Part shown: piece by piece, positions 1 through 64,000 of the stretch
Layout: every line of letters starts with the position of its first letter
How positions within the stretch are numbered: the first letter of the stretch is position 1
Source of the DNA: Macrocystis pyrifera
Taxonomy: Eukaryota > Sar > Phaeophyceae > Laminariales > Laminariaceae
DNA length: 64,000 bases
NCBI GenBank assembly: GCA_031763025.1
Contig: JASSKH010000010.1
Span: 15,152,085-15,216,084 of the forward strand
Reading direction: 5' to 3'
Notes under the pieces: model-generated
Told to the model about the DNA's origin: nothing
The model's input: only the letters and a program-made list of their open reading frames with translations
Database searches by the model: none
Translations under genes and position numbers: made by a program

Positions 1-700
1 CAGGACAATTAAAATAATCATTCTGCGCACTGATACCATATAACCCGAACAAGGGAGAATGATTTGACGTTGCAACATGTCGAAACCTTTTCATTTTACA
101 AGTATTGATTGAGTGTTGTTGAGTTTTGTATGGTATGGTTCTAAATGTGAGTAATTCTTTCGGGGATGAGCTGCTGCTATTTATTGCTGCTGCTTTGATG
201 CCTAGCTTTTATTTGATATGGCTCGAGGTGGCACCTAATCAGGCATCGGTGTTCCCGAAACTATAGAGGATTTCCTATACTCTACAAGTTATGCGGATTG
301 TGAAGGTAAGCATATTAAAAAAATTGTGTACATCATTACTTAGTTATTACTGGTATTAGGTCGTTTTATGTGTGACAGTGTGTGTTTTTCTAACCTGTTG
401 ACGTTAGGTATAGTGTGATGGTATTACATACCAGTAAGGAGGGACGAAGGAACTGGCACAATTTATCGCATACCTCCAATCAATGTCTGTCAGGTTTCCT
501 GTCCTGTCTATTTTTAAAAATTATGAAATACGTCAGCTGTGAGCTCGACTGATTATCAAGTAGTTGATACTCAACTTTGCAAGCTGCTTACCTATCTATA
601 AAATAATCATTGATTTAGGTACGAGTTACTGAGATCTATGATTCGGTTTATATTTTAAACTTGCATTTAATATTGAATTTGTCTTACTGCAGTAGTGTAT
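1..700. other. Intergenic, AT-rich, no gene seen
   Basis: No convincing coding region is visible here. Positions about 506-588 are an inverted copy of about 15348-15428, so part of this stretch belongs to a dispersed repeat. Confidence 0.5.
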
Positions 701-715
701 ACATACCTTTGTATG

Positions 716-803
716 TAGTTGCAAATTGGCGGATTGATAGTGCCAAGAGTCCCGCCGGCATGCTTGAGGAGAAAACAGCTCGGACGCCACATACGCTTCG
801 CGT
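716..803 (+). repeat. Dispersed repeat, copy also at 30885-30972
   Basis: About 88 bp are closely related to 30885-30972 in the same orientation. Both contain TGCCAAGAGTCCCGCC followed by ACAGCTCGGACGCCACA. The parent element is not recognised. Confidence 0.6.
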
Positions 804-954
804 CGCGGGCGGTTTTCCGCTACGCTCGCTCACATGTCGTACGTACGTACATACCCCAGGTAGGGTGCTTATTTTCTTCTTTTGATATGCTCTATGTCTG
901 TACTCTTATGTACGAAAGATAAGGCACAGCACGGCACAGCAGCACCGCCAAAAC

Positions 955-1040
955 AAAGAAAAAAGAACGCCTGTTCCAGATCATCTCGGTGACCACCCCA
1001 GACACCGGTGGCGGTAGCTGCGCGCGCGGAGGATAGAAGG
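955..1040 (+). pseudogene. LINE-tail-like fragment (KERLFQIISVTT)
   Basis: Translated in one frame this short stretch reads KERLFQIISVTT. That matches KERLLQIVSVTT at about 17760-17800, where more of the same protein tail is preserved. I infer a fragment of the C-terminal end of a LINE-type polyprotein, from memory of similar tails. Only the match between the two loci is directly visible. Confidence 0.35.
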
Positions 1041-1103
1041 GTGAGCGGTGTACTCTCCCACCCCCCTCTGTTGACAAACGGGGCAGTTCCTGCACCTCAC
1101 AAT

Positions 1104-1870
1104 GCTCGTCGTTCAGCCGAACGCTTCGCCCAGCCGGAGATTTTAAACGGGTTCACACCTGCGGGAACTCAGCAGGCTTACCGGGCTTTGTCCTCCAGCA
1201 ACAGTGCTTGTATTAGGGTAGGGTCTCCTTCCTAGATGACATCGGACACGGTACCGAGATTTGGCGACTCTAGTGTTGGCTCTCAGATGCCCGTCGCGGA
1301 GCGATTAGTTTCGACAGGAGGGGTCTTTTGAGGGCGGATGCGTCTGCGAGGAGCCAGCAGGGGTGCCGGGCGCCCCTCACCAGTAGTGGTGCTGGTAGAA
1401 GGGGAATACATTGTCCCCCCATACCAACGGGTGCAGTACCGGGCTCTCGGGACTCAAATCGTGGTTGTCAAAATGCTCAACGTGCAGTAAGCAGGGCCTT
1501 CCGGACGGGATGCTTGGGGGGGCCCACACCTACGGGGAGTCAACAGGGGTACCCGGCGCTTCTCACAGGCGGTTATGCTCAGAGTGAGGTAACGTTTCCT
1601 TGCCCTCTACCGCCAGGTGCAGCACTGACCTCCAGGCATTCGAGTGCAACGTCTCAAGATGCTCGTCGAGCAGTCGGGAGCCTCGTCCGAAGGGATCCCT
1701 TGGGGGGACCAACGTTTGCGAGTAGTCAGCGGCGGTGCCGGGCAGCGCCTGGCGGTGGCAGAGCTCATAGTGGAGTAGGGCCTGGACCTCCCCCCTCGCT
1801 GCCGTCGGGCGCGACAGCGGGTTCACGGGACTCAAGAACGCCCCCCCTAACCCTCCCCCAGAGAGAAACA
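1104..1870 (+). repeat. Tandem repeat, about 186 bp unit, coding-like
   Basis: Four diverged units of about 182-187 bp are spaced by the landmarks near 1169, 1351, 1537 and 1724. The period is 62 codons, and the last three units stay open in one frame (1328-1888). The repeated pattern is A-R-R-A, then G-G-P-T, then S-Q-Q or S-Q-R, then a proline-rich segment ending G-S-R-D-S. The first unit lies in another frame. No known domain is recognised, so this may be either a coding minisatellite or the untranslated tail of a mobile element. Confidence 0.55.
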
Positions 1871-1889
1871 TGTGAGAGACGTCGTTAGG

Positions 1890-2340
1890 AAAGCAGCGAT
1901 CCCATGGAAGTTGACTCTATTCAGAGGAATATACCTCGAGAGGGTAATCCACCATGTAGGGACATAGCTAGCATGGGGACAAGAGGGGGTCACCGCCACC
2001 CAACAGCGGTACCATATCTGTCAGAGGTTCCAACGGGGCGGCGGCACCACTAGGATCGTCCACAGGTGCGGGAACGGCCACAGGTGAAGGACGACGGGAC
2101 ACGACGAGTGCACCTGGAGAGGGGCGTATCTCCTCCAGAACGAAGGCGCGCACCCGAATAGCTGCTGCCATCAGCGCCCAATCATCTGATGGGGGGGGGG
2201 GGGGGGAGGCAGCTCCCACTGAGCCAGTCCATAGAGCGTCCCCTCAAGGTTTCCTTCGGGATGTGGGTGGCATGAAATCCGGGGGGTGTCGCAAGTTGAA
2301 AAGGGAGACGCAGGTAAAACCCTTGCACCTCTGGTTTAAG
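1890..2340. other. No gene seen; poly-G tract
   Basis: Low-complexity stretch with a run of about 15 G near 2190-2205. Open frames on either strand show no recognisable domain. Confidence 0.4.
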
Positions 2341-2342
2341 TA

Positions 2343-2735
2343 AAAATGACTACGTTTGAAATTAATTTTATTTATTTTTTGAAATCGGGGAGACGAAATG
2401 AAATTACATATGCACGTATGTGGTGTTTACGCAAACAGGGATGTAATGATACTGCTTTGTATGAGGTTGAAAGCCCGTTAATTACCTGGGTTCAGTCACT
2501 GGGAACGTATTTGTAGTACTTGAAAGGCGTATCTTAGACGGAAAACCAGGGGTTTTCCAGAGGCGCACGAGCTTGGTCTCAGTCTCCGCGTGCTAACAGG
2601 GATGCTACACTGTAATTCACAATCATCCATTTGCCAATCACAACATTAATTTCAGGAAAAACCTAAAATAAACTTGTTCTATGACTACTTTTGAAATTAT
2701 TATTTATTTATTTTTTAAATCGGGGAGACGAAATT
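2343..2735. repeat. Direct repeat pair around an LTR fragment
   Basis: About 57 bp at 2343-2400 recur at about 2681-2735; both read GACTAC..TTTGAAATTA, then TATTTATTTTTT, then AATCGGGGAGACGAAAT. Between them lies a truncated copy of the LTR-like repeat described at 27369. Confidence 0.55.
2450..2595 (+). repeat. Truncated LTR-like repeat, copy 1 of 3
   Basis: This is about the first 150 bp of a dispersed repeat whose longest copies are at about 5282-5559 and 27369-27643. Shared landmarks are TTGAAAGCCC, GTCACTGGGAACGTATTTGT and CAGAGGCGCACGAGCTTGGT. It is read as a fossil LTR fragment. Confidence 0.6.
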
Positions 2736-2859
2736 GCTAAAGGCGAAGAGTAGTGGTCTAGTCTTCGATGCGCTCGCATGTCTTGACGTATGGGAGGCAT
2801 GGACTACTGTTTTGCTCAAAGGAAAGCGTAGCACTCAGTAGGAAATTGACAGGATTTGT

Positions 2860-5030
2860 ATCATCATCCAGGTATTTATCGCCTGGGTGAGATCAGTATC
2901 ATCGATATATGTGTGATCCTTGATGATCTCAACACCTCTACCCGGGGGTGGAGTCTGCACGATCTGCATGAACTACACATGTTAATCGAACATACATGCA
3001 CCGTGATTAACTGATGAATAGCTTTGCGTGGGTGGGTCTGCATGATCTGAAGGATTCGTACGATCCGCACGATTTGTATACTGTAGATGTATCATCCTTT
3101 TTTTGGCGGTGAGATCTGCTTGGTCTTTAGGATTGCACTTGCGTGCCGATTGGGATGATCTGAATGCCATGTGTGCATGATGTGGAGGATCTATCTGCGT
3201 AATCAAATATCTACACACTCCAACTAGTTTGCCTGGGGAGACATATACGTTCCATATCATTTGCGCTTGTGTGCCAGGTGGGATCTGGTATATCTCAATG
3301 ACATGCACATGTTTAGCCTGAAGGGGATCTGTGTGGTTAATATTTTCATAGATGTGTACCTGAGTAGAATCTGTGTGATCTGTACAATCAGTACATTTCG
3401 ACCGGGATGGGATCTGTCTGATCGGCCTGATGCGTACATCTTGAGCGAGATAGGGTCTGTGCGATCTGCATGATCTGCACATGTTTATCGGTGGGTGCCA
3501 TTAATCTGCAGGATCTGCATAATATGCAGGATCCGTATGATCTACCTGAGTGGAATCTGTGTGATCTGTATGATCTGTACTCCGGGATAGGGTATGTACG
3601 ATCTGCATGGTATGCACATTTTTATCGATGGGTCTGCATGATCTGCAGTATCTGTATGATCAGCAGTATCTGTATGATCTGCGGTATTTCTGTATGATCT
3701 GAAGGATCTGTAAAATCTTGATAATTCACACTTCTTTACAGCATGTCTAGCCGGGATGGGGTCTGTATGAGGTAGATATTTCACAGGTGTGTACCTGAGT
3801 GGGATCTGTGTGATCTGTACATCTTTACCGGGTGGGATCTGTATCATCTGCAGGATATGTATAATCTGCAGAACCTTTATGATCTGCAGGGTCTGTATGG
3901 TCTACCTGAGTGGAATCTGCGTGATATGTATGATCTGTACATCTTAACCGGGATGCGGTCTGTACGATTTGCAGGATCTGTATGATCTGCAGGATTTCTG
4001 GAGGATCTGGAGGATCTATAAAATCTGGAAACTTCACGCTTGCTTTCAGCATGTTTAGCCGGGATGGGGTCTGTATGAGGTAGATATTTCACACGTGTGT
4101 ACCTGAGTGGGAACTTGTAGGATTTCTTAATGATCTGAAGGATCTGCAAAATCTGAATACTTCACACTTGTTTTTATCATGTTTAGCCGAGATGGGGTCT
4201 GTATGAGGTAGATATTTCACACGTTTGTACCTGAGTGGGAACTTGATCTGTGTGGTCTGTACCTATGTGTAATCTGCAGGATCTGTATGATCTGTACACA
4301 TGTGCGATCTGCAGGATCTATATGATCTACCTGAGTGGAATCTGTGTGATCTGTATGATCTATTCATCTTGACCGGGATGGGGTATGTGTGATCTGCATG
4401 ATCTGCACATGTTTATCGGTGGGATTGCATGACCTACAGGAATTGTATGATCTATGATCTGCAGGATCTGTAATATCTGGCAGGTGTATCTGAGGGGGAT
4501 GTTGATGTGTATGATCTATACCTATTTACCGGGTGGTATCTGTATGATGAGGTAGATATTTCACACGTGTGTACCTGAGTGGGAACTTGAAGGATTTCTG
4601 TATGATCTGCAGGATTTGTAAATCTGGATACTTCATAATTGTTTACGTCATGCTTAGCCGTGATGGGGTCCGTATGAGGTAGATATTCACACGTGTGTAC
4701 CTGAGTGGGAACTTGATCTGTGTGATCTGTACATATGTGTGATCTGCAGGATCTGTATGATCTACCAGATCAGTGAGTGGAATATATGTGATCTATGTTC
4801 CTCTTGACTGGGATGGGATCTGTACGATCTGCAAAATCTGCACATGTTTATCGGTGGGTGTGCATGACCTGCAGGATCTATATGATCTACATGATCTGCA
4901 AGATCTGTAATATTTAGCAAGTGTGTACCTGAGTGGGATCTTGGTCTGTGAGATCTGTACATACATGTTCACCGGGTGTGGGATATGTATGATCTGCATG
5001 AACTGCACATGTTTCGTCGGGAAGATCAAA
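2860..5030. repeat. GATCTG-based degenerate satellite array
   Basis: More than 2 kb is built from imperfect GATCTGTATGAT/GATCTGCAG units. Longer higher-order blocks carry AGCCGGGATGGGGTCTGTAT, GAGGTAGATATTTCACACGT and GTACCTGAGTGGGA, recurring near 3740, 4050, 4180, 4550 and 4650. Because the basic unit is a multiple of 3, the array makes spurious open frames on both strands (poly DHTDPAD-like), which I do not regard as genes. Confidence 0.85.
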
Positions 5031-5100
5031 GAATCAATCACAACAAATCAAGCTCGAAAATGAGTTGATGGACAACCCTTTACACGCGCAACGCATAGAT

Positions 5101-5188
5101 CCCTTTTAGGACTGCAGTTCCGTTTTCGGGACAAATCAGTCAAATTATAAGTAGGTTGTCCCCAAACGGGACTGCGGTCCTGTAAGGG
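5101..5188. repeat. Short inverted-repeat element (33-bp arms)
   Basis: Arms 5101-5134 and about 5156-5188 are near-perfect inverted copies (CCCTTTTAGGACTGCAG against CTGCGGTCCTGTAAGGG) around a loop of about 21 bp. It looks like a tiny fold-back or MITE. No transposase gene is present and no target duplication is evident. Confidence 0.55.
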
Positions 5189-5281
5189 TTAACACCCGGT
5201 ACAAAATATACTGGTACACGAAATAGCCCGAGGGTGTGATAAAAACATCAGTCGCACGGACACAAAAAAAAATAAACGTAG

Positions 5282-5862
5282 CTTTAAGATATGGTCTTGT
5301 ATGAGATTGAAAGCCCGGTAACTACCTGGGTTTAGTCACTGGGAACGTATTTGTAGCACTTGGAAGGCGTATCTCAGATGGAAAACCAGGGGTTTTCCAG
5401 AGGAGCACGAGCTTGGTCTCAGTCTCCGCGTGCACGAAAGGAATAAAACTGCTCTTCTTCTATAGCTAAGCAAACAACACATGTGAGTACAATGTTTACC
5501 GACTTAAAAGGCAGACCTGTCCAGGGATACAAAGTGTCCCGTAACACGGGATCTTAACAAATGGCGACGACGGCAGAACATGGGTCGTTGGTCGTGAGTT
5601 CGAATCTCACGTCCACCATGAAATCGCTTTTTAAAGAAAAGTGAATTTCCTCATGTCAAGAACCTGAAAAAATACTTCTGGATCCCCAGAAATTGGAACC
5701 GCGTGTTGGTGTCACGCGTCGACCCGTATATATATCCGGTCCGTTCCAGGGGGGGAGAGTGTTATGAGGCTTAGATTGGGTAGGCAATTGGTTAACCTTT
5801 TACCTTTAGCCCAACGGACTAAGACCCTAACAAAAAGTGTCCCGTAACACGGGATCTTAACA
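5282..5862 (+). mobile_element. Small TRIM-like LTR element remnant
   Basis: A 5' LTR-like copy (about 5282-5559, ending TTAACA) is followed by TGGCGACGACGG at 5562, which is placed like a primer-binding site. A short non-coding interior ends in a purine tract (CCAGGGGGGGAGAG). A second terminal repeat (5760-5862) starts TGTTATGAGG and ends in the same 28 bp as the first. This is the layout of a non-autonomous terminal-repeat retrotransposon in miniature. It is a broken fossil with unequal terminal repeats. Confidence 0.45.
5598..5622 (+). other. tRNA T-arm-like motif
   Basis: GTGAG-TTCGAAT-CTCAC forms a perfect 5-bp T-stem with a canonical T-loop, followed by GTCCACCA. No matching 5' acceptor strand is found upstream, so this is a tRNA-derived fragment within the small LTR-like element rather than a tRNA gene. 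Confidence 0.4.
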
Positions 5863-5864
5863 GC

Positions 5865-5951
5865 AGCATGGAAAGCAACCTGCGCCAGCAACAACTGCTG
5901 CAGCATAGCTATAACCGTGAAAGTGTGCAGCAGCAGCGACATCAACACGAG
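5865..5951. repeat. CAG-rich tandem repeat, left part (insertion site)
   Basis: About 85 bp (CAACCTGCGCCAGCAACAAC onward) resemble units at about 13905-14040 and 14071-14170. Together they form a degenerate tandem array with a unit of roughly 120-165 bp that the Copia element has split. Confidence 0.55.
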
Positions 5952-6465
5952 TGAAAAGTATACTCACAGCATTGTCAGATTATCTTGAGAGGAAATATCC
6001 CGTGAGGTATTGCGGAGATTCGGGGGGGTTTCGTGTCTGAGTGGATCTACGATCGGGATACCATCTTTACCCCTGAATTGTGTTTTAGGCCGCATGTGTC
6101 TGTGACGTACGCTGTGGCTTGCTACTTCTTCTTGTAATCTACTTCCTTTCCCGACTCCGTGTCGACGACTCCGTGTCGAGGACTCCGTGTCCAGGACTCC
6201 GCGTCCTTCAATCCAAACTACTAAACCGGGGTTAATCAGCCACCGTACAAAAGGGGGTCCGTCCACCCAGGGGCTAACACGCCACCGCCACCGCTGCTAT
6301 CAAGTCCAGCTTCAATACATTTCATATCATCAACAGGGCTCCTCAGCCACGACAAGGGTACGGGTTGTTTATAGGGTTTATTTCGTCTTTCTTTTCTGCC
6401 GAGCATCGGGCTATCCCCCTCGGCAACAACAACAAGGGCGCCCGGAGCACAGGGGCTACTCAACA
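5952..6465 (+). repeat. Copia 5' LTR
   Basis: This 514-bp repeat starts TGAAAAGTATACTCACAGC and ends CTACTCAACA, matching 13333-13846 at a constant offset of 7381. It contains a short internal array of GACTCCGTGTC units near 6155-6200. A possible primer-binding site (TGGTACGAGTC, 6476) follows about 10 bp downstream. Confidence 0.95.
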
Positions 6466-6579
6466 CGCTAGCGTTGGTACGAGTCGTCCACGCTTCTGTG
6501 CAAAAGGGCTGTGAGGATGAGGTTCTTCCCGTTTAGGATTCCTTATCTGGGGACTTGGATTACGCCGGTCATCGATGGA

Positions 6580-8423
6580 GACATGGCGAAGGGAGGAGGA
6601 GGAGGAGCAGCAGCATCTCCTCAGGATTCTGGTCAGGATGAGGCTGATCAGCGAGGGGTGGCCTCAGAGGAAAGGAGGGAGGATGCACCACAGGACCTGC
6701 CGAGTCCAGAGGACATCCGGCGGCTGACAATCCTGGCGGATCTGATACGTCAAGGGGTTGGGCAACAGAGCGGGCCCGCCCACCCTTCAGGCATGTCTAC
6801 AACTGTAGAAGTACGAACTAAACTTGAGATTAGAGAGTGGACTGGTATGGTAGGAAAAGGAGAAAGCCTTCACACTAAGTTTAGGGTGTTTGAGAGTTCA
6901 TTTCGTGCATATCTGGCAGCTGAGAAATTGTCTGACGTTCTTGGGTACGAGGACATTCCCGTAGGGTTGCCTGACGTGGATTTGGAAATGCTCAAATTGA
7001 ACAGAGGTGCAGAAAGAGTGGAGAAGTCTTTGAGAGTATGGAACTTGCTGCTGACAAAAATCACCGACGGTCCGACTCAAAACCGAATCGTCGCGTCTGG
7101 GAGCCCTCAGCAAGGATGGAGGATTTTTGTGTCACAGTACAGAGAAGGATATGACATGGAGGGAGAGCGTTTAGAGAGGGAATGGAACGAGTTGTGGCAG
7201 GGCGATGGTGAAGATGTCTTGGAATACCTTCGTCGTGGGGAGACTATCGTGATGAACATGAACTCCCGCTTGGGCCCTAGTGGCCACGGTAAAAAGCCTG
7301 AAGATGTTGTATGTCGTCATATCGCCCGACGTCTAAACACCTCTTTTACCCGCGCTCGGGAATCCCTTATTATTTTTTTTTTTCCGAATCTCTCGAGGAA
7401 ACACCTGGAGTTTACCTTGACACAGGCCCAGCACGAGCGTCGGCAGTCCGGGGGAGAGGGACACCGAAGTGAGGAGACGAGGCACGCGCTCTACACTGGC
7501 GGCATGGGTCGGAGTGGACCATCCTACGGCAGGGGCCAGGATGATGGTGGAGCACGCGCTGCAGGATGGAACGGTGGAGGAGGAGCACGCGCTGCAGGAT
7601 GGAACGGTGGAGGAGCAGGCGCTGCCGGATGGAACGGTGGCGGAGCAGGCGAGCGAGGCCCTCACCAACAGTCACCGATGTTCTGCAGACGACACGGCCC
7701 GAACGACTCCCACAACACCGCGGACTGCGTGGCCCTTCGACGGGAGTTCGAGGAATTCTTGGCCTTCCGCGAGCAGAGAGGAGCCCAGGGATTTGCGCAT
7801 GAAGGCCGACAGACGGGGCGGGAAATTGACGGAATTCGCCGCCCGGACTTCGTGCAAGATCGACCCAGGGAGCAGCCACAACGTTCAGACGGGAATTGGG
7901 GTCGAGGCCTCCCGCCAAGGCAGGCACCTGGTCGTGGACGCGGGCCTGCAGGGTACACGGGTCGCCAACCGGGGGGGAGAGGTTTCGCGGACGGGCGTCC
8001 TTCCTCCTCCGGCGGCAGGGGGGCGAGCAGAGCACCGAATTTCCGCCCTAATTTCCACCTCGCTCTGCCACCCACAACGGGCCCCCGCGTTACGCGAACT
8101 ACGCTGGGCACAAACGGGTACAACGCTACTGCGGACGAGCGCTGGGCTGCTTCGGAATGGCAATCCTACGAGGAGCAGCAGTACTCCCCCGAGACGCAAG
8201 AGTACGGCCTCGCAGCTCAAGCGAGCGGCTCTCGGGAAGGCTACGGAGACGTGAGCGGAGGATACGGCTCAGGCTATTTCTCCGGCGGCGGGGGAGTTTA
8301 CCCGCCGCAGCCCGCCGTTCATGGCGATGGCACATACGGCTCTTACGCAGGATACTCTCCAGCTGGACCAGACGCCTTTCAGCCGATGCGGTATCTGGAA
8401 CCGAACGGCGCGTCACAGCAGCA

Positions 8424-8468
<45 letters not shown>

Positions 8469-8760
8469 ACAGCAATACGGAGTTCAGCAGCCCGCCAGCG
8501 CCGCCTCATTCTCTCTCACTTCGTCGTCTCCCTCTTCCGGATCGCCGTCGTCTCAAGGGCCTCTTCGTAGCTGTGTGGCATTGAATGTGTCTCGAGGCAA
8601 GTTTGATTTGGTGTCCGATTTGGTGTCTGATTCGGCGTCTGACTTGATTGATTTCGGTGTGGAATCTCCTGCCTCTGAGTGCAAGTCTGGTGTGACTAAG
8701 GAGAGTGAGACTGTGCTTGTGAGTGCGCATGTGACGGAATCTGCTGTGAGTGCTGCTTTG
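6580..8760 (+). CDS. Copia gag region
   Basis: This is the N-terminal capsid-like part of the Copia polyprotein. It carries a variant zinc knuckle C-x2-H-x5-H-x4-C at about 7682-7730 (CRRHGPNDSHNTADC). Gly-rich repeats GGGARAAGWNG lie before it (about 7545-7650). A Gly/Arg-rich stretch follows, then a polyglutamine run at about 8416-8475 encoded mostly by CAG. Capsid proteins of this class bind element RNA and assemble virus-like particles in the cytoplasm. It is described as part of a fossil element. Confidence 0.8.
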
Positions 8761-8811
8761 CTGTGCGAACCCCAATCCTCGCTCACTCCCTCCCCTCCCG
8801 GAAGTGAGAAA

Positions 8812-9090
8812 TGGACGTCTGATTCTGGATCCACGTCGTACGTAACGAACGACAAGACTCTCATGTACGATTTGCGTGACGTTGAGCCAAACCGCGAGTT
8901 CATCCAGATTGGAAACAAAGGCATGATTCCCGTGGTAGGGGTAGGAAGCATCAACTTGCGATTCCACATATATGATGAAGACGGATTCGTGAAGGATTTT
9001 GACGTGCAATTGAAGGAAGTTTTGTATGCACCACAGATCGGCTTCAACCTTTTTTTTCCGCGTGGAAAGCTTCTCACCGCCAGGTCGTTA
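8812..9090 (+). CDS. Copia aspartic protease domain
   Basis: The motif SDSGSTSYV is the D-S-G form of the retroviral-type aspartic protease active site usual in Copia elements. It is followed by the usual beta-rich segment ending in LKEVLYAPQ. Its role in the family is cleavage of the polyprotein. It sits between gag and integrase as expected. Confidence 0.8.
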
Positions 9091-9529
9091 CCCTCGATCC
9101 CACGGGTACCCACCTCATGGAAGGGCAACTCAACTTTGCACGTGGTAAATCGAGCGATTTCTTGTATGCCACACGTTTGCCCAACGACCCAAGCAGGCAG
9201 GTGATCAGTGTTCCCCGATTGTTTCCGACTCCGTCTTGCCCGCCTGCATCAGATGACGTACGTGATGTTGCGAATTCGTTTTTCGACTTGTCTTTGTGTG
9301 CAGAAACGCATCCCGACATGCACCTCGGTCGGGAAGTCGAGGGAGTTCTGAGTGACGTGAGGCCTGACGGTGGTTGTGATGAGAGTTCCAGTTGGTGTTT
9401 CTCGCCTGAAGTGATCCCAGAGAGTGAAGCAGAAATGGACGCGCGACAGTTTGACAGAATAGAGCATGAGCAGGCGAATGCTGTTTTGGGTCCCGGTTCG
9501 AATCCGTTCTTTGTGGGAAACCGCACGTC

Positions 9530-10440
9530 ACACATCGACGTTAACGACTTCCACCGTGCGAATGGCCACCTTTCCGAATTTCTGTTGCGAGAGACCGCCC
9601 GCCAACAGGGTATCACTCTCACAGGTGTGATGCAGCCGTGTGGGGATTGCATGGCAGCGAAGGGGAGGAACACACCCGTGAGAAAAAGGGCGGGCTCGCG
9701 GGCGGAGGAGCCGAACGACCTCGTGCACCTCGACTTCTGCGGGCCGTACAGCGCTTCCCTCGGCGGCAATTGCTACATGCTGTACGCCGTGGATAGCGCG
9801 ACGCGGTTTTCCAAGTCGTACGCTTTGCGGCGGCGATCGGAGGGTCTCGTGGTGTTCAAGCGTCTCATCGTGGATCTCGCTCGCATCGCCAAGCGCCCCG
9901 TCCGCTGCATTCGCGTGGACAACGACGCCGTCTGGACCAGCGTCGCTTTCCGCGATTTCTGCGCGAGCGCGGGCATCGCCGTCGAGTTTTCTCCGCCCGG
10001 CGTCCAGCAGTACAACGGAGTGGCCGAAAGCGCGATCTGGCGGGCGAACAAGGCGGGGATGGCTGCGCGGCGCTGTGCCGCCCGTCTTCTCGGGCCTGGG
10101 GGTTTCTCGAACATCCCCGGCCTCGACGAGCGCGGCGACAAGCTGTGGGCCGAGTCTGCAAAATGGGCGACGGAGGCGTTCAACCAGTCGGGGACGACCG
10201 CAAACGAGGGCCGCCGGTCGCCGCAGGAGCTGTTCACCGGGAAGAAGGGGCCTTTCCGTGTCCTGCCGTTTTTCCAGCGAGGATACATGCGCGTCGAGCG
10301 GCGGAACAAGATGGAGGACCAGGCCGTCGTCTGCCACTACCTGAACGGAGGCGACAACCACGCGGACTGCTGCGTCAAGGTCGTGAAGGCGCGCACGGGG
10401 CATGTTTGCTACACGAGCAACGTATCGTGGGCGTCGCTGC
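9530..10440 (+). CDS. Copia integrase domain
   Basis: An HHCC zinc-binding region (HRANGHL then CGDC) is followed by the catalytic D,D-35-E core. The acidic residues are in HLDFCGPY (about 9727), RVDNDAVW (about 9913) and NGVAESAIW (about 10015). Family role: insertion of the cDNA into host chromatin. A long Pro/Ser/Ala-rich linker of about 130 residues follows (about 10450-10860). Confidence 0.85.
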
Positions 10441-11199
10441 CGTCGTCGGGGGGGGGGAATTCACGTGGAGTCGGTGTCCCTCTCTCCCCTTCCGCGCCTG
10501 CGCCGCCCCCGCACCCAGGTTTCCAGATCCAGTTCGTGCCGCCGCAAGGGCCTGCCGCTCCGCCGCCGTTCAGGGCCGCCGCGCCGTCGCCGTTGTCCGT
10601 GGAGCCGCCCAGGTTCGGAGCCATGCCGCTGCCCAGAGGAGCTTCGCCGTCTTCTGCGCCGGCCGCGTCATCGCCGGCGCCGTCGCCGCAGCAAGCATCG
10701 GGAGCGCCGTCGTCCGGCTCGCACCCGCTTCCGGCATGGTCTCCGTCCCCGATCCATGGAGCTTCTTCGCTTGGTGGTTCATCATCATCTGAGCCGACGC
10801 CGGCGGCGTCGTCGCGGCAACAGCGCCCGCCGCCGGCAGCTGCCGCGAGATTTCCGCCTCTCACTCCGCATGCTATGAGACAGGTCGGGGGTGAAGGGGA
10901 TCGTCGGATTCAAGGGCGCACTCGGCTGCAAGCACGGGCGATCGCGGAGCAGAGGATGCTTTCTCCGATGGTGGATGGGGCCGTAAACTCGCCGCTGCCG
11001 GAGTCTTCGCCGGGAGATGGGCACCGTTTGGGTCTTGCTTCTCAGGTCGGGCCGAACGTGATGGCGGCGTGGGAGAGGACTGCCTGTGCGACGAGGGAGC
11101 ATATCGATGCGGTCATTCGTGACGAGGTTCCGCCTCTTCAGCGTCCCGAAATGCCCACTTGACACGCGAGTGACCTTCACGTGCCGAAAAGTTACAGGG

Positions 11200-12720
11200 A
11201 TGCCGTGCAGGGTGATCATTCGGTGCAGTTTTCAGATGCCATGCAGAGAGAAATTCACGGGTTGGCTGAAGGACAGGTTTTCGAGCCTGTGCCGGAGCAA
11301 CAGCAGATAGACAATTGTATCGGGTCGAAATGGGTGTTTGACTGGAAGGTTGATGCGTTCGGTTGGCCTGTGAAAGCGAAGGCGAGACTTGTTGCCAGAG
11401 GTGATATGCAGAGAGAATTCTTGGATTTTGGGGAACTGTATGCACCTACTGTAGATGTGTCGTGTGTTCGTTTGCTGGCAGCCTTGGCGTGTGAGCTTGA
11501 CTTGGGGTTGTTTCACCTGGATGTTGATCAGGCTTTCGTCCGAGCGGAACTCGAGGAAGAGGTGTTCATGCGTTTACCGCAGGGATGTGGTGCGTTGTCG
11601 GGGAAGATCGTGAATTTGGGCAAGAGTCTTTACGGGTTGAGGCAGGCATCCAGGCAGTGGTTTGCGAAGTTGAAGAAATGTCTTCTGCGTCTGAGTTTCG
11701 AACAGTGCCTGGCAGATCCATGTGTGTTTCGTCTGATTGAGGAAGGAAAAGTCGTTTTGCTCTTGGTGGTTCACGTCGACGACATTTTTGCAGTGGGAGA
11801 ACAGGCAAGGTGTGATCAGTTCAAGGAAGACCTGAACAAATTGGTTCCAGTGAAGAACTTGGGGGATTTGACGTGGTATTCCGGGTGCTATTACGAGAGA
11901 GACAGGGAGGCAGGAAGATTGACGATTTCCCAGAAGACATACGTCGACAACCTGGCAGGAGAATACGGTGTTACGTGGGGGAAAAGTACGCCGTTGAGCA
12001 CGACGTACAGACTTTGGGAGTTTGATGTAGATGAGCCGGAGGTGAACGAACCTTTTCGACAATTGGTCGGATCGCTTCTGTGGGTCGCTCGGTTGACCAG
12101 ACCCGATCTTTTGAACGCAGTACGGGCAGTAGCGAGGTATTGCAGTTCGCCGAAACTGATTCACTGGAATGCGGCGCTCAATATCCTGGGGTATGCAGTG
12201 AGGACGAGCCATTTTGGTATTTCATTTCAGAGAGGTACTGTCGAGGGGCTGAACTTGGTTGCATTTGCAGACGCTGATTACGCAAGCAAGGCAGCAGACA
12301 GGAGGTCGGTGTCAGGAGGAGTGATTCTGTGTGCGGGGGGGCCGGTCAGCTGTATCTCGAAGACGCAGAATTGTGTGACAACATCTACGACGCAGGCAGA
12401 GTATGTGAGCATGGCTATGGTTGCGCACGATATTTTGTTTCTGAGGCAGGTATGGCGGTTCATGTTGCCGAAGGCTGGTATGCCGTGCATTCCTTTGTTT
12501 GAGGATAACGAGGGGGCGATTCAGATCGCGAAGCATCCGATTTCGAATTCGAACTCGAAGCACATTGACGTGCGGCACCACTTTCTGAGGGAGCTAGTGG
12601 AGAGGAAGGAATTGGAAATTATTCACGTAGCTTCGAGGTACCAGCACGCAGACTTTCTCACGAAGCCGTTGCCTGAGAGAGAGTTTGAGTTCCACCGGAA
12701 TTTTGTGATGAATTTGAGGT
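11200..12720 (+). CDS. Copia reverse transcriptase and RNase H
   Basis: RT hallmarks are visible: KWVFDWKVD, KARLVARG, the LDVDQAFVRAEL block, GLRQASRQW and the catalytic HVDDIF (about 11773). RNase H follows with FADADYA (about 12265), TTQAEYVSM and the KHIDVRHHF block. This is the usual C-terminal half of Copia pol. It copies the element RNA into DNA and removes the RNA strand. Confidence 0.9.
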
Positions 12721-12784
12721 GATTTTTCGGATGACAGTTTTTGTTTTCAGATGGAGGATTAAGTGTTCGTGATTTTATGGAGTT

Positions 12785-13080
12785 TGTCGGGTTCACCGTT
12801 TTCACTTGGTGACACCGCATGTTTTTTCTGGTTCTGTTGGAGCGCAGTTTGTGGAGGATAACATGAAATTACCGTTTTACAAGGGTGGTTTCCACTGCGC
12901 AATCTATATTTTTTAGTTTTGATACCTTGACGTGAAATTGGCGTTTTACCATGCGATTTCACGAAATTGGATATTTGAAGAAATGAAGAATTGCCGTTTT
13001 ACCCTGGCGATTTTGAAAAGGGACTACATTTTAGGATTGATGAAACCTCGCAGAATTGCCGTTTTACATTGACGATTTGG
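12785..13080 (+). repeat. Repeated motif in Copia 3' region
   Basis: The motif GAA(A)TTgCCGTTTTAC occurs about four times between pol and the 3' LTR, with a weaker fifth copy near 12791. Spacing is irregular at about 60-90 bp. Function unknown. Confidence 0.55.
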
Positions 13081-13332
13081 GTAGGTTTCGAAAACAATGT
13101 TTGAATCGTTGGAGTTATTTTCTCTGTTCGAAATATTTTTGAATTCCAGGATGCGAGGATGGTTTGATTTTCTTGGAATTTATTTTTTGGTATTGATTGA
13201 GGAATGATTTGAATGATAGTGAGAACGTTGTTTTCTGTATTGAATGAGTACAAGTATGATTTCCGGTATGACAATTTGACGAAGAGTTGAAGATTCGGGT
13301 CGAAATCATGACAATGTCGCGAGCAGGGGGGC

Positions 13333-13846
13333 TGAAAAGTATACTCACAGCATTGTCAGATTATCTTGAGAGGAAATATCCCGTGAGGTATTGCGGAGAT
13401 TCGGGGGGGTTTCGTGTCTGAGTGGATCTACGATCGGGATACCATCTTTACCCCTGAATTGTGTTTTAGGCCGCATGTGTCTGTGACGTACGCTGTGGCT
13501 TGCTACTTCTTCTTGTAATCTACTTCCTTTCCCGACTCCGTGTCGACGACTCCGTGTCGAGGACTCCGTGTCCAGGACTCCGCGTCCTTCAATCCAAACT
13601 ACTAAACCGGGGTTAATCAGCCACCGTACAAAAGGGGGTCCGTCCACCCAGGGGCTAACACGCCACCGCCACCGCTGCTATCAAGTCCAGCTTCAATACA
13701 TTTCATATCATCAACAGGGCTCCTCAGCCACGACAAGGGTACGGGTTGTTTATAGGGTTTATTTCGTCTTTCTTTTCTGCCGAGCATCGGGCTATCCCCC
13801 TCGGCAACAACAACAAGGGCGCCCGGAGCACAGGGGCTACTCAACA
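13333..13846 (+). repeat. Copia 3' LTR
   Basis: 514-bp repeat that reads the same as the 5' LTR, with target duplication ACGAG immediately after (13847-13851). Confidence 0.95.
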
Positions 13847-14180
13847 ACGAGCACCAAGATAAGCCACCGTGTAACACGGGCAAAAAATACTTTGGGTAGC
13901 AGCAAGAAAAGGCGCCAGTAGCAACTGTAGTAGTGGTAGTAGTAGTAGTAGCAGCAGCTATATACCGTGATTGTGGCAGCAGTGTGCGGCAGCAGCAGCA
14001 ACAACAACAGGAGCAGCAAGCAACCGCGTGGCACGAGCAAAAATAAAATATAAGGGAAGCAGCAAGAAAATCAACCTGTGCCAGCAGCAGTAGCAGCTAT
14101 ACCGTGATAGTGTGTAGCAGTAGCGGCAGCAACAACAACAGGGGTAGCAGAATAACAAGCAAATCGTGTGGCACAGGCAC
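13847..14180. repeat. CAG-rich tandem repeat, right part
   Basis: Two imperfect units (about 13905-14045 and 14071-14175) share GCGCCAGTAGCA/GTGCCAGCAGCAG, then TATACCGTGAT, then CAGCAACAACAACAGG, then GTGGCAC. They continue the repeat cut by the Copia insertion at 5951. Confidence 0.55.
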
Positions 14181-14328
14181 ATTGTACAAAGGGCAGTGAA
14201 CACTCGGCTATTACACGCAACGCAATACGTTGTAAAAACATCCGATAAATAAATCACGAATCGCACCAAAATACTTAAAAAATGCTATACCCGGTATGTA
14301 CGTGGTGGATACAGCCTTTTCTCACGTC

Positions 14329-14760
14329 TTGTGGCCAAGCAGTCACGAGCACACGAGCACTCAGCAGCAGCTGCAGCAACAACACTCAGCAGCACTCGAG
14401 CAACGCTCGATTCGAGCAGCACTCGTACGCCTGTTGTAACTGTTCTTGTGCTGCTGCGTACTGCTCGAGCAGCACTCGAGCGCACGAGCACGAACTGGTT
14501 TCTAAGGCGAAATATATTGCACCGCAAAAAAAAGACACGGGACCACGATGACTCGATTGCTCAAGCGCAACCAGCACGAGACGACCACGAGAGCACGACG
14601 TGGCCAAACAGCCACGAGCACACGAGCACTCAGCAGCAGAGCAGCAGCACCCAGCGACACTCGAGCAACACTCGACTCGAGCAGCACTCGTATACGCCGG
14701 TTGTTGCTGTTCTATTACTGCTGCAGCTCGAGCAGCACGAGCTCGAGCATAAGGCACTGC
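14329..14760. repeat. CAG/GAGCA-rich direct duplication
   Basis: A block beginning GTGGCCAA..AG and CACGAGCACACGAGCACT occurs at about 14329-14490 and again at about 14598-14755 (period about 269 bp). It is rich in GAGCA and CAGCAG. Open frames on both strands are low-complexity and are not called as genes. Confidence 0.6.
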
Positions 14761-14903
14761 TGTGTGCTGTTGCCGTTGCAGCAAGAAGCGAGAAGAACCA
14801 AATCTTTCTTTGCAGTTAAAAATATACTTCGTACGAAGATCCGAGGAGTGGACAGACCTTGATAGTGGATCTTTATGGAGGTTTTGTGTTGGACGCCTGA
14901 AGC

Positions 14904-14972
14904 CGACCCTCCGACCCGAACCCAGACCTTAACCCTAACGCGAATCCTAACCCGAACCCGAACCCGAACCCT
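14904..14972. repeat. Interstitial telomere-like tract
   Basis: A short run mixes CCCTAA and CCCGAA hexamers. A related tract lies at 46237-46272. Confidence 0.6.
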
Positions 14973-15347
14973 ATGCCAGCGGTCAGTGCTGGGATGCTGT
15001 GCTTGTTAAGACTCTAGGTTGGCTCGGCCGGCGTGGATGCTGAGCTTGAGAAGACTCTAGGTTGACTCGGGATGACTCGGGATGCTGTGGTTGTGGGAAA
15101 GACTCGAAAGTTGATTAAGCCGCGTAAAACATACCCCTAGCCAATCAGAGTGCCTAATTAGCTACCTCAGGAAGATCTACTATCATCGTGCTTTGTCCAC
15201 TACTGGAAGATTTTATAAAGACCCGGGCAGCATCCAGGGGAGCCGCTGGCCTATATCTTTGACAAGGAATTACATATAGAATACGCGCGTTCGGTTTATC
15301 ACAATACTTGTAAAATTCGGTAAAAATGGAATATAGACGAGACGTAT

Positions 15348-15443
15348 TACGCAGCTTGCAAAGTTGAGTATCAACTATTTAATCAGTCGAACTCACAGGT
15401 GACGTATTTCAAAATTTATTTTTAAAAAAATTGAAATACGTCA
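15348..15443. repeat. Dispersed inverted repeat with internal hairpin
   Basis: About 80 bp are an inverted copy of about 506-588. Within it, TGACGTATTTCAA (15400-15412) and TTGAAATACGTCA (15431-15443) are perfect 13-bp inverted arms around an A/T loop. Confidence 0.6.
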
Positions 15444-15839
15444 GAAGATTGTAGGGAAATGTGGACTAAAAATGTTACGTAACAAACGCTACATGAATTT
15501 TAAACTCGATTTCCACCACATTCTCCCTCACTAAACCTGACTTATCTCTCCTTGCGAGTAAGTCAGGAACCCCGATGATACTCTGAGGATCCAAGTTTTA
15601 CCGCCGACTTTTCGGTACCGGCAAGATCCGGGTAGGTTTCCAAGCCCCTAGATGGCTTTTCGGAAGTGGGACCCCATCCCCTGAGTTGCTTGCTGGGTCA
15701 TGTGACTTTGACCACCTAGATAGAGCATGTGCCACGGAGCCCGGCCGGAGTCAACGCTTGCACCGTACTGTCCACCCCGGTCCCTGCGGGCCCCGCTGCA
15801 GGAAGCACAAGAAAATACCCACGGCCAAACGAGAAAATC

Positions 15840-16150
15840 GAACTATTATTCCGGAAAAAACGGCCATTTGGTACGAAGTAATATATATGGTACCTGGTAT
15901 GATGGTACTACGGTATGATATACTACAATATGGGAAAAACCCAGTATGGCCATTGGGATATGGGATATGTTCGTGGTATGGTATACGGGAAAAACAACGT
16001 ATGTGGGTATGGTATGTTGGCGGTATGGTACGGAAAAACACAGTAGTACCAGATATGTGGTATGGTACGTTGGCGGTATGGTACGATGGTACGATGCCGC
16101 CGTGGATATATTTTAACGTTAAATTTACCTGGTGGTATGGTATGTTTCAG
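15840..16150. repeat. GGTATGGTA-rich low-complexity region
   Basis: Degenerate GGTATGGTAT and GTATGGTACG units dominate. The open frame across it (15686-16246) is repetitive and is not called as a gene. Confidence 0.45.
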
Positions 16151-16761
16151 TATATAAGGTCCGTAAGGGGCGATTACGTCGTACGAACATCATCTGTAAG
16201 GGCCGCGGTCCTAACGGGGGCAAAAAAAACGAAAAAAATAAAATAAAATAAATTAGCGAAGAGCAGAACTAAAGAGCACGCGAGTTTTATTGGTCAAATT
16301 AAAAAAAATCGAAATAGAGATCCCGATATCTCCGTGTTCACATTTTCGTTTTTTTCAAGTCCCAAACGAACAGGGGACTTAAAAAAAACGAAATGGGTGC
16401 CAAATAAACGAATATGACAAGCCGCATACACTACCTCGGGCATCGTGCGCTTGCCAACCGGTCGTAGAAACTTTATCGGAACTTCATCCCAACGCTTCGA
16501 GCTCCTCCTATGTTCCTCTTCGACCCTGGGCATCCCATAATCATTTTGTTTATTTGGCACCCATTTCGTTTTTTTAAGTCCTTTTTTTTTAAGTCCCTGA
16601 GGACTTGAAAAAAACGAAATGTGAAAACGGAGGTATCGGGATGTCTACTTCTAATTTTTTCAACTTGACCAATAAAACTCGCGTGCTCTCTAGTTCTGCT
16701 GTTCGCTTTTTTATTTCGTTTTTTTTGCCCCCGTTAGGACCGCCCCTAACGACCTTGTATA
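16151..16761. mobile_element. 0.6-kb fold-back element with long inverted arms
   Basis: Left arm (about 16151-16410) and right arm (about 16555-16761) are inverted copies. Shared parts are ATATAAGGTCCGTAAGGGGCG, CCTAACGGGGGC followed by an A-rich run, ACGCGAGTTTTATTGGTCAA and AAAACGAAATG. A central spacer of about 145 bp separates them. There is no transposase gene, so this is a non-autonomous DNA transposon or fold-back element. No clear target duplication was found. Confidence 0.6.
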
Positions 16762-16889
16762 TCGGCCATTCATTGTAAAGTGTTCGAAAATATAAGTCAT
16801 GCATGCAGACAGACAAGTTTGCAGTTGCCGCAGCTGAGACTCAGTTTTACAAACTGAGAATATGATTGTATCTTATCGCACGTACGACA

Positions 16890-17220
16890 CGTACATGTAC
16901 AATGTATCGTAAGCACGTACTTACAATTGTCTCTTGGTTGCCATTGCGCTGTACAGCACAGTAAGGCTTGATCTGTGAGCATATACATGTGCGTGCGGAT
17001 GCCATTAGCGCCCACTTCCAGGTATGTATTTCGGAGTAGTTTCGGTCGAAAATGTTGCATTTTCCCCAGAAAAAAAACTCCGCGGTGATCGACGTAGCTC
17101 GCGACGGCGGTCAGTCACGGCCATAATTGTTGTTTCACGTTACAATTATTTTTTTATTCAATAGACATGCATTAAAAAGTGAATGGACAAATTGTCGTGC
17201 ATGGACTGTATCAGCCACAT
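16890..17220. repeat. Dispersed repeat, copy also at 28005-28345
   Basis: About 330 bp are related, with roughly 15-25% differences by eye, to 28005-28345 in the same orientation. Landmarks are CACAGTAAGGCTTGATCTGTG, GTGCCATTAGCGCCCACTTCC (variant) and CTCGCGACGGCGGTCA. The pair flanks the segment holding the LINE tail and Gypsy element. Confidence 0.7.
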
Positions 17221-17249
17221 GTAACCCTGCTGCGATGCAGTCGACGTGG

Positions 17250-17830
17250 ACACTCACCACGCGCGCATCCGTCCCAGAGCAGGGGCACAAGTATAAACCA
17301 ACACCAACCGCTCGTCCACGCGATGTCCCGTACTTTGAAACGGCTGGGACTTCCACACTAAGTGGAAAGCGGCGCCGTTCACCTCAGACCGAAACCTGCG
17401 GATGAACATTGTCGTCAGGAGAGGAGGTCTACGGGATGCTCCTAGTAGGGAGTACAGGGAGATGTCCATCCTGCTGGACGCCACCCATGCTGACCCCCAA
17501 GCGCAGACACACCTGCGAGGAGGCAGTGCCGATCATGATGTGGATCAGCTGCCTCTACCTCCGAGGCGCGCAAGCGCCAACACTACGTATACGCTCATCC
17601 AGGACATGTGTCCTTTGACGAACGGAGTCACAAGCTTGCCACTTTAGCAGTGGAAAGCTTCGGGCGTCTCGGGGTAGAGAGCAGTAAGTTCATCGACCAG
17701 CTGGCAGCTTGTGTCGTGGGGGGCAGGGATGGTGGGTCGATGGGAAGGAAAGGACTGGTGAAGGAACGCTTACTCCAAATCGTCTCGGTGACTACACGCA
17801 ACGGGGCTGGACGGCGAAGAAACCGAGGGA
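17250..17830 (+). pseudogene. LINE-type polyprotein tail fragment
   Basis: Two frames carry adjoining parts of one protein tail. The first has REMSILLDATHADPQAQTHL near 17455-17515; the second has DERSHKLATLAVESFGRL and FIDQLAACVVGGRDGG, then KERLLQIVSVTT (about 17614-17800). The frame changes between them, so the fragment is broken. I associate this tail with the C-terminus of LINE-like retrotransposon proteins from memory of similar sequences; no RT motif is present here. A second short copy of the last segment is at about 955. Confidence 0.4.
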
Positions 17831-18205
17831 AGGGCAAGGAGCGATCGGGTGACGGCCGGTACGGTCCACGGGGCAACTCTTGTCGCGCTAGTTCTCCCAG
17901 TTCTTCCTCGGACGGCAACACAAGAGCCCCCGTCCCAGAGAAACTCGCAACCAGCAAGAGGTGTCGCGCGCCCTCGCAGCAGGATCGACGGGACCGGAGG
18001 CGTTCACGCTCCTCCTGAGGTTGCTGAGCATCCACTTCGACCGCACAAAACGGGGGCCAGCTACACCAAGTTGCATAATTTTGGCGTGGCTAACGGGACC
18101 CCTTTGTGCGATTTTAGTCGTGCATTGCGAGGGGTGGTGTCCGCAGCGACGGGGACTGAGCGTGTTTTGGCACCGGGGGTGGAGGTTGTTTAGGAGGTAG
18201 TTCGG

Positions 18206-19140
18206 ATGGCAGTGAACGAGCAGTACCCTAGCTTGATGCCCACTCTGTACCCGGGAGTTTTGGCTACGGTATCGAAGCCGTTCGGCACTTTGGACGCCAT
18301 GTGGTTAGCTTTCGAGACCCTTGCGAATAATAAGACACCTGCTGTCAACGGCGAAAAATATTTTTCTTTGCCTGCTTCTTCGACGGGTGCGCGGTCATCC
18401 GCCCCGTCGGGGCCCCGGCCCGCCAGTATTGGTCGCGGCCAGGGCCGGACGCTTCCCCAGTCGCCTTCTGGGCAGACGGGATCGCGCAATAATCCGCTTG
18501 TGATGAATGTCAACAAATCCATCCCTGACTGCCTCGACCCGTGGCTTGACACCTCTTCCAACTGCTGGCCCCTTGAAGAACACCACTACGCCGAAGTTCA
18601 CGCCGTTTGCATGTCCATCCAGACCGAGGACCCTCCCCTCTGGAGCGGCCTACTTTCGTCGTCCGCTCGCGCAGCCGCCCTCAGCGAAAACCGAGGGCAC
18701 TGTTTAAACTGTCACGAAGACACACACTCTCTTCGACAGTGTAGACACCCCTTTCTAAACCTTAGTGGTATCTTGAACCCCGACCTCGGAACGCTCGGCG
18801 ACGACGGCGAGGCGTTCCGTCGTTGGCAAGAACGCATGATCAGACACCGCCGCGAGAACAATTCACGACCGAACAAACACAACCAGAAGAAACACAGGCG
18901 TCATCCCGGCCACTCGCTTGGGCAACATCACAGCCAGGGTCAGCAACACAGGCAAGGTGACGGCTACAACACACACGCGGCACGAGGACATCAGCAGTCT
19001 CACTCCGGTCATCACGGTGGTGGTTCGACCGCCCCTACCTCTTCCGCCCCGGCTCCCGTCTCGGGGGTGCGCTACGGTGCCTCGCATACCTCGGGCGGAA
19101 ACCTGAATGGACGCCAGCCAGGCACCTTCCGCGCCGGTAA
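18206..19140 (+). CDS. Gypsy gag region with zinc knuckle
   Basis: Part of a fossil Gypsy element. The classical zinc knuckle C-x2-C-x4-H-x4-C (CLNCHEDTHSLRQC) is at about 18701-18742. A His/Gln/Gly-rich C-terminal stretch follows (about 18870-19030). The N-terminal half has no motif I recognise. Family role: capsid formation and packaging of element RNA. Confidence 0.75.
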
Positions 19141-20199
19141 CTGACAGGTCGACGGCGGTTCGGCTCCTCCTGCCCGCCCGCCGCCAGCATTGTGGAGAGA
19201 AAAAACCTTGATTTCACAAGATTCTCGCGTCCCAGGCTCGCTCAGCACTCAGCGTCGGCCTACTCTGCTCCCGCCCCGCGCGTTCCTTCGTACTTCGGAC
19301 CGACGCAGCGACTAAGCTCCACTGCTTTCTCCGGGGAGCCCCCGCGCGCCTTCCCCGACGTCGGGAGCCCACGCCTCAAACGCCGCTCCCCTCAACCTGG
19401 ACACGAGAGCAGGCGCGATAAACGCCTCTCTCCCGAACCACGCACTGCGCAACACGACGGGTGTCGCGCCGTCGCGTCGTTTTTTTCAGCGAGGGTGTCC
19501 CCCTGCTACACCTCCCGGCCATGCGGTGGCGGTCGGTTTGAGGTGCGGGAAGGCAAACACCGAAACCCCGAGATCTCGGTTGACGCTCGACTCGGCATTT
19601 TCTCGCAATAACGGTGGCCGCTCCACCCTTTTTCCTATTAAGGAGGAGTCGACAAGATTAGCTACCTCGTCCCCCTTCCCCACCAGGTCTACAGGACGGA
19701 AGCCCTCTCCGGTGGACCCTTTGTTGCCCCCCGCCCGAGCACCGTTCTTGAAGACGTCCACAGGGTCTGCAGGCCCTCTTTCGTCTTCGCGCACGCCACT
19801 CCACGTGCGCAGCGCTCCTTCGGCTCCAGTGGAATAGGAAAAACCTGGCACTGTCCGTCGAGCCAGTGGTGACTCCACGGCCTCCGGTCAGATCAATCGG
19901 ACAGCATACCCGTTAAATTCGGAAGAATCGCAGCTCTCGTCAAGCAGAACGGGCTCAGAGCCCCCTGCCTCCTTTGGTCCAGGACAGAGATCATCGGGCG
20001 CAGCAAGAGAACCTTCTGGCGATTTTTTGCCTACGGGCAATGGTGACACAGAGCCAGTATACGTGGAACCGGACTCGTCTCGTGCACCAGGGGCTCAGTG
20101 TTCTCAGAGAAGCACACTCCCCCCCCCCCCCACACGCCGCAACTGCGGCCACCGACGGCTCGGCACCGTCGGTCTTTGACCCTACTCTCGAGTATACAA

Positions 20200-20620
20200 C
20201 GGAGCGGGTGGTACTGTTCTGGCAGCCACCCTCTTATTTTTCGCAGTGGTCCCCCTCGTCTTTTGTCATCGATGATGTGTCATATTCCTGCGCGGAGCAG
20301 TATATGATGGCTGAAAAGGCTCGCCTTTTCCAGGACCACGACACAGCGGAGCGGATTATGGCCTCGCCAGACCCACGCGAGCACAAACGCCTCGGTCGAG
20401 GCGTGCATAACTTCGACTGCGCTATCTGGGACCGTGTTCGGGAAGACGCCGTCCTTGCTGGTAATTTTGCCAAATTCTCGCAGAACCCGGTCATGAAGCA
20501 GCACCTATTGGGCACTGGCACCAAAATTTTGGCTGAAGCCAGCTCCTTTGATGCCGTGTGGGGCATCGGTCTGCGGGCAGACGACCCCGAAGCTCACGAC
20601 CCCTCCTCGGTGGCATGGAA
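20200..20620 (+). CDS. NADAR (YbiA/COG3236-like) domain inside Gypsy element
   Basis: Nearly all family landmarks are visible in order: FSQWSPSSF near the start, YSCAEQYMM (equivalent of the YPTSEHYFQ block of bacterial YbiA), HKRLGRGV, GNFAKFSQNP, LLGTGTKIL and EASSFDAVWGIGL at the end. NADAR proteins are N-glycosidases. Described activities include hydrolysis of riboflavin-pathway intermediates (COG3236) and removal of ADP-ribose from guanine-containing nucleic acid. The domain lies between the gag zinc knuckle and the protease of the Gypsy element, all on the same strand, with a Pro/Ser-rich stretch of about 1 kb before it. It could be a captured host or bacterial gene. Function in the element is unproven. 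Confidence 0.88.
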
Positions 20621-20929
20621 AAAAAATGCTCGGTAAAGCTCTTTCCGCCGTTCGCGACACCCTCCGATCAAGTGAGGCCGGGTTGGCACACCCCGCCTCC
20701 TCTCATCAATTCTGCACCCCAACCAGACCTGACAGAATTCATGAGATTACACCAGCGCCGCCCCGCCCTTTGGCCGTGGCCCGCGCTTGCCCAGGTCCTC
20801 CTTTGGAGTTTTCGACCTATTTTTCTGACGCGCCGGCTGTCACAGCCCCGAGATTTTGGCTGTCGCACCTAGTGTCGACCCCTCCCTCGCGCTGCCAGAA
20901 CACGGCCCCTGCTTCGTCGGGGGTACCAT

Positions 20930-21150
20930 TACCCTCGATGACGCCTCTTTTACAACCAAAATCGCGATTCACAGCGGAGCTGGCGTTCTTGCACCTTTTG
21001 GTTGCGTGGCGCTTCTTGACACTGGCTCCCCGCAGACTTTCGTCCGACTAGATGTTTTGGATCGCATGCACTCGGTTGGTGCGGCATCCCTCGCGTGCGA
21101 GCAGAAAGGCGCCCCTCGTTCTTGGGGGGTTTTGGCGAATCGGCCCCTCT
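20930..21150 (+). CDS. Gypsy aspartic protease domain
   Basis: LLDTGSPQTFV at about 21012-21045 is the D-T-G active-site loop of retroviral-type aspartic proteases. It lies upstream of RT as expected for Gypsy pol. Part of a fossil element. Confidence 0.75.
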
Positions 21151-21999
21151 GACGACTCCGACGAGTGTGCGCCTGAGCGTCCAATTTTTTCGAGAAAATG
21201 AGCCTACTTGCTCCCTCGCAGTTTGGGCCTGCGTGGTCCCCCCCTCAGTGATGCAGCATGCTGTACTATTGAGACGTGACAGCTGGATGCGTTTAAATAG
21301 CCGCTCCTACTGCTCTCTGCCACCTCGGCCGTCTGATCAACGCGTTTTTTATTAGCTGGAGTTAGTTCATCACGCCCCGACAGGCATGTCCGTGTACGCC
21401 ATCGACCCCGCCGCTTTGGGTGGAGGCTTCCATCTACGCTACGAGGGCGCGGCAGGTGTCACCCTGTCCGACGATCCCCAGCTGCTTGCTGTTAACTTGG
21501 TTCGAAGCGATGGCTCCCTGGCCCTCACTGGACACTACTTGGTCGACATGATGCCCCAGCCCGACCTACCCTCGGTCGAGGAGCACTTCGTCTCCTCCGG
21601 ACGACAGGTTCTTCCCCTCGTTGGAGTGGCGGCTCTCGAGCAGGGGGATGTCCTCGGCGTCGCCCACGCCCCACTGCTGAGCGTCCCGTTGGGCGTTTTG
21701 CAGCAGGACAACCGAGCCCCCAGCCCTCCCTCCGGACTAGGTGAGGTGTGTCCGATCTCAGCAGTTACTGCCCCCCCCCTCGCAGCTCCAGCCTCGCCCT
21801 CGCCTGAACTGCTTGAGCGTTTGACCTAAGAACAGCGCGCTTCGTTCCTGCGCGTCTGGGCACGCTTGCCGTCACATCTGCGGGAGGTGGCTTTTGATCT
21901 CCACGGCACAGGCTGGACCCCTGCGGCCATCGAACAGCTGGGGGACGTTCTCTGCGAATTTCCTGATGTTTTCTCGAAGTCCAAGTTGGATTTTGGTTC

Positions 22000-22760
22000 C
22001 TGCTCGTTGATGCCTTTCGTGATCTCGGTCCCGGAAGGAGGCGCTCCTGTCACGTCCAGGCCGCGCCGCATCAACCCCATCCTGGCCAAGGAAGTGGAGG
22101 CCACCTTGGATCAGTACCTAGCGGCAGGTCTGATCCAGCACTCGACTTCCCCGTACTCGAGCCCGCTGGTGGTCATCCCGAAGAAGTCTGGAGGCGTTCG
22201 GATCACCGTGAACTACAAAAAACTCAACCAGATCAGCAACCTCAGCCAGCTGCCTATTCCTCGCGTGGACCAAGTCCTCGACTCCCTGGGGAAGGGACGG
22301 GCGTTTTCCCTCTTCGACTTGGTCTCCTCGTTCCACCAGATTACCGCGCACAAGGACACCGTCCCTCCTACGGCGTTCTGCACCCCCACGGGCCTTTACG
22401 AGTGGCTCGTCATGCCCCAAGGCAGCAGTGCTTCGCCCGGCTGGTTCGTCAAAGTGATTAACGAAGTCATTAAAGGCCTGGCACAAGTGGCGGCCTACCT
22501 TGATGATGTGATCGTTTTCGACTCTGACCCGACGGCCCACGTCAGGACGATACGAGCCCTCTTCGAACGCCTGCGCAAACACATCTTCAAGCTCTCCCCC
22601 TCGAAGGCTCGCCTCGGCGCCACGGACGCCAATTTTCTGGGCCACTCCATTTCGCCCGCGGGTATAAGCCCTAATGCGGAAAAAGTTTCGGCTTTGATGA
22701 AAATGCCCATGCCCAAGAACCTTAAGCAGGTCCGCGCCCTGATGGGCGGCGTAGGATTAT
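22000..22760 (+). CDS. Gypsy reverse transcriptase domain
   Basis: RT motifs are visible in order: SPYSSPLVVIPKK, RITVNYKKLN, FSLFDLVSSFHQI, TPTGLYEWLVMPQG and the catalytic AYLDDVIVF (about 22494). Then come FLGHSIS and the thumb segment with PKNLKQVRALMG. Fossil element; family role is synthesis of element cDNA. Confidence 0.92.
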
Positions 22761-22929
22761 ATCGCAAATTCCTGCCCGACCTGTCTAAACGGATACGTCG
22801 TCTCACCGCCCTTCTCCGGAAGGAGGTCAAGTATGTCTTCACGCCGGCTATGGAAGTTATCGTCCGCCAGATCCTCGCCGAGCTCGCGGCCCCACCGATT
22901 TTGGTCTTCCCTGACTGGGATGCCGTAGC

Positions 22930-23310
22930 CGACGGCTCCCGCCCCTTCCACGTGTACTGCGACGCCTGCATCGACGGTTTCGGTGCCGCGCTCGAACAAG
23001 AACAACCGGACGGCTCGGTACGGCCCATTGCTTATATCAGCCGCGCCACCCTCGATTCCGAGAGGCACCGGACACCGTTGGACCTGGAAGCTGGCAGCAT
23101 TGTCTGGGCCATCAAACGACACCGAGGTTACCTGTGGAGCACGAAGTTTCGAATATTTTCGGACCACAAAGCACTTGAGAGTATCGGCAAAGTAGGGGAC
23201 CACAACGCGCGAGTCCAGCGGTGGCTCGAGTTCCTCACCGCGTTCGACTACACCCTCGAGTACCGCAAGGGCAGCGCTAACGGAAATGCTGACTTTCTCT
23301 CCCGCTTGCC
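22930..23310 (+). CDS. Gypsy RNase H domain
   Basis: FHVYCDACIDGFGAAL carries the first catalytic Asp, LDLEAGSIVWAI the Glu, FRIFSDHKALE the second Asp, and GNADFLSRLP closes the domain. It is contiguous with the RT domain. Confidence 0.9.
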
Positions 23311-23699
23311 GGAGCCCGCCACAGAACACGACCGCAGTGGGTCTAGCTGCCTCAACCCCGTCGAGGACGGTGGTATTTTCCTCATCCGAGCCTGCGGGCT
23401 TCGCACTCGCTCTTCGCTGACCCCTGGTGTCGGTTTGGGTGGGCTGATGTCCCGCAGTGAAAGTGCCGTCTTGCGTGGGCTACCTCTCGCCTCTTCGGAT
23501 TTATGCGATTTTCGCACACACGGGCCACGTATGAGGATTGACGACCTCTCTGCTCCTTCGGGGAGATTCGTCGCTCGTGTATCTGCTTCCGTCGCCACCG
23601 TCGACCGATGTCCTGGCTTGGGGGCTTTTTCACCCCCCGCCAACGACGCTTTCGCTTCGGTTTTTGTCGTACCCTTCGGGGGCGACCAGGGCTCTACAG

Positions 23700-24195
23700 A
23701 AGCCCCCGCTGCAGCGATGATTGTCGCCCAGCGTGATCCTCTCCCGACGAGCACTTTACAGGTCGCAGATTCCGCCGTGAGCACTGCTCCGGCCGCGTCT
23801 TCCCTCTCAGGCCAGGGCTCTGCACAAGCCTCCGCTGCAGCGATGATTGTCGCCCAGCGCGCTCCTCTCCCGACGAGCACTTTACAGGTCGAAGATTCCG
23901 TCGTGAGCACTGCTCCGGCCGCGTCTTCCCTCTCAGGTTAGGGCTCTGCAGAAGCCCCCGCTGCAGCGATGATTGCCGCCTAGCGCGCTCCTCCCCCGAC
24001 GAGCACTTTACAGGTCGAATATTCCGTCGTGAGCACTGCTCCGGCCGCGTCTTCCCTTACATGCCAGGGCTCTGCAGAAGCCCCCGCTGCAGCGACGATG
24101 GTCGCCCAGCGCGCTCCTCCCCCGACGAGCACTTTACAGGGAAAAGATTCCGCTGTGATCACTGATCCGGCCGCGTCTATCCCATCGCCGCCTGG
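23700..24195 (+). repeat. 126-bp tandem repeats in Gypsy pol spacer
   Basis: Four units are phased exactly 126 bp apart (landmark GCGATGATTGTCGCCCAGCG or variant at 23714, 23840, 23966 and 24092). The unit is 42 codons and encodes an Ala/Ser/Thr/Pro-rich linker (AQRAPLPTSTLQ, then AASSLSG). It sits between RNase H and integrase. Confidence 0.85.
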
Positions 24196-24839
24196 CAACC
24201 CGGCGCCTCCGAACGTTTTGCCGTCTTCAGGTCGCATCTCATCTCGGACTCGACGACGAACAGCCGCCGCCGCTGGCACCGTGCCGCCTGCTGTTGATTA
24301 CAGCTTCGGGCCCGGCGGGGCCCCTAGACCATCAACCCGGCGTGCTATCACCCCGCTGCGAGCCCCTGGGCCGCGACCGCCCGCACCCGTCGTTTTGGCC
24401 CCGACTCCTGCCGCCTCGTCCGTCCCGACGGTACGCATCCCGTCCGGCCGCGACCGCACCGAGCCCGTGGGAACTCCTCTTTTACGACTTCCGCCGCCAA
24501 CTGACGCACCTCCCGTCACCTCGACCGACTTGGACGCCCTCGGCGCAGCTGCCGAGTTTCAGTTCGGTGATTCCGCAGCGCGCTATTCGCACGCCGACTG
24601 GGCTCGGGAACAACAGGCTGAGCCCGCGTGCAACGCCACCATGCGCTACATAGCCCTTGGCCGACCGGAAGTTTTGCCAGACGACTTTTTATCGGGTTTC
24701 CCTCCCCACCAGTGCCCTCCCTTTTCGGAGGTTCAGGAGCTGGCCAACAAAGGCCGCTTGCACATCACCGACGCGGGCATCGTTCTACTTGTCCGACAGC
24801 CGTCCCCCCCCCCTGCGTTGGATACGCCACGCCCGGTTG

Positions 24840-25680
24840 GTCGTACGGCCTGCTTATTGAACGACGAGCCTATTCGCATTTATGTTCTGCTGCTCATGAG
24901 CCCCTGGGTCATGCGGGCTTGCCATTCCACGGCTTCCTGCCACCTAGGAACCGCGCGCACCCTACGTATGCTCGAACGTTTCTACTGGTGGACCGGCATG
25001 AGCATCTGCACCCGGTGGTAGCTACGCAACTGCTTAAAGTGCCAAGCACGGAAAACGTCGCGGCAAACGGTCCGGTGGCCCTCCATCACGTTGCCCTTGC
25101 CAGAAGGGCCCGGCATCGCCGTCAGCATCGACTATTTCGGTCCCCTCCCGGTGACGCCTCGAGGTATTACCTACATCTTGCTTTTCACTGATCGTTTCAG
25201 CCGCCGAGCTGACATGTACGCCGTCACAGCGGCAGAGTTCACGGCTGAGGGCACGGCTAACATTCTCATCAACCGGTATATCCCTCTTTGGGGGTGCCCG
25301 CGCAGCATCCTCTCGGACAACGGTCTCCAGTTCTGCTCCAAGCTTTCGCACGCCGTATATCAGCTTCTCAGGGTTCGAAAAATTGCCACCAGCTCCTACC
25401 ACCCAAACGGCAACGGTGGGGTGGAACGTGTAAACCACACGATGGCCCAGAGGTTGGCAATGGTCGTCAAAGAGCTCCAAAACAACTGGGATGAACAGCT
25501 CCCCTCACGTCGAAATTGCGTACAACAATTCCGTCAGTGCCGCCACGGGTCTGGCTCCCAACGAGGTACATATGGGTCGACTCCCACGCCTCCTTCTTAC
25601 GATTTTCGAGCGTGCTGGAGTCGCCAGCCACCAGAGCTTGACCCGCGACCACCTCGCCTACTGCGACTTGGCGACGGACC
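24840..25680 (+). CDS. Gypsy integrase domain
   Basis: An HHCC zinc finger region (H in CHLGTARTL, then C-x2-C in NCLKCQ) precedes the catalytic core. The acidic residues are in SIDYFGPL (about 25127), ILSDNGLQF (about 25310) and GGVERVNH (about 25420), matching D,D-35-E. Part of a fossil element. Confidence 0.85.
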
Positions 25681-26179
25681 GCCAGCAGCGCGCGTACGAT
25701 ATCGTTCGAGAACACCACGCCCTCACTGTCGCTCGCGTGAACCGCCGCAACTCCGCCCTCTCCGACGCTCTGCGTCCGGTCCCTAAATTTGGCGTTGGTG
25801 GTTGGGTGTGGGTGTACAATACGGCGGCCACCATCCGCCAGGGCGCGAAACCAGACACGGACGCCAAGGTCCTCAAGGCCAAACTCTCACTCAACTGGAC
25901 GGGCCCCTACAAAGTTCTCGCAGTTGGCCCCTGCTCCTCAGCGGACACCCCGGATGGATCTCCTCTCGGAGCAAAGCTCCTGTATTTGGATCTTCCTTCC
26001 GATATGCCCGGCGCTGAGGCTCGCCGGCGCGTATCTGTTCAACGCTGCAAGCCCTGTGCCAACCCCCACGACCGTGGCGACATGACGAAGTATTTGCCGG
26101 CGGGGTTGACGCAATACGTGCTCAACAATTTCTCCAAGAAATCCCCTCCGTACCACGTCACCGAGGACGACGTTTCGCC

Positions 26180-26340
26180 CCCTCTTGAACGACTCGAAGT
26201 GGAAAAGTTTACTGGACATCAATCGATTAGAGGTCGAGGTGGCGTCTTCGCGGTGATGTACGAGACGCACTGGAAGGGACTATCCCGGCCATCCTGGGAA
26301 CGGGAAATGGACCTTCATCTTTCTCGCCACGCAATTTTGC
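26180..26340 (+). CDS. Chromodomain at Gypsy integrase C-terminus
   Basis: LERLEVEKFTGHQSIRG, then VMYETHWKGLSRPSWERE and ILRYWAG, have the chromodomain pattern: a beta strand with V-E-K, then W-K-G followed by S-W-E. In chromoviruses this domain steers integration toward modified histones. Confidence 0.75.
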
Positions 26341-26519
26341 GCTACTGGGCCGGCACCCCGAACCAACACCGCCAAACCAACCGCCTGTACCGCCGAATGA
26401 GAATTGCCGCGGCACAACGGGAGCTTTCTCGGAGGAACGGCGAGCGGTTTCTGGCACCCGGCTATGGTTGCATATCGCACGCCGATTGGCTCCGCCGATA
26501 CAGCAACACTGTACTTCCC

Positions 26520-26660
26520 AACGGGGCCCACTTTTGGTACAAGGGCGACGACGGTCTGTGGTGGCTCGGGAAAATCAGCGCAACTACACCGACGGATGGA
26601 GTATATTTGGTTCGATTTTTGGACGACCCGTGGCCAATCAAGCTTCCTCTTTCTCCGGGG
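26520..26660 (+). CDS. Tudor-like tail of Gypsy polyprotein
   Basis: HFWYKGDDGLWWLGKI followed by YLVRFLDDPWPIKLPL resembles Tudor/Agenet-type folds, with an aromatic W-x-G-K start and an F-L-D-D-P-W core. It follows the chromodomain by about 60 residues. The assignment rests on pattern only. Confidence 0.45.
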
Positions 26661-26789
26661 CGCTACACGACTTCGACGAGAGCTGTACGAGGTTCTTGGT
26701 GTCTGCAAATTCACTTGGCTAGCGCGTTTACACGGGGGGTCCAGCGTAACGTAGATGAATCTCGAGGTGCCGCCGTGGATAGCTGATTT

Positions 26790-27360
26790 TCGCTTCTTGA
26801 CTGCACTCGATCCTTCGTATTTATTTATTTTTTGTCGTCTTCCTGGACTTTGGGGGATGAATTTTTGTCTGCCCGATATGTTTCTGGTGTGTTTTCCTTT
26901 TTTTTTTGGGGGGGGGGGGGCTGGGTTGGGGATGTGTTTTTTGCGTATTTTGTCCTGCCTACCCCCCCCGCCCAGTGTCGGGACTGGTCTGGGCACCCGG
27001 CCGCTCATTGCGGCCCAGGACGCGCTTTCAGAGTTGTGGACTGGGTTTAGGTGGTTCTTGCCGTCTCCCGTGTTATTTTTCTTTTCGTTCCCGTACTCAC
27101 TTTTCGCTTTTCCGTGCATCTTCCTCGCCCCCCCCCCCCGTGCGGGCGGCATGGCGATGGCTTTCACCGACGATTTCTTCCTGCCCCTTAAGGCTAGGTC
27201 TTCCCTATATTTTTTTTACGTACTTTGCCGGCTTCGTTGCCTCGCCGTTCAGAAGTGTGGGAGTGGGTTTTGAGGAGCCGCATCTTTGACTCATGTTCTA
27301 GTTCGTGGAATCGGGGTTTCCACGAATTTCCCATAATTCTGCATATACGGCTCATCAGAG
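26790..27360. other. Gypsy downstream non-coding region
   Basis: Contains T-rich and C-rich runs and a G tract near 26907-26920 that could be a polypurine tract. I found no copy of the following sequence upstream of gag, so no 3' LTR can be defined. Open frames here are low-complexity. Confidence 0.4.
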
Positions 27361-27368
27361 TGGGCTAG

Positions 27369-27643
27369 TGTTATGATACTGCTTTGTATGAGGTTGAAAG
27401 CCCGGTAATTACCTAGGTTCAGTCACTGGGAACGTATTTGTAGTACTTGGAAGGCGTATCTTAGATGGAAAACCAGGGGCTTTCCAGAGGCGCACGAGCT
27501 TGGTCGCAGTCTCCACGTGCACGAAAGGAATAAAACTGCTCTTCTTCTATAGCTAAGCAACACACGTGAGTACCAACGATTACCGAGTTAAAAGGCAGAC
27601 CTGTCCAGGGATACAAAGTGTCCCGCAATCGTTGATCTTAACA
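27369..27643 (+). repeat. Solo-LTR-like repeat (TGTTA...TAACA)
   Basis: This is the longest intact copy of the dispersed repeat also found at about 2450 and 5282. It runs 275 bp, begins TGTTATGATACTG and ends GATCTTAACA, with terminal TGTTA/TAACA inverted ends typical of LTRs. Flanking 5-mers do not match, so no target duplication survives. Confidence 0.65.
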
Positions 27644-28004
27644 ACAGGTCGCCATTTCGAGGAGGGTATCGCGATTTAGATTCTAGCTTATTAGGGGTCG
27701 TCAGGAATCGAGAAGGAGCAGAGGGGGGGGGCATGACAGACCCACACCGATGGCGTGGGGATGGAGCTTGGATGCGGCTTAGGATTAAGAATATAAAGTA
27801 GCGAGTACATAGTAAGATGTAGGAAGGAGTAAAGACAACACATGAGAGTATCGTAGATACAGCATAAAGGAAGTAGACATAGACGATAGATAGACCTGTG
27901 CATAGGTTTCCTTTGTATCCGGGTATTTCTTCTTTCAGTAATGTTTTGATTGATCAATGGTGAAAAGCTCATGCTGCACATTGTCGGATGGCAAGCCTAA
28001 TAAC

Positions 28005-28345
28005 AATGTATCGTATGTACGTGCGTATAATTGTTGGTTGTCATTTGCGATGACAGCACAGTAAGGCTTGATCTGTGTGAGCATGATGTGCGTGCGGGTG
28101 CCATTAGCGCCCACTTCCGGGTATTTCGGGTGGATTCCGGGTCAATTTCGGTTTAATATCGGTCGAAAATGTCGCATTTTTCATTTTTCCAGCAACAACA
28201 AAAAAACTCCGCGGCTACCGACGCAGCTCGCGACGGCGGTCACGGTCATATTGCTGTTTCACGTTACAATTATTTTATTTAAAAGACATGCACTGAAAAG
28301 TGATGACAACAAATTGTCCTGCATGGGCCGTACGATATATTGACG
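28005..28345. repeat. Dispersed repeat, copy of 16890-17220
   Basis: See the copy at 16890. A shorter relative of its left edge (TTGTCGGAAGGCAAGC) also occurs near 36755. Confidence 0.7.
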
Positions 28346-29385
28346 GTCGCCAGCCCCAATCCAGGCAATTCACCATTAACAGGTGTTTATGTCGGAAAGG
28401 GGAAGCTCCACACACCCCGGCCCGCGCGCCCTTAGTTCGACTAACGATGCCGCCTCCTTCACCCCGGCCCCGGTAACCTGTTGACACGAATCTTGCAAAA
28501 AAACAACAAGGCTCGAGTCTACGGATACGAACACATTGTTAGTGATGCATCGGTCGGACACACTCCGTACTCTCCTCGTAGATGTAATGCAACGCCTCGT
28601 AGCGGCGACGGCTGTAAAACCATCACCACTACACACACAGGTGGCAGTAGGCAACGGCATTTGCTTGTTTGCAGCATATTAAAACTAGTATTAAAAACTA
28701 GTATGATCAACAGTGCATCCAAGGACATCGAAGCAAAAAATCCCGAGAGGCATTGTAGCGCCATACAATACACGTCACCTTGGACTTTTGGAGCAATGGT
28801 GTACAATTAAATGGTAGTTCCACTACGTCGTAGCGGTATTGGTTGCCTCAGCGTTCTCGGATGTTGTCGGTCAAAATACGTTAGTATCACCATCACACGA
28901 GTCAAGGGCCACCAGAACTTCCCTTTCTGTGGATTGCGACCCAATAGAAACTACCAGAACCACGTTTACGAGCGAGGCGACTTGCTATTAATAGTCTTCA
29001 CGGGTGGCAAAAATACCGGGGTTCCTTGTGAGCTTCGAATGAAATCGGAGACCTTTGAATTGGTATTTCTGTGCCTTCTGCCAGCGCGCGCAGCAGTTGA
29101 CAACAGATGCAAACATCCACCAGCGCGGGTTCCTATTAATAGTGATGAGCTGTTTTATCTTTACCGATGGTGTTACACGCAGACAGGGTGAGTAGCCTCA
29201 GCATTCGCCGGGGGCAAGTCCCAGCTGATACCGAACTAACTCCGAGCCTCACTTCAGTAAACCCTTACACTTGAAGCGGCGATTCAAGCAAACACACACG
29301 TCACATCACGCTTCAGAAGGACTACCATCGAAGGGCCAAACTACGGCTCGAAATAGCAACTGACGGTGACAATATTGCAGAGAGG
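28346..29385. other. No recognised gene
   Basis: Several open frames of 90-126 codons exist on both strands without recognisable domains or convincing splice structure. The stretch lies directly downstream of the OST5 gene (minus strand) and may hold its 3' untranslated region. Confidence 0.35.
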
Positions 29386-29604
29386 CTAGACATACACCCC
29401 GGACCAAAGCAAAACAAAGAGCGTTCCAAATCCTAGAAGCGCAGATGATGTCAGCACCAGAGGCAAGTCCTTCGTAACGCTTTGCTCCTTCTTCGCGTTC
29501 ATTTGTTGTACGAAAGATACCGACATGAAGCCCAGCCCTGCCGTGACGAGAGCCGCCCCAAGGGTACCATACAGCTGCGGTGGGACTGGGCTCGAATATG
29601 CTAC
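29386..29604 (-). CDS. OST5: Oligosaccharyltransferase subunit OST5/TMEM258, last exon
   Basis: Reading the minus strand from an acceptor (CGCGACAG, then exon at 29604) to a TAG at 29388-29386 gives 72 residues beginning VAYSSPVPPQLYG and ending GTLFVLLWSGVYV. The pattern fits TMEM258/OST5: S-P-V-x-P, a first hydrophobic segment (TLGAALVTAGLGFMSVSFV), a short charged loop (NAKKEQSVTKDL), then a second segment ending G-F-G-x-L-F-x-L-L-W-x-G-x-Y-V. This small two-helix ER membrane protein is a subunit of the complex that transfers glycan to Asn during N-glycosylation. Human TMEM258 has 79 residues, so only the first few residues, including Met, must lie in an upstream exon at higher coordinates that I could not place. 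No frame damage is seen. Confidence 0.82.
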   Translation of the reverse strand, partial: VAYSSPVPPQLYGTLGAALVTAGLGFMSVSFVQQMNAKKEQSVTKDLPLVLTSSALLGFGTLFVLLWSGVYV

Positions 29605-30880
29605 CTGTCGCGGATACGAGCAGTGGCGTTTACGTGCGATTAGGACAGATTTTCAATAAATGCAGAACCCGCTGTCGGAAGTAGTAGATTCAGAAGCGTT
29701 TTGTCGGCGAGGAAACAAAAAAAGGGGTGCTTGACAAGGCGACTTTTTGGGTATCAAAACTACGAGGAGCGAGATTGGTCTGCTCAGGATAAACGAGGTG
29801 TGAAAGATGCCAACCGTCGTGATAAGCGATTACCTTTCGTTCTCTAGACCGATCAATCATCGGGCCAATTTTTTTCGTCTTTCTTGGGTGCACATTTCCG
29901 TATATCCCCAATGGCCGGATCAGCAGCGTAGATTTGTCTGTAGAGGTGGAAGCATACGACCAATGAATCTCCGACTGTGTGAAGATCCTGGTTCACCCAA
30001 GGAACCGACCCGAGAAGTCAACCACAGACTTCGCCTGATGTACTGGGCTAATTTGTACTTGAATAACCAATGTATCGCAGTGATCCCTAGCAGCAGCTGT
30101 AAGACAATGACGCCGCCAGGTTTGGAATTGGAGGCGGGTGGCGGGCGCTACATAGCTAGCTTAACATGCCCGAAATAGCTACTGTGCTATGCCTGCAATA
30201 AATCTACATGCCTGAAATTTCTTCACGGATACAGGGGGATTGCTTTAGCCGTCCTCTGTTCAACGGTTTTTTTGCACATTTGGTTCAAATCTCATTTAAA
30301 AGCTTCTTAATCTCGCGCTGCAGACTATTCGGATATTAACTTTTTCTGGCTAAAACGGCAACAGCGTGAACTGCTGTATACCAATATCACACATCAGTAA
30401 ATTTGCTGGCAATCTGATAAACACCTCAACGAAACATTTTTGTCCATTACTCACGGCGGTTTTAGTCCGACCTGGATGAATTTTCGCCTATATCTTCTGT
30501 GACACCAGTATATTACGAAAGTTCGTAGGCGCGTACTTTTTGGATAGATATCGGGGTTGATTTACTGTTTTTATGGGGTTCCAGTAAAACTCGTACCAGG
30601 TAAATCGCCCGCGCCGCCCTGAACCCCGGCTAATGGCGGACCTAAACCTTATCGAGAAAGTGCGCGGCAACGATTCTTCAAAACGTATCAGAGAAGATCC
30701 GTGCGCAATATATTTCAGATCCGACTACAAAAACCACGTTATGAGAACGATAATCACTTTTGCGGTTTGCCTTCGCTGAATCAGCCTGTAAATTATACAA
30801 GGCGCTTCGCTCAGCAAGGAAAAGTACAACAAAGTATGCGAAGCGGACAGAGGTCCATGATTGATTGTACTGTAGTTTTA
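29605..30880. other. No firm gene; possible OST5 first exon and TE relics
   Basis: The missing first exon of the minus-strand OST5 gene should lie here. A frame near 30630-30665 reads MADLNLIEKV, reminiscent of the D-L-N-P-I-E motif of Tc1/mariner transposases, but its surroundings give no support. Confidence 0.35.
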
Positions 30881-30884
30881 ATAT

Positions 30885-30972
30885 TGTAGCTGCAAATTGG
30901 AGCCTTGAAAAATGCCAAGAGTCCCGCCACCATGATTCAGGAAAAAAAAACAGCTCGGACGCCACACGTATG
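30885..30972 (+). repeat. Dispersed repeat, copy of 716-803
   Basis: Same orientation as 716-803, with several substitutions and a longer A run. Confidence 0.6.
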
Positions 30973-30989
30973 ACTGCAACACCGTACGT

Positions 30990-31144
30990 ATTCCTTTTTG
31001 AGGCTCTCCCCCCACAACCGTCCAGGGCGCTCCTCCACCGCCGCCTCCACTACCACCCGTAGAATTCGCTCCGCCAGAAGCTAAGGCACCCGACTTGGAT
31101 CGCTTTAGCGGGGATGAACGGTAAATCGCGGACATGCTACTCAT
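30990..31144 (-). CDS. Possible first exon, Gly-rich protein
   Basis: From an ATG at 31144 the minus strand reads MSSMSAIYRSSPLKRSKSG, then a Gly/Ser stretch (GGANSTGGSGGGGGGAPW), before running into the dispersed repeat at 30972. Candidate GT donors occur near 31000. Amino-acid content is gene-like (Ser, basic, Gly) but no domain is recognised and no following exon was found. Confidence 0.25.
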
Positions 31145-31199
31145 TGCTCCGAGGTTGCACGTGCTGTGTTGTTGTGTGGAGAGCGAGCCTCACCAACTT

Positions 31200-31560
31200 A
31201 AACGAGAGAGAGCCTGTCTCATCGCTGAAAACCCCTCCCTGAAAATAAATAAAATACTGGTGAACTGGAATTGACTATCTTGAAAGTAGTGCAACACCGG
31301 CTATCTCGCTTAGTTTTGACGGGATTTGGATTCCGAGTCGCGTATTGAGAACCCATTTTTCGTTTCTTTTTCGGATATCTTTTCTTGTAATATATTGAAA
31401 TTAGTGTAGGATCGGCTCTCTCGTTCAGTTTCACGGAATTTCGATTTCAACTCCAGTTTGGAGCATCCGTATTTCGATTTTTTTCCATCATTTTCGTCGC
31501 AATTTTTAATCTTTAAATTCGTGTGGGATTTTTGTTATCTTGGATTTAGTGTGAGTAATT
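31200..31560. repeat. Weak tandem repeat, about 125 bp
   Basis: Similar blocks (TTGAAAGTAGTGCAACACCGGC against TTGAAATTAGTGTAGGATCGGC-like, each followed by CTC.C.TTAGTTT/TCAGTTT) recur at about 31280 and 31395. No gene is seen. Confidence 0.35.
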
Positions 31561-32039
31561 CATCTTGAGGTTAGTGTGAGGGAGAAAAGAAAGCAAAGAA
31601 CGCAGAGAAAGCAACAATATTGCCGAGAAAAAAAGTGTGGCACGATAAGAAAGAACGCAAAGGCACCATAGAACGCCAAGCAAGATGGTAGAAGCGACTA
31701 TTATTCGTCGTGGGCTCGCTGAGCGCGAGGCAGGTGATTATAATCAAGTAAAAAAAAGACAATTACGAACAAAAGCAAGTTTAAATCTCATAGTTATTTT
31801 TGTCCATCGCAAAATATTGATGGCTTTTGCGCTGATACTAGTGCTGGAAATTGCATCGGAAGTTTCAAGGCTTTTCACGATGTATCACCGAACCGCGGTA
31901 CGGTTTTTCACTTCGGAGAATCCTAGGGTACGTTGCGGGGCGGAATTTTTCATTTCCATACGGTGCGGTGCGGTTTGACACCTTACGGTGCGATGCCAAT
32001 TAACACCGCACCACACCGTAGCAAAGCACTTAATTTCAA

Positions 32040-32100
32040 AGAAAATATTGGGGATACACCCCACAACCACTGAGCTAATAGTCAGCGCTGACAGCTCAAT
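32040..32100 (-). repeat. tRNA-like (box A) fragment
   Basis: On the minus strand TTAGCTCAGTGGTTGTGG is a good A box of a tRNA gene, but no intact tRNA fold can be completed. Interpreted as tRNA-derived repeat. Confidence 0.4.
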
Positions 32101-32309
32101 GGTTAGGGTATAGTAAAAGCACAATCCGGGGTACACTAGTTCCACTTTCTGTTAAGTCGGAACCTCTATATTACTCAAGGGTTGCAACCTCTGTAGTCGG
32201 CGCTGCCCCGAACAGGAAGATTAAGGCGCTCCTTCTTGCCTGAACGTGTGTACCATGATCTTCTGGGTTACTTCCGTAATTTCCACCAAACAAGAAAAAC
32301 GGCAAGTTG

Positions 32310-32390
32310 CACGTCGGAGATATTTGAACCCCGGATCGTGCTTCATTAGAGATACACCGTAACCACTGAACTAACAATCAGCAGCTCGGT
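32310..32390 (-). repeat. tRNA-like repeat with A and B box
   Basis: The minus strand reads GTTAGTTCAGTGGTTACGG (A box) and, about 45 bp later, CCGGGGTTCAAATATC (B-box-like). Acceptor stems do not pair, so it is a SINE-like or decayed tRNA sequence rather than a working tRNA gene. Confidence 0.45.
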
Positions 32391-32574
32391 GCTTAAGTTA
32401 TATCTCTAACAGACCCCAAGAGCTTTTCGCGGTTTATATTTTCGAGAGTCGAAGGGCGCGATTTGGTGCGGATTTACGACATTTTTAGAATCATCAGACC
32501 CGGTGCGGTGCGGTACGGACGTCAATTTATGATAATCCTACGATGCCGTGCGGTTTTGTTCAAGGCATTATCAC

Positions 32575-32622
32575 ACGGTGCGGTGCGGTTCGTTAAAACA
32601 GCACCGAACCGCACCGCACCGT
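32575..32622. repeat. Perfect 18-bp hairpin, GGTGCGGTGCGG family
   Basis: ACGGTGCGGTGCGGTTCG at 32575-32592 and its exact reverse complement at 32605-32622 enclose a 12-nt loop. GGTGCGGTGCGG words recur at about 31960-31975 and 32500-32515 within the same 0.7 kb. Confidence 0.8.
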
Positions 32623-32738
32623 AAGAATAGCCGCACCGCGAAAAGCGTTGGAATTTTTCGATATACTGGAATATGAAACGTCGAACTTCCGAAATCCCGT
32701 ACCCAGGGTGTTTCGTACCGGTACGCATTCATAGCTCA

Positions 32739-33493
32739 GGCCGTTTCCTATGCGGTTCCATTTTTGAGTTTCAGATTTTGACCCGATCGCATTTTCAGAT
32801 GTGAACTTGGCAAATCGAAACAGTCTTCCTATGCGTAAAAATCAGATTTATTGTGCGTGTAGAGATTCGAGCAAACGCCGAGACCAACTGCTGTTATTGT
32901 GGTTTGGTGCCGCCAAGAGACGCGCTGGGTGCGCTGCCCTGCGCGTAGGACCCAAGTGTCCGAGCCAAGGCTGACTGCCTCTGGTCTGGCGGCGAAGAGA
33001 CGTGGCGAGTGCTTTAGAGTCAACTCGTCTTGGTAGTATGTATTTCACAATGTGACCGACTGCTGCTGCTGCTGTACTGTAGTCTAGGAGTAAGTACCCA
33101 CGGAGAGGTGCGTGCCGAGTGCGCTTCTCTTGGTCTCTAGGCCCGAGCCCGCGCCAACCGACTGTAGTCTGGCCACGGAGGGACAGGCCGCCCGCGAATC
33201 GGGCGCGAAGCAACGTCGCTATATATACAGCTGTGTCACCATCCAACTCATCGATCGTTCTGCTGCTGTTTGCTGTCGTGGAAAACATCTTGAAATTTAG
33301 AGAGCATGCCATTTTCGATTTGAAAATATGATGACCCAAGTCGTCCGATGTTGGCTGGGTTATCGGATTCTCAAATCTAAAAAAAAAAAACGGTCGGATT
33401 TTGAATATTTGGACTGCATAAGCAGGGTTACTCATTTTTGAGATCGCAAAAAAAAAATCTGAAGCTCGAGATCGAACAGCATAGGAAACAGCC
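32739..33493 (-). mobile_element. Non-autonomous DNA transposon, family A (copy 1)
   Basis: This 755-bp element has terminal inverted repeats GGCCGTTTCCTATGCGGTTC at the left and its complement at the right (with small differences). Its interior is an inverted, about 80-90% similar copy of 45133-45839. Flanks are TCA/TTA, an imperfect 3-bp target duplication. A 3-bp TTA target and GGCC ends suggest a PIF/Harbinger-type MITE. Interior open frames on either strand are not called as genes. Confidence 0.75.
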
Positions 33494-33499
33494 TTACAC

Positions 33500-34900
33500 T
33501 GCATTCCCTGGTATCCGCGTGTTTTTCGTGCTGGTATGATTTTGAACGAAAGATTCGACATATGGAGTATTTGAAAAGCTATCGATTATTATATTTTCGT
33601 GTATCGATTTCGTACATATTGAACTCGATTCGGGTTCGACATCCAACACTAATGTACAGCATGACCAGTCTACAGGTTTACTCAACAATACGGTGGTGGC
33701 TGGGCACAAAGACTTGACTCACGAGTGTTAGATACAGCAGCAGCAGCAGCAGTGGTGGTCCCGTTATAAGGCCGCCAACTGTAGTGACAAGCGGCTTCAA
33801 GTCGCCTTATAGTCGTACTCGCCTCATAGCTTGTAGTACCTACTGTGATAAGAGCACCTTGGTTTATAGTAAATGGACCAACCGCATATCGGTAGGATTC
33901 GTTCGATAGTATTCCTTACAGTTGGATCGTACCCCTTTAATCGCCTGGAATAAGATATTCGCATTTAGAATACCGGTACGCAGGCTAGTATTCCTTGCAG
34001 TTGGATCATTATCCTCTCGTCGTCCCGAGTAAGATATTTGCATTCGTAAATAGGACACGCAGGCTAGTATTTTAAGGTAGCCGAGGAGACGGGGATGTAC
34101 GCACGTGGTATGTCCATACGTCAGGTTTTACGGGGTGTTTGTACGATTGAAGTTGAGGGTGACGTATGTACCCTTGCCAGTAGATTCTAGCCGGTTGACG
34201 CCAGCTAATACTTCTGGCTTCAAACCACCTGCCCCACCCCCCCTATCTTTCACTTGTCCCACTTGCCTCTTCGAGCAAGCCTCGAATCAAAAATATAAGA
34301 GAACGTCAATACGAACTGGGTCTGAGTTTGGCCAAGCACAGACTCCTGTGTCACACTTCTTCTGTGCAACATCATCTCCGGGCACTTGCCTTCTCTCCAC
34401 ATTACACTACCTGGTATATAGGGTGCTCCGTAGCTGCGTAAGGCATCTCGCTATTCAGTCGTGTAGCGAACACAACACCTCATTGAGTACCAACTTTGAG
34501 GTTTCGGGCTGCGAGAGCACGTGGGGTCGGTCGTGTTTCCAAGTCATGCGTTTCCTCGCATGCTTGACGTCCAGCTCAACAGCGTTTCATGAGCATCATC
34601 TGCGACAGAGGGCTGGTGGAGCTATGGTATTGGACTCCGCTACTTGCTTAAGAATATTGTCATATTTTGCTACATCGTACTAAAATCACTACGGAACGTC
34701 GGACACTGCGACGCTAATATATTACCTGGTACAAGCTAAAAACAACGCCCTAGCGACCCCCGAACATGATCGGCACATAGTTATTACTCTGCGATGAACA
34801 TCGTTCACTTGCTTGGCCGACCTCAGCATAGGCCTTAATGAAAAGCATCCTTGGCCGCGCAACGCATGGCACGTCTCGTTGTTGCGACTTGCTTCAGCGT
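33500..34900. other. No recognised gene
   Basis: Mixed sequence with CAG runs near 33730. An open frame of 192 codons at 34105-34683 is Ser/Cys-rich without a recognisable domain and is not supported as a gene. Confidence 0.35.
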
Positions 34901-34921
34901 ACTCTTTCAACCGGTCGAAGG

Positions 34922-35157
34922 GCGGCACCTGAAGGTCTGGAAGAGGGATACCCGGTATGTTGCACTGAAAGGTGCTGCAGTTGCCAAAACCAAGAACTGC
35001 TGGCGTAACCAGGGGGGCCTGGTCCCTTAGGGTGCCTGGGCGGCACCTGAAGGTCTGGAAGAGGCATACCTGGTATGTTGCACTGAGAGGTGCTGCAGTT
35101 GCCAAAACAAAGAACTGCTGGCGTAGCCAGGGGGGCCTGGTCCCTTAGGGTTCCTGA
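34922..35157. repeat. 118-bp tandem duplication
   Basis: Two nearly identical units are phased 118 bp apart (GCGGCACCTGAAGGTCTGGA at 34922 and 35040). Confidence 0.85.
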
Positions 35158-35229
35158 GTAGTCGCAGTCGTCTGAATAAGGCGACCACCGACCCTATATA
35201 AATATCAAATATACTTATGATCATTAGAT

Positions 35230-35590
35230 TCATCGTTCGCTTTTTTCATATGCGGACGTCACTCGCCGCCGAGGCCTTCTCGCGCGCTTTTTTCGTCAGG
35301 GCGTGCCCCCGTCTCGGCCGTAGCGGCCGGCATCGCCGATGCGCTCGCGCGGCGCCGCACCTCGATGTCGGAACCTACGAAGGCTATCTCCGCAATCGAC
35401 GGGCCTTTCGTGCCCTCTCAGCGTAACGCAACGCCTTGCGACAGGAATATTTTTTACCGTGACTTCTTCGGGGAGGTGCTCTCCGACCTCTGGTCCCGCC
35501 GGAGCTTTGGCCGCCCTGCTCACGCCGTTCTTGTAAGGGCCCGCGCGGACGGCCAAGGTCGAGGTCTATGACATGTTTCGCCTGCCCGGC
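35230..35590. other. GC-rich island with open frames, unidentified
   Basis: GC content is clearly higher than in the neighbours. A 68-codon frame (35365-35571) includes NIFYRDFFGEVLSDLW, which looks protein-like, but nothing is recognised. It may be a fragment of a mobile element or of a host exon. Confidence 0.3.
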
Positions 35591-35599
35591 ACGACCATG

Positions 35600-36390
35600 C
35601 TTTCCAGGTTTCGTCGCGATGGCGTATGTATTGACGTGTCAGTAAATATGGGAGACCTCGGTGGTATTCATTTATTTAGGCGAGAGGTTGAGACGTCAAC
35701 TGAAACGAGCGCTTGGGACAGCGACCACTACATCAGCTAAAAACAACAGGAGTGGTGAGGCAGGGTACATGGCGACTTGAATCCTGCTTGGTAGCTACAT
35801 GTATGACAGTTAAACGTGATTTTCACAGCAACTGCTCTATTGTGTTTCAGGAGGTAATCTATCGAGAATCACCGAAAATTCAAAGATGGGGTTTCGACAG
35901 GAACAATTTGTTTGCATGTCTCCAGCGGGGTATATTACGTGCTTGTGTAAAACAAAAGTGCTGTGGCTGCACCTGCGTTGCATTGCCCACGAAAAAAGGA
36001 TACTCTGTGCGTGACCAAATGTACGTACGAGTATCAATATAGCAGTCACTTTTCATTCTCCGTCGGTCATTTGTCGAAAGCATGCTCAACTCTTTGCAGC
36101 AGCAGTCATACCTATTTACAAGGTTCCCCTCCGGGAGGTGCCGTATCATTAGTAGGGGAGTGGCGCAAGAGCGAAATAGTATTCGTATCCAACCCTGCAC
36201 ACTTGTTTGTGTAGAAGTAGTACCTGCATCCACCCATCATTTAAACGTGAAGAACACACACAACATATTTATTTTGAGGACAGACTAATATAATAATGTT
36301 CACGGAATTAGTGCGGAATCAATAACACAAAATAGGGTAGCGGGAAGTGGATCCAGCTGACTTGTGGCGATTAATTCGTAAGTAAAAAAA
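35600..36390. other. No recognised gene
   Basis: Open frames of about 110 codons on both strands overlap each other and show no domain. Confidence 0.35.
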
Positions 36391-36397
36391 AGTTAAT

Positions 36398-36635
36398 CGT
36401 TCAGAAAAGCAAGGTGGATGAACGTACTGGTACGAAAAAAGTCACAAGTGGAAAACACAACTCTCACAACTTGTAGTATACTCGTATAATACTAAACGTT
36501 CAGAAAAGCAAGGTGGATGAACGTACTGGTACGAAAAAAGTCACAAGTGGAAAACACAACTCTCACAACTTGTATTATACTCGTACAATACTAAACGTTC
36601 AGAAAAGCAAGGTGGATGAATGCCGGTAGCTAAAC
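36398..36635. repeat. 99-bp tandem repeat, about 2.4 copies
   Basis: CGTTCAGAAAAGCAAGGTGG occurs at 36398, 36497 and 36596 (period 99 bp). The first two units are nearly identical and the third is partial. Confidence 0.9.
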
Positions 36636-36827
36636 TGAAATGATGTGGGGAATGGAAATTGGGAAACGGCTGGCAGAGAACAGTATGTATGAGGGATACT
36701 ACTGATTTAAGGAAGGATGTTCGGTTTATATAGGAACGGCATCTGCGCTATATTGTCGGAAGGCAAGCATAATAAAAATAATGAATAATAATGAGTGTAC
36801 TGCTGTTAAGTTGTAGTACTCTGCTGG

Positions 36828-36905
36828 CGTCACCGGTGGCTTGGTGGCCCGCGTGCCTATCAAGATCAATTTCGTGGGTTCAAGTCTCACCGAGTGCATG
36901 CTCGT
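36828..36905 (+). repeat. tRNA-like repeat
   Basis: TGGCTTGGTGGCCC resembles an A box, and GTGGG-TTCAAGT-CTCAC is a sound T-arm 48 bp later. The acceptor strands do not pair and the anticodon arm is poor, so a tRNA-derived SINE or pseudogene is more likely than a functional tRNA. Confidence 0.4.
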
Positions 36906-36929
36906 AGGGACTTTTTCTTGCATAAAAAA

Positions 36930-38680
36930 TTGATAAGCGGAAAGCGCGAGGGCGTCAGTTAGCTACATTCAATGAAAATCGACGAGCAGTGGGAATGCTG
37001 AACCCTACGCGCGATAAAAATGAAGGCACGTACCGGGGGGAAGAAGGGACGACACCTGTGACCACGGCTTGTCCAGAAGATCGTCGAGGGTAAAAACTTC
37101 CTACGAGTGGGCTGGAAAGTAAAAGTGATCAAAAAAAAAGAAAAAGAAAAAAGTACTGAAAAAAAAAAGCGTGGACGGTGCGAGTCGAACCTCGGAAACG
37201 AAAATTTTATCGAGCGCAGTAACGTCGTGTTTTTTCGGCATTCTGAACCACATTGCACGATCTCCTACAACCAGTTAGTCCTGCTGTAGAGTAGGTTGTA
37301 CAGGTACGACTGCGTATAGAGCAGTACTGATGTAAAATGCCACGTGAGGAACGTACGTGTACTTATCCCCTTTCAGCTGGCTCTAGGATCTATCGGTCAG
37401 CAGTGTGTAGGACACACAGCAATCAGAACTACTGCTGTAAAGCATGTTTTGTACGAACGCTGCTGTAGTAATTGTCGTACAGCAGTGTTTTACAGTAGTA
37501 CGAACGATTTGTTTTTGTTGTAATCGAGTCGACGAATATATCGATCCGGGGATAATCGGTACCGAGCAAAAAATGCCGGTCACACATTGCGGAAGGTACG
37601 TGCATAGGGGGGCAATGTGCCGATGACAACAACAACGAACACTGGTACTACTGAGGGCACAGCGCGGATCTTCCACATGCGCATAGTACCCTGCCTGCTG
37701 CTGCTGTTGGCGCACTGTGCTGAGCACAGCCGGAGCAGTGGCAATGTTGGATCACACACAGCAATAAGCAAAAGAAGCAGGGAGAGAGGTAGGTGATGAT
37801 GATGCTGGACCAGGTAGGTTAGGTGGTGTGGTCGTGGCGTGGTCACAAGTGATCGATCGAAATCTCCGAAAAACCAACTTTGATAGCCGCAGTATGATCA
37901 TCCGTACGGGCAAGGTGTGCCCATTGCTGCTGCTGGGCAGCAGGGTTGTGGTGCTGTGGGAAGCTGGCGGTAAGCACGCTCTGTGCACTGCTGTGGGTAT
38001 TGTTCTCTAGGCGGTGGTCCGTGCTGTCCGCGCAACAACCAAAAAAAAAATGTACAGGGATACTATACTTCATCCTGGGTACATACCGATAAAAAAAATA
38101 TATGGCAGACGATGGAATGCGGACGGCACTCTCCGACAAACACAACCAACCACAGCAACACTGCGCATATGTGTGTGTCGAACACGCACGGCGTGTGGGC
38201 GGCAGCGTTGGAACGATGGGATCTGTGCATGTTGTCTGTTGTGTACCTGGTATATGCCTGAGCTGTGGGCACACAGGTCATGAGGGCCTGGGGGAGAAAA
38301 CAGACAGCATGTACCGATACGTACGTACAAAATAAGGCCTCTCGTACTGAAACCAGGGAAATCGTCTTATCCACTCCCGCCGGAAAAAAAAACTTTGGGC
38401 GCCTGCCACGCGCTTCAGAGTGCACGGATCGCGCCGAGACCTACACCAATGTGACCGGCAGGGCTTCTCGTGTCCGTGTACTTACTGTTTTGCCTAAAAG
38501 TGCTCGTGCGAAGAGAAAAGTTGGCAAAAGTACGAAAATTTGACAAATATACGTATACATATACCTATATACCAAGAATTTTTGGGTAATACTGTTGTGT
38601 GCGGATACTGTTATTATACTACTGACCGTGTGTCACCGAATATACGTATACAAGTGCCACTACAACAGCAGTCACGCGCG
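36930..38680. other. No recognised gene; triplet-rich
   Basis: Scattered GCTGCTG/CAGCAG runs (about 37400-38000) and A-rich runs. Many overlapping open frames on both strands lack domains. Confidence 0.35.
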
Positions 38681-38689
38681 GTCACAGTG

Positions 38690-39375
38690 CAAGGTACTCT
38701 CAACTCTTGGCAGTAAGTCTGACCTACAGTACATGCTGCACCACATCGCTGCTGCTACAGCAGTAACATTTCGGGCACCACGCGAGCCGGCGACCGGCGG
38801 CCGTCCAGGCCGCCGGCGTAGCCCCCTTGTAGACCCTATATAAGGCGCCTCGCCCAAAGCCATACTCGCCTGATACAAGCTATAACATATATAGTTGTCA
38901 AGTCGTTTTAGGTCGATTTTGAAGCCGTAGTTGCTGTATGTTCGTGGTTTATATCCCTTTAAGGACTGCAGCCTTCAAATGTATAAAACGGGACCACGAC
39001 TGCAGTGCATGGATAATGCTATGTATACGTACAGCAGTAGTCTATACCAGGTATAATTACATGGTTTAACTTTCTATTATACCGATAAGATAACGAACCA
39101 GGTATCCCGGGCCGGATACCGAACTTACGAAAGTTGGTCCTGGCCACCAGGCTACATTGAGATACCAGTACGAACTGATATCAGGTAACTGGAATTGAGA
39201 ATTGGTTTGAGACCTGCTAGGATGCATGTACAGCAGTACAACATAAAGGGGGGCTTCACCGGCGGCCTGGACGGCCGCCGGCCGCCGGCGCGCCTGATGC
39301 CGACAATGTCGGTAGCGTTGAGGCGAAGGATGGAGATCAGACCTAATGCCAAGAGTTGAAAGTGCTGCTCCACGC
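38690..39375. mobile_element. Inverted-repeat element with GC-palindromic arms
   Basis: The arms at about 38690-38850 and 39228-39375 are inverted copies. Both contain CAACTCTTGGCA..A, a GTCTGA block and the near-palindrome GGCGGCCGTCCAGGCCGCCGG. About 380 bp of unrelated DNA lies between. Confidence 0.55.
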
Positions 39376-39662
39376 ACTGCGTACGGAGAAAGACGGTGAC
39401 TGCTGTTGTTCTGATACTCGTAGCATATACACGAGCTCTGTCATCACACATCATATCCGGCACACATATATAAAACACTGGTGTATCGCTGCAGCATAGT
39501 TGTTGTAGCTTCGCTTGCCCGATACACACAAACAACAACAATACCACCTTCAAAGACTACTGCATGCTATACAGCTGTTGCTGCTTCAGAACCCTGATAA
39601 AAAAGCCTATTTTGTGTAGAAACCCGACGAAAACCCCAAATATTTTTCGTCATCATCCTACT

Positions 39663-41167
39663 TAGGGCCCATTTTAACGAAGGACGTTTTTTAATCGAAT
39701 CAAATCAGTCTCTGAATCGAAATAATTGGATTCGATTTGGTACAAAAATACGGTTGTAGCCGTGGGCGCGGCTGCTGCCCCGGTCACCACTCGTTGAGGT
39801 TCACGATTTATCGCCTCGGTCGTGGTCGTCAACAAAGCCCAAACAACGGACGGACTGCCCGGGGACATTGGCACACTGTGAACATGCCATGTCGGTAGGG
39901 TTGTCAACTCTATTTCGAGGCTTTGACTGTTGATTGATTTGTCCAAATCGGGTTGATTTAATCATGATTTAGTTGATTAAAATCAAAACGATCAACTACA
40001 CGATGATGTGGTTAACAACCATGATTGTTCGGTATTTCCGACGGTTCTTTTCGCAGAGTCCGGCGCCATCTGCTATTAATAGAACGGAACCTTGATTCGC
40101 TCATGCACGGAGTCCCTCCCCCCACGCGCTCTCTCGAGTTAGCGTACGGGTACAATGCGACGGTAGTACGCGCAACAACAGTGTTCTATTACAGCAAGGC
40201 GTCGCAAGCACTTTAGCCTCATCAATGTCCTACTTATTAATAGTTCGTACCCCGGTATATATGTTGTCGCCATTCACGCGATTACGATACCACGCATGGC
40301 GTACATACTAAATTGCCACTATCCTTAACCGCGCTGCAAGCAGTAGCCACAAGACACCAAAATACGGCAGTAACACGTTATACCATTCATGCTTTCATGG
40401 ACGATCACGACATTTCCTACCCTTTCCCCGCTCAGACGACTGCGTGTCTTGGTTACGACAAGTCCGCCGACGAAGAAGACGCGTTCGGATGCGGCAGATG
40501 ACACTTGAACCGCAAGAAACTTGCGGGCTAGCATGGCATATGGACATAGACGCGAGAGCAATTTTTCCACCACTCTAGAGGCCCGCCTGCGACTTCGACT
40601 GCAGTCTCTGCAACTTCCTCGGATTTGTAGAAGGCCCGTCCGTGCATGATTCCGTCCCTCTCAGACAGAGACAGCACGAGCTGCTTCTTTGCCGGGCTGG
40701 CTGATGGTCATAAATACGTTTATGGTTGTACATTTTTTACGGTTACATCACAAAACGCCTCTTTGATATATAAAAATAATCAACTAATCATCAAGTTCAA
40801 TAATCAATACCCTGGTACCTAGTACCAGGCATAAAATCAACAATAAACAACAATTAATCACATCACATGATTAAACTTGATAAATTAAAGACCAAAACTA
40901 GTCATAATCAGCACGTGGCTATTGAGTTGATCGGCAACCCTACATGTCAGGTTGGATCAACTCCACTTGAAATCGATTTGATCAGATCGAACCGAAAAAA
41001 AAAGTATCAACAGGTATGGGATTTATGTTCCAATAGATCGAATCGACTTTCCCTCGCCACAAATGAAAATGCCTTCTTGGTGATTCATTTTTTTATCAGT
41101 CAGAAGCAAACTTGACTCGATTCGATTCGATCCAAAACGCTTCGTCGTTAAACGGGGCCGGCCCTCA
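39663..41167. mobile_element. hAT-type DNA transposon relic
   Basis: Left end TAGGGCCCATTTTAACGA (39663) matches the complement of the right end (near CGTTAAACGGGGCCGGCCCT, ending about 41167). Subterminal GAATCGAATC-like repeats occur on both sides. The only recognisable coding part is the hAT dimerisation region on the minus strand at 40325-40573. No 8-bp target duplication was recognisable. This is a decayed, internally reduced element. Confidence 0.5.
40325..40573 (-). pseudogene. hAT transposase C-terminal dimerisation fragment
   Basis: The minus strand encodes ARKFLAVQVSSAASERVFFV, then GGLVVTKTRSRLSGERVGNV. This is the hallmark of the hAT (Ac/Tam3-like) dimerisation domain, S-S-x-x-S-E-R-x-F followed by R-S-x-L-S-x-x-x-V. 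Just upstream, a different frame reads PLEWWKN, the motif that normally precedes it, so the gene is frameshifted. No DDE catalytic region survives. Confidence 0.75.
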
Positions 41168-41251
41168 CGGGATGCGACCGCTGTTGTAGTCACGAAGTGC
41201 CCATGGTGAAAGTGTCTGCTGTACTGATACATACACATACGGCTATTTTTG

Positions 41252-41727
41252 GGCCGTTTCTCATGCGGGACGCTCTTTTATAGGTTGCTAAGAAAGTTTT
41301 TTTTTTTTTCACGTAGATTTGCCCCATAAAGCAAGAAAATAGAGCCGACTCTTCTCGGCATGAGTCGGACTGCTCTCGGAGAGGTAACCAGATCAGTTTC
41401 TCCCTTCTGGAGGGTCGTAGTTGCGAAAACCTCGGACTAGTCCGTCCATTTTTTTTTCTTCATTTTCTTAGTCAGAAGAGTGGCAGTTGACCAAACGAGG
41501 GGTCTATTTGATCAACTTTTTTATTCTAGAATAAAAATTGAAAAATGAGCTGGTCCGAAAATCTCCCAACTACGACTTTCGAGAGGCGGGAAACTAATCT
41601 CGATAACTCTCCGAGAGTATTCCCGGCTCGATTTCCTCGCTTTACGGGGCAAAATCTACATTAAAAAAAAAAAACTCCATCTGCGACCCCAAAAAACAAA
41701 GTCCCGCATACCTGGTAAGAAACGGCC
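41252..41727. mobile_element. Fold-back MITE, GGCCGTTTCT ends (copy 2)
   Basis: A 476-bp element is almost wholly an inverted repeat. The left half (GGCCGTTTCTCATGCGGGAC..., GTAGATTTGCCCCATAAAGC, CTCTCGGAGAGGTAACCAGA) is mirrored in the right half, ending at 41727 before TTA. Its ends resemble those of copies at 32739 and 45133, so it likely used the same transposase. It has no coding capacity. Confidence 0.7.
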
Positions 41728-42416
41728 TTAAGTCGCACATTTTCAACCCATAATATGACTTCTTTACGGATTGGATGTAAATTGTACTCTGCACACCGTA
41801 GGGCCTCTATTAACGAGCAAGTTTTATCGTAATTGCATAGACAACAGTGAATTCGATTTGATTTGAATATAATTTCGTGAAAAATATGACTTTGAGTCCT
41901 ATCGAGGAATAGCGTACTTAGTTGAAAACACCGAATAGTCAACGTACACCCGAGGGCAACCAACGAGGCGAGCGACGGTCCGCGCCGTCCCCGGGGCGCC
42001 GCGGTCAGCGGCTGCATATTTCTGCCGGCACCGCCGAAGAGGCTAACGCTCTTGGGATGTCTTGGGTGGCTAGCGCAGTCCCGAAGCCCCACACAGGCAG
42101 CAGCGACGGGGATACAGCGATCTGAGCGAAGTCATGATCTGGTCGGTGCTCGTGTGGTTTGCGAGGCAAAGAGCGATGAAAAAACTGGGTTTGCGACGGC
42201 CTTGTAATTTTTTGAGGCGCTGCGAATGGTCTAATCTGTGCTAGGGGCCGTCAAACCTCGCGCTGCGGCTGCTCCCGTTGCCCTGCCTCTCGGTAATGGT
42301 GAATATAGACTCTAAAGCAGTCGACGACACCACTCAAGTTTGCGTGCCTTGTTTCGGTTTCAGGGACATGCCACGTCGAGTTGGACAAACTCCCCAAATG
42401 GAAGACTCGACGTATG

Positions 42417-42857
42417 TGCAGTGCAGGAGCGGCCTGCACAAATCTTTGCACAAACTTTTGTGCAGGATGCGGGTCTTATTGGTCAAGGCGGACATTTCGG
42501 CCGCCCGGCATTTTTTTGGGGGGAAAACGCCACCGAAACACGCGGCGTCACTGCTGCGAAGAGCCAGGGGGGGTGTTCGTTGGGATCGTTCCAGCAGCGA
42601 AGTTTTTTTTTATGAATATTATTTTTATCGCAATCCTCTACAACTTGTAATCCTCGCTGCTGGAACGATCCAAATGAACACCCTCCCTGGCTCTTCACAG
42701 TAGTGACGAGACCAAAGACTGCCCCTGTCGACCTCGAGCCCTCCAAAGGGTTGGCGCGAGCGCTACGGTTAGGGTCGGGTTGATCTGGGCTGACGTGCAA
42801 GGTTGAAATCGACGACACGCGTTCAGCACAGAGTTTAGTGCAGGCCGCTCCTGCACA
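42417..42857. repeat. Nested fold-back structure
   Basis: Outer 19-bp arms GTGCAGGAGCGGCCTGCAC (about 42419-42437 and 42839-42857) are perfect inverted copies. Inner arms (about 42546-42602 and 42654-42711) share GAAGAGCCAGGG and ATCGTTCCAGCAGCGA. Loop is about 50 bp. Confidence 0.7.
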
Positions 42858-43319
42858 TAACGGGAGGGTGCAGGAGCCCAAATTGAATCACACTGAGAAC
42901 AAAAGTAGTCCATACGATTTATTGTGTTTGTTTTTTTTCGTTTTTTTTCGAGTTTCAATTTAAAGCGCCTGCTTAGTGATTCACTATTCGACCAATCAGA
43001 TGCAAATCAAACCAAACGAAAAAAAGAGTTCTGCAAGTTAGTTTTTTATTTTATAAATATAGTGTCTGCGCAAAAAAAATGTTACGAATTTTGCTCATCT
43101 ATTCCCCCGTTACCGACGACCAAGCAAAAAACTTAATCAAATTTGCGTAAAATGACGATGTTGCGCAATATTTTTGTAGCGTAATATACTAGAGCCATAT
43201 TTGTGTGACATAATATTCCACCGCTGCCTTCTGTTCGCCGAAAACTTTCCGGACGCTTTGAATTGGACAAGCTTGCGCCGAGAGTGGCCTCGGGCCATGT
43301 CTGCTATCGGCGGGGTTCT

Positions 43320-43730
43320 GCAAGAAGATTTGCTGGCGCTAGTGCTGCATGCCTCCGCTGCCTGCTGCTGGAGCAGATAGGTGCTGCAGCAGCTGCTGCC
43401 ACACGTCACGGACTACTGCCACTACTGCGTGTAGTAGTGCTGCTACTGCATGCAGGTGTGCTGCTCGCTGCAGTGCTGTTGCTGCAAGCGCTGCGGCAAG
43501 CAAGCACTGCGGTGAGCAGGCCCTGCTGCAAACAAGAGCGATGCTCCAAGCGATGAGCGCGACTGCACAAGCAAGCTCTGCTGCAAGCAAGCACTGCCGC
43601 TGCAAGCAAGAGAGCCGCCACAAGCATGCGCTGCTGCAAGCGCTGTTGAAGGCGCTACTGCTGCTTGCGGCGGCTGCCTCTGCCAAGCAGTTGCTGCTGC
43701 AAGCGCGTGCACCCTTGCCGCCACGTTCCT
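43320..43730. repeat. CTG/CAAGC-rich low-complexity region
   Basis: Dense GCTGCTG and GCAAGCAAG units open long frames on both strands (Ala/Cys/Leu-rich). These are regarded as repeat artefacts, not genes. Confidence 0.6.
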
Positions 43731-44439
43731 GATCTTCGCCGCTACGATCTATTTTCGGGCAGAGAGGACAACTATTAATAAGGAGAGCCATCTTTTCGTT
43801 GTGGCTGCGTTGCTAGCACAGCGAGTGTCGAGGAGCGCAACATAGATCGCACTTCTGCCAGTTGGTGCTTGCTGCTGCTTATTGCTCCTGCTGCTTGCTG
43901 CTGCAGGTAGGTACTACTACTGCTGCTGCTTGCACGACTTCTGTTCGACTCGTTTGATCCTGCAAAAGTGTTCTCGCTGATGCAAGTGTTTTTTTTTTTC
44001 AAACAGAAGGTTCCAAATACTTGTATATTATTAGAGTGTTTGTGCAGTGTGACAGAGGTTGAAAAAAAAAAAACTCTACTTGCGCTGAAAAAGTGAATTT
44101 CCTTCCCTTCCTGATTTTGGTGTGTATGCGAGTGAGGTAAACCAAATCCTGCAGGCGACGCCTCCGAAAATAAGAAGGGAAGTGGGGAGGTGAGGCAACG
44201 CGGTGGACAAAAAAACAACGATAACCAAAGAAACAGCGTGCGAGTAGCAACGGCAGCCCAGCAACGGTTTCGGCGGCAGAGTTGGCCGCGGTGCCACCAC
44301 TGCCATCCCACGACTGCAAGCAGCAGCACAGCAAGCGGCAGCTAGCTAGCGCTAGCCGCAGCTAGGGGCAGCATCAGTTTGAGCAACAAAAATAAACAGC
44401 GTCAGCACCAGCAAGCACCAGCACGTACCAACCAGCTTC

Positions 44440-44590
44440 CATTTTGGGATTGCTGCTGCTGCTGCTGCTGCTGCTGAGCTCGGCCTACGCACGTCACAGC
44501 ACCGGCGCGCTCCGCTTCGCTCCGCCGCCGCCGCCGCCGCCACCGCGGCCGCTGCTGCCGCTGCTGCTGGTGCTGCACCACAGCATGGTG
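44440..44590. repeat. CTG and CCG triplet microsatellites
   Basis: A run of about ten CTG repeats (44452-44476) is followed by CCGCCG runs (about 44520-44545) and further CTG. Confidence 0.8.
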
Positions 44591-45132
44591 AAATCGAAAT
44601 GATACACGAGCTGCCATGCTTTCGCGCTCTACAAGCAAGGCTGAACGAGCACGAGCACGAGTACGAGTGAGTACGAGTCCTTTTTTGGGACGACGCATCC
44701 TCCACGTCGTCACCAAGCGGGCGAAAGCGTGTACCGTAGCAGCGGCGGCGGCCCGCTGGCACAATCCAACGCTTCTTGTGCACGCTATACTCAAGCTACA
44801 CCTCTCAAGCCTCTGTGCTCCCAGCGGTTGTCGTAATGCGTACAGCAAGCACCATGGTGGCATGGAAGGTGCTTGGTGTTTTGATCCTTTGAGATTGAAA
44901 TTGGAGATGCGTTCTGCGTCGGGATATTGCTCGGTGCGTGTAGGCCAATGAAATAGGGCCAAAAGTTCTCGCAATTTTGGTGATGAAATAAATCCTGACT
45001 GCGTTCAAGTACTTTTTTGCCTTTTTTTTTTTTTTCAGAAATTTACCTCAAAAGTTACCTCTGGAGAATTTTGGACAAGTAATAAAAGTTGAAAAAAAAA
45101 TCGCAAACACTCCATTTTTCGTTTCCGATTTA

Positions 45133-45839
45133 GGCTGTTTCCTATGCGGTTCGATTTCGAGCTTCAGATTGGTATTTTTCGATTTGAGAATCCGATGACC
45201 CAAGTCGTCAGATTTTGGGCCAAAAACCGACGACCTGGGTCATCAGATTTTCAAATCGAAAAATGGCATGCTCTCTAAATTCAAGATGTTTTCCACGACA
45301 GCAAACAGCAGCAGAACGATCGATGAGTTGGATGGTGATACAGCTGTATAGCGAGGTTGCTTCGCGCCCGACGCGCGGACGGCGCGTCCCTCCGTGGCCA
45401 GACTAAAGTCGGCTGGCGCGGGCTCGGGCCTAGAGACCAAGAGAAGAGCACTCGGCACGCGCCTCTCCGTGGATACGTACTCGTAGACTACACTGCAGCT
45501 GTACAGCAGCAGCAGCAGTCAAGTCACCAAACGAAACACAAAATTCCAAGACAGGTTGACTCTAGCGCACTCGCCACGTCTCTTCGCCACCAGACTAGAG
45601 GCAGTCAGCGTGGGCTCGGACGCTTGGGTCCTACGCGCAGGGCAGCGCACCCAGCGCGTCTCTTCGCGGCGCCAAATCACAAAAACAGCAGTTGGTCTCG
45701 GCGTTTGCTCGAATCTCTACACGCACAATAAATCTGATTTTTCCGAATAGGAAGACCCTTTCGATTTGTCAAGCTCATATCTAAAAATGCCATGGGTCAA
45801 AATCTGAAGCTCAAAAATCGAACCGCATAGGAAACGGCC
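45133..45839 (+). mobile_element. Non-autonomous DNA transposon, family A (copy 3)
   Basis: A 707-bp element with terminal inverted repeats GGCTGTTTCCTATGCGGTTC and complement, flanked by an exact TTA duplication (45130-45132 and 45840-45842). Its interior matches the reverse strand of 32739-33493. TTA target and GGC ends point to PIF/Harbinger. No transposase gene is present; its TIR-containing neighbours show a family present at least twice in this window. Confidence 0.8.
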
Positions 45840-46236
45840 TTACGCGCATGCCGGAAGGCCTTCGATTATGCAGTATGATTATACAGTATGATCATCTTTC
45901 CGACGGAAATCCTTGATAAACACAAAAAAATTATGCAGACACTGCTGTGAAAAAAATACATCAGGTCTGAGGCTGCGCCGCGTTTGCATCGAACCAGGAA
46001 ATTTCTCAATTGCGGACGACGATTCCGAAGTGCAGACCGCGCTACCCAATTTTCAAGTCAAAAACACCCCTAAAGACCCTTTCTCCCAGATTGCTAAACC
46101 TACTCCTGTCTTCCGTGTACTGTTCGTATTATATACTTTGTTTTTGGTTGGTTGAAAGCCTCGATTTTGGTGTGTTAGGTCGGGGTGGAATCAGGTTGCC
46201 AGCGATTTACGCCGTGCGCCCAAAGCTGACCCACCG

Positions 46237-46272
46237 GACCCGAACCCGAACCCGAACCCGAACCCGAACCCT
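46237..46272. repeat. CCCGAA telomere-like tract
   Basis: Five or six CCCGAA hexamers ending in one CCCT. Compare with 14904-14972. Confidence 0.6.
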
Positions 46273-46906
46273 CAGCCGACGACAAGCGGGAGAAGGGCGG
46301 AGGTGTGCAGAAATACAATTTGTACACCCGGTGTGCAATTAGGTCTCGTCTGCAAAGAGAGACCACATCTGTCCGGAATACATGTACAAGTAGTCCATTC
46401 AGCCATTCAGTACCTGTGCTTTACTGTTTATACGACACTGGTACATGTTTATACAGCACGTACTCCTCCCAACCCCCTGCTACCGTCTTTGTAGACAGCA
46501 TTCAGCATTAGTCTGAAGTAGCCGTGCGGCTCAACTCACCTCTACCGCCATCCCGAGATTCAGACGGTATTCCACAACAGGATAAAGCTATGTACCAGTC
46601 CTCGAAATTGCAGTAGCAAGTAAGCTTCGCAGAGAACAATGGCTCGTCGAACCCAAGAACTCAGCTCTCCTTTCCGAGAGAACACCGAGATGCAGTGATC
46701 CTTGAGTGGTCAATAGGTTTTTTGTAAAAATTGGGTCTCATCTACACCTGGCGGCGTGTGCGTGCCGGGGCTCCTACAAAAATATAGAAAGCCCAGAACA
46801 CTCTGGATGCCACGACGCACACGACGACCCCACGAGCGTCAACCACAAGGGAGTAGCACCGCAGTTGTTCTGAAGCTGTGGCTTACTGAATTGTGCTGTG
46901 CTTGCC

Positions 46907-49900
46907 ATGGCGCAGTATGTCGCCACTGCGAAAAAAGCGACATCTGTTGGTAAATCACTTGTCTGTCATTTCACAGGCCAAGACGATTTGAACTTGGTTA
47001 TTGCCAAAGGCGCTCGCCTAGAGATCTGGGAAATTACGCCTGAGGGCCTTCAGCACCGACTCGATGTGCCACTTTATGGAGCAATTGCAACCATGGAGGC
47101 ATATCGCCTGCAAGACGAGAGCTGCGACCGCATGTTTGTTTTGACTGAGCGCTACCAGTTCTGCGTGCTTCAGTTTGACACGGAACGACAGGTGAGCCGA
47201 CCTGTCGCAGAGCTATTTACCACACTGGACCTACAGCAGTATTATTAATATTAATACAATAGTAACCCTCGTGCTCGGACTGCTGCTGTACGTACAAGAC
47301 AACGTCGTTTCGGCAAACACAGCGACACGACGCGCATACACCATGCTCATCGAACGTCGTCAACACAATAAAGCAATTGCACACGTGCGATTAGTACCCT
47401 TTTTGCGAGTTAAAAGTGATATATACGCCGGTATATCGGCACAGCGGGGCAATCGCCTGGCGGCATAAAGCAATTCGAAATCACCACTTCAGAGATACCC
47501 GTACCAAGTTCCAGCAGTATATACTCAACTCATGTGTCGTACGAGTATTATAATAATGTTAATATTGATAGCTCGTATTATTAATAATACTTGTAGTTTC
47601 CAAGTGTGTGCATGGCGGTTTGAATTTTTGAATACGTACTATTCATACTGGACGTGCTCTATTTCAATTATCCTGTGATTTACTCGCACGCCACTCACCC
47701 ATGCAAACCCCTGGCATCAATGCAATATCAGTGGACAACACGCATGTGAAAACAAACAACTACTCGAGTATACAACCAACCAAGGTTGGCAGAGCAAATT
47801 GGAAATGCAAAGTTTTTATGCAGTATCCAGCCTACATCGCATTAATTAAACCGGAATTCCAAAGTTTAATTCACGACTTCACGTTGGAGTACGTAGAGAG
47901 TTTGATCTACTGCTGTACCACCAATGTGTCATCCCCGTAGCCTGACTGAGCTTGAGGGTCTGCTATTATCTCATTGATGTTGCTTTTAATTCATCTCGGA
48001 CCCGCCTCGGCGCAGGAAATTCGCACCAAAACCAGTGGCTCTGTGAAGGACCGAATCGGTCGCGCCATCGACAACAGCAAGATTGGAGTCATGGACCCCC
48101 AGAATCGCATGATCGGACTTCACCTGTATGAGGGCCACTTCAAGGTGATTCCCATGGATGCTAAGGGACAGCTGAAAGACGCCTTCAACATCCGGCTGGA
48201 GGAGCTGGAGGTTCTAGACATCAAGTTCCTTTCCGGGTTTTCTAAGCCTACGATCGCAGTGCTGTACCAGGATCAACGCTACGCCCGCCACATCAAAACC
48301 TATGCCGTCAACGTCCGCGATAAAGAGTTCGTCGTCGGACCATGGGCACAGTGTAACGTAGAGCACAACGCCAGTGAGCTCATTCCTGTTCCCGAGCCTT
48401 TCGGTGGGGTACTTATTCTGGGACATCAGACGATCTGCTACCACAGTGGAACGGCCTTCATCACTATTCCGATTCAGAACACCCGGATGTGCGCGTACGG
48501 GTGGGTGGACGCTGATGGATCGCGCCTGCTGATTAGTGACCACTTCGGAGGACTGCATGTGGTCATTCTCACTCCCGGCTCAGCACGCTCGGTCGTTCAG
48601 ACAGCTCACATTGAGGCACTTGGCGACACAAGTTGCGCCTCAAGCATTTCGTACCTGGACAATGGAGTCGTTTTCATCGGAAGTGCTTTCGGGGACAGCC
48701 AGCTGATCAAACTTAACCCAGAGAAGGATGCCCAGGGCGCGTACATCGAAGTGCTGGAGACTTACGACAACCTTGGGCCAATCATGGACATGTGTGTGGC
48801 GGACCTGGACCGGCAGGGGCAAGGGCAGGCAGTGACCTGCAGTGGCTGCAACAAGGATGGCTCGTTGCGGATAATTCGCAATGGCATCGGCATCAACGAG
48901 CATGCTGCTATTGACCTTCCTGGGATCAAGAATATGTGGTCCCTTCGTCCTTCGAGCGCGCAGCATGACAAATACCTTGTTCAAGCTTTCATCAGCGAAA
49001 CCCGCGTGTTAGCGTTTGAGGAGGACGAAGATGGCGATCATCAGCTTGCAGAAGGAGAGATAGCAGGCTTTCAACGGGGATGCACGCTGTTCTGTGGCTG
49101 CGTAAGTGGAGACATGGTAGTGCAGGTAACAGAGAGAGGGGTTGTCCTCATCGCGTGCGATACCCTCGAGGTGATTGACAGATGGAACCCACCTACAGAT
49201 CTCAACATCACCGTGGCTTCTGGCAACTTGACGCGAGTGGTGCTCGCCCTCGGTGGTGGCAATTTGGTGCATCTGGAAGTTGATGTAGCCACCAAGAAGG
49301 TCAGTCAAGGTGCTGGCTCCGTATGATGGTGACGACTGCGCTGTGATTTGTTCTGCCCTGGGTAGGTGTTGGGCGCACTGATTTGATACTACAACGGCGA
49401 TCACAACAACGTTCTCCTTTTTCGCAGGACGGTTCTTGCCTTTTCTCCACATGTAGGACTCCACTCACGATTTTCCTCTGTTTTTGCCGCGACTGTCTGA
49501 TACTCTCTTGCAACTTCGCAGCTGGTGCAAAAAGCGCATGTTCATCTTGAGAACGAGATAGCATGCATCAGTCTGAACCCTCCAAGCAACCAACCATCGT
49601 CGGTCGCCGACACCGTGACAACGGCAATGGAGTGCGAGGAAGGGAGCAAGTTGGATGCGCTTGTCGCTGTCGGCATGTGGACAGATATGACGGTAAATTC
49701 TGCCATACATACAGTATAGTTTTGGGGGGGAAAGCTTGCCGTTTATGGTCAAGAGGCAGTGCTCGTACAGTAGTTGTGTGGCCATCTTGACGAGTCAGAT
49801 TTTTTCCAGGAATGCTCTGACTGCTCTCATTATTTCACGTTGAATGGACGTGTGTGTAGTTTGATGTAATTGTGTGCCGTGGAATGACTGCGCGTTCCAG

Positions 49901-52900
49901 GTGCGACTGCTGACTCTTCCCGACCTTCAGGAGGTGTCATCTCAGCCTCTCGGAGGTGACACACAGGCGAGTTCCACTCATTGTCATCGGTACTCCTGTG
50001 GCGCGTGTGTTGGGTGCTCCTGCGTAGTTTCTAGTTACGGAGTAACTTACTGCAGTTTTCCGTTTGCTTTTCAAATGCTTGTGCTTTGATACGTCATCGG
50101 CTGCCGCAGCAGCTGTTGTTCTTGTTCGCTACAAAGTACACCCGACCTTGGTGCTTATGCTTGAAGGTTGCCATGTTGTGCAGATTGTTTTTGCGTAGAC
50201 GTTGGCATATTGTGCGGAATGAAGGCTCCCGTCCCATCCGTAGGGTAGATCTAACACAAGGGTTTAATGCACGAGTCGTTTTCAATCTGTCGCCCCGTTT
50301 TCCGTGGTGCAATCTGCAGGCCCGGTCTGTGATAATGGCCACAATCGCTGACACGCACTACTTGTTCGTCGGGTTGGGTGATGGTCACGTCGTGTCGTTT
50401 CCCTTGGAGATGTCTGAAGAATCGGGGCTGGCGCTCGGAATGCCGAAGAAAGTGGCATTGGGGACTCAACCCATAGGCCTCGCATGTTTCCGTAACAACG
50501 GAATGGTGTGTGTCTTCGTCGCCAGTGACCGGCCTGCGGTCATATACTGCAGCGGGGGCAAGCTCCTGTACGCGAACGTCAACATGGGCGAGGTGAATTT
50601 GCAGCCGTGCCTGCCCTTTCTTGTGGATTGATAGCCATTGCTGTTGTACATGTGCTGACCATGGCGAAGCTTTCCCGCGTATCTGACGTGAACTAATTTG
50701 TGCGTGATGTTACGATATTTCCTTGCAGGTCACCTCCGTTTGCTCCTTCGACTCCAGCCCGCTCCCACACTGCTTAGCGCTGGCAAGTGAAAGCAGCTTG
50801 ACGATCGGTACCATCGACGATATCCAGAAGCTTCACATCCAGGTGACGCTTGCCCACTCGCTGTCGCACTTGAGAACACTGCATTCGATCTTTGAGCAAG
50901 TTGTGCGTTTTTTTTAGTTTAATATTGCGTATGCTCTACAGTATCAGGTGTGAGTTATGTTGCCGTGCTGAGGATTAATTAGCGTATTACACCATGGATC
51001 GATCTGCTGATGACCATGCCAGATGTAGCTCCGCCTAGCTGCCTGTTTGTTTTTTTTTGCTGTCAATAACAAGCACGTCGCGCTTCTCTTGGCGACCTTG
51101 GGCAAAATTGGTTGATTTAAAAACTGCGCGAAAACTACCTTGCGCGAATTAGTGTGCCTTGACCCACGTCGACGAGCGCTGGGAATGCTGAGCCCAATGC
51201 GCAACAAAATGTCAATTCAGGAACTAGGGTAGTCGAGGGGAGAGCGCAGGCCTACTTTTCCACCTCTAATCGGAACAGGCTCCGCATTGAAAAACGCAAT
51301 AATGTAGACAGTGGCCTCTCATTGGGGCTCCACGTACCATGGACCTAGCATCATGCAGTTTAAAAAACAGAGAGGGGCGTAGTCTCCTATAAGAAGAGTA
51401 TCGCTGAACACCCCTTTTTTTGCCTTTGTTTTACAGAAAGTCAGCCTCGGAGAAGCTCCCCAACGCATTACTCATCACGAGACGGGCAGGGTATTCGGTA
51501 TCATCACCACCAGCTACCGCGCCGTCGAGAATAGGTATGTCAACTATTATGACATCGACTCTTGTTGAACCTGTTTACGGTTTAGACGAGATACGCAGGC
51601 GTGGCGCATTGGTTGCAGTCAACAAGGTGGATGGATTCGTGTGGTAGTCTCCAGACGGAAACCGATAAAACCGATAGCCTTTTGCAATTGTGCCGCAAGC
51701 TGTGATGCTATCTTATCCCCCTACGCTCGTCTCCCTGCCTCAGCGACGTGGAAGAAGAGCACAACTTCGTCAAGTTTTTGGACGACACAAACTTTGACGA
51801 GCTCTACTGTCACCCGCTTGACCCGTTCGAGGTGAGATCGAAACGCGCTTCGAGTGTATTGGGCCATGGCTACGTCCGTTCCCTTTTCTATGAACCTTTG
51901 AAATGTACATGGGCGTCCATTGTGCATTTCTACGTTACATATACGGCGGCCGCTGTTATTGATTGTGCTCGAGACAACCCTGTATTATTTTACAGACGTA
52001 TGAATCGTCAGATGTCTAGTCCGTAGATTGTAGCGGCGCTGTGGCCAGTATGCCACTCTGCTGTGTGTATGCGGTCACACTTTGAGCTGATATTGTCGTC
52101 CTCCCGCGTCCACCCCTCGCTCGCTTTGGTCGCTCGTGCTTTTGTGAGACCAGAATGGGGCCTCGCTGGTCTCGTGTGTGTTCGCCAATGACCCGAAAGA
52201 GTATCTGGTGGTTGGTTCTGCGTACGTGCGGGAAGAGGTGAGAGGCGGCGTTCGATGCGCCATGTGATGCTGTTACTGCTGGCTGGCAGTGATGAGTTGT
52301 TGCCCAGTCGCGCGGGGTCGTTCTGCTGTCTCGCTGCTTTGCTTTCGGCAGGGGTTTTGCCTTCCAGCCGTTTGCGTTCGACGTTTGGGTTATCATGAGG
52401 ATCATGATGACTATTTTGCTTTTGAAATTATAACGTGCAGGTCTTGTGCACGGTCGGTGTAGGATTTGGTGCAGGCCAACAACCATTTCTTCGCAGGCGA
52501 ATATTTATCGTGTGGGTTAAGGCGTTCTTCCATTTTCTCACGGACGTCTTGCTCTCTGGTGTTTCCTCTTCTTGGGGTCAGGAGTGCGAGCCAGCGGTTG
52601 GGCGCTTGCTGGTTTTCAGCGTGGATGGGCAAGGTGCAGAAAGGAGAGTGACTCTGGTGGCAGAAGAGGAGACGCGAGGAGCGGTGAACGTTCTCAACGC
52701 GTTTAACGGCAAACTCCTAGCAGGCATCAACAGCAAGGTAAGTGGAGCACTATTTCTCACCCTTCCGATCCCACTTTCAAATATTTTGCAACGTTTATTT
52801 CTTGGACATGGACTCACTACTATCGGAAAGTTACATGTATACTAGGCATTCCAGTATACGCCCCCCTGTGCGTTACGCGTGGGATGAAACCAGAACAATC

Positions 52901-55812
52901 TCAGAGACATGCCGGCAGAACGCCGCGAGCACCCGTTCGCTTTGTTTACCGAGGAAATAGTCGCGGTGGCGTGTGCTCTAATGCGTACCAATGTGGTGAC
53001 GCAGGTGCAACTTTTCCGATGGGTCGAAAAGGATGACGGAGTGCAGGAGCTGCAAACCGAATGCGGATACCACGGGCACATTCTGGCGCTGTACATGCAG
53101 GTGGAGTGTGTCGAATTGCCTCTGCTTACGAGATGCTCTTGTTGCGTTAGAGTCAAGTTGTGGCAAGTACCTGCAGCTTTTTTCCCAGTATTTCCCTGTT
53201 GAGACACGCGCGGAGGGTCTGATAAAGCGCACCTCCCATTCGCACCGTATTTAAAACCGACATGCTGGGTAGGAATCTCAGCTGGCTCCCCAACTTTGCG
53301 AAGACGAGAAAACGTACAGCCGGCTTTTGTCCGGCTTGTCATATTTCGAAGTTGAACTTGTTGCACATATTTGTTCGGCCTTGAAAATTTTCATGCAGAG
53401 TTTCATTCGAGGCGTATTTCACGCGTTGCACGATCATTGATTGAGGTGTATAGGTTGGATTGTGTGTACTAAATGTGCCGCCGCAGTTATTGTAAGCTGA
53501 TAAAGTACTTTGCCTACTTTATTCGCCGCTCCTCCTAAGTGACGCCACCTGGCCATCCATCCGCCTTTTGGTGATTTGCCAGCCTCGACCCTGCCTGGTA
53601 ACCGGGTGCTTGGTTCCAACAGCCTGATAATATTGGTCATCGTTACGGTCATTTTTTGGCTGGTCAGGGAATAACATTTTGTTGCATTTTGCTGTAGCTG
53701 AAAAGTAATAACCACAGTAGCGCCCGATGTCCATCACTTATTTTCTTTTCTTCTCCCAACCCGGGTTGTATCGTTTTGCATGCGCTGGCAGAGCCGGGGT
53801 GACTTCATCGTCGTCGGAGACCTCATGCGATCCGTCAGCCTCCTCGTGTACAAGGCGGTTGATGGTGCCATTGAGGTGAGTGCTGCACATTGTCGCCAGG
53901 GCCGTTTTCGCCGTCGCATCCTGCCTGGCCTTGAGGAACGTGTCAACGCCTCGCGAGTATATGAATATCACTGCGAGTGTACGATTACCAGCGCTTGCCT
54001 TGGATATACGTGCAATGCGTGTTGATCTAAAAGCTACGTTATCGCCTTGCTTTATAGGAAATTGCCCGGGACTATCACGCGAACTGGATGACGGCGGTTG
54101 AGATGCTAAGCGATGACGTATACATTGGTGGAGAGAGCGACTGCAACATCTTCACCTTGCGAAGAAACGCAGGTGAGCATATACACGTGGCATTTAGGGT
54201 TGAGTTCAATGTTTAAGTGTTCTTCACGCTTGCTTGTTGGCGATTTCCACCTCAGGAAGACACTTTTTAGTTTTGTCTCGTACGTATTGACTATATAGGT
54301 TCGTCTACATGACATCAATCCGGGTTCGAAATATGTATATACCGCCATCCCAGCTCAGCTTGGAACTTTACTACGCGTTGGTTCCAGCACTCCTTTCCCT
54401 CATGGACTTGCGCCGGCAGCGCATACTCGCGCGATCAATTAGACCTTCACCGAGGGCTTTTCCTTTGTCGACGTATGCCGCAGTCTTACTAGAGAGGCGC
54501 ATGTTGCATAAATACACTCCTCCCCCATAGAGAGGATAGAGAATCATACCTAAGGTTGCCCAGTTTCACTGCTTCGAGACTGCCTCGGAGGCCACCAGTG
54601 CGACCAGCTGATCCTGTTGGCTATTGACACGATGTACCTGCTACTGTAGATTAGATGGTATCGTGCTGGCATGAGGCTAGTGGTTGGGCTGCCGAACTTT
54701 GATGAGAGAGCAAACGTCGAGCGTGTCCAGGATATAGGCAGAAGTCGATGTGTGCATTCTCATCAAGATAAATCCTGCTGCTTGGTGGTGTGGATTCACA
54801 GATGCGGCGACAGAGGAAGAGAGGGCTCGGTTAGAGATCCAGGGCGAGTTCCACCTCGGTGAATTTGTCAACAAGTTTTGCCAGGGGTCCCTTCTCATGC
54901 AGGTAAGCGTCTAGCAACGGTGTTGCCACTGTTCTGAAGACGAGACAGGGTGCAGAACTGTCAGCAACGACTTTTATCTGCGTGTCGCCTTGTTGGCTGT
55001 GTTTTCTTTGGCGTAGTCAGCAACACGTTATAGCGGGCACCCGACAATTGGGAAGGAAGCGGGGGGGGCGCGAGCGGGAATATTGAAGGTAATATGAAAG
55101 ATTCATAGTATCAGCCGCCGACAAGTGCACAAACTGAAAAAATTTCAGCAGGTCGCTCGCTTTTTATGTTGGACAACACCATATTTCCGTATATTTTACA
55201 ACACCATACACATCCGGTTGAGACAAATCATATGTTCTCGTCGTTAATTTTCGACACCAGAAGAACATGTTCCGCCGCGCAAACGCCCGCCCACTCACGC
55301 GAGATATGTTTTCATTTTCATACGTACTCCGTTTCGACTCGGTCGCTCTGTCCTAACGAAGTGCTGCATTCTGCCTCTACCATGGCGTCCACTAATTCCT
55401 CCGCTTGTACCGAAAGTCAACGGAGGCAGACGCAACAGGTGGGGTGGACAAACCTCTCGTCAGTGGGCAGCCACTACTATTTGGAACGGTCAACGGCATG
55501 GTGGGCACAATCCTCACTTTGACGGACGACAACCACAGGTTTTTGGCCCACTTGCAAACTGCTATGACCAAGGTCGTGAGAGGGGTGGGGGGCTTCAGTC
55601 ATGAGGAATGGCGGTCTTTCACGAACGGGCGCAGAACTTCGCCGGCTTCGAAGTTCATCGACGGAGACTTGATTGAGTCATACCTGGACATGCCTCGCGA
55701 TAAGCAAGAAGAGGTTTTGAAGCACATGAGTGCTGACCCGCAAGTAGAGGACAAAGCGTGGGCTGTGGAGAATGTCGTGCATCGGGTGGAGGAGATGCAG
55801 CGATTGCACTAG
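46907..55812 (+). CDS. DDB1: DNA damage-binding protein 1 (DDB1), 15 exons
   Basis: Fifteen exons give about 1,133 residues (human DDB1: 1,140) with intact frame: 46907-47191, 48016-49299, 49522-49692, 49901-49966, 50320-50592, 50729-50842, 51437-51534, 51744-51831, 52154-52237, 52582-52737, 53005-53100, 53792-53875, 54058-54172, 54802-54902 and about 55426-55812. The last acceptor could also be 9 bp earlier. Landmarks are the start [124 protein letters not shown] and the end EEMQRLH. DDB1 is the triple beta-propeller adaptor linking CUL4 to DCAF substrate receptors in ubiquitin ligases, including UV-damage recognition. The fourth intron uses a GC donor. The start ATG is chosen by alignment to the family N-terminus. 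Confidence 0.97.
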
Positions 55813-57870
55813 GTCCGAGGGATGTAGCTTTAGGGAGAAATATAGGTCGATGGGAGGGCCTGTTGGAGACCCTGTGAAGCACGTGTTGTCCTGGCTTGTA
55901 GATGAAGAACGACGTGAAGAGAAATACAAAGTTCAGCAAAACAAACGCCAAAGCTTTACGCGATGAGCTCAGTGGTTTTCGTGCAAGAGGCAGCCGACTC
56001 ATGCCTCGATTTGGAAATGCGAGTCAGCACTCCGACGACCACGAAATAAACGTGCAAGATGATAGGTAAGAGGTGCCATTAATCATTTTTACTGCGTGCA
56101 ACTTATCACGACACATCCCGGATGGATGTTCTAGACTGAAACTAACTAAAATATTTAGGGGGTGACTTAAGCAGCCTACAGGTACGAAAATGCACTACCT
56201 GGTACGTGGTATTAATTTTTCACATTATTGACACAAACTAGTTTAAAGTATCGGTGTGTGCCTAGTCCCTCGTACACACAGCCATTTACATGGCGCAGCT
56301 CACAAAATACACAAAAGCCACAAAAGCCACGAGGCAAGCAAGCGCAAAAAACGATCGCAATCGATTCGCTGCTCTTCCGTCCGAAAGGTACAGCCAGTGC
56401 GCGAAGCTCGCACACATTGCACGCAGCACCGCCACTATGAAGAATGCACGCGAAAACGGTGCCCTTGACTTGACGTCGCCCCTGACATCTCTTTTAGCCC
56501 GCCATTTTTGGACCAGTCGCGGGTCGATGCCCAAAGATTCAACCTGCGTCAATATAAATCGAGACAAGCGGGACCAGGTGGGAGGTCAGTGCGAGCAGCA
56601 ACTACACATTGCAAACGGCCATCTATCGCACTATTTATTGGGAATTAAAAGGAAGCATGTTATACTATTTATCTACTGGTCCTTCGTTTGTTACAAGGCA
56701 CTTCGCGTAGCGGGCGCTTCCGCTCGCTCACAAGGACAATAGAGCACAACGTGAATAAAGCTGAAAGATGGTCCAAATTTTACGTGCAACTGACGACTTG
56801 CTAATGCCAAGAGCCCACGTGTTACGTGCATAGCTAGTTTTTGATAACACAGCGCGGTAGATGATGCTCGACATTATACGTTTATGTTGGCGTGATCGCG
56901 CTCTGATGGCACGTACTACGTGCTTTACTGCTTTTTGCATGGGTGATTGTGCTGCGGTAGACGTTCGACGGCATGCTGGCTCACGGAGTCTGGTGTGTGA
57001 TTTATGAGTGATGCTTGCAAAAGGTGCAACAAAAAAGTGGTAGGGTTACTTCTTACGCAGAGAAGGGCTCTCTCACGAAAACTACAACGAATCAACTGCC
57101 TATTTGCTTGCGTTGTCGCACACTGATCCGCACGTATGTTACGTGCTTTGTTTCATTGAGAACACATCGGCAACTGCTCGACGATCTAAACTCTGGCTCT
57201 CTGCAACCCTACCTGCTTGCTGCGTTGTCGCGCTCTGATCGGCACGTGCGTGCTGTGTGGTGCTTTGTGCAGGCCTGATTGCGCTATGGTTCCGATAGAC
57301 GCTCGACGAAATCATGTTGGCTTTCCGATTTGGTCGACCACATATACCTGGTACCTGGTATACATTTATGCTCGCTCTCGGCAACTCTTGGTATGCTTGT
57401 TTGCGTAGTCGCGCTCTGATCGGCACGTTCGTGCTTTGCTGCTTTCTGGGGCGCTGATGGCGCTGTGCTGTGCTTGCGGTAGATGCTATTAATAGGCGAC
57501 ATGCTTCGGCGGCATCTCGCAGCTTGGCGTGCGCTTTTCTTATAGACGCCCAAGCAGGAGGTGTAGTAATACACGTAAAACGTGTCGAGCGTGGTATTCA
57601 TATGATACGTGTACAAATAACACGCCCGCAAAAAACAACAATCGGGGGGGGGGGGGGGGGGGAACACTCAAACAACCACAACTGAAAACAAATCGAAAGC
57701 TGATTCGAAAAAGAGCAAAAACTGATGAAACATTATTGAAAAAAGCGAAAAAGAAAAATGGACGAGCGAAAAACAACAAACAAAACGATGAAAGGAAAGG
57801 AAATCAGGAAGAAGGATCTTCTAAAAACGAAGGGAAAAGGTCCTTCGCGGGGGGGGGGAAAACGTTAACA
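55813..57870. other. No recognised gene; DDB1 downstream region
   Basis: Holds the DDB1 3' untranslated region and A/G-rich DNA, including a long G run at about 57646-57660. An open frame at 56290-56742 shows no domain. Short repeats of TGATCGGCACGT and GCGCTCTGAT recur at about 56880, 57120, 57230 and 57415. Confidence 0.4.
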
Positions 57871-57874
57871 TTTT

Positions 57875-59394
57875 TCAGGTGGGAGCTCTGAGAGGCCAGA
57901 GAAATACGAAGGTAGCCCCCGCTGAGAAAGAAATATATCTGAAGGAAAGTACACGTGAGCTACCCAAACAATACAGGGAACGACCACGACATCGTACCCA
58001 CCTGCGGCTGCGGGACGTCAACTTTTGGCTTTTGGGGTTGTCGCCGGGGCTTGAGAAACCCAAAGGGCTCTCTTCTTCGCTGGGCAGATTTGAGCCGGAA
58101 GGGCAAGCAGGATCGATGGGATGCCCCCTTCGTCCCACCGGAGGCCCGCCTATACTAGCTGCTGATTCGACAGATCGCCCAGAAGAAGTTCCGCCGATCG
58201 TTATCCCGCCATCGACAGCCCAGCCCCTGCGATTGTAGAAGCGCTCAAAACGCGGGAAAAGCCAGTGTTTGTAGAATTCTTCATCTTCCGCAATCCTCTG
58301 GAAATGGCAGTTGCCCTCGTCCGCGGTGATACGTCTTGCCGCTTGCTTGAGGCAGTACAGAAACATCCCTGCTGCCTTGCGGACCTGAGTGAGGTTGGAA
58401 ATGTTGAGGGAGGTCAACAATACGGTAAAGGTCCAAGGCTACCACCACACCACAAGCGCGAGCAACCTGACGACAAAAGGAAAGCATCAGGAGTGTATGC
58501 ACCGACTCACCACGAAGTTTACCACCGCTCGTGGTACCGGAGCTTTGGGGTCAACATTTGCGACGATCGAGGTGCAGGCTGATGTTGGCGAGAGGACTTC
58601 AATTTTGGCCCTGAAGGCACGCACGTCCATGCGCCCATGTCCCCATCTCTTGACCTGCGGGATCTGTACTTCCTCCCATTGGTCGACCGATCGCCCCTGG
58701 ATGAGGATGCAGTTATCCTCAAGAACGGAATCGCAACCATATGCATGAAGTACGCAGTCCCTGTAGATCACAGGCATTAACACCACCACCAAGCGACCAT
58801 ACGCAGAAAATATGCAAGGCCATCCGAGAAGATATCAGGGTAATGTGGGTTATCGTCATGCACAAAAAACAGCAGAACCTCTACTGTAGATACAAGTTTG
58901 ATAAATACCAAGCATGTGAGCTGGTGCAGTTCTAGACCCAATTTCACCAACAGCGGAGCACGTACTTTTCCCAAGCCCCCTATGCACGGCCAAAGGTCTT
59001 GGGTAGGCCATATCTACGGTCGGTTATTTGTATTCGTCAGTAAATTCCTTTGACACAGACAACGCCTACCGGCTGGCTCCCGGGATGGACATGCTGAAGT
59101 ACACCAGCAGATCCACGATGCCCAGGCGCTTGAGGAGTTTGGACGTGTCGCAAAACGGTACCCACGTGCTGAACAGATCCACCTCGCGTACAGTTGCTAT
59201 TTGGTCCATGACTCTCACGCCGTCCATGGTACCGTGCATCTTGATCCACAAGGAGCCGTCGGGGTCATGCTTGTAGGAGGTAGTGATGCCCATGAAAGTT
59301 TGGGCCAGTAACCAATCCGGCTGCATAACAAAGAAAGGAACGAAGGTTCGGTCATTTGGTGCAAGTGTACTCATTTCTCCGCCCAGGCACAATA
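57875..59394 (-). CDS. START-domain lipid-binding protein (partial model)
   Basis: Three minus-strand exons are joined by consistent phases: 59394-59070, 58760-58511 and about 58438-57875 (TGA/TAA-type stop at the end). The first gives DGSLWIKMHGTMDG, VREVDLFSTWVPFCDTSK and LVYFSMSIPG. The second gives RDCVLHAYGCDSVLEDNC, ILIQGRSVDQWEEVQIP and IVANVDPKAPVPRAVVNFV. The third adds a helix (MFLYCLKQAARR) and a longer tail. The E-V-D-L-F-x-x-W-x-P-F-C and V-A-N-V-D-P-K patterns match START domains of the kind common in stramenopiles. Such domains bind a lipid in a helix-grip pocket. Upstream exons (above 59394) and the exact C-terminus are not resolved. Donors GTAGGC and GTGAGT and acceptors CTACAG and GGTAG support the model. 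Confidence 0.75.
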
Positions 59395-59399
59395 CTGAC

Positions 59400-60600
59400 G
59401 ATACACATGTATCGACTCCAGTATATACGTACTCGTACGAAGGCAGTTTTTTCTCATTAAAGACAAGTACATACCAGGTACTGCCTGCACTGCCTTTGTA
59501 CCATTATGATATAGACCGGTTATTTGAAGTATATAGACCGGTTATGGGTCCAAGCCGAGTTTCTATTAAACAAGCCTATGTGAAGTGCACAATCATGGAA
59601 CCGACAAATATTCTGCCGGAACAACGAATGAAGGGTTTTGCTCTTGAGATACTAGGTAGTGCTGTGCTATCACAAACAAAAGCAAAGTAGACAGGGTACT
59701 TAGAGCACCCCGATTTGGGCGGACACGATAGATGTGGGCATCATGGTAGACGCGCAAGACATGCACAAGCTTTATGACGTCGCCGTGCATTAAAAAATCG
59801 TGACTTGTGATAGTTGTGTGCAATCGTGTGCTCCCTGGCGGTAGTGGCCCGCTGGGAGGTGAGGGTATGTTCCTCGTTTGATTGATGCTCGCGGCAGTAG
59901 CGTATGTAGGGTAGCTTTTCCTGTAGCTGATGGGACACAGAGCAACTTGGCCTTCTGCGGGGCACAATAACTTCGGTGTGGGTGGAGATTCGTGCTCGCC
60001 GTATGGGTCCTATTTCCTTTATGAACCGAGCGGCGTAATACCACAGTGATACGGGGAGGATAACGAAACGAGTAATCTCCCACCCTAACGACGTCCCCAC
60101 CACTGCTGACGTTTAGGGCGAACCTCCGGAAACGTACTCCAAACGATCTCCTTGGAGTACAGCGTACAGCGCTCGATACTGCTGTATGTACTTGTAGATA
60201 TGTACGGACACGATGTGTTGCCCTACGAAGGGACCCAATTTGCTGTCAAAACTCATTTCCGCCTGTACGCCTGCTTTGCGGGGCGTCGTAACTCCGTACT
60301 CCGTACACGCGTGCATATCAACCGGTACACAATACGGCATACAAGCGTGCCCGAGAAAGATTCCTGATGTACTTGGTTTTCAGGAAAAGCTACCAAACGT
60401 AAAAAATTCTTCGCCGCATACCAGATAAGTGTTTATCGCATTTTGGCGCATGCTGTGCTCGCACTTGTACTGCTGCTGCGCCGACCCAAAGTGATTGGTC
60501 AGCGAATAGTCAGCGATTGTAGGCCGAAAAGTTACATTTTCGGCGACTACACGAATCGTAAGATTTTAGGAAAAAAAATCAAGGGCGGGGGAAAAAAAAG
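59400..60600. other. No firm gene; may hold START gene 5' exons
   Basis: The START gene needs at least one upstream exon, as its first visible exon begins mid-codon. Candidate minus-strand frames at 59593-59967 and 60113-60340 show no decisive motif. Confidence 0.35.
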
Positions 60601-60609
60601 ACAAACTCT

Positions 60610-61270
60610 TCAAAGGTCGTCAGAGTCTGAGTCCGAGTCATTGGAATTCAGTCATTCACTCGCGAGTCCGAGTCATTTTGGAAGACCGAGTCCCAAGGAT
60701 ACCAGCAGCTAAAATGATGTGAGTCTTCGCGAGTCCCAAGGGTACCAGGAGCTGAAATGATTGAGTCCTCGCGATTCCCAAGGGTACTAGAAGCTGCAAA
60801 GACTCAGTCCTAGCGAGTTCCAAGCGCACTATTACGGGGGACCATAGTTAATGGGACCTACGGTGCACACAAACACCCATATATTACCATATTTTTACTA
60901 TCAATATTTGGTCCTATTTACTATGCCCCCCCGTAATAGAAGCTGAAATGAGTGAGTCCTCGCGAGCCCCAAGGGTATCAGAAGCTGAAATGATTGAGTC
61001 CTCGCGAGTACCGAGCCAAAAGGTTAACAAAAAAACACGTTCTCTCGTGTTAGTTTATCTCCCTTTACAAAAAAATCAAAAATGTTGTGAAAGTCCGAGT
61101 CCGAGTCATTGGGACTCAGTCATTGAGTCGCGAGTCCGAGTCATCTTGGAGTACCGAGTCCCAAGGACACCAAAATCTGAAATGACTGAGTCCTCGCGAG
61201 TCCAGAGGGTGCTAAAAGATGAAATGGCTGAGTCCTCACGAGCCCCAAGGTTACCAGAAGCTGAAATGAG
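60610..61270. repeat. 42-bp minisatellite (GAGTCCTCGCGAGTCCCAAG)
   Basis: Units of about 42 bp carry GAGTCCTCGCGAGTCCCAAG, then GGTACCAGAAGCTGAAATGA. They run from about 60617, are interrupted by a miniature transposon at 60832-60936, resume to about 61270, and recur at about 61835-61925. Confidence 0.85.
60832..60936. mobile_element. 105-bp TA-flanked miniature element (Tc1/mariner-like)
   Basis: Terminal inverted repeats TTACGGGGGACCATAGT and its near-complement (ACTATGCCCCCCCGTAA) bound an A/T-rich core. It is inserted within a minisatellite unit with duplicated TA on each side (60830-60831 and 60937-60938). The empty site is recognisable from neighbouring units, which makes the insertion boundary unusually clear. 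Non-autonomous. Confidence 0.8.
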
Positions 61271-61272
61271 TC

Positions 61273-61830
61273 CTAGAGGTGTTACCGTTTGGCCAATTAT
61301 CGCGGTACTTGCGAGTATTACTCGGCTTGCCAATACCCGTCACGGGTACGAGTAACACTTCATAACCGCCGAGTGTTTGGGCCCCGGGTACCCGTACACC
61401 CGGGTACCCATTGGTTTACATTGAAAATCTCGGTTATGGCAACTTATCATCCCCCAAATCACGTCGTCTGTGTAGTTTTTCGTAAATATTCTCCAGGAGA
61501 CACTCTTCAAAATGAAAATGCTGTCTCATGTCTCATGGCTCACATCTCAAACAAAACTACTAGAGGTGTTAACCCTTTGTCACTTACTCGGGTACTCGCG
61601 AGTTTTACCCGGCTTGCTAATACCCGTCATAGGTAAGGGTGGCACTTCATACTCGCCGATTTTTTGTGCCGTGGGCTCCCGGGTACCCGGGTGTCAAACG
61701 GGTACCAGGCTGTCAAACGAGTACCCGGGCACCAGCCCAATACGGCCGTCAATACTCGCGAGCACCCGGGTATATGTTTCCCAATGTTGGCGGGTACCCG
61801 TGTAAGATGGATAGTCGTCTGGTAACACCT
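61273..61830. repeat. 288-bp direct duplication, CGGGTACCCG-rich
   Basis: Blocks beginning TAGAGGTGTTA occur at about 61273 and 61561. Each is followed by CGGCTTGC.AATACCCGTCA and a cluster of CCCGGGTACCCG words. The second block is longer. Confidence 0.6.
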
Positions 61831-61929
61831 CGACTGAGTCCTCGCGAGTCCCAATGGTACCAAAAACTGATATGACTGAGTCCTCGCGAGTCGCAAGGGG
61901 AGCAGAAGCTGAAAAGATTGGTACTCACT

Positions 61930-62670
61930 GGTACTGGTACTCTGACGACTTCTACTCTTCGATGGCCTGTGATTGCCCCCTTAATGCTGTGTATGTTACG
62001 AGCAAAAGTGGACACTCGGAAACACAAAATAATAAGCATGGGTGTTTTCCCTTCTCCCCCACCAAAGATAAGTACTTACCGCCAAATAACAACTCCTGCG
62101 TAGACAGAAGCCGCGTGGTCTGTTTTCCCGTTGAGCCTCCAGGGGATTACTACCCGAAGAGCCACATACAGCAGTTTACTTGTGTACAATACCAGTAAGT
62201 TACAACCTTTGCTGTAGCTATATTGATCTCGCTGATCTTGCGGACGATGGCTAACTTCACGCCGGCGCGCCAAGGGACTAACGGTGAGGAGGTACGTACT
62301 GGTACGTAAGATGTAACTGGTACGTACGTAACCAATAAAAAAAGCGGGGTCGCAAGAGGCTGACAGCATCGGCGTGACGGTGACGGTGCACATGCGCTGG
62401 GGTATCGACGTTTCGACGTTCACCCTGACCAGGTAAACAGGTAAGTTTCTGTTGGGGAACGAAATAGATGCCGACGATTATGAGGTCGTACTCGTACCGA
62501 CACGTGCTACACAGTATTAATACTACTGTTTATATGTACTTCATACGTCGTACAGCAGCAGGCCGTGCGATACTCGTACTGCAGCAAGGAACGTTCTCTG
62601 TTTTCTATTCTAATCCGAGCGGAATATTTGAATCTCACATAAAAAAACTGACGTTCACAGGACGAGTGGG
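61930..62670. other. No firm gene
   Basis: Between the minisatellite and the unidentified exon at 62681. A minus-strand stretch near 62340-62430 could be another exon of the same gene but is unsupported by domain evidence. Confidence 0.3.
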
Positions 62671-62680
62671 GGTCACTCAC

Positions 62681-62899
62681 CGAATGCCAGTCGTCTAAAG
62701 CACCCCGGCATTCTGTAGCCCTTTGTCTGACTTGATCGAAATTAGCCTTGAGCTCTCCCCCCAGGAGGGCGCGAGCTTCCTTCACCTCCTTCCGCTCCTG
62801 TTGCCCCCCCTTTGCCAAGAATTGATCAACCCTTTCCAGTAATTCGCCCGCAACTATAAGCCGCGCTTGTTCGCGAAGCAGCCTGATTTCTGCGACAAT
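62681..62899 (-). CDS. Probable coiled-coil exon of an unidentified gene
   Basis: 219 nt in one frame (73 codons, phase 0 at both ends) lie between an acceptor (GATTGAACAG) and a strong donor (G|GTGAGT). The peptide is helical and charged, with heptad-like spacing: IVAEIRLLREQARLIVAGEL, then LERVDQFLAKGGQQERKEVK and KANFDQVRQRATECRGALDD. No family is recognised. A second possible exon upstream is at about 63005-63129 on the same strand (VIVARTQAEHVGKQTETS), but its phase does not fit a direct junction. Confidence 0.45.
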
Positions 62900-63445
62900 C
62901 TGTTCAATCGCGCAGCGATACAGCAAAACATAAGGTCAGATCAGACCTAGACTTAGCAAAATAGATGTGCACTAGACTGCTGCTGTACGGCTGTACGTAC
63001 ACACCAGGCACAGCAGCGTATACTCGTCGACAAACTCGCTGTGTGTGTCGAGGAAATCAAGTCATTTGGCGTTTCAGATGTTTCTGTTTGTTTGCCCACA
63101 TGCTCTGCTTGCGTGCGAGCCACAATCACCTGTAAAATGTTTTTGGGCGAGACCACCGGAGAAAAGGAGCTATTCCCCTCCCCCATGTCCACTCTGTGCT
63201 CAGCCAACAAACGAATTAAAGGGCCAGATGCTCCCTGTCTCTAGTCGGTACTCGTAGGACCGAACCCCAGTGTTTACATAAATCCGTTTTGTGCGAACGT
63301 ACACAAGATTTTTTTTCATTTTTTTTCATGTCGGAGTTCCACGTATAAGATGGCTGTACCAAGGGGGTTTAGGGTGAATATTGGTTCGTGGCGGAGGTTT
63401 GATCGGCTCAGAGGCCCGGTTAGCGACTACCATCGGTTAAGCATC

Positions 63446-63984
63446 ATGGTGAGATCACCCTGAAGGGGTTCATACATCAGTCTAAGGTCGTCGGATGTGG
63501 CATGCGGAGCACACTCCTGTCAAAGTATTATGTTCTAGGTGTTCTATTATGTTTTTCGCACAGCAGGCGGTACGAGCACTCCGGTAAGCTGTCTACGTAA
63601 CGCTGCTCGCCCAGCCTTGGGTTATTGAAGACCATACAAGCTTACTAATGTGCAGCCTTCTCACCCTTCCTTCTCGACCGATGTTTGTCTACATGGATGC
63701 TTGCCGCCTTGGTCGTTGCCTTCGTGTAGGGTGTCCGCACGAAGACGGTGAAGAAGTCGGCACGAGCCATCATCGAGAAGTACTACTCTCGTCTGACCTT
63801 GGACTTCCACACGAACAAGCGTGTGTGCGATGAGGTCGCGATCATTCCATCTAAGCGTATGCGTAACAAGATCGCAGGCTTTGTCACCCACCTGATGAAG
63901 CGCATCCAGAGGGGGCCCGTGCCCGGAATTTCTCTCAAGTTGCAGGAGGAGGAGCGGGAGAGGCGCATGGACTTCGTGCCGGAG
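63446..63984 (+). CDS. RPS17: 40S ribosomal protein eS17 (RPS17), 5' part
   Basis: Exon 1 is modelled as the ATG alone (63446-63448) followed at once by a GTGAGA donor. Exon 2 is 63730-63984 (85 codons), and a third exon must lie beyond the window after the GTATGA donor. The protein reads [56 protein letters not shown] and [16 protein letters not shown]. These are the conserved core of eS17, a small-subunit protein of the 40S head/beak side. About 86 of roughly 130-140 residues are present. The 281-bp intron after the start codon is typical of ribosomal protein genes in several lineages. The ATG placement is inferred from the donor directly behind it; the missing third residue (usually MGRV or MGKV) leaves some doubt. 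Confidence 0.92.
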
Positions 63985-64000
63985 GTATGACATATTTTGC

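Follow-up and report, generated by a model that had tools for sequence, protein, structure and literature searches.

A Gypsy lineage bearing a NADAR domain was reported in 2025 for the brown alga Ectocarpus (PMC12477816; this and the other papers are cited here from those parts of their texts that were available). In Ectocarpus sp. 7, where Gypsy-12_Ec32 is one example, the authors term the domain highly conserved within the lineage and closest to bacterial proteins, and they describe a putative chromodomain at the C-terminus of the integrase. The role of the domain is called unclear in that account, RNA processing being suggested by analogy with RNA viruses. The same paper describes Tx1 LINEs of the oyster Crassostrea gigas, which are also retrotransposons with a NADAR but are of the non-LTR type, carry the domain in ORF1 and are called divergent by the authors. 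Our literature search retrieved, in titles and abstract openings among the matches listed, no NADAR-bearing retroelement beyond those of PMC12477816. Outside retroelements, invertebrate positive-strand RNA viruses likewise carry a NADAR in a polyprotein with the polymerase (PMC9503650); theirs, however, is an RNA-dependent RNA polymerase, and their NADARs are distant in sequence from the one studied here (25% for Ingleside virus and 18% for Yellow head virus in our structure search). Finally, the NADAR of Phytophthora nicotianae has been solved with ADP-ribose bound (PDB 8bau), and the available text does not place it in a transposon (PMC11543638).

We analysed a stretch of 64,000 nucleotides of the kelp Macrocystis pyrifera (hereafter the window), in which an earlier note, made by a model from the sequence alone, had placed a NADAR domain within a Gypsy retrotransposon. 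We consider it highly probable that the window holds a decayed Ty3/Gypsy LTR retrotransposon with a YbiA-family NADAR, and that this element is of the published kind. A NADAR-bearing Gypsy element is thus a kind already known, of which the element in the window looks like another copy; what it chiefly adds to the published architecture is confirmation through a reading made independently.

The element and its NADAR domain

The recognizable parts of the element, all on the plus strand, are as follows.

16899..17204, + strand: candidate 5′ LTR (repeat core), by similarity to 28003–28326
18194..19144, + strand: gag-like open frame, open for 316 amino acids, with a CCHC zinc knuckle at 18701–18742 (CLNCHEDTHSLRQC motif)
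20193..20612, + strand: NADAR domain (YbiA family); PF08719, TIGR02464, model pLDDT 87, 44 of 46 uniform columns
20829..21352, + strand: aspartic protease remnant across two frames, with DTGS at 21018–21029 (motif by eye)
21830..23941, + strand: Ty3/Gypsy reverse transcriptase and RNase H, then a linker with 126-bp repeats; YLDD at 22496
23984..25783, + strand: linker, integrase zinc-binding part and catalytic core (Integrase_H2C2, rve), interrupted by a stop at 25019
25434..26786, + strand: integrase C-terminal part in another frame, with a putative chromodomain at approximately 26148–26399
28003..28326, + strand: candidate 3′ LTR (repeat core), by similarity to 16899–17204

The identity of the domain is well established by profile searches. 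The earlier note had named a search of the translated window with the Pfam NADAR profile as a check on its call, and this search returned PF08719 at 142.8 bits (cut-off 35.1; E = 1.5e-41) over model positions 2–140 of 163, an E-value at which a chance match is rejected. NCBIfam TIGR02464 (129 bits versus a cut-off of 73.7) and PHROGs phrog_1017 (E = 1.5e-37) match as well. The five motifs quoted in that note all lie in one open frame (19917–20636, plus strand), and the coordinates that it gave for the domain, 20200–20620, prove correct to approximately 10 bases, the core spanning 20193–20612. Model positions 139–163 of PF08719 match weakly (E = 0.046) and in a different frame from the core, indicating that a frame change beyond the core interrupts the end of the domain. 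We aligned the domain with 106 related loci and two PDB stretches (109 rows in all) and counted as uniform those columns in which more than 85% of the 108 other rows share the same letter, gaps not counted. There are 46 such columns, and the window carries the shared letter in all but two of them (44 of 46; the exceptions are positions 206 and 210).

The pol region is that of a Ty3/Gypsy element. Indeed, RVT_1 (E = 3.7e-25) and RT_RNaseH (E = 3.3e-28) match at 21830–23941, and PDB sequences that match this stretch include 4ol8 (E = 3.5e-61) and that of Ty3, 7q5b (E = 5.1e-61). Integrase_H2C2 (E = 1.9e-6) and then rve follow within 23984–25783, the latter at E = 8.7e-7 but with 29.6 bits, below its cut-off of 32.6, so that a Ty3-type reverse transcriptase and RNase H lie upstream of the integrase domains. 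The pol stretch from RNase H to integrase includes a 126-bp tandem repeat (23562–24183), whose length is divisible by three. The putative chromodomain covers model positions 2–51 of 53 of PF00385, at E = 0.11 and 12.9 bits (cut-off 25.1); the chromodomain of the Ectocarpus lineage is thus matched in the window only below threshold, and the predicted structure of the C-terminal integrase part has a pLDDT of 31. A Tudor-like reading of 26430–26786, made by eye, was not supported, the sole match there being a weak one to SH3 (E = 0.09). With the reverse transcriptase as query, viral_contigs returned three pattern matches and no relative, and the phages no match.

The remaining parts are less sharply defined. 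The Pfam search assigned no gag or zinc-knuckle family to the frame at 18194–19144, the CCHC knuckle being a motif read by eye, and no protease family to 20829–21352, for which the search of PDB sequences gave only unrelated chance matches. No frame stands out at approximately 19100–19900, between the gag-like and NADAR frames. The candidate LTRs are identical in 262 of 345 aligned columns, 48 of which are gapped (i.e. 262 of 297 ungapped columns), and a longer alignment including their flanks gives 274 identities in 353 ungapped columns; neither a target-site duplication around 16899–17204 and 28003–28326 nor the exact ends of these repeats could be resolved. Directly upstream of the candidate 5′ LTR lies a 119-bp inverted repeat (16236–16726; arms 85% complementary and 253 bp apart), possibly a small separate element.

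Within this arrangement the NADAR sits where the earlier note had put it, between the gag knuckle (18701–18742) and the protease DTGS motif (21018–21029) on one strand, both flanking motifs being read by eye. Its order relative to gag and protease is the one described for the Ectocarpus Gypsy lineage. That the Gypsy element carries the domain, as had been claimed, is upheld by the gag-like and pol parts that flank it on the same strand, by its uninterrupted core frame, by the Ectocarpus precedent and, to a modest degree, by codon usage.

Unlike the Ectocarpus lineage as described, the window copy is broken and decayed. Following the frames with recognizable domains, we count at least nine breaks between 20612 and 26783, a number that depends on the path taken: five stops (21353, 21827, 23939, 23981 and 25019) and four frame changes, of which one follows the NADAR core, one precedes the protease motif and one each falls inside the protease and the integrase. 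An assembly error might account for the first frame change, which lies near a single-base run (20619); real decay is indicated by the stops in frame. At nine breaks per 6.2 kb, a stretch of 0.42 kb would stay unbroken with P of approximately 0.54, and the intact NADAR core alone is therefore no proof of selection.

Codon usage was scored with a model trained on the element's own reverse transcriptase and integrase pieces, windows above a mark of 6 being starred. The score favours the NADAR frame in four windows starting at 20200–20560 (3.0, 5.4, 10.1 and 5.7), while twelve reverse transcriptase windows, which are themselves training data, score 6.3–11.9. Only the third of the four NADAR windows passes the mark, and so does the window at 19600, which has two in-frame stops, so that the support from codons is modest. 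To that modest extent, the NADAR shares the codon habits of the element.

Relatives, predicted fold and active site

Relatives of the domain are numerous in bacterial and phage sequences. In viral_contigs, 27 of 32 candidate stretches encode NADAR relatives; in genome_contigs, 169 of 391 do, from which the best 80 of 169 (79 distinct loci) were kept. Among 50,697 phage records, 675 match the window NADAR, all at less than 60% identity. The likeness to bacterial and phage YbiA/COG3236 N-glycosidases includes the motifs EQYMMAEKAR and EASPxDxIWGIGL, and with 39–57% identity among the loci listed, the window domain is closer to these proteins than to 8bau (34%). In being closest to bacterial proteins it agrees with the Ectocarpus lineage (PMC12477816).

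Trees were built from all 106 loci of viral_contigs and genome_contigs (105 in the second tree), the 675 phage records being left out and 8bau being the sole eukaryotic NADAR besides the window. The first tree (109 rows) groups the window with six phage-like rows (support 83/90), and it is absent from every starred set. In the second (107 rows), from which two long rows, E. coli YbiA and locus L025, were taken out, its partners are two rows from Planctomycetota and one from Myxococcota (81/86, the bootstrap not having settled); neither placement is strong. In the second tree, the smallest starred set with the window (98/86) has 29 members, of which 22 are viral contigs; besides the window itself, the others are the long 8bau row, a single Lachnospiraceae row and two rows each from Myxococcota and Planctomycetota. 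Since the nearest neighbour shifts with the rows used, we give the origin of the domain only as ‘bacterial or phage-like’, a reading that appears to stand on these sequence comparisons. In the one phage locus examined for gene context (L008, 7378–12634), a neighbour of the window in the trees, the NADAR is, by contrast with the window, encoded as a gene of its own, and the ten adjacent genes scanned include no reverse transcriptase. This NADAR lies near MazG, a clamp-loader-like AAA ATPase, thymidine kinase and thymidylate synthase; by gene content this locus looks like a T4-type phage, its T4-specific matches being below cut-off.

An AlphaFold2 model of the window NADAR, built on a 43-sequence alignment (the window and 42 of the 106 loci), has a mean pLDDT of 87.2. 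A Foldseek search of this model against 350,542 PDB chains gave two matches only at E < 0.001, namely 8bau (TM 0.78, E = 3.8e-8, 34% identity over 132 columns) and then E. coli YbiA (2b3w). The predicted structure thereby supports a YbiA-type fold for the domain.

The structure of the P. nicotianae protein also allows the active site to be compared residue by residue. Ten side-chain contacts to ADP-ribose are named for 8bau (PMC11543638): K50, R79, W89, R93, D130 and W133 touch the pyrophosphate, K50 also the adenine; E43 and E125 touch the distal ribose, Y84 the adenine and D86 the proximal ribose. We numbered the 8bau stretch from E43, and all eight kept contacts then land on the correct letter. 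These eight (E43, K50, R79, W89, R93, E125, D130 and W133) are identical in the window, at protein positions E127, K134, R161, W171, R175, E207, D212 and W215, respectively. The other two are changed in the alignment (Y84 to Phe 166 and D86 to Cys 168), which suggests an adenosine end somewhat different from that of 8bau. K75 of 8bau, said to shield the pyrophosphate (PMC11543638), is kept as K157. Mutation of the equivalents of E43, K50 and E125 in the E. coli C7 NADAR impaired function (PMC11543638). The glutamate of the last strand (E125 in 8bau, rather than Asp or His), a mark of the YbiA subfamily, is E207 in the window and is the same in 108 of 108 other rows. Preservation of most of the active site is thus supported at the level of sequence, and the residues retained would permit hydrolysis of guanine-linked ADP-ribose.

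Possible role of the domain

Hydrolysis of ADP-ribose on guanine has been reported for the P. nicotianae NADAR (PMC11543638) and, among E. coli-related NADAR/YbiA enzymes, for each of the four types tested (PMC11125620), and the NADARs tested in these two studies strip ADP-ribose from guanine in DNA. For eukaryotic RNA viruses, NADARs in polyproteins have been argued to counter host ADP-ribosylation of macromolecules (PMC9503650). The earlier note had proposed that the element might counter host ADP-ribosylation of its nucleic acid, which is possible and compatible with the active-site residues. Removal of ADP-ribose from the element's own nucleic acid seems to us the most likely role of the Gypsy NADAR, a preference that we hold tentatively and with somewhat less than even confidence. 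In live relatives of the window copy, the domain would be produced within Gag-Pol and would enter the particle of the element, where it would cleave the N-glycosidic bond that links ADP-ribose to guanine in element RNA or cDNA. Host ADP-ribosylation would thereby be kept from blocking reverse transcription or integration. If the enzyme is active, the retroelement would possess an ADP-ribose eraser of its own, and the use of nucleic-acid ADP-ribosylation against retroelements by eukaryotic cells would become testable.

Other substrates deserve consideration, given the name of TIGR02464 and the observation that NADARs of equal activity in vitro behave differently in cells (PMC11125620). The domain might act on small molecules, such as ADP-ribose derivatives serving as host signals or riboflavin intermediates, and so affect the metabolism or defences of the cell instead of the element's nucleic acid. 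We regard this as unlikely: TIGR02464, which the window matches well above its cut-off, is indeed named for a riboflavin-intermediate N-glycosidase, and phage NADARs have been argued to act mainly on low-molecular-weight derivatives, but for the polyprotein NADARs of eukaryotic RNA viruses the same authors argue for action mainly on macromolecular ADP-ribose (PMC9503650). Assistance in processing the RNA intermediate of transposition, as proposed by the Ectocarpus authors on the analogy with RNA viruses (PMC12477816), appears a little more doubtful still, as the experimental enzymology in the available texts concerns removal of ADP-ribose from guanine and no RNA end processing (PMC11543638, PMC11125620). 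We would give the same low credence to a passenger NADAR of structural or RNA-binding nature, its chemistry being no longer relevant. The decay of this copy and the two changed contacts out of ten fit such a passenger, whereas the 44 of 46 uniform columns kept, together with the high conservation claimed for the Ectocarpus lineage (PMC12477816), argue against it.

A more radical alternative is that a host NADAR gene stands at this site by chance, with retrotransposon parts inserted around it. Ectocarpus does have annotated NADAR proteins, such as Esi0017_0056, whose gene has two predicted introns (PMC7922944). In the window, however, an uninterrupted core frame lies between the gag-like and protease motifs on one strand, and an entire Gypsy lineage with the identical order has been published (PMC12477816). 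On the frames, the flanking motifs and that lineage, a separate host gene was rejected as very improbable.

Esi0017_0056 nevertheless merits attention in its own right. This protein of 391 amino acids, with the same Pfam domain at 132–291, is induced by stresses, and its expression in Arabidopsis increased tolerance of salt and heat (PMC7922944). Within the literature searched it is named by PMC7922944 alone, and the terms Esi0017, Rathor and DUF1768 are absent from the main text of PMC12477816. It may be related to the Gypsy NADAR. A broader scenario, which we put forward as speculative and rather unlikely as a whole, is that the NADAR of certain stramenopile Gypsy elements is a working counter-defence ADP-ribose eraser, that hosts of this group ADP-ribosylate retroelement nucleic acid and that the domain has been exchanged with host genes, stress-induced algal genes such as Esi0017_0056 being derived from the element domain or its donor. 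The active-site comparison and the possible link to Esi0017_0056 extend beyond the published Ectocarpus account (PMC12477816), as far as its available text goes.

Other features of the window

A Copia element with RVT_2 and rve domains lies at 5952–13846; its two 514-bp LTRs (5952–6465 and 13333–13846) are identical and ACGAG stands on both of its outer sides, and it is probably a recent insertion. At 47956–50631, two open stretches match beta-propellers of the DDB1/RSE1/CPSF1 type and are, judging from these matches, probably exons of a host gene. An interspersed repeat at 27371–27644 has further copies at 5284–5560 (90%) and, in part, at 2442–2593 (95%). Finally, 45219–45840 is an inverted copy of 32738–33355, with 89% identity.
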